Made by a program: the position numbers and the translations under genes
Source: a virus
DNA length: 28,733 bases
Virus record (IMG/VR): IMGVR_UViG_3300046804_006063
Coordinates: 1 to 28,733 of that record
Reading direction: 5' to 3' (one strand)
Notes under the pieces: generated by a model
Databases searched by the model: none
What the model saw: only the letters and a program-made list of their open reading frames with translations
Told to the model about the DNA's origin: nothing
Shown here: positions 1 through 28,733 of the stretch, one piece after another
How the letters are laid out: each line of letters starts with the position of its first letter
Numbering within the stretch: position 1 is the first letter of the stretch

Positions 1-1734
1 CCGACGAGCACCTGTCCATTCGGTGCCTTCTTCCATGTCGGCTTCTGCTAGATCAGCCGATGATTTTCTGGATCCATGTTTCACAATGTCTTCCAGATTA
101 TCAATGAGTTGGGCTTGGATTTCTTCATGGTCATCATCAGGGTGATAATGATAATCAACCACTATGTCATCTATCATTGATTGTAACTGTGGGAACCTGT
201 CCAGCAAATCAGATAAAGATTCACCACGTTGATGTAGATCAATAACTCTCTGAGCTAATTGAGTATCATCGTAGGAGATTCGTTTATTTCCAGCTTCGTA
301 CATTTCCTGACCTGGCTTCATGACATCAGTCATCAGATCGTCAGCTCGATCACCGCCCAGACCTTCTGATACTGGTTTGACGTCGCTCACAATTTCCGAT
401 CCAGTGGCATCGGCCATGTGATAGGCTTGAATTTCTGCACTGCCCTGTGACACTGCTGAGATAGTCTTGGTCACCGTTTTGCCGTTCTTTTGAAAACTCA
501 CTTCAAACTGTTGCATCTGTCCTTCCTTCACAGTAACACTGGTGCCTGGAGGTAACTTGGATGCTCCACCAGATCCCATGAGTTTAGCCACCTGAGCTGC
601 GCCTTGTTTATCATCCTTGTCCAATTCAATAGCCACAGTGCCTTTGGGAGTGAGCTGCACATTGGTCTTGGGCTCGTTGGGTTTTTCTGGTTGCTGCCCC
701 ATCAGCTTCTGCACAGCCTGCACCTTGGGATTGGCAGCCGCGTCCACTTCGTTCACAACACTGTCAGTCCACTGGGCAAATTCATCAAATTCTTTCAAAT
801 TACTCATCTGATATGCTCTCCATACATAGGGTAAACTGTGATCCAGTTGTTCATCATACTGATTGCGAACAAAGTGATTTTTTACCTCTGGGTTATATTC
901 AATTTGGGTTTGCTCTGCGATGGCTGGTGAGTATCGGCTATAACCCTTGACACCACTCAGCCCGTTGAGCATCTTCTTGACTTCAGCCAGTCTGAGACGG
1001 GCACTCTCGATCATACCCACTGCTGTGACATCTTCATACTGTTTGCTGTGGGTGCGACGCAAAAACTTACTGAGTGATACCGCTTCAGTGACAGCATTGC
1101 TGATACCCGATCCAGTGGCATCATAGGGATTGCCGCCCTGGGCCACGTGTCTGGCCATGGCTCTGGCTCCACGCAAGCTGGTAAACGGCATCAGAAATTT
1201 TTCGCCCTGGGCATTTTCCACATAGATCCGGTGTATTCGTCGAGTTCTGGCCCCACGTACATCATCATTGATAACATCAGTGTGTTTCAGGATGATTTTG
1301 ACGTCTTCCAGTGTCTGCACACTGGTTTTCACTGTGCCTGTCAGAGCGCTGAACTTGCTTTCCTGCACTGTGCGTTTGCCGGGTTCAGTTTCCACGTTGG
1401 TGACCTGGAATCCCAGCATGCGACCACGAGCCCATTCCTTTAGCTCAGCCAGAAACTTTGAAAAATCAGTGTTGAGCTGGTTGGCCATGTCCTGGTCGTA
1501 CTCCACTGTGACTTTGCTGACCACGTCAGCATCCAGTTTGCGCTCGTTGTCAGTCAGGCTGACTTTGACGTTTTCACTGGTGCCTTGGTCATCGTGATAT
1601 TCAAAAACAAAAGTGGTGACTTCATCATAGTCAGATGTTTCCTCACCGTCGGCATTCAGCATGTCCACTGGATGAAATTTCACATTCAACCATTCATATA
1701 ATTCTTCGCTGTGATTTTTCTTCTGTTTAGGCAT
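1..1734 (-). CDS. large phage structural protein, C-terminus beyond window
   Basis: The minus-strand frame is open from ATG at 1734 to the window edge (578 codons, no stop), so the 3' end is missing. I recognise no catalytic domain. The N-terminal ~200 residues look like a virion protein common in uncultured T4-like phages, including the segment ENAQGEKFLMPFTSLRGAR followed by AMARHVAQGGNPYD. A second segment near residue 300 (NLKEFDEFAQWTDSVV) is also typical of those proteins. The last 100 visible residues are acidic and His-rich (YHYHPDDDHEE). The gene follows terminase with an 11-base gap. A late-promoter-like box (AATAAATA) overlaps the terminase stop, with no Shine-Dalgarno. A structural role is inferred from resemblance and position; it is not the portal as far as I can tell. 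Coding is certain, function is not. Confidence 0.85.
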   Translation of the reverse strand, partial: MPKQKKNHSEELYEWLNVKFHPVDMLNADGEETSDYDEVTTFVFEYHDDQGTSENVKVSLTDNERKLDADVVSKVTVEYDQDMANQLNTDFSKFLAELKEWARGRMLGFQVTNVETEPGKRTVQESKFSALTGTVKTSVQTLEDVKIILKHTDVINDDVRGARTRRIHRIYVENAQGEKFLMPFTSLRGARAMARHVAQGGNPYDATGSGISNAVTEAVSLSKFLRRTHSKQYEDVTAVGMIESARLRLAEVKKMLNGLSGVKGYSRYSPAIAEQTQIEYNPEVKNHFVRNQYDEQLDHSLPYVWRAYQMSNLKEFDEFAQWTDSVVNEVDAAANPKVQAVQKLMGQQPEKPNEPKTNVQLTPKGTVAIELDKDDKQGAAQVAKLMGSGGASKLPPGTSVTVKEGQMQQFEVSFQKNGKTVTKTISAVSQGSAEIQAYHMADATGSEIVSDVKPVSEGLGGDRADDLMTDVMKPGQEMYEAGNKRISYDDTQLAQRVIDLHQRGESLSDLLDRFPQLQSMIDDIVVDYHYHPDDDHEEIQAQLIDNLEDIVKHGSRKSSADLAEADMEEGTEWTGARR

Positions 1735-1745
1735 ATGATTATTTA

Positions 1746-3308
1746 TTAGAACACTGCAATAAATGGCATGGGTTCGATGAATTCATCCTGCCGATCTGAT
1801 ATCTGTTGTTCCAGTTCTGGATGATAATTTTTCAGCACCTGGCTCATGCGTACCACCAGCATCAGCGCCATGACCAAATCGTCAGTCTCACCATATTTAG
1901 CTGCAAAACTGACTCCGCTGCTGATGAATGTTTTGAGTTCGCTCACCAGATTCTTACTGATTATGGTGATTTTGTCGTTTTCAACCAGGCTTTTGAGCTT
2001 GGCACAAGCTGCCAGTTTGGATTTGGGCGTGGTGGTAAAACCTTTGCGGTATCGGCGTGTCTGACCTGCTCTGGCTGGTTCGCTCAGGAACACTCCGTCA
2101 ATGTTCTCCTCACCGATTTCACTGATGCTGACCAGGGCAGCTTCCCCCAGGGTATTGTTTTCCACACTGTAATAGACGTTGTTGACACCTGCTGAATCAC
2201 TGCACCTTTTGACCATTTCTTTCAGCACCTGAATCTGCTTTTGTACCGGTGTGCGATTGTGTTGCCATTCGGCCACCTGAATCATAGTGGGCACTTCAAA
2301 AACTTCAATAGCAGCCATATCGCCGCCGGTGCCCAAGCTGGGGTCCAGTGCCACCAGATACAATCGATCTTTCTGTGGTTTGCGATACCAACGCACTTGC
2401 CCCTGAAGCTCTGCAGGATCCTGACCCTGCATTTCCAGCAACTTCATGCTGTTGATCAGGGTCTCATCAGCCACCACAAAGCTGCATTCATGTTCACGTT
2501 TGAATCGCTCTTCGCCAATACGAGCCATTTCGTCCTGTTTCCACCGTTCATCACGATCTGGGTGTTCATGCCAATAACTGCGATAGGCTTTGAACCCGTT
2601 GATGCCCAGTGGAGTGGGGTTGCCCCATTCATCAGTGCATCGGTTGGCTTGCTTCCAGATCTGAGCAAATTGATCCTCGTCACTGCTGGGCGTGCTGGTG
2701 ATCAGAGCCTTACCACCGGTGCTCAGTGTGGGTGAAATGGAAACCCAGAATTCTCTGGCAATACTGGGTCTGACGAATGCAAATTCGTCCAGGTAAAGCA
2801 GTGTGATACTCATACCTCTGCCGGTGGTTTCTGTGGTGGTTTGTGCCACAATGCGACTGCCATTCTCAAATTCTATACTGCCTTTGTTGTAGCTGACCAC
2901 ACCGGCTCTGATGAAGTCAGGTGTGGATTCATAAGCATATCTGATACGTTGCATGATTTCCTGAGCGCCAGTGTATTTGTGAGCAGCAATCAGGATGGTG
3001 CTATCAGGCACAAACATAGCATACCATAACAGATATCCAGCAGCAGTGGTGCTCTTGCCAGTCTGACGGGGAAGTAGGGCAATGGAGAATCGGTAGTTGT
3101 GGTAGACTTCCAGCAGTCTGATCTGATATTCAAAAGGCTGATACTGGATTTTTCCCCGGGTAGGGTGCTGAATATAAAAGTAGTTGCTCATGAAGTGCAT
3201 GGGTCCTGACACTGGGTCCATGCACTGAGCCAGTTCTGAAATCTGATGTTGAGTCCAGCTCTGGGCCTGATGTGGTTTTTTGATTAGATTGTAGTCCTGA
3301 TTGGCCAT
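1746..3308 (-). CDS. terL: terminase large subunit (T4 gp17-like ATPase and nuclease)
   Basis: This is the DNA-packaging motor, which pumps DNA into the prohead at the portal and cuts the concatemer. The 520 residues carry the full set of motifs. Walker A is RQTGKST (81-87), Walker B is LLYLDEF (170-176) with catalytic E175, and the coupling motif is TSTPSS (204-209). The C-terminal RNase H-like nuclease has D322 in LDPSLGTGGD, E383 in SVENN and D476/D477 in GETDDLVMAL. The length is somewhat below the ~600 of T4. The ATG at 3308 is preceded by a late-promoter box (TGTAAATA) ending six bases upstream and no Shine-Dalgarno, so the mRNA would have almost no leader. It is divergent from the HNH gene. 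Unlike T4, it is separated from the small terminase by about 7.6 kb. Confidence 0.96.
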   Translation of the reverse strand: MANQDYNLIKKPHQAQSWTQHQISELAQCMDPVSGPMHFMSNYFYIQHPTRGKIQYQPFEYQIRLLEVYHNYRFSIALLPRQTGKSTTAAGYLLWYAMFVPDSTILIAAHKYTGAQEIMQRIRYAYESTPDFIRAGVVSYNKGSIEFENGSRIVAQTTTETTGRGMSITLLYLDEFAFVRPSIAREFWVSISPTLSTGGKALITSTPSSDEDQFAQIWKQANRCTDEWGNPTPLGINGFKAYRSYWHEHPDRDERWKQDEMARIGEERFKREHECSFVVADETLINSMKLLEMQGQDPAELQGQVRWYRKPQKDRLYLVALDPSLGTGGDMAAIEVFEVPTMIQVAEWQHNRTPVQKQIQVLKEMVKRCSDSAGVNNVYYSVENNTLGEAALVSISEIGEENIDGVFLSEPARAGQTRRYRKGFTTTPKSKLAACAKLKSLVENDKITIISKNLVSELKTFISSGVSFAAKYGETDDLVMALMLVVRMSQVLKNYHPELEQQISDRQDEFIEPMPFIAVF

Positions 3309-3314
3309 GTTGAA

Positions 3315-3322
3315 TATTTACA
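3315..3322 (-). promoter_or_regulatory. T4 late-type promoter box for terminase
   Basis: TGTAAATA, a 6/8 match to the T4 late box TATAAATA. It is followed by six bases (TTCAAC) and the terminase ATG. The predicted start is position 3309, one base before the start codon. It is paired back to back with the HNH box. Confidence 0.6.
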
Positions 3323-3342
3323 CCAGAATGATCAGATGCTAT

Positions 3343-3350
3343 ACTAAATA
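3343..3350 (+). promoter_or_regulatory. T4 late-type promoter box for HNH gene
   Basis: ACTAAATA, a 6/8 match to TATAAATA. The predicted start is near 3356, which gives a leader of about nine bases (GGTGCTCCC) before ATG 3365. There is no convincing Shine-Dalgarno. Confidence 0.55.
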
Positions 3351-3364
3351 AAGCAGGTGCTCCC

Positions 3365-3916
3365 ATGAGCGATACTCTAATTCTAACACCCGATTATCAA
3401 CCAGCAGATTTTCTACCACTCAGTGTGGTAGACTGGCAAACTTGTATCAGATTGATGTGCTTGGATAAAATCAAGCCTGTGCATCTGTATGAAAATCGTT
3501 GGATCAACAGCCCCAAGCTGAAAATTCAATTGCCCAGTGTGGCTGTGACCAGCGACCATTTCAATTTCCGCAAGGGTCGGGTCAGATACAGTCGTCATCT
3601 GATGTATGTCAGAGACTTATTCACCTGCCAGTACTGCGGAGAAATTTTCACTGCCAGAGAGCTCAGTATTGACCACGTGGTGCCACGCTGTGAAGGTGGT
3701 AAGACCAGCTGGGAAAACTGTGTGACCAGTTGCCGTGACTGCAATCTCAGAAAGGGTCACAAGAAGTGGAGACCCATCAACGCTCCGTTCAAACCAGACT
3801 ATTATGCTCTGGCTGCTCGCAGACTGGAATTACCCATACAGGTGGGTCATGAAAGCTGGCTGCCCTATCTGCAAGTGGGCGGCAGAATGGCACAGCGAGT
3901 TCAGATTCGAGCTTGA
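3365..3916 (+). CDS. HNH endonuclease
   Basis: A 183-residue protein with a complete HNH nuclease core: C88-x2-C91, then DH at 103-104 in SIDHVVPRCEGG, N118 in SWEN, and C123-x2-C126-N127 followed by RKG. The paired CxxC motifs form the structural zinc site, and H104 with N118 are the metal and catalytic positions. The N-terminal 80 residues (PDYQPADFLPLSVVDW, then MCLDKIKPVHLY) match the stand-alone HNH family found widely in phages and bacteria. It is transcribed divergently from terminase. HNH enzymes next to terminase often assist packaging cleavage in other phages, but it could equally be a free-standing homing endonuclease. A hairpin terminator lies 62 bases after the stop, inside the convergent gene. 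Confidence 0.93.
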   Translation: MSDTLILTPDYQPADFLPLSVVDWQTCIRLMCLDKIKPVHLYENRWINSPKLKIQLPSVAVTSDHFNFRKGRVRYSRHLMYVRDLFTCQYCGEIFTARELSIDHVVPRCEGGKTSWENCVTSCRDCNLRKGHKKWRPINAPFKPDYYALAARRLELPIQVGHESWLPYLQVGGRMAQRVQIRA

Positions 3917-3918
3917 GG

Positions 3919-4368
3919 TTATTTGCCTTTTTTGCGCCTGCCTGCACAATGAGCTCGTTGGCTGAACCCCTGGGGTCGGGAGCAATTGATACTACGTTTG
4001 TATCGGTTGCTCCATTTTTCTGTGAGCGACTGAATTACATCACTGGCCCGATAGGCCAGGGTCTCAGCTAGTGGTTCGTCAACGTCAGTGAGCTCCAGAC
4101 CCAGTTTTTGCAACAACGGAACCAGTTTGTGTTCCTCTTCTTCACTACCAAATACAATCACCGTTTGTGGCGGGCCCTGCCCAAAATCTTTGCGTTTGAC
4201 ATTCTTTAGGTTGCTGATTGCCTGCCCCACTTTATACCAGTCATATACGTCGCTGACTTTGACTCTGGTGGTGCCAGCAGGCATGGGAATCAGATTGCCA
4301 GTGTAGTGTATTTCTTTGGGTGCTCCTGGAGCGTCTTCGTCTTCAATCAAAAAATCTCGGGCTCTCAT
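3919..4368 (-). CDS. putative capsid-targeted protein (149 aa)
   Basis: The N-terminus MRARDFLIE|D fits the short leader-plus-cut-site pattern shared by its neighbours and resembles the T4 capsid targeting sequence cleaved by prohead protease. The central part has an alternating strand/helix look (PPQTVIVFGSEEEEHKLVP, then LLQKLGLELTDVDEP). The C-terminal ~30 residues are strongly basic and end in RRKKGK, which would suit DNA contact. The ATG overlaps the upstream gene's stop by four bases (ATGA), and AGGA lies about 10 bases upstream. The last codons double as the plus-strand terminator of the convergent HNH gene. No enzyme motif is recognised. The internal head location is inferred. Confidence 0.75.
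   Translation of the reverse strand: MRARDFLIEDEDAPGAPKEIHYTGNLIPMPAGTTRVKVSDVYDWYKVGQAISNLKNVKRKDFGQGPPQTVIVFGSEEEEHKLVPLLQKLGLELTDVDEPLAETLAYRASDVIQSLTEKWSNRYKRSINCSRPQGFSQRAHCAGRRKKGK
3979..4020 (+). terminator. rho-independent terminator of the HNH gene
   Basis: A 14-bp stem, GGAGCAATTGATAC pairing with GTATCGGTTGCTCC around a 7-base loop, is followed by ATTTTTC. Two pairs are G-U wobbles that exist only in the plus-strand RNA, so the hairpin favours that direction. It sits inside the 3' coding part of the convergent 149-aa gene. Confidence 0.8.
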
Positions 4369-4724
4369 CGTTTTTTCCTGGGATGGGCTTTGCTGTTGAA
4401 TGGACTCACACGGTGTGTGTCGTCAGGCTCTGCACTTTTACCCCTGGTCAGATTCTTTATGGATCCAAACCCACCAGCTTTACAGGCATGTTTGATGATG
4501 TTTTCATCAGCATCACTATAGGGAATAAAAAACGGCGTGGTTCCACTAGCACCATGACTAGGCACATTGGGTGGCTCGGGACTGGTGGCCATGTGTAAAC
4601 CAAAACGATACAACCCATAACCCTGATCCACACGTGGCAACATTTTGGCGTTGGGTATTACGCTGTCGTGATCTTTATGTATTTTACCTCGTCGTTTAGC
4701 TTCAAACAGTTCAAAAATTTTCAT
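4365..4724 (-). CDS. putative capsid-targeted protein (119 aa)
   Basis: A small basic protein starting MKIFELFE|A, where L-F-E|A fits the T4 gp21 prohead-protease consensus (I/L)xE|(A/G/S). The rest begins KRRGKIHKDHDSVIPNAKM and ends EPDDTHRVSPFNSKAHPRKK. That style of tail is familiar from short hypothetical virion-associated proteins of uncultured T4-like phages. A late-type box AATAAATA (4745-4752) overlaps the stop codon of the preceding gene and would give a 15-nt leader. The gene overlaps the following 149-aa gene by four bases. No domain is recognised. An internal head protein is the best guess from the leader and neighbours. Confidence 0.75.
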   Translation of the reverse strand: MKIFELFEAKRRGKIHKDHDSVIPNAKMLPRVDQGYGLYRFGLHMATSPEPPNVPSHGASGTTPFFIPYSDADENIIKHACKAGGFGSIKNLTRGKSAEPDDTHRVSPFNSKAHPRKKR

Positions 4725-4744
4725 TGTGTTATTCCAGTACCAAC

Positions 4745-4752
4745 TATTTATT
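4745..4752 (-). promoter_or_regulatory. T4 late-type promoter box upstream of the 119-aa gene
   Basis: AATAAATA, a 7/8 match, overlapping the stop codon of the ADP-ribosyltransferase-like gene. The predicted start is about 4739. Confidence 0.5.
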
Positions 4753-5431
4753 CCGCATACTGTGGAACCAGTATGTCAGTATTCAACACTATGATTTCAG
4801 GTTGATCACCAGTTAGATTAGTCAAACTATCATATCCCATTTTGCGAAAAATACTGTTGACGTCTTTATCAAAATATCTAAGCAACAGATGAACATGACT
4901 TCCGGATGAGTTACCATTGAACATATATTTCTTGATATCTTTGGGCATGGGCTGTCCTGTGATGTTCATTACTTGATCCACCAGCTCTTGTTTTTGTTCT
5001 GGGGTATAGGTTTGAGTTAGATCAAAAGTGTTATGTGGTTTCAAACGATAAGTTTTGATGTGTGGACCCACACCTTTTTGAGCGCCATAGAATTTACTGC
5101 GGCTGGCGCTTCTGGATTGTGCATAACGGTCAGCCACAGCGGGGTCTGGAGTTAGATAGAATCCCAATCCTCTGTTGCCCATGCGAGTTAGATACTGAGC
5201 TCCCCGTGTACTGGGTTTATCAAAATCTCTACTAGTCCCATGATAGTAAACTTGATCGGATGAAAACTTCTCCTCACCCAAATGCTTAAAATATTGAACT
5301 TGCCGTTCACGTTTTTCTGCACCAGATCTGCTGGAGTAACAACCCAGATTACGATTGCTCTTTTTGCTCAGGAGACAATATTTGGAGCCTCGTTTCACTA
5401 TGTGTTCAGGTAGGAAGTCCGAGGCTCGCAT
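4748..5431 (-). CDS. putative packaged ADP-ribosyltransferase
   Basis: The 227 residues begin MRASDFLPE, matching the capsid-targeting-like leader of the neighbours. The segment at ~14-46 (SKYCLLSKKSNRNLGCYSS, then AEKRERQVQYF) is a short basic motif seen in other phage virion proteins. From residue 61 the sequence fits an H-Y-E class ADP-ribosyltransferase fold: VYYHGT with H64, GLGFYLTPDPAVADRYA with Y92, and PEIIVLNTDILV with E212 near the end. Such enzymes bind NAD through the His and Tyr and transfer ADP-ribose to a target. This resembles ART-PolyVal-type domains more than T4 Alt in sequence, but the combination of capsid leader and ART is that of Alt, which is injected with the DNA and modifies host proteins. 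The ATG follows the 29-codon gene after two bases. Activity and target are inferred. Confidence 0.72.
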   Translation of the reverse strand: MRASDFLPEHIVKRGSKYCLLSKKSNRNLGCYSSRSGAEKRERQVQYFKHLGEEKFSSDQVYYHGTSRDFDKPSTRGAQYLTRMGNRGLGFYLTPDPAVADRYAQSRSASRSKFYGAQKGVGPHIKTYRLKPHNTFDLTQTYTPEQKQELVDQVMNITGQPMPKDIKKYMFNGNSSGSHVHLLLRYFDKDVNSIFRKMGYDSLTNLTGDQPEIIVLNTDILVPQYAE

Positions 5432-5433
5432 AG

Positions 5434-5523
5434 TTATTCACCCTTAAACAGTTCAGCGTTTTCTTTTACAATCTTGCTGACCGGCTTTGAGCTCCACGTT
5501 GATAAAAATTTTTCGTCTAACAT
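5434..5523 (-). CDS. 29-residue small protein
   Basis: An ORF of 29 codons, starting MLDEKFLSTWSSKPVSKIV and ending LFKGE. It is preceded by a 7/8 late box (GATAAATA, 5529-5536) with the exact five-base spacing to ATG seen at other strongly supported starts in this window. It ends two bases before the ADP-ribosyltransferase-like gene. It may be a real leaderless gene or the first cistron used to initiate that operon. No function is recognised. The AT-rich, Lys/Glu-rich composition is compatible with coding but cannot prove it. Confidence 0.55.
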   Translation of the reverse strand: MLDEKFLSTWSSKPVSKIVKENAELFKGE

Positions 5524-5528
5524 GTTTT

Positions 5529-5536
5529 TATTTATC
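5529..5536 (-). promoter_or_regulatory. T4 late-type promoter box before the 29-codon gene
   Basis: GATAAATA, a 7/8 match to TATAAATA, followed by AAAAC and ATG. The predicted transcription start coincides with the A of the ATG at 5523. Confidence 0.6.
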
Positions 5537-5542
5537 CAAATG

Positions 5543-5550
5543 CATAAATA
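5543..5550 (+). promoter_or_regulatory. T4 late-type promoter box for the GIY-YIG endonuclease
   Basis: CATAAATA, a 7/8 match. The predicted start is about 5556, giving an ~81-nt leader that opens with a strong stem-loop three bases in. It is back to back with the 5529-5536 box. Confidence 0.6.
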
Positions 5551-5558
5551 TCATGGGT

Positions 5559-5586
5559 GGCGAAAACTGCTGTAACAGTGTTCGCC
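5559..5586 (+). other. stem-loop at the 5' end of the homing endonuclease leader
   Basis: GGCGAAAACTG pairs with CAGTGTTCGCC (one A/G mismatch) around the loop CTGTAA. It begins about three bases after the predicted late start. It is not followed by a U-tract and does not cover the Shine-Dalgarno GAGGA near 5625, so mRNA protection is more likely than termination. T4 homing endonuclease genes also often carry leader hairpins. Confidence 0.6.
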
Positions 5587-5636
5587 CGCTGACGGATAAC
5601 TATCAGCAACCCGATTTTATTTATCGAGGATAACCA

Positions 5637-6608
5637 ATGTCTATTAGAACACCCTACACCTACTATCTCTCCCACATCCCCACTGGCCTAAAATATTACG
5701 GAGCCAAATGGGGAGCCAATGCTGACCCTAACACATTTTGGAAAACCTATTTCACCAGTAGCCCCACTATAAAAAAGATGATTGAACTGTACGGATCAGA
5801 TAGTTTTGTGCCTAAAATTCGCAAAATCTTCACTACAGGCACAGAACAAGAAAACATCGAACAATGTATTATGTGGGAGACAAAAGTAATCAGAAAAATT
5901 GTAGGTCACCCAAATTGGGTTAATAGATTCACCGCTAAATGCTCTCACGAAGTTCAGAAAAAAATTGGCAGAAAAAGAATAGCACAAGAAAGACAAATTC
6001 ACGGAGAAGAAGGATTTAGATTGCTACAACAGCAAAGAGGTGTGTTAGCAGGTCAAGAAGCTCTTTCTAGAGACGCTAAATGGTGGGAGAAATTTCATTC
6101 TAAAGGTGGGCAAAAAAATCAAGAAAAACGAGCAAAATTAAAAGATGAATTAGGCGTTGATCCATATCTAACGCCGCAAGGTCGAGCCGCTATGGCAAAA
6201 TCTTGTCAAGAAACATTTAAAAACACTGTTGAGTTATGGCATCCAGATTCTACCGTCACTAACAAAAGTCAGTCCGGCTATATTAACGGCCATTGTATTC
6301 GTTGCAAAGTTAACAGTAATAGATATTATGACTTATTGAATCAAGGCTATATCACAATTAGCGAACACATGAAAAAATTCAACAAAATGTCTAAAAAAGA
6401 TTATCAAAATTTATCACCAGAAGATAAGCTCAAAAGAAAACAGCGTGGTTGGGATAAAATGAGAAAAATCACAGCCCAACAACTTGAAAAAATCATTGAA
6501 CTTAAAAAGTTAAACAAATCTTGGAAAGAAATTTCTCAAGAAGTTGGGCTTGCGGATTGGTACTGTCTTAGACATTGGAAAAAGTCTTCTACTCTTCCTT
6601 GTTCTTGA
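5637..6608 (+). CDS. GIY-YIG homing endonuclease
   Basis: A 323-residue free-standing homing endonuclease. The N-terminal nuclease module has YTYYLSHIPTG (7-17) and KYYGAKWG (19-26) in place of GIY and YIG, then R62 in KIRKIF and E81 in IMWETKVI as the likely catalytic Arg and Glu. The middle is basic linker. A small module around residues 205-245 holds HCIRCKVN and may bind metal. The C-terminus (ITAQQLEKIIELKKLNKSW, then KEISQEVGL) looks like a helix-turn-helix for DNA recognition. The Shine-Dalgarno is GAGGA ahead of ATG. The gene is very AT-rich (27% GC in 6361-6420) compared with its neighbours, opposite in strand to the block it interrupts, and overlaps the convergent gene's 3' end by 20 bases. 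All this fits a mobile insertion. Confidence 0.87.
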   Translation: MSIRTPYTYYLSHIPTGLKYYGAKWGANADPNTFWKTYFTSSPTIKKMIELYGSDSFVPKIRKIFTTGTEQENIEQCIMWETKVIRKIVGHPNWVNRFTAKCSHEVQKKIGRKRIAQERQIHGEEGFRLLQQQRGVLAGQEALSRDAKWWEKFHSKGGQKNQEKRAKLKDELGVDPYLTPQGRAAMAKSCQETFKNTVELWHPDSTVTNKSQSGYINGHCIRCKVNSNRYYDLLNQGYITISEHMKKFNKMSKKDYQNLSPEDKLKRKQRGWDKMRKITAQQLEKIIELKKLNKSWKEISQEVGLADWYCLRHWKKSSTLPCS

Positions 6609-8028
6609 GAATTTGCTGAATCGGTTTTTTAGCCCACATACGACAGCTCCAATAGGCCGCCTTGGTTCTATCACTGGCTCTACCGGTTCCGCAGCCATGT
6701 CGGGCACGAAAGTTCTTGCGGCGTTTGGGATCATCTCGCTTGATTTCCATGTTCTTGTCGCCAAAGTTTACTTTTTTAACATTACCAGTTTTGGAATTCT
6801 TGACATAGACGCTGAATTTTTTAGGACCACTTGGTGTTCTCTTTGGTTTACCCAACTGAACTTCTCGTCCCTGATATTTGGCTTCTGAAATGATCTCAGG
6901 CAATACTTTTTCCACACACTTATCGCAAATATGCTCTTTGGGTCCAACATGGGATTTGATGTAATCTGCCTGTTGTGGATTTTCTCTGGCTAACTCGGCT
7001 CCGCTATATACATCTTTATAGGTCCCATAACAAAAATCACACTCAGGAGCACTGCTGGGATCTTCAGGTGGGTTATAACTATAGGCTTCTGTTATTCCAC
7101 GTTCTTGTGCTAGTTTTTTAAGATCACGTCTATTCAAAGGTGCAATAGATCCAATATCCTTGCGTGTTGGAAAACCCAGTTTTACATAGAGGTCTAAGTC
7201 CTGTGTTGTCATTTTTTCATAAGAACTCCAATCCACAGTGGTGTTAGGCTTTACGCCAGGTCCTTCCAGATAGTGATATATCTTAACTACGTCACCTTCG
7301 TCTTGTTCATAATTCTCTACGCTGTATTTTCCGTCACTGGATCTTACGATATCATCCATCTGATCTTGAAACTGTTCTTGTTCTTTGCGTTTTGTTTCAT
7401 ATTCTTCAGCAGCAGGATGTGTTTGCCCTGTAATAGCTTTCCAGGTTTTTCTAGCTTCTTCGCCTTTGGGGGTATCCTCAAAACCAATATTGTGTAGAAT
7501 TTCCAGATATCTCTTTCTGACTTCTCGGTCTTCACCAAAGGTTTTTCTATAGCTATTTGGACTAGTACCGCTGGTGGAACCCATTACTGGCATTCCAGCC
7601 CCTGATAGATACAGATCCCACATCAGTTTAAGCACCTGATCAGAGTTCTTTTTAGTTTCCAGTGTTTGCCGAAACCAACTGACTTTTTCTGGCTTCATGG
7701 GATATTTGCTGGGCTTACTGATTAATTCAAAAGCAGCATCTTTCATTGCTTGTAAGTCGGTGATGCTTTCCAGGTTTTTAATATCATCAGGAGTAAAGTT
7801 TACGTCTGGCTTTGACAGTTTTGCTTCGGTTAACTGAATCAGACCAGCATTTTCCATAATAGCCACACTGCGTTGATCCAAAGACAAAACAATGCCGTCT
7901 GCTAAAACTTCAGCCACTGTGGTTTCAATCAGCAGTTCCTGGTTGATTTCAAAGCCCACAGTATCGCCCACTGCTGGACGATACTGATGTTGTTCGGCTT
8001 CTGTTAGGTATTGTGCAAAAGTTTTCAT
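6589..8028 (-). CDS. modular capsid-targeted protein with zinc motif (479 aa)
   Basis: The N-terminus MKTFAQYLTE|A is a close match in style to the T4 capsid targeting sequence and its cut site. Further (L/I)xE|A sites occur at LTE68|A, ITE314|A and ISE382|A and fall between apparent modules. Residues 18-65 look like a small beta domain (VGDTVGFEINQELLIETTV). Residues 130-165 contain a conserved phage motif (LMWDLYLSGAGMPVMGSTSG). Residues 175-206 are repeated in the next protein. C330-x2-C333 with C368-x2-C371 form a probable zinc knuckle, and the C-terminal 80 residues are strongly basic with RNFRARHGCGTG and YWSCRMW. The start has an AAGGA Shine-Dalgarno and follows the 744-aa gene by 15 bases. 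A packaged, possibly processed head protein is inferred; no enzyme function is claimed. Confidence 0.82.
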   Translation of the reverse strand: MKTFAQYLTEAEQHQYRPAVGDTVGFEINQELLIETTVAEVLADGIVLSLDQRSVAIMENAGLIQLTEAKLSKPDVNFTPDDIKNLESITDLQAMKDAAFELISKPSKYPMKPEKVSWFRQTLETKKNSDQVLKLMWDLYLSGAGMPVMGSTSGTSPNSYRKTFGEDREVRKRYLEILHNIGFEDTPKGEEARKTWKAITGQTHPAAEEYETKRKEQEQFQDQMDDIVRSSDGKYSVENYEQDEGDVVKIYHYLEGPGVKPNTTVDWSSYEKMTTQDLDLYVKLGFPTRKDIGSIAPLNRRDLKKLAQERGITEAYSYNPPEDPSSAPECDFCYGTYKDVYSGAELARENPQQADYIKSHVGPKEHICDKCVEKVLPEIISEAKYQGREVQLGKPKRTPSGPKKFSVYVKNSKTGNVKKVNFGDKNMEIKRDDPKRRKNFRARHGCGTGRASDRTKAAYWSCRMWAKKPIQQILKNKEE

Positions 8029-8043
8029 TGCTTTTCCTTTATG

Positions 8044-10278
8044 TTAGTCTTGGACTTCTGTTGCACGTACAATTTTGCCATTCTTTACTTTGGGTAAGTG
8101 TTTGTCTTTTACAATACTCTTGGCATGTTTTGCGTCAGTGACATTTTTGATTACATGTGTTTTTGAAGCAATACCTGTACCGCTGGGATCATCATAGCTG
8201 ACTTGAACTTTGAAAGTTTTTTCGCCTTTGCTTTCGTTCATAAATTTATTACGCAAATTCTGAGCCAACTGGTCAACTGATTCGTCCACCATGCTCATGC
8301 TGTTATCTCTTGCAGCATGTGGGTTGTATTGACCGTGTGGAGCATTGGGTCCTCCTGACATATCCACCAACTGAGTTTGTGCATCCAGTGTTTGTGGGTC
8401 AGGTTCGTTGGCTACTTGCTCTCCCACTGGGACAGTTGCAACCGGAGCCGGAGCAACAGCGATACCAGCCATGGCTAAAATCTTCATTAGGTCCTCTGCG
8501 CCTTCACCATCAGCAGTTACAGTCACAGTTTTGTTGCCGGTTTTGCTATCCACATTGGTGGTAACATTCATGCCACTGGCTTGGGGAGCAGCCATGGGGC
8601 CCCAACATTCCATCATCCGCTTCAACTGGCCCAGCTCGGCTGCCCCATCTTGCTCTGATTCTTTTAGTTTCTGGTCATCTTTTTTGAGTTTCTTGGCTAA
8701 CTTGTGAGCTTCTGCAGTCTGTGCATCTGTGAGATCAACTTTTCCTGGTCCAAGATCATACTTTTTCTTGATGGCTGCTGTTGCCACTGCATAGTAATTC
8801 TTTGCTTTAGCTTCAGCTAGTGGGTCTTCACATACACAAGGACTTGCGCCACAGTCTTCGCACATTGCAGCTTCGTCTAAATCATCTTCATCGTCTACAT
8901 CAAAGTCATCATCTTCAGCACCCACAATAGCTGTTTTGTCTTTGTTATAATCCCACATAACCTCATCATCTGCTATCCAAATACAATTTTTTGGATTTTG
9001 AAGAAATTCGTCTAAATCGTCAGGATCTGTTGGTATATTAGCATCAGTAATAGGCTTTATTTTCTGATATTTTTGTTGTATTTGTTTATGTAATTTAATA
9101 CTAAGAGCTTTTAAATCTACTGGAACCCAAGGTTCAATACCATACCCAGTATCTTCTTGAACTTGATTTATTTTATCTATAAATTTAGTGAGATTATCTT
9201 TAGGTACTTTGACTATTAATAATTCTCCATCACTCATCATATAAATCCAACCTACAGGCACAGTGTTTAAATCAGCATTTGTACTAGATTTTTGGGTTTT
9301 TCTGCCTTTAGCTTGTTGATCAGCAGGGTGAGCTTGTCCAGTAGCTGTTTTCCAATTCTCACGAGCTTTCTTACCTTCTGGAGAATTTTCAAATCCTAGA
9401 TTGTGCAACTTTTCTAATTGTGGTCTTGGAACCGCTGGCATTTCAGCTTCGTTCAATTCCCCACCAGTTAGTTCTTCAGCACAATCAGGGCAAATAGTAT
9501 CTTCTGGTTCTAAACCATGTTGGGCATAGCCTTCGCCTGTGCCCAAATCTTCAGCTGACCAGTTTTCTTTCCAATCCTGTCCACAACCCCAGCAAGATAC
9601 ATTGTCGTCAACTTCAAAATGATCAGTATCATAATCATCAGTATCGATAGGTTCGTTACTAATCTCTGGCTTATAATTGCTGGGATTAGAAGTCTTCTTC
9701 ATCTGTCCATACAGTGCATGCTTGGTGGCACTGGCTTCGTCTAATTCGTCAGGGTCACTGTCTTCTGGGCTCATGCCTTCTGCACATTCGTCACACTCAG
9801 CACCGTCACCTGGTTCCCAGTTGGGCATGGGACGTCCACATGTTTCGCAAGTGTGTGGTTCATCTGGTGCACGACGACCCATTGGGGATTCAGACAGTCC
9901 TTGCTCTTCTTCAGCTTTGGTTTGGCAATCCACACACATACCAGTAATGTAATCCACATGCGCCTTATCGCCGCAACTTACACATTGCTTGATAGGACCA
10001 GCTTCATCAGATTCGCTAACTGACTTCTTTAGCTTGTTCAATTCATCAGTTGTTAGATGACGTGTAATTCGGTGATTACATTTAGAACAATGGTTTACAC
10101 CATCCCAGTCATCACTGATACTGGTTTCTGTGTAGTGGCCTTTTTTACACCGAATACAAGGTTCCCCAGACATATCAACCATTTGATGCAGACCCAATGA
10201 AAGTTGTTCTGGTTCAGGATTCGAAGTTTCTTCAGCCAGCAACCCATTCAGTTTGTTCAATAAATTTTGCATATCCAT
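8044..10278 (-). CDS. acidic multi-zinc-ribbon protein, possible polyprotein (744 aa)
   Basis: Five CxxC-pair modules are visible: C41/C44 with C64/C67, C99/C102 with C115/C118, C144/C147 with C162/C165, C230/C232 with C263/C266, and C473/C476 with C481/C483. They are linked by acidic stretches. The leader (MDMQNLLNKLNGLLAE|E) is longer than in its neighbours. Six sites fit (L/I)xE|(A/S): E130|S, E181|A, E277|A, E469|A, E489|A and E540|S, with near-matches at E666|S and E682|S, and they mostly lie between modules. Residues 289-319 repeat a segment of the 479-aa protein. Residues ~335-450 are encoded by markedly AT-rich DNA. AAGGA lies upstream of ATG. A prohead-protease-processed internal protein set is a plausible inference; a simple structural protein is the alternative. 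Confidence 0.8.
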   Translation of the reverse strand: MDMQNLLNKLNGLLAEETSNPEPEQLSLGLHQMVDMSGEPCIRCKKGHYTETSISDDWDGVNHCSKCNHRITRHLTTDELNKLKKSVSESDEAGPIKQCVSCGDKAHVDYITGMCVDCQTKAEEEQGLSESPMGRRAPDEPHTCETCGRPMPNWEPGDGAECDECAEGMSPEDSDPDELDEASATKHALYGQMKKTSNPSNYKPEISNEPIDTDDYDTDHFEVDDNVSCWGCGQDWKENWSAEDLGTGEGYAQHGLEPEDTICPDCAEELTGGELNEAEMPAVPRPQLEKLHNLGFENSPEGKKARENWKTATGQAHPADQQAKGRKTQKSSTNADLNTVPVGWIYMMSDGELLIVKVPKDNLTKFIDKINQVQEDTGYGIEPWVPVDLKALSIKLHKQIQQKYQKIKPITDANIPTDPDDLDEFLQNPKNCIWIADDEVMWDYNKDKTAIVGAEDDDFDVDDEDDLDEAAMCEDCGASPCVCEDPLAEAKAKNYYAVATAAIKKKYDLGPGKVDLTDAQTAEAHKLAKKLKKDDQKLKESEQDGAAELGQLKRMMECWGPMAAPQASGMNVTTNVDSKTGNKTVTVTADGEGAEDLMKILAMAGIAVAPAPVATVPVGEQVANEPDPQTLDAQTQLVDMSGGPNAPHGQYNPHAARDNSMSMVDESVDQLAQNLRNKFMNESKGEKTFKVQVSYDDPSGTGIASKTHVIKNVTDAKHAKSIVKDKHLPKVKNGKIVRATEVQD

Positions 10279-10290
10279 AATACTAATTCC

Positions 10291-10881
10291 TTATCGCTTT
10301 ATATCTTTTACTGAGGGCAATTTAGGCTTGTGGCTGCCCACGGGACTCAGGGTACCTGGCTTCAGATCATTGGTGGTTTCAGCAGCTTTTGCACCACCTT
10401 TGACTTTGACCTGACCTGTACCAGTTATGGAATTCTTCACCAGTTTGGCGTTGTAATCATCACCATATGGGTGCTGAACTTTGACTTTCTCGTACTCACG
10501 CATCAACAAGGGTTCAGTGTCAGTGTTGGCTGCAATACTTTTTGCTTCGTAATCCATGTCTTCAGCAAATGCCAGATTTTCCACTGCCACTGTGGCCTTG
10601 TCCACACTGTAATCAGTCAAACTTTTACGAATCTGTGTGGCAGTTGCAGGATACTCACACACCACATCCAGGGTGTAAATTTCCGGATTGGCCAGCCCTG
10701 GAAACATGGGATGAGCTTTCTCAATCATGTGACTACGGGCATCAGATACTGACTTTACGCCGTAGCCAGCCAGTGCTTGCTTGATGGTTTTGCTGAGGCC
10801 AGCCGCAGGTTTGGTAGCCAAAACAATGCGGAAGCTGTAATCTTGCTTGCTTTCGGTTAGATATTGCAAAAAACTCTTCAT
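10291..10881 (-). CDS. capsid-targeted conserved T4-like protein (196 aa)
   Basis: The start MKSFLQYLTE|S fits the capsid-targeting leader and prohead-protease cut. The core has FRIVLATKPAAGLSKTIKQA, then ARSHMIEKAHPMFPGLANPE and IYTLDVVCEYPATATQIRKS. It resembles a protein conserved next to packaging genes in marine T4-like phages, with a repeated strand-helix pattern suggesting a small alpha/beta fold. The C-terminal 60 residues are Lys/Pro/Gly-rich and probably disordered. A late-type box GCTAAATA overlaps the stop of the upstream small terminase and would give a 16-nt leader containing AGGAAG. The 744-aa gene follows after 12 bases. Function is unknown; a head-internal or scaffold role is inferred. 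Confidence 0.8.
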   Translation of the reverse strand: MKSFLQYLTESKQDYSFRIVLATKPAAGLSKTIKQALAGYGVKSVSDARSHMIEKAHPMFPGLANPEIYTLDVVCEYPATATQIRKSLTDYSVDKATVAVENLAFAEDMDYEAKSIAANTDTEPLLMREYEKVKVQHPYGDDYNAKLVKNSITGTGQVKVKGGAKAAETTNDLKPGTLSPVGSHKPKLPSVKDIKR

Positions 10882-10901
10882 GGTGAATCTTCCTATAATG
10901 G

Positions 10902-11393
10902 TTATTTAGCTTCGGTGTCTTTTTTCTTCAGTATCTCAGCAACCAAAGCGTTGCGATCTATCACAGTGGCTACTCCATCAGACACTGGCACAGTGTTACT
11001 AAAGTCTGCTGCTCGTTGATCCAGTGCAGCTTTTTTCAGTTGCAATTCGATCATTTTAAGCTTCTTCTCTATCTTGTTTTTCTTGGCTGTCAGAGCATGA
11101 CCCAGCAGATTGCTAGCTGCACCAAAAATTTCCGCAGCATGGCGAGTTTCCACGTTCATGCCTAGCTCCATGAGATTCTGATAGCCTTCGGTTGCCATCT
11201 GAGCCAGCTGATCCATTTCACGTTCACTGGCTTCCAGCCCCACCACCTGAGGCAGAGCCTCGTTGATCTTATCCACATTGCCCACTGTCTTGGCAAGTTC
11301 AGTTATCATGGCTGGCGTCTGATGGGGTTCAGGTTCCAGCTGCACTGGTTCTGTATGTTCCAGGTTGAATATTTTTTCCAGATTGGTGTTCAT
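10902..11393 (-). CDS. 16: terminase small subunit, T4 gp16-like
   Basis: The 163 residues have the layout of T4-like small terminases. An acidic N-terminal tail (MNTNLEKIFNLEHTEPVQLE) is followed by a long helical centre with TRHAAEIFGAASNLLGHAL and a charged coiled coil (KNKIEKKLKMIELQLKKAAL). A short C-terminal element, VIDRNALVAEILKKK, is comparable to the C-terminus of gp16. These proteins form a ring that recognises viral DNA and regulates the gp17 motor. The gene overlaps the gp4-like gene by four bases (ATGA), consistent with translational coupling in a packaging operon. Sequence conservation in this family is low, so the assignment rests on architecture, size and context. Confidence 0.68.
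   Translation of the reverse strand: MNTNLEKIFNLEHTEPVQLEPEPHQTPAMITELAKTVGNVDKINEALPQVVGLEASEREMDQLAQMATEGYQNLMELGMNVETRHAAEIFGAASNLLGHALTAKKNKIEKKLKMIELQLKKAALDQRAADFSNTVPVSDGVATVIDRNALVAEILKKKDTEAK
10903..10910 (-). promoter_or_regulatory. T4 late-type promoter box before the 196-aa gene
   Basis: GCTAAATA, a 6/8 match, overlapping the stop codon of the small terminase gene. The predicted start is near 10897, ahead of AGGAAG and ATG 10881. Confidence 0.45.
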
Positions 11394-11824
11394 TGAGTTT
11401 TTCCCATGGTGAATATTTCACGTTCAGTGAGCACACGGAACTTGAAGCCATTTTTCTCACAGTAAGCCTGAGCTGCTGCCCACTTGGCCAGATTGCGAAC
11501 ACTCACCAGAGTATCTCGCTGACTGCGAGTTTTTTGCTGGCCAGTTTCCTTAAAGGGTTTGATTTCCACAATTTCCACATGCTGAGTTCCATCACGATCC
11601 AGGTACATGATGAAAAAATCCGGCACATACTGTGTTACTCGTTTTTTGAACGGACACATATAGGGTATGGCTATGGCTTCACTGGCCCATTTTATTATAC
11701 CTGGATGATTGTCACAGAAATTCATCATCACCAGCTCCCATGAACTTCTCCAAACAGGATTTCGCTTTCCAGCGTATTTATCAGGGTTTTTGGGTAGGAA
11801 TTTTCCTGAATGATATTTAGCCAT
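11390..11824 (-). CDS. 4: head completion nuclease, T4 gp4-like
   Basis: A 144-residue protein starting MAKYHSGKFLPKNPDKYAGK. Nuclease residues of a TnsA-like PD-(D/E)xK fold are visible: E30 in RSSWEL, D69 in VPDFF, and E87-x-K89 in VEIKP. In T4, gp4 joins filled heads before tail attachment and is needed for infectious particles, probably trimming or protecting the DNA end. The frame extends ten codons upstream, but ATG 11824 is preferred. It lies four bases after the preceding stop, has AGGG upstream, and matches the usual N-terminus of the family. It overlaps the small terminase start by four bases. Confidence 0.88.
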   Translation of the reverse strand: MAKYHSGKFLPKNPDKYAGKRNPVWRSSWELVMMNFCDNHPGIIKWASEAIAIPYMCPFKKRVTQYVPDFFIMYLDRDGTQHVEIVEIKPFKETGQQKTRSQRDTLVSVRNLAKWAAAQAYCEKNGFKFRVLTEREIFTMGKTQ

Positions 11825-11828
11825 GTAG

Positions 11829-12161
11829 TTACGCCCTGATCTCTCTCTGAACACTGAACGGCGTGTTCAGGTTTAGTGCTACGCCCAGTTTGGAGTTGCT
11901 CACACGATTCTGATTCAGATAACCGGCCAGCCAGACATCCTGTTCATAACTATCACCCTGCTGACGCATCAGATCAGCAAATTGCCCAGCAGTGAGGTTG
12001 AGACTCTTAGCCACTATGGCAAAAGCTGCTATGTATTCTTTTTGCAATTCAGGATCGCTAACTCGGGTTTGTACCAGACTTTTCAAGGCATCAAACTGAG
12101 TGGATTCTATAGCCACATCTATGGGGCCTGATTGCCCCTGACTGTTGAAATAAGTACTCAT
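11829..12161 (-). CDS. conserved T4-like small virion protein (110 aa)
   Basis: A helical protein of 110 residues with SLNLTAGQFADLMRQQGDSY, then EQDVWLAGYLNQNRVSNSKL and an ending LNTPFSVQREIRA. This pattern is familiar from a small protein found between tail and head genes in cyanophage-type T4 relatives, whose function I do not know. The start is well defined: ACTAAATA followed by ATGAT and ATG, with no Shine-Dalgarno, which predicts transcription starting on the A of ATG. It is the first gene of a tightly packed unit with gp4 and the small terminase, so a head completion or packaging role is plausible but unproven. Confidence 0.78.
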   Translation of the reverse strand: MSTYFNSQGQSGPIDVAIESTQFDALKSLVQTRVSDPELQKEYIAAFAIVAKSLNLTAGQFADLMRQQGDSYEQDVWLAGYLNQNRVSNSKLGVALNLNTPFSVQREIRA

Positions 12162-12166
12162 ATCAT

Positions 12167-12174
12167 TATTTAGT
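12167..12174 (-). promoter_or_regulatory. T4 late-type promoter box, leaderless architecture
   Basis: ACTAAATA + ATGAT + ATG. The element and spacing are identical to those before the gp13-like gene at 21056. The predicted start is 12161, the A of the ATG. Confidence 0.6.
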
Positions 12175-12200
12175 CTGATATTGGGTCAGATAGTCAATGA

Positions 12201-13469
12201 CTATTTGGAAGGCTTCTTGAGTCGATTACCCAATGATCTCAGAGCGCTGATTGCACCTCCAGCATTGGGCACATTGATACTGCTGGGGCTTACATTATAA
12301 TATTGCTGAGCACTGTTAGTGGCTGCATTCAGAATTTTTGCACCAGTACCAGTGCCAGTAAAATTAGCATTGATTCCAGGTATGGAGGCACCACGCCAAG
12401 TGGCTACGTCTCTGATTGCATTGAAAGCACCTTGTGGTGTGGCTAGCCGTCTGGCTGCTTGAGCCGGGTTAGTGACCAAGTCTATAGCAGTGTTTACTAA
12501 TCTCTGCTGTGCGTTAGGTAGTGGTGATTTACTATTGTCATACCAGGTTTTTTGTACCTGATTCCAGCTGGCCACTTCAGCATTGTCGCTATCCAGTTTG
12601 CCTGTGGCGTACAATATGGTTTCGTAGCTGATTCCCATGGAATTCACAGCAGGATCACCGCTGGAATAATCCAGAGTATCCTGGTCCCAGCTGGTGATTA
12701 CTGGATTTACCAGAGTGTATTCAGTATAATGTGGGAAATCTTTTTCTGCTCCAGTTCCACTGGGTCGATTAAAATGATAAATTTTTATAGATCTCAAAAA
12801 TGGGCTTACTCTGTCCAAATATCCATTGATGCCAGTACCGCCAGTATCAGTGTTTACTGTGTCTAAACCATAATGATGATTATCCAGTGCTGGATTGCCA
12901 TACAGAGTAAGAGAGTTTAGAATATTAGCAGAGGCTACTGAATCGTACCCCCAGGTTTCCGGCGGAACAGGCAATCCTTGCCCAGCAACTTTACCGTAGT
13001 CTCGATATCGGCTATCCTGAATATGATACAGATAATATGCATCCCAAAATGCTCTGACATATCCTGATGCATCATCATGAAATTCCACAGTGATATCGTC
13101 ATAGTTGATTTTGTTTATGGATATGATCTGCTTGTTATAATGATTATGCTTTTTGGTATCCATTTTGATACCAGGCAATTTTACAGTTTTGGCTAATACA
13201 CTTAGGAAATAGGTATCCTGAGTGACATCGTCAGTAGCTAGACTGTATCTGTGATTACCACTTGGTTTTGTTTCCTTTTGTATCTGCTCATACAGAGCCT
13301 TGGCTTCAGGAGTTAGTTCAAAATAGATATGCCACCATCTCTTGGTTTTGGGCAGCAGAGCATAGTTATCAGAAACAAAAGTCCGGGACGCATGGGTATA
13401 GTCCCGGACTGTGTCACTGGTTCCATTCAGACCACGCAGAACTGTGCCTAATGAACCTGCAAAACTCAT
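12201..13469 (-). CDS. tube-like baseplate protein (gp19/gp54-related)
   Basis: The 422 residues show a tail-tube-type core related to the neighbouring tube protein: YDDITVEFHDDASGYVRAFW (123-142) parallels WGDTTVNLRDDASGQVSKL in the tube. LKTVKLPG-like strand motifs (AKTVKLPGIKM) and a late YTLVNPVITSWDQDTLDYSS segment followed by YETILYATG are typical of tube-domain proteins that cap or initiate the tube at the baseplate. The N-terminus includes DYTHASRTFVSDNYALLPK. The C-terminal ~110 residues are low-complexity Ala/Asn/Gly and end basic. An AGGA precedes ATG, and the gap after the tube gene is only seven bases. T4 gp54 or gp48 is the likely counterpart, but I cannot separate these by eye. 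Confidence 0.75.
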   Translation of the reverse strand: MSFAGSLGTVLRGLNGTSDTVRDYTHASRTFVSDNYALLPKTKRWWHIYFELTPEAKALYEQIQKETKPSGNHRYSLATDDVTQDTYFLSVLAKTVKLPGIKMDTKKHNHYNKQIISINKINYDDITVEFHDDASGYVRAFWDAYYLYHIQDSRYRDYGKVAGQGLPVPPETWGYDSVASANILNSLTLYGNPALDNHHYGLDTVNTDTGGTGINGYLDRVSPFLRSIKIYHFNRPSGTGAEKDFPHYTEYTLVNPVITSWDQDTLDYSSGDPAVNSMGISYETILYATGKLDSDNAEVASWNQVQKTWYDNSKSPLPNAQQRLVNTAIDLVTNPAQAARRLATPQGAFNAIRDVATWRGASIPGINANFTGTGTGAKILNAATNSAQQYYNVSPSSINVPNAGGAISALRSLGNRLKKPSK

Positions 13470-13476
13470 ATGTCTA

Positions 13477-14088
13477 TTATCCTGTTATAACGCTGCCCAG
13501 TGTTCTGTTGATAGCAGCACCAATTCCACTACCGTCGGGCTTCTGTACAGCATTGTCAAATGCAATACTCAGGGCAATCTGTACTGGAGCACTTTCACCG
13601 TAGTTAAGGTCACCATAGTTGACGTCCTTGATGTAGCATCCATACAATTCCCAACTTTCCAGCACAACTGGAGCATTGGCACCATTACCACCATCCAGGA
13701 GTTCACAGTTCATCTGGAACTTGTAATCAATACCGCTGCGGGCACTGCTCTGCTCCATGAAATCAAACTGCTTCTGTACCTGTTCACCCACCAGCTTGCT
13801 GACCTGGCCACTGGCGTCGTCACGCAGGTTCACAGTGGTGTCACCCCATGCAGGCTTACCAGCATACTTGATACGGCTGTTGTAGATTTCAATGATCTGT
13901 TCATCAAAAGTGACCTGAGGACGAGCAAAGTCTACCACTTGCTTGGTCAATTCTGTAGTTGATCCACTTACGCCAAAATTCAAGAATGTCAGGCGAAAGC
14001 GATACTTCAGCTTGGGCATCAAAAGGCCCTGGGCTGCTGTGTCGCCACCAAGTGGAACAGTAAATTTTGTTAGCGAGGCTATAGCCAT
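13477..14088 (-). CDS. 19: tail tube protein, T4 gp19-like
   Basis: A 203-residue protein with the tail tube core: LKYRFRLTFLNFGVSGSTTE at 27-46, VVDFARPQVTFDEQIIEIYN at 51-70, then WGDTTVNLRDDASGQVSKL and a C-terminal strand pair (ESWELYGCYIKDVNYGDLNY, then VQIALSIAFDNAVQ). Stacked hexamers make the inner tube through which DNA passes, inside the sheath. T4 gp19 has 163 residues, so the N- and C-terminal arms here are longer. The ATG has a strong AGGAGA Shine-Dalgarno. The leader of ~37 nt begins with a palindrome. In T4 this gene directly follows the sheath gene; here a homing endonuclease separates the two. Confidence 0.9.
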   Translation of the reverse strand: MAIASLTKFTVPLGGDTAAQGLLMPKLKYRFRLTFLNFGVSGSTTELTKQVVDFARPQVTFDEQIIEIYNSRIKYAGKPAWGDTTVNLRDDASGQVSKLVGEQVQKQFDFMEQSSARSGIDYKFQMNCELLDGGNGANAPVVLESWELYGCYIKDVNYGDLNYGESAPVQIALSIAFDNAVQKPDGSGIGAAINRTLGSVITG

Positions 14089-14105
14089 AATATAAATCTC
14101 CTGTC

Positions 14106-14122
14106 ACAAATGAATCATTTGT
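14106..14122 (-). other. 17-bp palindrome in the tail tube leader
   Basis: ACAAATGA-T-TCATTTGT (minus strand) starts about three bases after the predicted late start at 14125 and ends five bases before the AGGAGA. As RNA it folds into a stem-loop at the 5' end of the tube mRNA; as DNA it could be an operator. The position relative to the start matches the stem-loop of the GIY-YIG leader. Confidence 0.55.
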
Positions 14123-14130
14123 TCTACAGA

Positions 14131-14138
14131 TATTTATG
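14131..14138 (-). promoter_or_regulatory. T4 late-type promoter box for tail tube
   Basis: CATAAATA, a 7/8 match, with predicted start 14125 and an ~37-nt leader containing a stem-loop and AGGAGA. Confidence 0.65.
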
Positions 14139-14184
14139 ACTGAATCACCAAAATCCAGCCAGGTGGGCTGATTTTTGGGCTGGT

Positions 14185-15723
14185 TTATTTTGAGTTGGCC
14201 TTATTCCAGACCCATCGAGCATGACCGCAGTCCCAGATTCGATCCCACCCTTGTGATTGCCTGTTTTGCCATTCAGTTAGATCTGGATTATCTTGTGCAT
14301 TTTTGCGCAAAGTGAATCTGTGAATTCTGGTTACATCAGGCAGTGAAAAATACCAATAGCCCGGAGAGGTATGTTTTTCCAACACAAAACCCAGGTTACT
14401 ATAACTGTCTCCAGTAAACCATTTGGAATCGGCATAGCTGACTACAGTGCATGGCTGTACTCGTCGACAAAATTCTGCAAATAATTTACCTGCCCCGCCT
14501 TGAACGATCAAGTCAGCAGAGCCAGCCATTCTTTGTATCTCCCATTCGGTATTTTTTCTGCTGATGTTTTTTTGACTAAACGTCATTGCATATACCAGTT
14601 GATCGTCATGTAGCAATCCCAGTCTGATCTTGCTGGCAGCATAACCGTGAATATGGTTTTTCTCAAAAAAGTTTCGGGCTTGAGCTGTGTCGAGATCTAT
14701 GATTTTGCACTTTCGTGCTGCTAACCGATTGGTAGTGATTCCCAAGTTTCTGATCAGCATCTGTTGAACAATATCTTTTTTGAAAATCCACTCGTCTTCG
14801 AAGATAGTAATAAGTTTGATTCCCTGATCTAGGCATCGTTGCCATTTGATTTGATGATACGCTGATGTCTTTTGTCCAGTATTCTCACTGTGCCAATACA
14901 AACCACAGTATTCAATAGCCAGTTTTTTCTCCGGAATATATATGTCCAGTTCCAGAGGAGTGATGACTGAACGATCGCCCAGTCGCACCGCTGAACTGGT
15001 ATGATTACGAACCCAATCACATATTTCCAATTCGGCTCGGCTATGCAAGGGAGATTTTTCACGACATTTGGGACATATATTGTGCAATATTTGTGATAAT
15101 TTTTGTTTATTGGAATTGGTGAATGTTCGAGTGAAATGAAATCTGCACACATTACATTCACAAATTATGGTATCACGATCGATATCAATCACAGCAATGT
15201 CGTATGATTCCAGCAATTGTTTTCTGTTTTCTATAGTTTGTATCCTGATTTCTTCTCGATGTTGCTGTGTACTGATTAGAATTTTCTTTTTGGTTTCCTC
15301 AGAATGTGTACGACCTGCCATACCACTGGTAATGTAGCCTCGAGATCTTTTAGTGACCACGGCTTTGTGAGCTCTAGTAGATAGTTCTTCTCGATTTGAT
15401 TCTGAATACTTTCTGACAGATTCACTTATTTTTTGCCGAGTCTCAGTTGAATGTGGGTTGCCTCGTAGAAATTCTCCGGCTTGATATCTGGCTTCTCGTT
15501 TTTTTATTCGATCACGGTGAGCTGCTAATAATTCTGGATCAGTGATTTTTTTGCCTCGATTGTGAGGAACTCGCTTTTGTTGCAATTGGCGAGTCTCTTC
15601 GCTGATCGTAGAGCCGTATTGTCTAGAATATTCTCTTCCAGTAATTCCGTGTTCTTTTTGCAAATGTTGGTAGGGTATGATTTTGGGAAACTCCGCATCG
15701 CACAATTGGCATCGTATTGACAT
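14185..15723 (-). CDS. Vsr-like (EDxHD) homing endonuclease with NUMOD repeats
   Basis: A 512-residue free-standing homing endonuclease. An N-terminal zinc finger (C5-x2-C8 then H-type ligands) is followed by NUMOD3-like DNA-binding repeats (NPHSTETRQKISESVRK and MAGRTHSEETKKKIL) and a second zinc module (CECNVC with CPKC). The nuclease is of the Vsr-like EDxHD class known from I-Bth0305I: E231 in AELEI, D260 in LELDIYIPEK, E271 and H278 in IEYCGLYWHSE, and D310 in IFEDEW. The last ~170 residues form a domain I know from Hef-like phage endonucleases but cannot name. A GTG 21 bases upstream is in frame. ATG 15723 is preferred because GAGAGG lies upstream and the perfect TATAAATA box predicts a transcript starting at 15739. 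It sits between tail sheath and tail tube. Confidence 0.9.
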   Translation of the reverse strand: MSIRCQLCDAEFPKIIPYQHLQKEHGITGREYSRQYGSTISEETRQLQQKRVPHNRGKKITDPELLAAHRDRIKKREARYQAGEFLRGNPHSTETRQKISESVRKYSESNREELSTRAHKAVVTKRSRGYITSGMAGRTHSEETKKKILISTQQHREEIRIQTIENRKQLLESYDIAVIDIDRDTIICECNVCRFHFTRTFTNSNKQKLSQILHNICPKCREKSPLHSRAELEICDWVRNHTSSAVRLGDRSVITPLELDIYIPEKKLAIEYCGLYWHSENTGQKTSAYHQIKWQRCLDQGIKLITIFEDEWIFKKDIVQQMLIRNLGITTNRLAARKCKIIDLDTAQARNFFEKNHIHGYAASKIRLGLLHDDQLVYAMTFSQKNISRKNTEWEIQRMAGSADLIVQGGAGKLFAEFCRRVQPCTVVSYADSKWFTGDSYSNLGFVLEKHTSPGYWYFSLPDVTRIHRFTLRKNAQDNPDLTEWQNRQSQGWDRIWDCGHARWVWNKANSK

Positions 15724-15744
15724 TGCTATTGAACCTCTCAACAC

Positions 15745-15752
15745 TATTTATA
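15745..15752 (-). promoter_or_regulatory. perfect T4 late promoter box
   Basis: TATAAATA, an 8/8 match to the T4 late consensus and the only exact one seen here. It drives the Vsr-like homing endonuclease with a predicted 16-nt leader starting GAGAGG. It lies just downstream of the sheath terminator. Confidence 0.75.
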
Positions 15753-15810
15753 CACAGCATTGTCTGAAATCAATATACTAGGGCATGCAGTCATGCTCGA
15801 TGGGTTTGGC

Positions 15811-15847
15811 ATAAAGAAAATGGGCGAGAATAAATCTCGCCCATTTT
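15811..15847 (-). terminator. rho-independent terminator of the tail sheath gene
   Basis: A perfect 13-bp stem (AAAATGGGCGAGA / TCTCGCCCATTTT) with a 5-base loop is followed on the minus strand by TTTTCTTTAT. It lies 17 bases after the sheath stop codon and before the late promoter of the next gene. The stem is symmetrical, but the better T-rich run is on the minus strand. Confidence 0.92.
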
Positions 15848-15864
15848 GTTAGTTTGTTTTTGTG

Positions 15865-18800
15865 TTATAGACCAGCTTGAATATCACCAGTGTTCTTGAT
15901 GCGCACAGGAATATAAATGAATTCAACAGCCTTTACAGGTTCAATGGCTACGTCTACCCAGAGCTCATTGCGGTCAATGCGGTCTGGTGTGTTGTTGCTA
16001 GTATCACATACCACAGCATAATCGTACAATCCACGGTTTACTTTGATGCTGTTCAGCTCTTTTTCAATCTGATTCTTGATTTCACGACGAGTGATTTCGT
16101 CATTGGGTTCAAAAATGTACTGACGAGCAATCAGGTCCAGCTGACGACGCAGATAAACTACCAATCTGGCAACATTTACACGATCCAGCGCACTGGTTGT
16201 GGCACTGCGAGTCTTCTGACCATAGATTGTGATACCGCTGTCGCTCAGCACGCTGATGGGGTTTACCTTGCCATTGTACAACACATCACGCAGGTTATTG
16301 CTTACAGCAATGCTCTGGAACAGGCCAGTTGCTGAATCAATATAACCAATAGCAGTTGCATTGTCCACAGTGCCTCTGCGGGTACCTGCAGGCGCAAACC
16401 ACACATAGCTCTTCTGATCACTGCGGATCATGCTACGCAATACCATGTGGCTGGCAGGAACCACAGCATAGTTACCATCCAGGTCACGAGTGAAACCTGC
16501 AGGATAGTAACCAGCCATGTATTCGTAATAGCTTACAAAGCCCTGTTCGTTGTTGTCCACGGCCAAGTTCAAGTTACGGCTCCAAGCATCCAATGTGTTG
16601 CTGTCTGATTCCAGTCTGAGCGGACTGTCCACGATAATAAATGCTGTTTCCTTGCGATTCACATTCAGTGTGGTCAATGTGCTGGTGAGCTCTGGATAAC
16701 CAGGAGCACACATCAGGTTGAAGTTACGAACTTCTTCCACCGCTTCCACACTGTTGCTTACAGCACTGGCCATCTTGGCAGCAACCAATGCTCTCTGAGC
16801 TCGACGACCCATGTATGCAACACCGTATTCGTTGTTGCCACTGGCGCTGACCCAGGCATTCAGGTAGCTGGGAGGATTTTCATAACCAGCAAAATGATCC
16901 ACCACAAACTGCTTGACGTTCATACCGCTTCTGCGAGTATTGAACAGCAAGATGCCTCTGGGGTATTCTGCGTAGCTAGGACAATCAGGATCAGTGTAAT
17001 CTTCATTCAACAGGTCAGCAATGGCTGGCTTGGTGTCAGTGATGATGTCTTCGGTTCCGTCAATGCCCCAACGTGCATCAGCAAAAATGATACCATCACT
17101 GCTGGTGCTGTCGGTGTTGTCAATCAGCGTCCAAGAACCCAATGCGGTGCTATAACGATAAATTTTGGGGAAATCCTCAAAATTATCGGTATTGATCCAC
17201 AAATCACCACTTACTAGGACAGTACCATCGCTTTGCAGAGTGGGCTCGCTGGCACTCACAATGGGACCTGCTGGGTCAGTGTTGGCCAGATTGAAACCAC
17301 GGGAATCAGTACCACCATTTAGGTAGCCTCTCCAACCAGTACCATCATTGATCAGGATGTCATATTCAGTGGGTTCATTGTAGTACCAGTATGTGCCATC
17401 TGCAGGATCAGCACTGGGTTCATTGTCATCCACTGTGTAAGCAGGCTGTTGCCAATTGCTGACCCAGATTGCATTGGCTGTGACATCGCTCAACCGAGCG
17501 TTTACAGACGATGTAGTGATACCAGCATCTGCCAGCGGAGTCCCACTCATGTCCTTGAGCTCCAGTACACCACCCAATGCGTGAGTGATGGTGATTGCAC
17601 CACTGGTTTCAATGCCAGCACTGACATTGGGAATATTGGCGCTGTTCAGTGAGGTCACAAAAGCCGCTGCATTGGTGCCACCTGCGATGGTTACTGTGGT
17701 AGGACCCTGTAGGCTGGCATTGCCAGCAACAGTATATCTCACTGTGAAAGTTTCAGTGAGCACAAAGGAGGGGCTCACATTGCTACCAGTCACGCTGGTC
17801 ACACCAGCTTTGCGGTTGAACAACTTGAATGTGAATGTGTCATTGGCATTGACATCACTCTGGATATAGGTTTTACCAGCAGTGATTGCCAAACCACCAC
17901 TGGTGGGATCTAGTGCATAGATTGCACTGGCATCGTTGGGATACACCGGAGTGGTGAGTTCGGTCCAGTTTTGGCTGGTGCTGTTATAACGCTTGACCAC
18001 AAAACTAGCACCGTTGTTGGGGCTGGTGGTCTTAAACCATACAGATCCAGTGGGTCTGGGATCGCTGCCATTGGTCAACCATGTGCCACCTGCAGGTGCC
18101 TGTGTATGCTTGCTGTCCACAAATGCAGGGCAGTTGTATGCCACGTTGGCACTAATACCCAGTGTGGTCAATGGTGTGCCAGTGACATTCAGGAAGGTCA
18201 CATTGCCCGCATTGGCATTGCAATACACACTGAGTTGTCCACTGGTTGTTGCAGCAGCTTTGATATTGGATGCGCCCACTGCATTGATGTTGGCCACTGT
18301 GGCGGTTAGGTTAGCACCCACAGTGACATTGGATCCGTTGATGCTGAAAATATTACCAGTGATGGTGGCAATATTTGCAGTGGCTGTTCCGGTTACTGCT
18401 GGCCATCCCAATTCCCAATCGCTGGAGCCAACTTGAGCCCATTGACCGTACAAGGAGTAGCTGGTGGGGCCAGCAATCTTGTAGAACACAGGATTGTCCA
18501 CGTCAGTGAGGTCAATGGCATAATCACCAGGCTTGCCCACAGTGCTTATTGGCTCACCACCACTGATTTCAGCCGAATCAGTGATCAGGTGCAGTTTAGC
18601 ACTGCCTGTGACGTTGGTTGAGGTGACCTGGCTGAATCCTGGTGTGCTCTGATTCCATTCAAAAATACCAAATTTAGTAGCAGCCACATCCAACCACAAG
18701 GTGTTGTTGGCCACTCCGCCAGTGGGGCGAGCAGCTGATCCAATCAGTTGGTCCAGATCAACGTCTGCACGGATAATGTAGGCTGCATTGCTCACACCCA

Positions 18801-19095
18801 GAGCACTGTAAGCAGCAAACAAGCCATGTTCATTGAGTTCATAACCGTGAATAGGTGTGCCTGCACTTACCAGATAGTTGGGTTTGCCATACTTACTAAT
18901 CAATTCTCTCTGTGAAGTAACCAGGAAAACCTTACCAGCATTGGCTGCTGTGGTGTACTCCGCCAGGTCCCCATTGGGGTTGGTTTTGTCTTGGGCGGTT
19001 GCAACTACGATGAAAGGAACTGTTCCTGCTGCCGCAGGGGTATAGTTACTTTCATCAATAATTGTAACTTGTACGCCAGGTGATGTAAGAGCCAT
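15865..19095 (-). CDS. 18: tail sheath protein, T4 gp18-like, with large insertion
   Basis: The contractile sheath subunit. The N-terminus MALTSPGVQVTIIDESNYTP and C-terminal ~400 residues (RGILLFNTRRSGMNVKQFV, then YMAGYYPAGFTRDLDG, MIRSDQKSYVWFAPAGTRRG and WVDVAIEPVKAVEFIYIPVR) are clear gp18 features. At 1076 residues it is far longer than T4 gp18 (659). The excess lies at about residues 130-670 and is made of beta-rich repeats. One pair matches between ~256-315 and ~466-526 (both have TSG and GTPL-x3-GI). Three Trp-type modules occur near 350-380, 566-590 and 629-660. These should project from the sheath surface. The start has a strong TAGGAG Shine-Dalgarno. A terminator follows the gene, so it is probably its own transcript. 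Confidence 0.95.
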   Translation of the reverse strand: MALTSPGVQVTIIDESNYTPAAAGTVPFIVVATAQDKTNPNGDLAEYTTAANAGKVFLVTSQRELISKYGKPNYLVSAGTPIHGYELNEHGLFAAYSALGVSNAAYIIRADVDLDQLIGSAARPTGGVANNTLWLDVAATKFGIFEWNQSTPGFSQVTSTNVTGSAKLHLITDSAEISGGEPISTVGKPGDYAIDLTDVDNPVFYKIAGPTSYSLYGQWAQVGSSDWELGWPAVTGTATANIATITGNIFSINGSNVTVGANLTATVANINAVGASNIKAAATTSGQLSVYCNANAGNVTFLNVTGTPLTTLGISANVAYNCPAFVDSKHTQAPAGGTWLTNGSDPRPTGSVWFKTTSPNNGASFVVKRYNSTSQNWTELTTPVYPNDASAIYALDPTSGGLAITAGKTYIQSDVNANDTFTFKLFNRKAGVTSVTGSNVSPSFVLTETFTVRYTVAGNASLQGPTTVTIAGGTNAAAFVTSLNSANIPNVSAGIETSGAITITHALGGVLELKDMSGTPLADAGITTSSVNARLSDVTANAIWVSNWQQPAYTVDDNEPSADPADGTYWYYNEPTEYDILINDGTGWRGYLNGGTDSRGFNLANTDPAGPIVSASEPTLQSDGTVLVSGDLWINTDNFEDFPKIYRYSTALGSWTLIDNTDSTSSDGIIFADARWGIDGTEDIITDTKPAIADLLNEDYTDPDCPSYAEYPRGILLFNTRRSGMNVKQFVVDHFAGYENPPSYLNAWVSASGNNEYGVAYMGRRAQRALVAAKMASAVSNSVEAVEEVRNFNLMCAPGYPELTSTLTTLNVNRKETAFIIVDSPLRLESDSNTLDAWSRNLNLAVDNNEQGFVSYYEYMAGYYPAGFTRDLDGNYAVVPASHMVLRSMIRSDQKSYVWFAPAGTRRGTVDNATAIGYIDSATGLFQSIAVSNNLRDVLYNGKVNPISVLSDSGITIYGQKTRSATTSALDRVNVARLVVYLRRQLDLIARQYIFEPNDEITRREIKNQIEKELNSIKVNRGLYDYAVVCDTSNNTPDRIDRNELWVDVAIEPVKAVEFIYIPVRIKNTGDIQAGL

Positions 19096-19176
19096 TATTT
19101 TTCTCCTAAAATTCCATATAGCCTTGGTGAATCATCTGAGCTATAGATGTCGATCGAGCAAGTGATCCATTGTTGG

Positions 19177-19184
19177 TATTTATG
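19177..19184 (-). promoter_or_regulatory. T4 late-type promoter box for tail sheath
   Basis: CATAAATA, a 7/8 match. The predicted start is 19171, leaving a 76-nt leader. The leader holds a 9-codon ORF (19170-19141, MDHLLDRHL) beginning at +2 and a possible stem TATAGC/GCTATA before the Shine-Dalgarno. Confidence 0.62.
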
Positions 19185-19231
19185 AACTTCTGGGTTTTTT
19201 AGCTGGTTCAGCACACCTTTGAAAGGGTTCG

Positions 19232-19239
19232 GGTAAATA
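19232..19239 (+). promoter_or_regulatory. T4 late-type promoter box, leaderless architecture
   Basis: GGTAAATA + ATCAC + ATG. A 6/8 match with the five-base spacing that puts the predicted start on the A of ATG 19245. It is divergent from the sheath box. Confidence 0.58.
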
Positions 19240-19244
19240 ATCAC

Positions 19245-19589
19245 ATGAGGCCACTGTGCAAAACCTGTAAAACCCGACCCTGCGCTGTGAATTATCACAA
19301 CAGTGACCGAATCTACTATCGTAGTCGATGCGAACGCTGCTGGAAACAGAAGCGTCAGCAGGCCTATTCCAAACCAGTATGGCAGCTCAGAGGCTATCAA
19401 AAGAAAAACACCTGTGATCGCTGCGGCTACCGCAACAATGTTTCACAGGTGTTTGGTGTTTATTGTGTGGACGGTGATCTAAAAAACGCTCAGCCCAACA
19501 ATCTCAGAACAGTGTGTGCTAACTGTCAGATCCTGCTGAGTGTTAGCAATCAGGGTTGGACCAATGCTGAGCTGGTCAGCGATTATTAG
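19245..19589 (+). CDS. Cys-rich HNH-like zinc protein (114 aa)
   Basis: A small protein with two probable zinc sites: C5-x2-C8 with C29-x2-C32, and C57-x2-C60 with C91-x2-C94. The second half follows the HNH outline (CDRCGY, then VYCVDGDLKNAQPNNLRTVC), but the usual catalytic His is replaced by C74 while D76 and N86 remain. It may therefore be a binding protein or an inactive nuclease rather than an active enzyme. The N-terminus MRPLCKTCKTRPCAVNYH is the usual start of this family in T4-like phages of aquatic bacteria, which supports ATG 19245 although there is no Shine-Dalgarno. It overlaps the convergent dNMP kinase by 14 bases. Confidence 0.82.
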   Translation: MRPLCKTCKTRPCAVNYHNSDRIYYRSRCERCWKQKRQQAYSKPVWQLRGYQKKNTCDRCGYRNNVSQVFGVYCVDGDLKNAQPNNLRTVCANCQILLSVSNQGWTNAELVSDY

Positions 19590-20250
19590 CCACAAATGAA
19601 TCCAGAGTTCGATGCAGTTGCTCCATAGTGCCAGAATTATCGATAACCTGATCCACTGGTAGTCCTACCCAGCTCCACTCGCTGGGGTGTACTTCGGGAT
19701 ACCGGACTTCCATGACCTGTCCTTGCTGTTTGAGGTCAGCTAACTCTGATGCCGACGCCAAATTTTGGCGTCGAGCACAAGCCGCCCAGGGCAGTGTATC
19801 TGCAGATGCTCCACGTCTGATTTCAATCAGTTTTCCGCCCTGATCCCGAATCAGTTGCAGTTCGTTGGCGAACCGACAATCACTTATCACCACATTGACA
19901 TCAGAGTTCAGACTGGCTGATACCTGACGCTCAGTGGCTGCTATCCAGACGTCGGTGTGAAAATGACTGCGCATTACATTGGTACCCATATACTGCAACA
20001 CCCATCTGGGCGTGAGATCAGGGTAGCCCAACCTGTGTGCCCACCAGGGATCCACCTGATCGCGCCAATAACGACTCTGATCTGTGTGTCCTTCCAGCAA
20101 ATCACGAGGCCATCCAAAAATCATCGATACTGCATCTTTCAGTGGTCCAGCAAAACTCAAGCGTTTCCAGCCCCGAGCATCTGCTAGATATCGGGCTGCT
20201 GTGTCTTTGCCACTGCCTATGCTGCCCACAATGCCATATAGTTGAGACAT
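19576..20250 (-). CDS. 1: deoxynucleoside monophosphate kinase, T4 gp1-like
   Basis: A P-loop kinase of 224 residues converting dNMPs to dNDPs for phage DNA synthesis. Walker A is GSIGSGKDT (9-17). FAGPLKDAVSMIFGW (33-47) corresponds to the LAGPIKDAL region of T4 gp1. TPRWVLQYMGTNVMRSHF (80-97) matches the RRLMQALGTDLI region, and VVISDCRFANE (120-130) matches VPDTRQDHE. The C-terminal IDNSGTMEQLHRTLD matches ITNDGSLEELFSKI. It follows the gp13-like gene after 50 bases without an obvious Shine-Dalgarno or promoter box of its own, so it probably shares that transcript. Nucleotide metabolism genes embedded among late structural genes are usual in T4 relatives of aquatic bacteria. Confidence 0.9.
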   Translation of the reverse strand: MSQLYGIVGSIGSGKDTAARYLADARGWKRLSFAGPLKDAVSMIFGWPRDLLEGHTDQSRYWRDQVDPWWAHRLGYPDLTPRWVLQYMGTNVMRSHFHTDVWIAATERQVSASLNSDVNVVISDCRFANELQLIRDQGGKLIEIRRGASADTLPWAACARRQNLASASELADLKQQGQVMEVRYPEVHPSEWSWVGLPVDQVIDNSGTMEQLHRTLDSFVANNR

Positions 20251-20300
20251 AATTACATCAGTATCTAGCAGGGCAGAGACAGTATTGGAAGAAAAATCAA

Positions 20301-21056
20301 TTAGCCCAAAATCCAGGTCAAAGGTTGTGAGCCGTCAACGTAATTCTTCAGATCTTCCATCAGCTTTTCCATCTCTTCTTTGGCTTCATTTTTCAATGCT
20401 TCACCATTCAGTGTTGTTCCGCCCTGTGGCCCTGCAATCTGGCCAAACTTACTACGAGCTTCACCCAGGGTGTATTTGCTCATGCTGTAAGTGTAATCCT
20501 TGATCCAGTTGCTGATGCGATAATCATTGAGTAACTGGATTTCGGGTTTCATGTTGAATGTCCAGAGCAGGAAAGTTTCACCGGAATTCTGTGGACGGCG
20601 CACAATGACCAGTTTCTTGGTGGCAGGATTGAATGTATAGTTCACATAACCACCAAACATTCTGGCAGTCATTTCCTGGTACTGAGTATACAGTTCATAG
20701 CTGAGCAATCCACCAGTACGACCCACTTTGAGCAAGTAGGTGTTCAAATAGCCAGCTTCAAAGGGTTCGAACTGATTGCCTGCACTCTGCCCAGTGCTGC
20801 CAATGGTGCGTCTGAATATTTGTCTCACAGTGGTGACTTCCTGAGGCAGAATGTATTCCTGCTGATCTTCCACCAGATCCAGAAATGCATAGCTTTCCTC
20901 TTCGGAATTCTGACTACGAGCTCGGTATGTCTGCACAGCTTTGGCATAGGCCATCTCGTAGTGTTCTGGGGATAATTCTACGTCTACCATCCCATCGCCC
21001 AGACGTAATCTCACATAATCAAAAACACCCTGTTTCAATTCATCCAATGTAGGCAT
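20301..21056 (-). CDS. 13: neck protein, gp13-like
   Basis: A 251-residue head-tail connector protein. The N-terminus MPTLDELKQGVFDYVRLRLG then DGMVDVELSPEHYEMAYAKA matches the start of T4 gp13 (IKGRLGYPVVDVELTDEQF). The centre has EYILPQEVTTVRQIFRRTIG and SYELYTQYQEMTARMFGGYV, and the C-terminus (LGEARSKFGQIAGPQGGTTL) is the conserved signature of the aquatic T4-like form. gp13 joins gp14 in the neck that closes the filled head and docks the tail. The start has ACTAAATA + ATGAT directly before ATG and no Shine-Dalgarno. It is divergent from gp14, its functional partner, with two late boxes back to back between them. Confidence 0.85.
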   Translation of the reverse strand: MPTLDELKQGVFDYVRLRLGDGMVDVELSPEHYEMAYAKAVQTYRARSQNSEEESYAFLDLVEDQQEYILPQEVTTVRQIFRRTIGSTGQSAGNQFEPFEAGYLNTYLLKVGRTGGLLSYELYTQYQEMTARMFGGYVNYTFNPATKKLVIVRRPQNSGETFLLWTFNMKPEIQLLNDYRISNWIKDYTYSMSKYTLGEARSKFGQIAGPQGGTTLNGEALKNEAKEEMEKLMEDLKNYVDGSQPLTWILG

Positions 21057-21061
21057 ATCAT

Positions 21062-21069
21062 TATTTAGT
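21062..21069 (-). promoter_or_regulatory. T4 late-type promoter box for gp13, leaderless architecture
   Basis: ACTAAATA + ATGAT + ATG; the predicted start is 21056, the A of the ATG. It is nine bases from the divergent gp14 box. Confidence 0.62.
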
Positions 21070-21078
21070 TTTTCTCAC

Positions 21079-21086
21079 CATAAATA
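21079..21086 (+). promoter_or_regulatory. T4 late-type promoter box for gp14
   Basis: CATAAATA, a 7/8 match. The predicted start is 21092, giving a 13-nt leader that begins with the Shine-Dalgarno GGAG and ends at GTG 21105. Confidence 0.68.
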
Positions 21087-21104
21087 AACAAGGAGAAACT
21101 ATCA

Positions 21105-22418
21105 GTGCCCAGAATATCACTTTGGCAGGAAGGTCGCCATTCAAATGATTATAAATTCCTGGATCGCAATATTGCAGAAATGTTTACTGCCGGCGGTACT
21201 TCGGTCTATATTCACAAATATCTGGGGCCTGCAGACAACACCCTGAGCCTGAACACCAGCAACAGCACTGTGACTGGCAACAGTGTATTGATATTCAGCA
21301 ACACCAGCAATGTCAGCGTGGGACAGTTTGTGTTTGGTGCCAATATTCCCAGCAACACCAAGGTGGGCGCTAAGACCGCCAACACAGTAACCCTGACCAA
21401 CAGCGTAAGCAACACCGTGGTTACAGGATCCACTGTGCGTTTCAGCGCCATCAACGATGCCACTCAGCCTGTGTACACCAATCAGAGTGCGCTGAATATT
21501 CAGGATCTGTTGCTGTTGGAAAATCGTGATAGAAAATACGATACCAATGTGTACAACCTCAGAGGCATATACAATGTACAGGATCTGGACTTTGATCTCA
21601 GTCAGTTTGGATTGTTTTTACAGAACGACACAGTGTTTATCACTTTTCATCTGAATGAAATGGTACAGAGACTGGGACGCAAAATCATCAGTGGCGATGT
21701 TATAGAGCTGCCGCATCTGAAAGATTTTTACAGTCTGGAGGAAACAGTGCCTATTGCACTGAAGCGATTCTATGTGGTCAAGGATGCCATACGCAGTGCA
21801 GAAGGATACAGTCCCACCTGGTGGCCGCATCTGTGGCGCATCAAGGCCACGCCCTTGGTGGACAGCCAGGAATACAAACAGATCCTGAAGGAAATTCAGG
21901 CAGGCACTGCCAACACCACACTGAGCGATCTGATCAGCACAGTGAGCAAAGTCAATCAGGTCAATGACGCAATCATTGAACGAGCAGAGCAATTGGTTCC
22001 CGAAAGTGGTTACGATGTAACTCCTTACTGGATACCGCCCATGAGCGATGGTACAAAATACGGTACTCCGTTGCCACCAGATGCCAGCCCTGTGGAACGA
22101 TTTGAAGGATACCTAGTGGGCAATAGTTCACCACCCAATGGACGACCAGTTACCACAGGAACCACCTTTCCTGCTGCTCCTGCTGAGGGGGACTTTTTCC
22201 TCAGACTGGATTTCTTCCCCAATCGTTTGTTCAGATGGGACGGTGTTCATTGGGTCAAAGTCCAGGATGATGTTCGCACTCCGCTTACACACGGCCTGGG
22301 CGAAACTCAGCAGGATCGTTTTATCAACGACGATACCACATTCACCAACAGTGAAGGCAACACCGAGACCACACTTCAAGACCTCAGCACATTACTGAGA
22401 CCCGATAGCGATTACTAA
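21105..22418 (+). CDS. 14: neck protein, gp14-like, with inserted beta domain
   Basis: Head-tail connector partner of gp13. The signature LNEMVQRLGRKIISGDVIEL then PHLKDFYSLEETVPIALKRF and YSPTWWPHLWRIK is the gp14 core. T4 gp14 has 256 residues; this one has 437. The excess is an Asn/Ser/Thr/Val-rich beta insertion at ~45-118 (TSNVSVGQFVFGANIPSNTK) and a C-terminal extension with FFPNRLFRWDGVHWVKVQDD. The start is GTG, preceded by AAGGAG at good spacing and a late box. No ATG fits, and MPRISLWQEG is the expected N-terminus. The gp15 gene follows after two bases. Confidence 0.86.
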   Translation: MPRISLWQEGRHSNDYKFLDRNIAEMFTAGGTSVYIHKYLGPADNTLSLNTSNSTVTGNSVLIFSNTSNVSVGQFVFGANIPSNTKVGAKTANTVTLTNSVSNTVVTGSTVRFSAINDATQPVYTNQSALNIQDLLLLENRDRKYDTNVYNLRGIYNVQDLDFDLSQFGLFLQNDTVFITFHLNEMVQRLGRKIISGDVIELPHLKDFYSLEETVPIALKRFYVVKDAIRSAEGYSPTWWPHLWRIKATPLVDSQEYKQILKEIQAGTANTTLSDLISTVSKVNQVNDAIIERAEQLVPESGYDVTPYWIPPMSDGTKYGTPLPPDASPVERFEGYLVGNSSPPNGRPVTTGTTFPAAPAEGDFFLRLDFFPNRLFRWDGVHWVKVQDDVRTPLTHGLGETQQDRFINDDTTFTNSEGNTETTLQDLSTLLRPDSDY

Positions 22419-22420
22419 TT

Positions 22421-23821
22421 ATGAGTTACCAACAGCATTTTTACGACGAACAAATCAAGCGTTTCATTGTTCAGGTGATCCGAGCCCTGAGTAATTTTCA
22501 GGTGCAATTTGGCGACGGCACTCTGTACCGTGTGCCTGTGACTTATGGCGACAGCAGCCGTCAGGCTCAGAGCATCATTGCTCGCAACAGTGAAAACAGC
22601 ATACCCAGCTGTCCACTAATCAGTGTGTACATCACTGATCTCAAATACGATCGTGCCAGAATTCAGGATCCCACATTTATTGACAAAGTCAGTGTCAGAA
22701 CCAGAGCCTACGACCCAGTCACTGACAGTTATCTGAATCGCCAGGGCAACGCCTACAGCATTGAACGTCAGATGCCAGTACCCTACAAACTCACAATGAA
22801 GGCTGATGTCTGGACCAGCAATAGTGATCAGAAGTTCCAGCTGCTGGAACAGATCCTGGTGTTATTCAACCCAGCACTGGAAATTCAGAGCACCGACAAC
22901 TACATTGATTGGACCAGCTTGAGTTATATGGAACTCACTGACAGCACCTGGAGTAGTCGCAGCATACCTCAGGGCACCGATGATCAGATAGATATCAGCA
23001 GCGTGACTTTTGAAATCCCCATCTGGCTCACTGCTCCAGCTCGTGTGAAAAAGATGGGAGTCATACACAAAGTGGTGGCTGGCATATTCAACCCCACAGG
23101 CGACCTGGCTGAATTTGTGGCCAGCGATGATCTGCTGTTGGGTACCCGACAGGGTATTACATTTCAGAACTATGGGGTCTGGGTCAATGACGGCGAGGTA
23201 CAATTACTCAAGTTCAATCCAGTAAAAACCCAACCCAGTGAATCAGATGTCCAATCCCAAGTGGTGTTGGGTACCAGTAAAGATTGGTCAGCTGCTCTGG
23301 AAAAATACGGAGTGGTTCGCAATGGTCTCAGTCAGTTACGCCTGATCCTGGGCACTCAGGACGGTTTTGACAGTGGCACTGAAATAGTGGGAACCATTGC
23401 TCTGAATCCCTTGGATGACAAGATACTGTTGTTTACTGTGGATACTGATACCTTACCCACCAACACAATGAGCCCAGTGACTGCCATCATTGATCCCACC
23501 AGAGTTTATCCGGGGTACGGTGGTCTACCAGCAGCCACAAACGGTCAAAGATACCTGCTGCTCAAAGCCACCGGCAATGCCGATGACGCCGAAAGCCCAG
23601 TGGGATGGACTGCTAATGGATACGAAACTGTTGCTAGCGCCAATGACATTATTGAATATGATGGAGTCAAATGGGTTTTGGTTTTTGACAGTTCAGCTAC
23701 TACCACCACTCAGTATGTTTCAAACCTGACCAATGGTCGCCAATATAAGTACTCACAAGGAACCTGGACCAAAAGCTGGGAAGGTGAGTATCAACCTCTA
23801 AATTGGCGTTTGATTTTGTAA
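22421..23821 (+). CDS. 15: tail sheath stabiliser/tail completion protein, gp15-like
   Basis: The N-terminal 230 residues follow T4 gp15 in order: HFYDEQIKRFIVQVIRALSN (FYNSSFRRY in T4), LYRVPVTYGDSS (IRVPITYAS), PLISVYITDLKYDRARIQDP, and MPVPYKLTMKADVWTSNSDQ then FQLLEQILVLFNPALEI (FQIVEQILPYFQP). gp15 caps the tail, holds sheath and tube together and contacts the neck. T4 gp15 has 272 residues. The extra ~190 here form a C-terminal extension including NDIIEYDGVKWVLVFDSS and TNGRQYKYSQGTWTKSWEGE, similar in style to modules in gp14 and the sheath. There is no Shine-Dalgarno; the ATG lies two bases after the gp14 stop, so reinitiation is likely. Confidence 0.85.
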   Translation: MSYQQHFYDEQIKRFIVQVIRALSNFQVQFGDGTLYRVPVTYGDSSRQAQSIIARNSENSIPSCPLISVYITDLKYDRARIQDPTFIDKVSVRTRAYDPVTDSYLNRQGNAYSIERQMPVPYKLTMKADVWTSNSDQKFQLLEQILVLFNPALEIQSTDNYIDWTSLSYMELTDSTWSSRSIPQGTDDQIDISSVTFEIPIWLTAPARVKKMGVIHKVVAGIFNPTGDLAEFVASDDLLLGTRQGITFQNYGVWVNDGEVQLLKFNPVKTQPSESDVQSQVVLGTSKDWSAALEKYGVVRNGLSQLRLILGTQDGFDSGTEIVGTIALNPLDDKILLFTVDTDTLPTNTMSPVTAIIDPTRVYPGYGGLPAATNGQRYLLLKATGNADDAESPVGWTANGYETVASANDIIEYDGVKWVLVFDSSATTTTQYVSNLTNGRQYKYSQGTWTKSWEGEYQPLNWRLIL

Positions 23822-23871
23822 AACATCTTCTCTAATTTTTACGTCTGGGTTTGTATCAAAAACAAAATCCA

Positions 23872-24339
23872 ATGAAACAAATACCAGAAAAACCACGTAA
23901 TAAATCAGTCATCGGTGTGGGTGCATTACTGTATTCAGTAAATACGCAAAGATGCATGTATTTGTTGCGAAGCCAAAAACAAAAAAATACCTGGGGGTTG
24001 GTGGGTGGTAAACAAAATCCTGGTGAATCTGTGTATGATACACTATATCGTGAAATCAATGAAGAAATTGGCAGTATGCCTGATCCTCATCGTCTGCTTC
24101 CTCTGGAAACATTTACCAGCGATGATGACTATTTCAAGTTCATCACTTTTATTTGTGTGGTTCCTGATGAATTTATACCCAAACTAAATCACGAGCATCA
24201 TGGTTATTGTTGGATACGGTTGGGCGAGTTCCCTAAACCGCTGCATCCGGGTTTATGGAATACTATGAATTTTGATGTAATCAAACAAAAAATTGCCACT
24301 CTGAACAAAGTCAAAGAGTGGCAATTTAATCCTGTCTGA
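23872..24339 (+). CDS. Nudix hydrolase
   Basis: A 155-residue protein with an exact Nudix box: G46-x5-E52-x7-R60-E61-x2-E64-E65-x-G67, within GGKQNPGESVYDTLYREINE. The flanking KNTWGLVGG and the ending WIRLGEFPKPLHPGLWNTMN suggest a nucleotide-linked substrate such as NADH/ADP-ribose or a nucleotide sugar, but the substrate cannot be read from sequence. An in-frame TTG lies seven codons upstream. ATG is preferred; neither has a Shine-Dalgarno. It is the last plus-strand gene after gp15. Its 3' coding end contains the terminator of the convergent minus-strand cassette. T4 also encodes a Nudix protein (nudE), but I see no specific match. Confidence 0.9.
   Translation: MKQIPEKPRNKSVIGVGALLYSVNTQRCMYLLRSQKQKNTWGLVGGKQNPGESVYDTLYREINEEIGSMPDPHRLLPLETFTSDDDYFKFITFICVVPDEFIPKLNHEHHGYCWIRLGEFPKPLHPGLWNTMNFDVIKQKIATLNKVKEWQFNPV
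24281..24327 (-). terminator. rho-independent terminator of the minus-strand glycan cassette
   Basis: A perfect 13-bp stem (AAATTGCCACTCT / AGAGTGGCAATTT, 12-base loop) is followed on the minus strand by TTTTTTGTTTGA. It lies 20 bases past the stop of the 117-aa gene and entirely within the coding sequence of the convergent Nudix gene. No T-run follows in the plus direction. Confidence 0.88.
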
Positions 24340-24346
24340 TTGCGGT

Positions 24347-24700
24347 CTATTCTGTGATCCAGGGTTCCAGGGCAACTAGGTCCATTGCACTGAATTTGAT
24401 GTCACTGATTTCAGTGATACTGACTTTGATGTCTGGTAACTCAATGGTTTCGTTCAGCAGTGCATTTATTTGCTCCATGAATTCTGCCATGAATTCTGCC
24501 TTGATCACAACACCATTGTCCTGTTGTTCACCATATTTTTCAAACAATTTTTGTCTGGTGGTTTCGAAATGAGCTAGTTCAGAACCAATTATTTTGATTA
24601 ATTTACTCAAACGAAAACTGACCTGGATGGGTAATTCTGTTTTGATTAATTTATCTAAACTGGGCTCTGCATTTTTCAGTTGTGCTATATTGATAGTCAT
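24347..24700 (-). CDS. conserved phage protein of unknown function (117 aa)
   Basis: A helical, acidic protein starting MTINIAQLKNAEPSLDKLIK and continuing LPIQVSFRLSKLIKIIGSEL, then RQKLFEKYGEQQDNG and a C-terminal SAMDLVALEPWI. This layout is shared by many small proteins of tailed phages (the DUF1617-like group), usually near virion genes, with no known function. An in-frame TTG 45 bases upstream is less likely than ATG 24700. A box-like TATATATA is spaced five bases before that ATG, as at other leaderless starts. It is the last gene before the embedded terminator and may be independent of the sugar genes upstream. Confidence 0.75.
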   Translation of the reverse strand: MTINIAQLKNAEPSLDKLIKTELPIQVSFRLSKLIKIIGSELAHFETTRQKLFEKYGEQQDNGVVIKAEFMAEFMEQINALLNETIELPDIKVSITEISDIKFSAMDLVALEPWITE

Positions 24701-24705
24701 ATTGA

Positions 24706-24713
24706 TATATATA
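24706..24713 (-). promoter_or_regulatory. weak late-type promoter box
   Basis: TATATATA, a 7/8 match to TATAAATA, followed by TCAAT and ATG 24700. The spacing is that of the leaderless class, but the AT-rich context makes a chance match likelier here. Confidence 0.35.
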
Positions 24714-24723
24714 CTTTTTCCAG

Positions 24724-25605
24724 TTATTGCAAAAAATTTGCCCAAGTTTCAATATGATGCTGCCAATCATAATGGTCTCTGGCATATTGTTGCTGAGATT
24801 CACACAGATTCTGATACAGAGTTGGGTTGTCTCTGAGTTCAATCAAATGTTCACAGCATGCTGACATAAAATCAGCCTGATCCAAAGGCAAATGAATTCC
24901 TGTGGGGTTTTCAGCATAATATCCCACTGCTGTGCCCAGGGTAAGTCTGCCAGCCGCAGCAGCTTCCATCATGGGTAGACCTGCACCTTCTTCAATGCTT
25001 GACATAATTATTGCATCTACATTTTGATAAAACTTTGGCATAGCCAAATAATGATGCTGCGGAATTTCCAGAGGAATTCCCAGGCGCTCACTGAGTTGAC
25101 TAACCAATTTGCCTCTCTTGATTTCTTGGCCAGCAAAATTGAAGCTTTCCAAGGCCCCAGCAAATCCCATGCGATTTATCTGAGTGTTGGGTTTATGATA
25201 AAATCTATCAAATTCAATACCCAAGTGAGTAATTTGAGGCACTCTGCAAACACCAAATTCAGCAGATTTCTGTTTGAGAATGTTTGATACTACTGCATAG
25301 CCAGCAAGTTGCTCATATATATTGATTCCAGTTTGGCTGTTGCACAGCAGTATGTCCCATTGACCGTGTGCCATAAAGATTATTTTTTCAGGAGAAATTT
25401 GATATTCATTTATCAGTTTACTGGGGTAATTGGTTACAAAAGCATCAATTGTTTCAGAAATTGATTGCATCTCCTCCAGAGAATAACCTGCGGTGAAGTC
25501 TAAAATTTCACAGTTTACACCATAACTAAAAAGATACTTGCATAAACTAAAATGAATCGTACCCAACGCCCATTTATTTTCTGTATAAAAGACTATTCGT
25601 TTCAC
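24724..25605 (-). CDS. glycosyltransferase, GT-B fold (GT4-like)
   Basis: The 293 residues start MKRIVFYTENKWALGTIHFS with a compact N-terminal half and a better conserved C-terminal nucleotide-sugar domain. The acceptor/donor motif E206-x7-E214 lies in IEEGAGLPMMEAAAAG, and MGFAGALESFNFAGQE precedes it. The GTG at 25605 is chosen over upstream in-frame ATG because it overlaps the stop of the methyltransferase gene by four bases (GTGA), a sign of translational coupling, and because MKRIVFYT is a typical GT-B opening. It is the third sugar transferase in the cassette. The target could be a virion glycan, a host surface molecule or modified DNA; nothing in the sequence decides. Confidence 0.83.
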   Translation of the reverse strand: MKRIVFYTENKWALGTIHFSLCKYLFSYGVNCEILDFTAGYSLEEMQSISETIDAFVTNYPSKLINEYQISPEKIIFMAHGQWDILLCNSQTGINIYEQLAGYAVVSNILKQKSAEFGVCRVPQITHLGIEFDRFYHKPNTQINRMGFAGALESFNFAGQEIKRGKLVSQLSERLGIPLEIPQHHYLAMPKFYQNVDAIIMSSIEEGAGLPMMEAAAAGRLTLGTAVGYYAENPTGIHLPLDQADFMSACCEHLIELRDNPTLYQNLCESQQQYARDHYDWQHHIETWANFLQ

Positions 25606-26183
25606 AAATAAAATACTCCATAATATGCAGTACCATAGCATCCGGATTCAGATAATTGAATCAAATTGGATTGTGATGATCCTATGCAACTATCTAGCAA
25701 TTCTTTTGTTAATTCAATAGGATGACCCTCATGTGGGGGTATATTGACCCATTCGAAAATTCTTAGAGTTTTAGCTGATTTTTTTGCTTGAGATAGCAGT
25801 TTACGAACATCATGCACATGTTGCAAACAATTGTAGATCCAGACCTCATCCCAATCAGTTTCAATGTTGTTTTCACCCAAATCTACTTTGACATCAATGT
25901 TATGTATTGCATATCTGTCCACAGTCCACTTTGGATAAGCAATGGGATCAATAACCAAACCTTTTTTTAGGTTAATACACTTCAGCAACATGGAGGAAGG
26001 GCCTCCGCCAATATCTAAAATTGATTTTCCATGAACATCAAATGAATAATGAGTTCTGGAAAGTTGCATGTATTTTGCATAAACATAGTGTTTTTGATCT
26101 TCATCAAAAGTGTTACAGCAATTGCCCCAGTATGATTTCTCAAAATCGTATTCGTTATAATTTTCCATATATATTTTGTCCAT
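25602..26183 (-). CDS. SAM-dependent methyltransferase (class I)
   Basis: A 193-residue Rossmann-type methyltransferase. SAM-binding motif I is SILDIGGGPSSMLLK (54-68), the acidic loop is GLVIDP (75-80), and motif IV-like DEVWIYNCLQHVHD lies at 112-125. The N-terminal YWGNCCNTFDEDQKHYVYAK is typical of small-molecule methyltransferases found in glycan clusters. A second ATG five codons in (26168) is also possible; neither start has a clear Shine-Dalgarno. Overlap with the following glycosyltransferase by four bases and an 11-base gap from the gene before show an operon. It probably methylates a sugar made by the neighbouring transferases; this is inferred from context. Confidence 0.82.
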   Translation of the reverse strand: MDKIYMENYNEYDFEKSYWGNCCNTFDEDQKHYVYAKYMQLSRTHYSFDVHGKSILDIGGGPSSMLLKCINLKKGLVIDPIAYPKWTVDRYAIHNIDVKVDLGENNIETDWDEVWIYNCLQHVHDVRKLLSQAKKSAKTLRIFEWVNIPPHEGHPIELTKELLDSCIGSSQSNLIQLSESGCYGTAYYGVFYL

Positions 26184-26194
26184 TTAGATGTTGT

Positions 26195-27067
26195 CTAACC
26201 GCAGGCTATATCATTCTGTTGAATTCTTGCAAAACGTTCTGCTTCATATATTTTCTGTGTATCAATGTTTATCACCATACTGTCGTAATTGAGATATTTT
26301 GCAATAACATTTGGGGAATTCCTAATGTCCTGATCACTTAGTTTCATGGTGTTATAACATCCATACCACGGTTGGTTGATTAATGAGTCTATGGTTCCGG
26401 TAAAAACATGGTTTTCGTGAAAATCTGGAATATATTTTTTTTGATGCAACAACAAATAATCACTGTCAGACATCAATGGTAGATAAAACAAGTTACGAAT
26501 TTTTGGCAATGGGTATCTGCCCCACCAGTAACTGTAACTGCACCAGTGTTCACAATTGTTTCTGTAATCCTGATCCATCAAAAAAGGATCCACCAACTGC
26601 CCTATATAACTGCTGCGAAACCAATAAAAATTTCCCTTCCAGTGCCAATGCCATTGGGATCCCACTAAATCTGCTCCAGACTGCAGATGCTCCAAGCAAA
26701 GGGCAGCATGATCTACCAAGCCCAGCAACATATAGTGTTGCCAACTGATTGCGTTCTGCCACTGTGCCTCGTCGTGCTGGCTGGCTCCTTTGCAATGCAA
26801 ATACAGTCCCCAAAAATCAGCTTGTTGCGAATGATGCCACAGGGTTCTCAAGGCTGGAAATTCATAAGCAGAAGCATCCCGGCCAGTGTTGATAAAACAA
26901 ACACGCAATCCAGAAAAGTCACATTCACAAACCCAATCATCACTATGCACAATATAAATCACACAGGTTTTTAGAATGCTTGCACGCAATCTATTCAGGA
27001 TGTAAGCTAAACTGGCATTGGTACGGATCAGCTGATTTACACAGATATATATTCTGATTTCAGGCAT
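26195..27067 (-). CDS. putative glycosyltransferase, RgpF-like
   Basis: A 290-residue protein with features I associate with rhamnan-synthesis F-type and related transferases: an N-terminal strand-helix start (EIRIYICVNQ), NTGRDASAYEFPAL (60-73) like the N-x-GRD motif, FWGLYLHCKGAS (85-96) like the LKLHTKKS motif, and KGNFYWFRSSYIGQLV (144-159) like the GNFWWA segment. It is unusually rich in Trp, His and Tyr. There is no classic DxD. The start overlaps the preceding methyltransferase by eight bases (ATGCCTGA). The class is moderately supported; the sugar and acceptor are unknown. Confidence 0.65.
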   Translation of the reverse strand: MPEIRIYICVNQLIRTNASLAYILNRLRASILKTCVIYIVHSDDWVCECDFSGLRVCFINTGRDASAYEFPALRTLWHHSQQADFWGLYLHCKGASQHDEAQWQNAISWQHYMLLGLVDHAALCLEHLQSGADLVGSQWHWHWKGNFYWFRSSYIGQLVDPFLMDQDYRNNCEHWCSYSYWWGRYPLPKIRNLFYLPLMSDSDYLLLHQKKYIPDFHENHVFTGTIDSLINQPWYGCYNTMKLSDQDIRNSPNVIAKYLNYDSMVINIDTQKIYEAERFARIQQNDIACG

Positions 27068-27605
27068 AATGCACTAGACCAGTGCCGCTCCAATGTCCCA
27101 AACCAGTGAGATCTGTTTTGGGATTACGCACTGATTGCCACCATCGTTGCATGGGTTCATTGAGGTGTATGTCATCCCATAACACCAAACCTGAGTAATG
27201 GTTATCCAAAAACCACTGATGAAATTGAGCTTCCTGAATGCCATCGTGTGGGTCCACATCAACAAATATAAATGGAGCACTCAGTATTAGATCTTTGTCA
27301 TTGCGAAAATCTCCCAATCTGAATTCCACATTATCTGGAACATTGACTATTTTTCTCACATCCACTATATCGTAGCTCACCACGTGATTGTGGCCCTGAC
27401 TCAGAGCCAGTGAGCCACTGCCGTGATAAGTGCCCACTTCAATCAGATTCTGGTTTCGATAATATTGAGCTGTGGCCACTAACAAAACATAGTGTTCTGA
27501 CCCTGACGGGTGTGGAGCACTCAACCCATGCTCACCGAAAATTCTCCTTTGAACATTAGTATCCACATGTTTCACTGTGGCCATTATGTGGTCAATTAGG
27601 TGCAT
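27060..27605 (-). CDS. SAM-dependent methyltransferase (Methyltransf_24-like)
   Basis: The 181 residues show LIEVGTYHGSGSLALS (54-69) as SAM motif I, VVSYDIVD (75-82) as motif II, FIFVDVDPHDG (112-122) with the metal/catalytic acidic cluster, and SGLVLWDDIHL (138-148). This order is that of the O-methyltransferase-like group acting in sugar or secondary metabolite pathways. The frame is open further upstream, but ATG 27605 is chosen. It lies one base after the stop of the upstream glycosyltransferase, and AGGT precedes it in the end of that gene. It overlaps the next gene by eight bases. Confidence 0.83.
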   Translation of the reverse strand: MHLIDHIMATVKHVDTNVQRRIFGEHGLSAPHPSGSEHYVLLVATAQYYRNQNLIEVGTYHGSGSLALSQGHNHVVSYDIVDVRKIVNVPDNVEFRLGDFRNDKDLILSAPFIFVDVDPHDGIQEAQFHQWFLDNHYSGLVLWDDIHLNEPMQRWWQSVRNPKTDLTGLGHWSGTGLVHYA

Positions 27606-27606
27606 A

Positions 27607-28731
27607 TTAGTTACCTGGGTAATATCTACGAAGCCAGTCCAGGTTGGTTCTATCTGGATGATGTTGATACCATCCAGCGCCAGTATACACATCAAAAACC
27701 ATCTGAAAATATTCTTCATACATCTCAGACACTCGATCCAGACTGAAATTATTCATAGCCCATTCACGGCAAGCAGCAGGTCTAATATTACTGATATTGT
27801 TTACTGCCCAACACCAATGATCGAATGTTCTACAACGGTAGCCAGTGATGCCATGCAAATTATACTCGCTGAAAGCTCCCCAATCAGATGTAATAATCGG
27901 ACAACCTGAAAACAGAGCTTCCATAGCTGCACCTCCAAAAGGTTCATTGAACATCGAAGGCAAGAAGAAACCCTTTGCCCGAGACATTAGCTCTTTTCGT
28001 CTGTCTGTATTTGCGTAACCAATATGTTGAATCTTATCTGTTTGTTTATATCCATGTTCTTCTAAAGAACCTTGTCCAGCAATCTTGAGATTTATTCCCA
28101 ATTTATCACAAACTTGATATGCAACATCAATTCCTTTACCTGGATAAACTCTACCCAGAAACAAGAAATAATCTTGTTTTTCTTCAGAGTAAGAAAAATC
28201 TTCTGGATCAAAGTAATTAGGTATTACAGCATGATACCAATCTTCCTTGCATTGACCAACTGCTTCTTTCCCCCCAACTGCTGACCGAATAGCATAAGAT
28301 TCGTAAATTCTAAACTTAGCAAATTGACCTTCAGCATATCCAATTCCAGGTTCAACTACAATAACCTCCTGATGAAAAGCGTCGCAGATTGGTTTATGCC
28401 CCCAACCCCAGAAAGGTAAAAGAAAATCAGTCAGGGTCTTTCTCTTGGCAATTTCTCTGATTGCATTTTTATAGAAAGTTTGATATGCATGATCGCTCAT
28501 ATCAAACTTAAAAAAAGATTTCCTCCAGTCATAAGAACCATAAGCAATCTCAAGATCTTCGTTAGTTGTTACGGTAATATGTTCCGTACAATTAACAACT
28601 GAATCCTCGTGACCATAATGGTAAACCGTATGACCACGTTTGGTCATCATATCACAAAATCTTCTTACCTTGGTGGTGTATGCGCACGCAGAATATTCTT
28701 TATTCGTAACCGTATGAGGAAGTCCTAGACA
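27607..28731 (-). CDS. glycosyltransferase family 4, N-terminus beyond window
   Basis: The frame is open to the right window edge, so the start is missing. The visible protein begins LGLPHTVTNKEYSACAYTTK, which reads as the first strand of a GT-B N-domain, so probably only a few residues are lost. The donor domain has YFLFLGRVYPGKGIDVAYQV, INLKIAGQGSLEEHG and the E-x7-E motif in EPFGGAAMEALFSGCPIITS. These are standard GT4 features. Met codons further in (near 28650) are internal, because the homologous N-terminal strand lies before them. It is the first visible gene of the five-gene glycan cassette, and the cassette may continue to the right. Confidence 0.88.
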   Translation of the reverse strand, partial: CLGLPHTVTNKEYSACAYTTKVRRFCDMMTKRGHTVYHYGHEDSVVNCTEHITVTTNEDLEIAYGSYDWRKSFFKFDMSDHAYQTFYKNAIREIAKRKTLTDFLLPFWGWGHKPICDAFHQEVIVVEPGIGYAEGQFAKFRIYESYAIRSAVGGKEAVGQCKEDWYHAVIPNYFDPEDFSYSEEKQDYFLFLGRVYPGKGIDVAYQVCDKLGINLKIAGQGSLEEHGYKQTDKIQHIGYANTDRRKELMSRAKGFFLPSMFNEPFGGAAMEALFSGCPIITSDWGAFSEYNLHGITGYRCRTFDHWCWAVNNISNIRPAACREWAMNNFSLDRVSEMYEEYFQMVFDVYTGAGWYQHHPDRTNLDWLRRYYPGN

Positions 28732-28733
28732 AT

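Follow-up and report, generated by a model that had tools for sequence, protein, structure and literature searches.

The products of a block of genes beside the terminase of a T4-like jumbo myovirus are quite probably substrates of a prohead protease of the gp21 type (S77); they would be trimmed of their leaders or cut at multiple sites, and their mature parts would stay with the DNA. The initial annotation had read six proteins of this block as internal head proteins with T4-like capsid targeting leaders, cut after a Glu by a gp21-like protease. This reading was retained for five of them (A149, B119, C227, D479 and F196), whereas the sixth, E744, belongs to another class. It is backed by the recurrence of the leaders in families, a T4-derived pattern with its control, gp21 homologues in relatives, a site in the major head protein, the Ser, Gly, Ala or Thr following the Glu and one homologue flagged in virions. 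Packaging and cutting of the block proteins are well supported by what we infer from the sequences, and injection would be a reasonable extension from T4. In addition, internal sites and shared modules, which had been missed in the first reading, suggest that several of the proteins are cut into pieces, beyond N-terminal trimming.

The window analysed here is an entire virus record of 28,733 bases and represents a fragment of the phage genome. Its terminase large subunit shows 55% identity to that of Pseudomonas phage PA5oct and is also related to those of Phosso, Atu_ph07, CBB and 121Q-like phages. Many closer relatives (terminase 65-70%) were found in environmental collections, and a nucleotide search of the window against phage records gave 0 matches. 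The gene order on the minus strand is neck, dNMP kinase, sheath, tubes, head closure, block, terminase and a 578-aa protein (Table 1). All six annotated ORFs were found on this strand with the N-termini that had been given for them, and an ORF caller scoring ribosome binding sites returned the same six starts. Likewise, the homing endonuclease said to interrupt the block is present as a GIY-YIG gene. The interval from the gene after head closure to the terminase is syntenic in 80 relatives, with homologues of F196, E744, D479 and B119; except for F196 and E744, its content differs among them.

Some further features of the region were noted. A homing endonuclease of family phrog_3339 lies between tube and sheath (14185-15744), and an apparent cluster of glycosyltransferase and methyltransferase genes (by eye) occupies 24724-28650 of the minus strand. 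At 19245-19589, a small Cys-rich plus-strand ORF overlaps the end of the dNMP kinase gene, and a similar ORF is found at the same place in the relative G002. In the near relative L124, an intein-like insertion apparently follows GRGMSIT and splits the terminase (L124:7037-9334).

Table 1. Block genes and flanking features in the window (↓, predicted cut or border).
Feature	Position	Strand	Leader or N-terminus	Description
578-aa protein	1..1734	-		clipped by window end; virion structural family (phrog_13484, E 2e-11)
Terminase large subunit	1746..3308	-		phrog_36964, E 1e-118; marker of phage group (T4-like jumbo)
HNH-type gene	3365..3916	+		between block and terminase; similar gene at same place in many relatives
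A149	3919..4368	-	MRARDFLIE↓D	C-terminal module SLTE↓KWSNRYKRSINCSRPQGFSQRAHCAGRRKK; junction logo, 32 contexts
B119	4365..4724	-	MKIFELFE↓A	conserved core, basic C-terminus, small family; 30-row alignment
C227 (227 aa)	4748..5431	-	MRASDFLPE↓H	module HIVKRGSKYCLL...KRERQVQYFKHLGE, residues 10-53; ART-like (ADP-ribosyltransferase-like) domain, residues 60-227
GIY-YIG (SegE-like) homing endonuclease	5637..6608	+		within block; PF19835, 27.7 bits, cut-off 25
D479	6589..8028	-	MKTFAQYLTE↓A	internal sites; C-terminal module IISE↓AKYQGREV...RARHGC...YWSC
E744 (744 aa)	8044..10278	-	MDMQNLLNKLNGLLAE↓E	long amphipathic N-terminus; many internal hydrophobic-x-E sites
F196 (196 aa)	10291..10881	-	MKSFLQYLTE↓S	ferredoxin-like domain, disordered tail; most conserved of block
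Head closure protein	11390..11854	-		phrog_218, E 4e-44; opposite flank of block from terminase

The five leaders are real and recur family-wide. For their detection two patterns were used, a strict motif (M[K/R] at the start and [LIVMF]xE with its Glu at residue 8-12) and a T4-derived pattern following the positions of IPIII (Glu preceded by hydrophobic residues at -2 and -3 and by a hydrophobic residue or Ala at -6). Within the window, 5/6 block genes and 0/22 other called genes carry the strict motif (hypergeometric ~6e-5, by hand). For the relatives, the syntenic block was compared in up to 80 contigs, with genes reduced at 60% identity. In Fisher tests, whose p-values assume independent genes, yet families recur, the strict motif was found in 63/150 block genes vs 20/360 others (odds ratio 12, p 4e-22) and the T4-derived pattern in 56/150 vs 8/360 (odds ratio 26, p 2e-25). 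When the strict motif was moved to residues 28-32 as a control, there was no comparable signal (15% of block genes vs 9% of others). In the T4 proteome, the T4-derived pattern matched 12/271 genes, among them ipII, ipIII, alt, gene 24 and gene 2. In the window it is matched by A149, C227, D479 and F196; B119 fits the looser motif only and E744 neither. Mutations in IPIII assign targeting to its residues 4 and 7, and residues 8 and 10 to processing (PMC9026906); in the case of D479 (MKTFAQYLTE) and F196 (MKSFLQYLTE), F4, Y7, L8 and E10 are all present. The residue after the predicted cut in the 63 reduced leaders is mostly Ser, Gly, Ala or Thr (S16, G9, A8, T6; 39/63 together).

Several classes of leaders recur in the relatives, namely MK(S/T/N/A)FxxYLxE in the F196 family, and MKIxEIIxE and MRAx(E/D)F(I/L/V)xE on B119-like as well as other bodies. 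Generic amphipathic N-terminal helices with no targeting role, kept by recent gene duplication, might give a similar picture, and some adjacent genes do have near-identical leaders (L077, L068). We consider this explanation very unlikely, as leaders are alike and bodies divergent in two families (0.58 v 0.34 for F196 and 0.54 v 0.29), one leader type is found on unrelated bodies, and the pattern is concentrated in the block and fits the T4 functional positions.

Leaders of this kind were also observed in other settings. T4 gp61.1 (L219:18966-19130; 54 aa, hypothetical) has a textbook capsid targeting leader, MKTFKEFIKE↓D, at its start, and its record annotation is not that of an internal protein. 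One relative has another leader-gene cluster at a distance from the terminase, in which MRASDFLIE↓G stands before a zincin-like HELTHYKQD protein (L094:10407-10790; G002:130407-130790). At L014:8076-8870, a D479-type gene runs, apparently via a frameshift, into a B119-type gene, and the leader MKIRDIISE↓A is thus internal.

The initial annotation had proposed a search for a gp21 homologue as a check. This was positive for the relatives, with an S77 protease in 5/8 long ones, and negative for the window fragment, where no gp21 gene lies within the 28.7 kb. The protease was also found in 9/19 long contigs carrying the modules described below; it was not found in 3/8 long relatives and 10/19 module contigs, which may be fragments. 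Its gene adjoins the homologues of the portal and the major head protein and lies between the two in one relative's genome. The propeptides of the major head protein in 7 relatives, including PA5oct, carry LxE↓(N/S/T)A at the same place. This predicted cut is what would be expected of a second substrate of the same protease.

Virion detection in PA5oct was taken from notes in its genome record, which flag ESI-MS/MS on gp282, the F196 homologue, and on gp281, which stands at the position of E744 and D479. Leader proteins elsewhere in PA5oct are flagged in the same manner, for example MKIKDILVE↓S and, next to the portal, MKINDIITE↓G, and overall its leaders are weakly enriched among MS-flagged proteins (5/86 v 6/335, p 0.05). 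The F196 homologues of PA5oct and Phosso carry no LxE (MKSFRDYYDASKRK, MKNFYEYLSSVKRE). Therefore, cutting is not universal in the F196 family and, as gp282 suggests, packaging in this family may not require it.

In the case of F196, E10 is kept in 34/44 homologues. Its AlphaFold model has a leader helix at residues 4-10 and a ferredoxin-like fold at residues 15-103 (pLDDT about 90). A fold search returned mostly generic ferredoxin-like matches (e.g. ribosomal protein S6) and unnamed phage proteins, and pointed to no function. In the case of A149, leader and module are both retained in L124. The leader of B119 is one residue shorter than the family form (MKIxEIIxE or MRAxEFxxE), and internal hydrophobic-x-E sites are depleted in the bodies of its family (2 v 9 expected), which is the expectation for a stable product.

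The opposite was found for the larger proteins. Internal sites, (I/L/V/M/F)xE(A/G/S/T) outside the leaders, were counted over related sequences and compared with composition-matched shuffles. They are in excess in the families of D479 (51 v 18 expected, 2.9x), E744 (218 v 80, 2.7x) and the 578-aa protein (215 v 96, 2.2x), and the window copy of E744 alone has 9 v 3.4 expected (p 0.004). Control motifs (Asp, shifted, mirrored, charged/polar after) mostly gave 0.6-1.3x in the same families, with 0.6-1.25x for E744; the neighbouring motif hydrophobic-E reached 1.75x in D479 and 1.46x in the 578-aa family. By the same statistic, sheath and tail tube 2 showed no excess, and in T4 it placed gp21, gp22 and gp23 within the top five proteins. 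The sequences thus suggest that E744 may be a gp22-like multi-site core substrate, and the 578-aa protein likely belongs to the same substrate set. A family scan gave no homology match of E744 or D479 to gp22, gp67 or gp68, and in relatives a separate gene, phrog_10922, occupies the T4 gp22 position between protease and major head protein.

The sixth leader of the initial annotation, MDMQNLLNKLNGLLAE↓E of E744, is present in the sequence, and it proved to be of another, longer class that fails both leader patterns. Among the members of its family, 15/23 have no hydrophobic-x-E↓(A/G/S/T/N) in the first 30 residues, and most start with M..NIYxILxKLxxL. The relative in L124 has MDFKPLIEKLAKMVAE↓A at that N-terminal place, so E744 may have a longer leader.

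Three unrelated small Cys/basic modules occur in the block and are widespread across phage contigs. Module 1 is the C-terminus of A149 (KWSxKYKxSINC...GFSQxAHC), module 2 is found in C227 (HIVKxxxxYxLxSKK...KRERQVQYFKH) and module 3 is the C-terminus of D479 (A(E/K)YQGxxVxLGKP...RARHxC...YWSC), the last being DUF5754/phrog_7595-like (phrog_7595, E 3e-14). Their position varies from directly behind a leader of 9 residues to over 900 residues inside a protein. Distinct border contexts were compared for modules 1, 2 and 3 (n=32, 58 and 70). The residue before the module (P1) is Glu in 94, 98 and 96% and Asp in 0%, P3 is hydrophobic in 94, 86 and 89%, and P2 is variable. An acidic-linker reading of these borders was rejected, since Glu is never exchanged for Asp there and the control motif with Asp shows no enrichment.

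A different explanation is that hydrophobic-x-E belongs to the fold of the modules, travels with them as they are shuffled and is no cut site. The signature is indeed conserved for three unrelated modules, in terminal and internal copies, and the cuts are predicted ones. Free-standing copies of two modules begin just past the Glu, though. In pelagiphages that do not look T4-like, module 3 is a gene of its own and starts M↓AKYQGRTVKLNKP or M↓AKYKGRTVKLNKP (M↓AKYQG type), and two copies of module 1 start M↓AWSDK and M↓SWSNK. These starts coincide exactly with the predicted cut position, i.e. with the product that a cut at E↓A would release. Moreover, the Glu is never replaced by Asp, P2 varies, and the same signature is found in leaders and major head proteins. 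A role in the module fold is for these reasons improbable. The modules are absent from PA5oct, T4 and the sampled part of Phosso; PA5oct virion data are consequently uninformative on the borders. T4-like isolates with modules are Pelagibacter phage HTVC008M and Methylophilales phage Melnitz, for which the predicted ends are ...PLEE↓AEFQG or ...PMME↓SEYQG. Literature on DUF5754/DUF6321 in phages offered nothing helpful.

Related modules were seen beside other genes. RB43 57B (L208:2518-3141; annotated RNA ligase, 2H-phosphoesterase-like by eye) ends in a HIVK/KRERQ-type module after DITE↓H, and T4 57B adjoins ipI. In Roseobacter phage CRP-6 gp55 (L212:2935-3624), a RARHxC/YWSC module precedes an apparent HK97-type prohead protease (by eye).

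Residues 60-227 of C227 are a probable ADP-ribosyltransferase (ART) domain of the H-Y-E type. The match of C227 itself to DUF3990 and ART-PolyVal is weak (E about 1e-4; 22.7-22.8 bits, under the cut-off of 31-32), and its homologues L205 and L206, which are phage polyvalent proteins, score above the ART-PolyVal cut-off (47-49 bits). The H-Y-E residues (YHGT, GFY, EIIVL) align by eye with L205-L207. Pfam and PHROGs scans gave no match to the T4 Alt family. The AlphaFold model from 14 rows had a pLDDT of 49.5, with the ART part not resolved, and the weak PDB sequence matches of this part, to influenza PB2 only, were taken as chance. The Glu of C227 is conserved also at internal copies of the same module in other proteins and therefore denotes the edge of a module no less than the end of a leader.

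Taken together, a mechanism can be proposed on the model of T4. The amphipathic leaders of A149, B119, C227, D479 and F196, 8-10 residues long, would direct the proteins into the prohead by binding to the scaffold core. Here, the protease would cut after Glu at (hydrophobic)-x-E and remove the leaders. D479, E744 and the 578-aa protein have many more sites and would probably yield several pieces, the mobile Cys/basic modules included. The mature proteins would stay associated with the DNA, which they would probably accompany into the host; there, C227, if active as an ADP-ribosyltransferase, would modify host proteins in the way T4 Alt does. In T4, the injected Ip1-3 inhibit type IV restriction (PMC12373910).

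The block proteins could instead be structural proteins of the head core, packaged by T4-like leaders to build or fill the large head in the manner of an inner body, neither injected nor acting on the host. F196 occurs throughout the relatives and has a simple ferredoxin-like fold, E744 and the 578-aa protein resemble multi-cut core proteins, and an inner body embedded in the DNA, of unidentified proteins, is known from phAPEC6, a jumbo phage that is likewise T4-like (PMC7247149). Against this, block content apart from F196 and E744 is variable, as would fit accessory cargo; an ART-like domain is seen in C227, and in a relative a leader precedes the zincin-like HELTH protein. A purely structural role is thus possible, if somewhat doubtful. 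Beyond the block, there may be an even chance that T4-like phages have a general modular system, in which small mobile modules, enzymes and leaders are joined by hydrophobic-x-E borders. In such a system, polyproteins would be cut by the prohead protease into pieces that reside in the capsid or are injected, and gaining a leader or a border would suffice to recruit new cargo.

The leaders of T4 led to internal proteins that were later found to block bacterial restriction systems (PMC12373910). In T4-like jumbo phages, whose far larger gene pool is mostly unassigned, the T4-type leader offers a sequence rule for finding packaged, possibly injected proteins. The block itself supplies candidates for proteins that reach the bacterial cell during infection, and for the inner body of phAPEC6 and similar phages, leader and module proteins are direct candidates. 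From the module borders, mature ends are predicted to the residue and can be checked in virion mass-spectrometry data.

The closest known counterparts include T4 IPI, IPII and IPIII, in which a short leader has hydrophobic or aromatic residues at the IPIII key positions and then hydrophobic-x-E, as in the block. The T4 internal proteins have unrelated bodies with the leader alone in common (PMC12373910), and so do the block proteins, whose mature parts showed no similarity to them in family scans. In contrast, the block is compact, lies beside the terminase and has more members; its internal sites and shared modules had no such description for T4 internal proteins in the literature that we found. 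The core proteins gp22, gp67 and gp68 of T4 have multiple hydrophobic-x-E sites like the E744, D479 and 578-aa families, whereas the E744 family is much longer, contains Cys and has no sequence match to them. T4 Alt combines a leader with an ART domain, as C227 probably does, but Alt has 682 aa, and C227, with 227 aa, is weakly of ART-PolyVal/DUF3990 type with another N-terminal module. The ART domains of L205-L207, within large phage proteins, are related to the ART-like part of C227; these polyvalent proteins are giant and multidomain, unlike the short C227 with its capsid-type leader. Finally, the inner-body and ejection proteins of phiKZ and SPN3US are comparable; these giant phages also have many head proteins, several of them cut after x-x-E (PMC5694885, PMC10052503). 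Their propeptides mostly exceed 100 residues, with an A-x-E site in SPN3US, in contrast to the block leaders of 8-10 residues ending in (L/I/V/F/M)-x-E.

Follow-up and report, generated by a model that had tools for sequence, protein, structure and literature searches.

Alt of bacteriophage T4 is the model for an enzyme that is injected into the host together with the phage DNA. The internal proteins of T4 have a capsid-targeting N-terminus of about 10 residues and are cleaved by gp21 after an L/I-x-E site (PMC9026906). For the ADP-ribosyltransferases (ARTs) found in polyvalent proteins, packaging and injection were predicted by Iyer et al. in 2017, in the same study in which the Tox-ART-HYD2 clade was defined by a His, a Tyr and an Asp in strand 5 (PMC5512222). 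Head-packaged ARTs, including those of the PolyVal clade, were thus proposed in 2017 (PMC5512222) and were surveyed in 2022 (PMC9503650). The ViI-like phages have been reported to be without homologues of Alt and ModA (PMC3184105), which leaves the early host takeover by these phages unexplained.

We analyzed a viral DNA stretch of 28,733 nucleotides, the full length of IMG/VR record IMGVR_UViG_3300046804_006063 (hereafter, the window). An open reading frame on its minus strand, a strand that the sequence-only reading had left unstated, runs from ATG to stop over exactly positions 4748-5431; the plus strand of this interval contains many stops in the same register. The encoded 227-residue protein comprises a leader, a basic cassette and an ART domain. 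The sequence-only reading had placed the presumed active-site residues at H64 (in YHGT), Y92 (in GFYLT) and E212 (in PEIIV), and in this frame the numbering is correct. A 96%-identical copy of the protein is encoded on an independent IMG/VR contig, on which the genes are arranged in the same order. Comparison of this pair shows 20 synonymous and 8 non-synonymous codon changes, corresponding to a rough dN/dS of 0.10, and H64, Y92, D201 and E212 are all unchanged. Because of this conserved copy, the low dN/dS of about 0.1 and the untouched active-site residues, we regard the gene as real and under selection.

As judged from sequence profiles and predicted structure, the C-terminal 174 residues (residues 54-227; positions 4751-5272, minus strand) are an ART domain of the polyvalent-protein type, ART-PolyVal/DUF3990. 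The 227-residue protein matches the Pfam families DUF3990 (E = 8e-5) and ART-PolyVal (E = 1.7e-4); the scores for ART-PolyVal and DUF3990, 22.8 and 22.7 bits, lie under the curated cut-offs of 31.2 and 32.2 bits, respectively. Two related proteins, ORF173 of phage LIMEstone1 and a protein encoded on a 308-kb contig (L123; see below), score above the ART-PolyVal cut-off. The window protein also matches PHROG 4700, a family of unknown function (E = 1e-4); it has no match in NCBIfam or PADLOC, and a phmmer search with the single protein against the PDB gave only chance matches (an influenza polymerase subunit, E of at least 0.14). Since an IMG/VR search with the ART domain alone returned no more than the near-identical contig and a single polyvalent fragment, ART-type relatives were collected from IMG/VR by profile queries, leaving out the window protein itself. 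When the pair of window-type sequences was aligned by hhalign with 18 ART-PolyVal-type domains, the probability was 99.1%, with an E-value of 4.9e-19, over query columns 2-163, a region that contains the H, Y and E motifs. With a profile of the ART group, 20 weak matches were retrieved from the PDB sequences (best E = 0.019), 19 of which are H-Y-type ARTs or relatives of PARP. No match of the 227-residue protein to the Alt family was found in Pfam, PHROGs or NCBIfam. The earlier placement of the protein outside the R-S-E family of Alt, on the basis of an H-Y-E arrangement, is borne out by its motifs and by this absent match, and an R-S-E reading was dropped given the H-Y-E/D motifs and the lack of Alt family matches.

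Structure prediction with AF2 gave a low-confidence model for the full-length protein (pLDDT 61), and a combined alignment of cassette and ART domain misaligned the two parts and was left out of the modeling; therefore, the ART domain was folded separately, with a pLDDT of 74.4 and a pTM of 0.73. The best match of this model in the PDB is the ART-like region of the cyanophage A4 pre-ejectosome (9k3a chain B; E = 2.5e-5, Z = 9.9, 157 residues), followed by MbcT, tankyrases, NatT, ParT and PARP1 with Z values of 7-8. In a library of viral protein models, the best 40 matches (E ≤ 0.001) include several that are named ART-PolyVal, and the second-best match is a 149-residue protein of Salmonella phage Mutine. 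As the Z values are middling, the fold argument rests on the observation that nearly all matches are ARTs, together with the sequence profile. The sequence-only reading had suggested examining the protein by structure prediction and fold search, and in the models residues 54-227 are predicted to adopt the split beta-sheet fold of the ART superfamily, in which the NAD site is made by motifs in strands 1 and 2 and in a late strand. The outcome that the reading had named as counting against it, a predicted structure without this fold, did not arise. A spurious similarity to ARTs in a protein of some other function, as the sub-threshold Pfam scores and the weak first model might suggest, appears highly improbable to us in view of the profile-profile E-value and of the fact that two separate models both give ARTs as their top PDB matches.

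Conservation of the motif residues was counted over 24 aligned ART domains. H64 (codon 5240-5242, minus strand, as are all codons given here) and the YHG motif to which it belongs are invariant (24/24), and the position of Y92 (5156-5158), in the second motif, is Tyr in 20 domains and Phe in 4. In the structural alignment, E212 (4796-4798) is in register with the catalytic Glu of PARP1 and tankyrase; it is less conserved (Glu in 16/24) than D201 (4829-4831; Asp in 23/24), which lies in the sequence GYDS and is the most conserved acidic residue. The model of the ART domain contains H64 and Y92; D201 opens a late strand, and E212 sits in the next. Provided that no gap intervenes, and in the usual residue numbering, H64 and E212 coincide with the catalytic His and Glu of the tankyrases and PARP1 when judged by the ends of the aligned ranges. 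Since D201 is the better conserved of the two acidic residues, and the clade has been described as H-Y-D, the catalytic acid of the window domain may be D201 instead of E212, which makes D201 a candidate for the third catalytic residue.

The variability of the third catalytic position would also fit a packaged structural protein or pseudoenzyme without transferase activity, in which the ART fold serves as a scaffold or as part of an internal protein associated with DNA; the basic nature of both the cassette and the ART domain (pI 9.2) is compatible with contacts to DNA. We consider this distinctly unlikely, as the window protein and its close homologue, a pair under purifying selection, both keep the H, Y and E residues, and the YHG motif is the same in all 24 aligned domains. 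An active ART is the reading that we prefer.

At its N-terminus, the protein begins with MRASDFLPE (residues 1-9; 5405-5431, minus strand), in which L-P-E at residues 7-9 conforms to the T4 rule for a capsid-targeting leader ending in an L-x-E site, although it is one residue shorter than the T4 leader and does not have the hydrophobic residue at position 4. The capsid-type leader of the sequence-only reading is therefore present as a T4-type targeting motif, and it is found among head genes. A leader scan of the neighboring minus-strand genes revealed similar N-termini (with a slash marking the end of the leader). The next gene (4365-4724, 119 residues) starts with MKIFELFE/A, and a 149-residue protein (3919-4368) with MRARDFLIE/D. 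On the other side, a 479-residue protein (6589-8028) has the leader MKTFAQYLTE/A, extra internal L-x-E sites and, by Pfam, a DUF5754-like C-terminus; a 744-residue protein (8044-10278) has an L-A-E site at residue 16 and internal L-x-E[AS] sites between CxxC repeats; and a 196-residue protein (10291-10881) starts with MKSFLQYLTE/S and is homologous to gp282 of phage PA5oct. Thus, six successive genes on the same strand have an L-x-E-type site near their N-terminus. They lie between the head-closure gene, from which one other gene separates them, and the gene for the terminase large subunit (1746-3308, minus strand; assigned by Pfam and PHROGs), which is 55% identical to that of PA5oct. The run is interrupted by opposite-strand genes of the homing-endonuclease type. 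In two of the six genes, internal L-x-E[ASGT] sites are more frequent than in shuffled sequences, with p-values of 0.007 and 0.010 that are uncorrected for the 28 genes tested. We found no prohead protease within the 28.7-kb record; a match to Peptidase_S77 was found in 5 of the 23 records tested, most of the others being fragments or possibly divergent.

Several further features of the surroundings were observed. The repeated CxxC units of the 744-residue protein (8044-10278) resemble zinc ribbons and are set apart from one another by the L-x-E[AS] sites, as in a processed internal polyprotein. Between the ART gene and that of the 479-residue protein, a SegE-like GIY-YIG endonuclease is encoded on the opposite strand (5637-6608), which is absent from the equivalent place in locus L081. 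A 519-residue protein (14185-15744) lies between the tail tube and sheath genes, where PA5oct has a Hef-like homing endonuclease. Past the tail genes, on the minus strand (24724-28650), genes that look by eye like those of glycosyltransferases and methyltransferases form a cluster.

Chance matches to loose leader patterns are frequent; such patterns occur in 18% of the 566 ORFs in the compared contigs, versus 4% for the strict pattern. The likeness to a leader could thus be accidental, and an active but unpackaged ART could act in the producing cell, against phage competitors, against host defense or in late modification of the host. The phage ART AcrIF11 works as an anti-CRISPR in the cytoplasm; in addition, DUF3990-like proteins are found among defense candidates, and the LIMEstone1 relative weakly matches PDC-M13/M10 in PADLOC. 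The six consecutive genes with such a leader speak against this explanation, as does a relative with leader and ART domain that has been reported as a virion protein.

This relative is LIMEstone1 ORF173 (YP_007237495.1), a protein of 17.3 kDa that is listed among the virion proteins detected by ESI-MS/MS with 11.8% coverage by one peptide (PMC3296691). It has the leader MKTFLQYLQE immediately before an ART-PolyVal domain (E = 5e-12), and its gene is preceded by a putative late promoter. According to the same report, the unknown structural proteins of LIMEstone1 all have structural counterparts in ViI (PMC3296691). The strict T4-frame leader pattern matches three LIMEstone1 proteins, all three of them confirmed by MS (p = 0.007); one of these is probably a chance match, being a tail protein. 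That leaders generally mark virion proteins in LIMEstone1 was rejected, as looser patterns show no enrichment and only the strict T4-frame pattern is enriched.

As judged by its terminase (55% identity), PA5oct is the nearest cultured relative of the window virus, and its gene order is similar. Its gp282, which shares 29% identity over 153 residues with the 196-residue leader protein of the window (E = 5e-8), and the product of the next gene, gp281, are both flagged as ESI-MS/MS virion proteins; gp282 retains the sequence MKSFRDYY without an L-x-E site. Elsewhere in the PA5oct genome, gp104 and gp105 are likewise flagged by MS, begin with MKILEFNLTE and VRLNEINLIE, and adjoin a 64-residue gene consisting of a leader and a cassette. 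Within gp103-gp105 (L143, 3678-5301), HELxHALD metalloprotease-like motifs were noted in two MS-flagged leader proteins. On the 308-kb contig mentioned above, a 287-residue ART-PolyVal protein (L123, 2980-3843) has a targeting-like N-terminus, MITKFKIFEFIQITE. By analogy with LIMEstone1 ORF173 and the PA5oct virion proteins, we infer that the window protein is packaged; an unpackaged enzyme of the kind described above seems rather unlikely to us.

The region between the leader and the ART domain (residues 10-53; 5273-5404, minus strand) is a basic cassette of 44 residues with a pI of 10.1, which ends in L-G-E and, according to a homologue search and a model, has a predicted beta-beta-beta-alpha topology. 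The sequence-only reading had described a single basic N-terminal segment; a basic part is indeed present, but the segment consists of two pieces, the leader and this separate conserved module. The suggestion in that reading that the segment might bind DNA or protein in the head was a useful lead, as the module proves to be recurrent. The 137 stretches in IMG/VR that encode a relative of the 227-residue protein do so nearly all via the cassette. Among copies whose counts are inflated by related sequences, a Glu directly precedes the cassette in 60 of 60 distinct copies, which is a further point against an accidental leader, and a hydrophobic residue stands two positions before this Glu in 53 of 60. 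A Glu within a few residues after the cassette is found in 39 of the 41 protein-internal copies versus none of the 15 C-terminal ones.

The cassette is fused to a variety of partners, including ART, Nudix, cytidine deaminase, dual-specificity phosphatase, cytidylyltransferase-like, sigma-70 region 4 and Acb1-like domains as well as several DUFs, and some proteins consist of leader and cassette only. A specificity for ARTs was rejected given these many unrelated partner domains, as was repetition within a genome, since each of the 22 positive records contains one copy. In two loci (L010 and L014), leader and cassette are fused to a cytidine-deaminase domain, possibly an injected deaminase. RB43 gp57B (L087, 2518-3141), a homologue of T4 57B, has a C-terminal cassette after D-I-T-E; its full-length form is common to about 180 phage records, and homologues of T4 57B and RB43 gp57B are annotated as anti-CBASS in some relatives. 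In some siphophages (L150, L151 and L152), the module forms the N-terminus of an annotated prohead protease or coat protein and has no flanking Glu. This occurrence suggests that the cassette is a module of the prohead interior, which T4-like phages frame with protease sites. It could then be a mobile packaging element that aids the loading of fused effectors into the prohead and is excised at the flanking (hydrophobic)-x-E sites, a tentative view to which we would give slightly less than an even chance; alternatively, the flanking Glu could be structural instead of part of a protease site.

Taken together, we think it probable that the window protein is an ART that this T4-like phage loads into its head and injects with its DNA. 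It would be made late, together with the head and tail genes, and its leader, perhaps aided by the basic cassette, would recruit it to the prohead's scaffold core. There, a T4-type prohead protease would cleave after LPE9, and probably after LGE53, to release an ART domain of about 20 kDa, which would exit the head with the DNA. In the host, the domain would bind NAD+ via H64 and Y92, use as the catalytic acid either E212 or D201, the better conserved of the two, and move ADP-ribose onto a host molecule, aiding early takeover or counter-defense.

This proposal is of wider interest because the ViI-like phages are reported to be without homologues of Alt and ModA and because the cassette may be a more general mark of effectors that are injected. 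For the injected enzyme that is missing there, the leader-bearing, virion-associated ART-PolyVal protein of the ViI group and its cousin described here are direct candidates. Should the cassette be a packaging tag, it would provide a sequence signature for injected effectors, including possible counter-defense enzymes, in uncultured phages.

In its overall design, the window protein is closest to LIMEstone1 ORF173 and its homologues in Kuttervirus (Ackermannviridae), in which a targeting-like leader directly precedes a small ART-PolyVal domain that has the H, Y and E residues. ORF173, however, is without the 44-residue cassette, has another genome position and shares 34% identity with the window protein over 79 residues; in the Ackermannviridae, a divergent cassette with a leader sits in a separate small gene, outside the ART protein. 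The ARTs of polyvalent proteins (Tox-ART-HYD2/ART-PolyVal, PF18760) share the fold and the motifs YHG[TS]...GFYxT...GYD[GS], but are embedded in large multidomain proteins and have been described as H-Y-D, whereas the window protein is small and has a T4-type leader. The closest solved structure, the pre-ejectosome protein of cyanophage A4, comes from a virion ejection complex of another type of phage and is a very large protein that is ART-like in one of its segments. T4 Alt, as proposed here for the window protein, is predicted to be a head-packaged, protease-processed and injected ART, but it is much larger and of the R-S-E type. As Alt belongs to a different ART clade, the role of the window protein would be analogous to that of Alt, not homologous. 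The T4 internal proteins IPI-IPIII share the capsid-targeting leader of about 10 residues that is cut after L/I-x-E; to our knowledge, their cargo is not an ART. The novelty that the sequence-only reading saw in a small injected ART was overstated, as packaging and injection were proposed for the PolyVal clade in 2017 and databases already list small stand-alone proteins under the name ART-PolyVal. What is new here is the combination of leader, cassette and ART domain in one protein, and its less expected part is the cassette, which recurs on other phage effectors.

Follow-up and report, generated by a model that had tools for sequence, protein, structure and literature searches.

A set of genes in this phage and its relatives is very probably expressed from gp55-type late promoters that are fused to the start codon, giving mRNAs with leaders of 0–3 nt and forming a second, routine tier of late expression. 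The features of the DNA on which this reading is built are a bimodal spacing between box and start codon, the absence of a Shine-Dalgarno (SD) sequence from one of the two resulting classes only, the gene-specific conservation of class, its distribution among clades, and a gp55-type sigma factor in relatives. From these we infer the position of the transcription start, for which the geometry is taken from T4, as well as leaderless translation and a lower expression tier.

In the mechanism that we propose, T4-like late promoters of the gp55 type would carry a TAAATA box 4–8 nt before the start codon. Transcription would begin about 5–7 nt past the box, and the mRNA would start on the A of the AUG or at most 3 nt from it. 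Because such an mRNA would start at the AUG and carry no SD, ribosomes would have to initiate at an AUG lying at the 5' end. Bulk virion proteins (sheath, tube, portal, and large baseplate wedge) would be served by other late promoters, which have the box 17–30 nt upstream together with an SD, and the close set would serve terminase, some low-copy structural proteins, and enzymes.

Close boxes in the window

The window, the whole stretch of DNA analyzed, is a virus record of 28.7 kb and a fragment, and sites are numbered on the whole stretch. Its terminase is 55% identical to that of the Pseudomonas phage PA5oct, 51% to that of the Sinorhizobium phage Phosso, and about 41–42% to those of CBB and 121Q. 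Recognizable structural genes include those for the sheath, tail tubes, head closure (gp4-like), and a gp13-like adaptor, and glycosyltransferases were also identified. Judged by its terminase and its T4-like structural module, the phage is a T4-like jumbo phage of the PA5oct/Phosso/CBB group. Megablast of the window against known phages gave no match, and a host-link scan of genome contigs found no relative. In all counts only exact TAAATA was taken as a box, and starts were sequence-based ATG-ORF calls. The close class was defined by TAAATA 4–8 nt before the start codon and the far class, in whole relatives, by a distance of 17–30 nt.

A preliminary description of this DNA had reported five starts lying exactly 5 nt behind a late box, and all five were present, at 1734(-), 5523(-), 12161(-), 19245(+), and 21056(-) (Table 1). 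Shuffling predicted 0.29 ± 0.57 occurrences of TAAATA-N5-ATG, and none of 100 shuffles reached five. The element common to the five sites was the hexamer TAAATA, not the whole T4 8-mer, the two preceding bases being AA, GA, AC, GG, and AC. The spacing of six described for terminase was also found (TAAATA-TTCAAC-ATG, start 3308(-)). For a further start at 24700, described as having a weaker box, the 5-nt spacer was present but the box reads only TATATATA, which is weak and doubtful. The close-box genes had been said to lack an SD; among those encoding 80 aa or more no SD-like duplex was scored, nor can one be seen at 5523. Other genes of the same phage do carry one, as had been noted, namely 10881(-), 14088(-), 19095(-), and 21105(+), all with more distant boxes. 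In the fetched loci, no homologue that could confirm the start was found for the 5523, 12161, and 24700 ORFs.

Table 1. Late boxes, spacers, leaders, and the genes behind them in the window
Feature	Positions	Strand	Remarks
Late box AATAAATA (1747-1740) + 5-nt spacer ATCAT	1735..1747	(-)	Precedes ATG 1734
Virion structural protein gene (phrog_13484), close-class	1..1734	(-)	Downstream of terminase; runs off window
Late box TGTAAATA (3322-3315) + 6-nt spacer TTCAAC	3309..3322	(-)	Precedes terminase start 3308
Terminase large subunit gene, close-class	1746..3308	(-)	
Late box GATAAATA (5536-5529) + 5-nt spacer AAAAC	5524..5536	(-)	Precedes ATG 5523
29-aa ORF, uncertain gene	5434..5523	(-)	Behind 5523 box; no homologue found
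Late box TAAATA 21 nt before ATG 10881, SD TAGGAAG	10882..10908	(-)	
110-aa gene, close-class	11829..12161	(-)	No family or homologue found
Late box ACTAAATA (12174-12167) + 5-nt spacer ATGAT	12162..12174	(-)	Precedes ATG 12161; site of the preliminary description
Late box 42 nt before tail tube ATG 14088, SD ACAGGAG	14089..14136	(-)	
Late box + long leader of sheath gene 19095, SD TTAGGAG	19096..19182	(-)	
Late box GGTAAATA (19232-19239) + 5-nt spacer ATCAC	19232..19244	(+)	Precedes ATG 19245
114-aa Cys-rich (CxxC) gene, close-class	19245..19589	(+)	Divergent from sheath gene
gp13-like head-tail adaptor gene, close-class here only	20301..21056	(-)	
Late box ACTAAATA (21069-21062) + 5-nt spacer ATGAT	21057..21069	(-)	Precedes ATG 21056
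Late box 18 nt before GTG 21105, SD AAGGAG	21081..21104	(+)	
Weak box TATATATA + 5-nt spacer TCAAT, doubtful	24701..24713	(-)	Not TAAATA; precedes 117-aa gene, ATG 24700

Several other features of the window were recorded. In the sheath leader (19141-19170(-)), a 9-codon ORF, MDHLLDRHL, starts at an ATG 6 nt past the late box and precedes the SD-led sheath gene; this short upstream ORF may be leaderless or simply due to chance. The box of the 19245 gene is preceded, at a distance of 7 nt, by a palindrome, CCTTTGAAAGG (19216-19226), a variant of which occupies about the same position in G012, G015, G022, and L031; the palindrome is possibly an operator, or possibly a coding constraint from the other strand. 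Endonuclease genes (homing-type, HNH) stand between virion genes at 14185-15723(-) and 3365-3916(+), adjoining the sheath/tube genes and terminase, and the HNH gene next to terminase is found again in many relatives. The unrelated proteins 4724(-), 4368(-), 5431(-), 8028(-), and 10881(-) have similar N-termini (MKIFELFEAK, MRARDFLIED, MRASDFLPEH, MKTFAQYLTEA, and MKSFLQYLTES), and relatives carry starts similar to these; the motif resembles the sequence that targets internal head proteins of T4 to the capsid.

Spacing, Shine-Dalgarno sequences, and start signals in relatives

We analyzed 80 IMG/VR loci with terminases 65–70% identical to that of the window and measured the distance from TAAATA to the first ORF-opening ATG. 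The distribution was bimodal, with 31, 93, 12, 40, and 12 cases at 4, 5, 6, 7, and 8 nt, few at 9–17 nt, and a second mode at 18–25 nt. Unrelated permuted hexamers were flat, while ATAAAT and CTAAAT, which overlap the box, mirrored its pattern. Since these loci have genes in common and are therefore not independent, we also read two whole relatives, G012 (354 kb) and G022 (347 kb), IMG/VR records of uncertain completeness. There, 40 and 38 genes, respectively, had the box at 4–8 nt versus 2 and 2 at 9–13 nt (p about 1e-9 in each), with a second mode at 17–30 nt, and in G015 the counts were 14 versus 0. No permuted hexamer peaked at 4–8 nt in G012 or G022 except the overlapping ATAAAT. By sequence, about half of the boxed genes belonged to the close class. 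ATG was strongly enriched as the start codon at 4–8 nt, and GTG and TTG were about equally rare at 4–8 and 9–13 nt. A fixed spacing of 5 nt, as first described, is the mode in the window, but relatives range over 4–8 nt with modes of 5, 4, and 7, so that "exactly five" describes the local mode and does not hold as a rule.

The two classes differed sharply in SD content, scored as a duplex with the 16S tail at or below -4 kcal/mol. Such a duplex preceded 3%, 3%, and 8% of close-class genes in G012, G022, and G015 versus 68%, 82%, and 50% of far-class genes, with 9–12% at random positions. Two GC-rich megaphages (GC 57–59%), G025 (L218, 578 kb) and G026 (L269, 500 kb), gave 6% in both close classes versus 64–75% in the far class. 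Among boxed genes, then, the lack of an SD is specific to the close class, in relatives as in the window. Boxless genes had an SD in 32–51% of cases by rough start calls, leaving about half or more without a clear one, which tells against our reading, although those starts are uncertain.

A lack of SD would also be seen if the start codons were wrongly called and the true starts were internal and SD-led. This is highly improbable: 23 of 97 close-class genes do have an in-frame start with an SD within 40 codons, but codons 60–99 gave 18 of 80 in the same test, which is background. Moreover, N-termini are conserved from the box-proximal Met onward (MREINKIA.. and MTKKLEELFNLP..), orthologues of the 1734 gene having MREINKI-type N-termini in common and those of the 19245 gene a CxxC motif within about the first 10 residues.

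Base composition after the box bears on where transcription starts. Far-class promoters had A at the fifth base after TAAATA in 66% of cases and were enriched for A at bases 5–7; in the 7-nt close class the fifth base was A in 69%. In the AT-rich relatives, a pyrimidine occupied position -1 in 97% of genes with the 5-nt spacing and in 82% of the close class as a whole, versus 54% of the far class, which fits a YR initiator placed at the AUG. G026 departs from this, with mostly G before the ATG (34 of 69), and the signature is therefore not a general one. No base was conserved within the 10–12 nt preceding TAAATA, the tabulated stretch, which ends short of the -35 zone. Together, the start signals suggest, on the T4 analogy, that transcription would begin at the AUG or no more than 3 nt upstream of it. 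Alternatively, the sigma factor might start at another distance, and the mRNA would then begin inside the gene or with an SD-less leader of 5–12 nt. The start geometry assumed for the clade does come from T4, which leaves room for this, but the A enrichment of the far class and the pyrimidine before the AUG in the close class of the AT-rich relatives make it improbable.

Gene arrangement leaves little space for ordinary leaders. Thirty-seven of 97 close-class genes were divergent from their neighbor, and divergent close-close pairs were separated by gaps as small as 27 nt (G022 100379/100407: GACCTGTATTTACAAGTAAATATTGCT), 29 nt (G012 310397/310427), 37, 42, and 51 nt. Leaders of ordinary length would have to start inside the opposite gene, and there would be almost no leader room. 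Terminator-like T-runs were found just upstream of several boxes, in one gene family directly before the box. These observations bear on the possibility that the genes are leadered but SD-less, being read from farther upstream with the AU-rich box as an unstructured landing site for ribosomes. Many close-class genes do lie directly behind a gene on the same strand, and AU-rich unstructured leaders can replace an SD. Yet the divergent genes, some with gaps of only 27–29 nt, and the T-runs before some boxes count against read-in. An AU-rich enhancer, furthermore, would not yield a single hexamer at 4–8 nt with an empty zone at 9–16 nt, and the SD class uses the same hexamer as its box. We regard read-in as unlikely. 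Translational coupling, with re-initiation past upstream stops, some of them within 8–12 nt, would suit the 1734 ATG, which is 11 nt past the terminase stop; it is hardly credible for the class, in which divergent genes have no upstream partner and same-strand gaps vary between about 0 and thousands of nt.

Gene classes, phage distribution, and machinery

Close boxes recurred at the same genes. The preliminary description had named conservation of spacing in relatives as a test of its proposal, and the 4–8 nt distance was kept for the gene after terminase (1734 in the window; 93 of 109 boxed lineages), for terminase (84 of 96), and for the 19245 gene (4–5 nt in each of the five genomes that yielded it). 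In nearly every relative, the tail tube gene and the 10881 gene were leadered. The gene for gp13, listed earlier among the close-box genes, is close-class in the window (21056) but leadered in G012, G022, and G015. Reciprocal best orthologue pairs among these three and the window (mean identity 45%) were close-close in 27 cases, far-far in 31, and discordant in 13, against about 35 discordant pairs expected from class frequencies; about one fifth thus disagreed. By these sequence comparisons, class is gene-specific and is kept between orthologues at ~45% identity.

The far class held the portal, sheath, tubes, large baseplate wedge, and fiber or decoration proteins, and the major capsid gene had a strong SD. 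In the close class were terminase, a gp25-like baseplate protein, the structural proteins phrog_11591 and phrog_13484, and enzymes (kinase, cytidyltransferase, radical SAM, glycosyltransferase, and phosphoesterase). The lists suggest tiers of high and low output. The portal, of which T4 has 12 copies, belongs to the far class, and copy number can therefore not be the only rule. A-rich early codons were considered as a leaderless signature and rejected (40% versus 38% A, no real difference).

To place the trait among phages, we used a terminase tree of 174 sequences, where the window and PA5oct both belonged to a group of 153 sequences (support 0.81). The 152 lineages of this group other than PA5oct had 369 close, 25 intermediate (9–15 nt), and 218 far boxes, and the 21 terminals outside it had 7, 12, and 76. 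The difference from T4 that had been expected was borne out: the close class was not found in T4, nor in S-PM2, PA5oct, Phosso, Atu_ph07, CBB, XaC1, or Vibrio 2.275. Whole-record counts of TAAATA-N4-8-ATG versus a backwards control were 21/26 in T4, 48/68 in PA5oct, 8/8 in Phosso, and 14/55 in CBB, and 108/3 in G026 and 72/0 in G025. Within 400 kb of G026, 69 of 127 TAAATA lay 4–8 nt before an ORF ATG (53 at 4 nt and 14 at 5 nt), as did 34 of 118 in 400 kb of G025. In a 40-kb, mostly non-structural sample of Cr30, boxes were too sparse to be informative. An origin by chance or composition could draw on the frequency of TAAATA in AT-rich phages (PA5oct has 109 in 50 kb), but the shuffles, the flat controls, and the clear signal in genomes of 57–59% GC refute that explanation, and we consider it practically negligible. 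A single origin of the close class was unsupported. G025 and G026 lie on other branches, outside the main clade, and PA5oct is inside the group and lacks the class; the trait has therefore probably been gained or lost more than once.

A gp55-type late sigma factor, phrog_12791, was encoded in 9 of 10 records searched, including G012, G022, G025, and G026; none was seen in the window, a fragment. Because it occurs in relatives assigned to the leaderless and leadered types alike, the difference would be one of promoter placement and not of possession of the sigma factor. Phage-borne bS21 was examined as a cause and rejected: it is present in G012, G015, G025, and G026, which have the leaderless class, but also in the leadered PA5oct, Phosso, and Atu_ph07, and was not found in G022, and so does not track the trait. 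The bS21 gene of G012 (G012:C1:233180(-), locus L102) is itself close-class, 7 nt past its box. No phage-borne IF3 was found in the records of 22 relatives, many of them fragments.

Leaderless late mRNAs had been put forward as a routine strategy for a subset of genes. Conservation of spacing, the class-specific SD deficit, and the contrast with T4 all support this, the leaderless step itself being what we infer. A broader proposal is tentative, and we lean slightly against it: several large T4-like lineages may run a two-tier late program from one sigma factor, in which box position alone would set SD-led expression of bulk virion parts or leaderless expression of low-copy parts and enzymes. 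Leaderless initiation would then be the default for anything from tens of genes to about a hundred in each genome; it would have arisen or disappeared on more than one occasion, and late changes to host ribosomes may have favored it. If 5' ends were confirmed, there would be a large conserved set of leaderless genes under a T4-type late sigma factor, and the handling of leaderless mRNAs by host ribosomes during infection, along with box position as an expression dial, would become testable. For jumbo-phage metagenomes, TAAATA plus 4–8 nt may serve as an annotation rule that marks the start codon, where SD-seeking gene callers can err.

Comparison with known systems

A review (PMC3594737) describes the middle and late mRNAs of the Thermus phage phiYS40 as leaderless and reports that IF2 rises and IF3 falls. 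The present case would resemble it as a large phage whose later transcripts lack leaders, with leaderless translation used across the genome, which by sequence would involve about half of the boxed genes here; phiYS40 is a different phage in a different host, and here two late-promoter classes coexist and are assigned gene by gene. Leaderless transcripts are also known from Mycobacterium and other bacteria (PMC4633059, PMC3898074), in which SD-less mRNAs starting at AUG are routine, as they would be here, but those come from cellular genes and promoters and not from a phage late sigma factor.

T4 late promoters (gp55/gp33/gp45) have a short box of the TATA type, placed about one helical turn ahead of the start site, and no -35 element (PMC2988020). 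TAAATA is the core of the TATAAATA-like box here, and relatives encode a gp55-type sigma factor; the T4 box, however, is mostly 24–28 nt before the ATG with an SD between, and T4 has no 4–8 nt class. Late motifs have been described as ATAAATA in jumbo phage CBB (PMC5259590) and NATAAATA in S-PM2 (PMC2984593). There, the same motif precedes structural genes of related phages, but the spacing in CBB and S-PM2 is mostly 20–30 nt, with no close class. The passages on late motifs in T4, cyanophages, and CBB make no mention of leaderless starts alongside them, and among the open-access papers searched, a set that takes in few subscription papers, none described leaderless late mRNAs for a T4-like or PA5oct-type phage. 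Leaderless phage mRNAs, as in phiYS40, and late motifs of the TAAATA type are known; what would be new is the placement of T4-type late promoters at the start codon.
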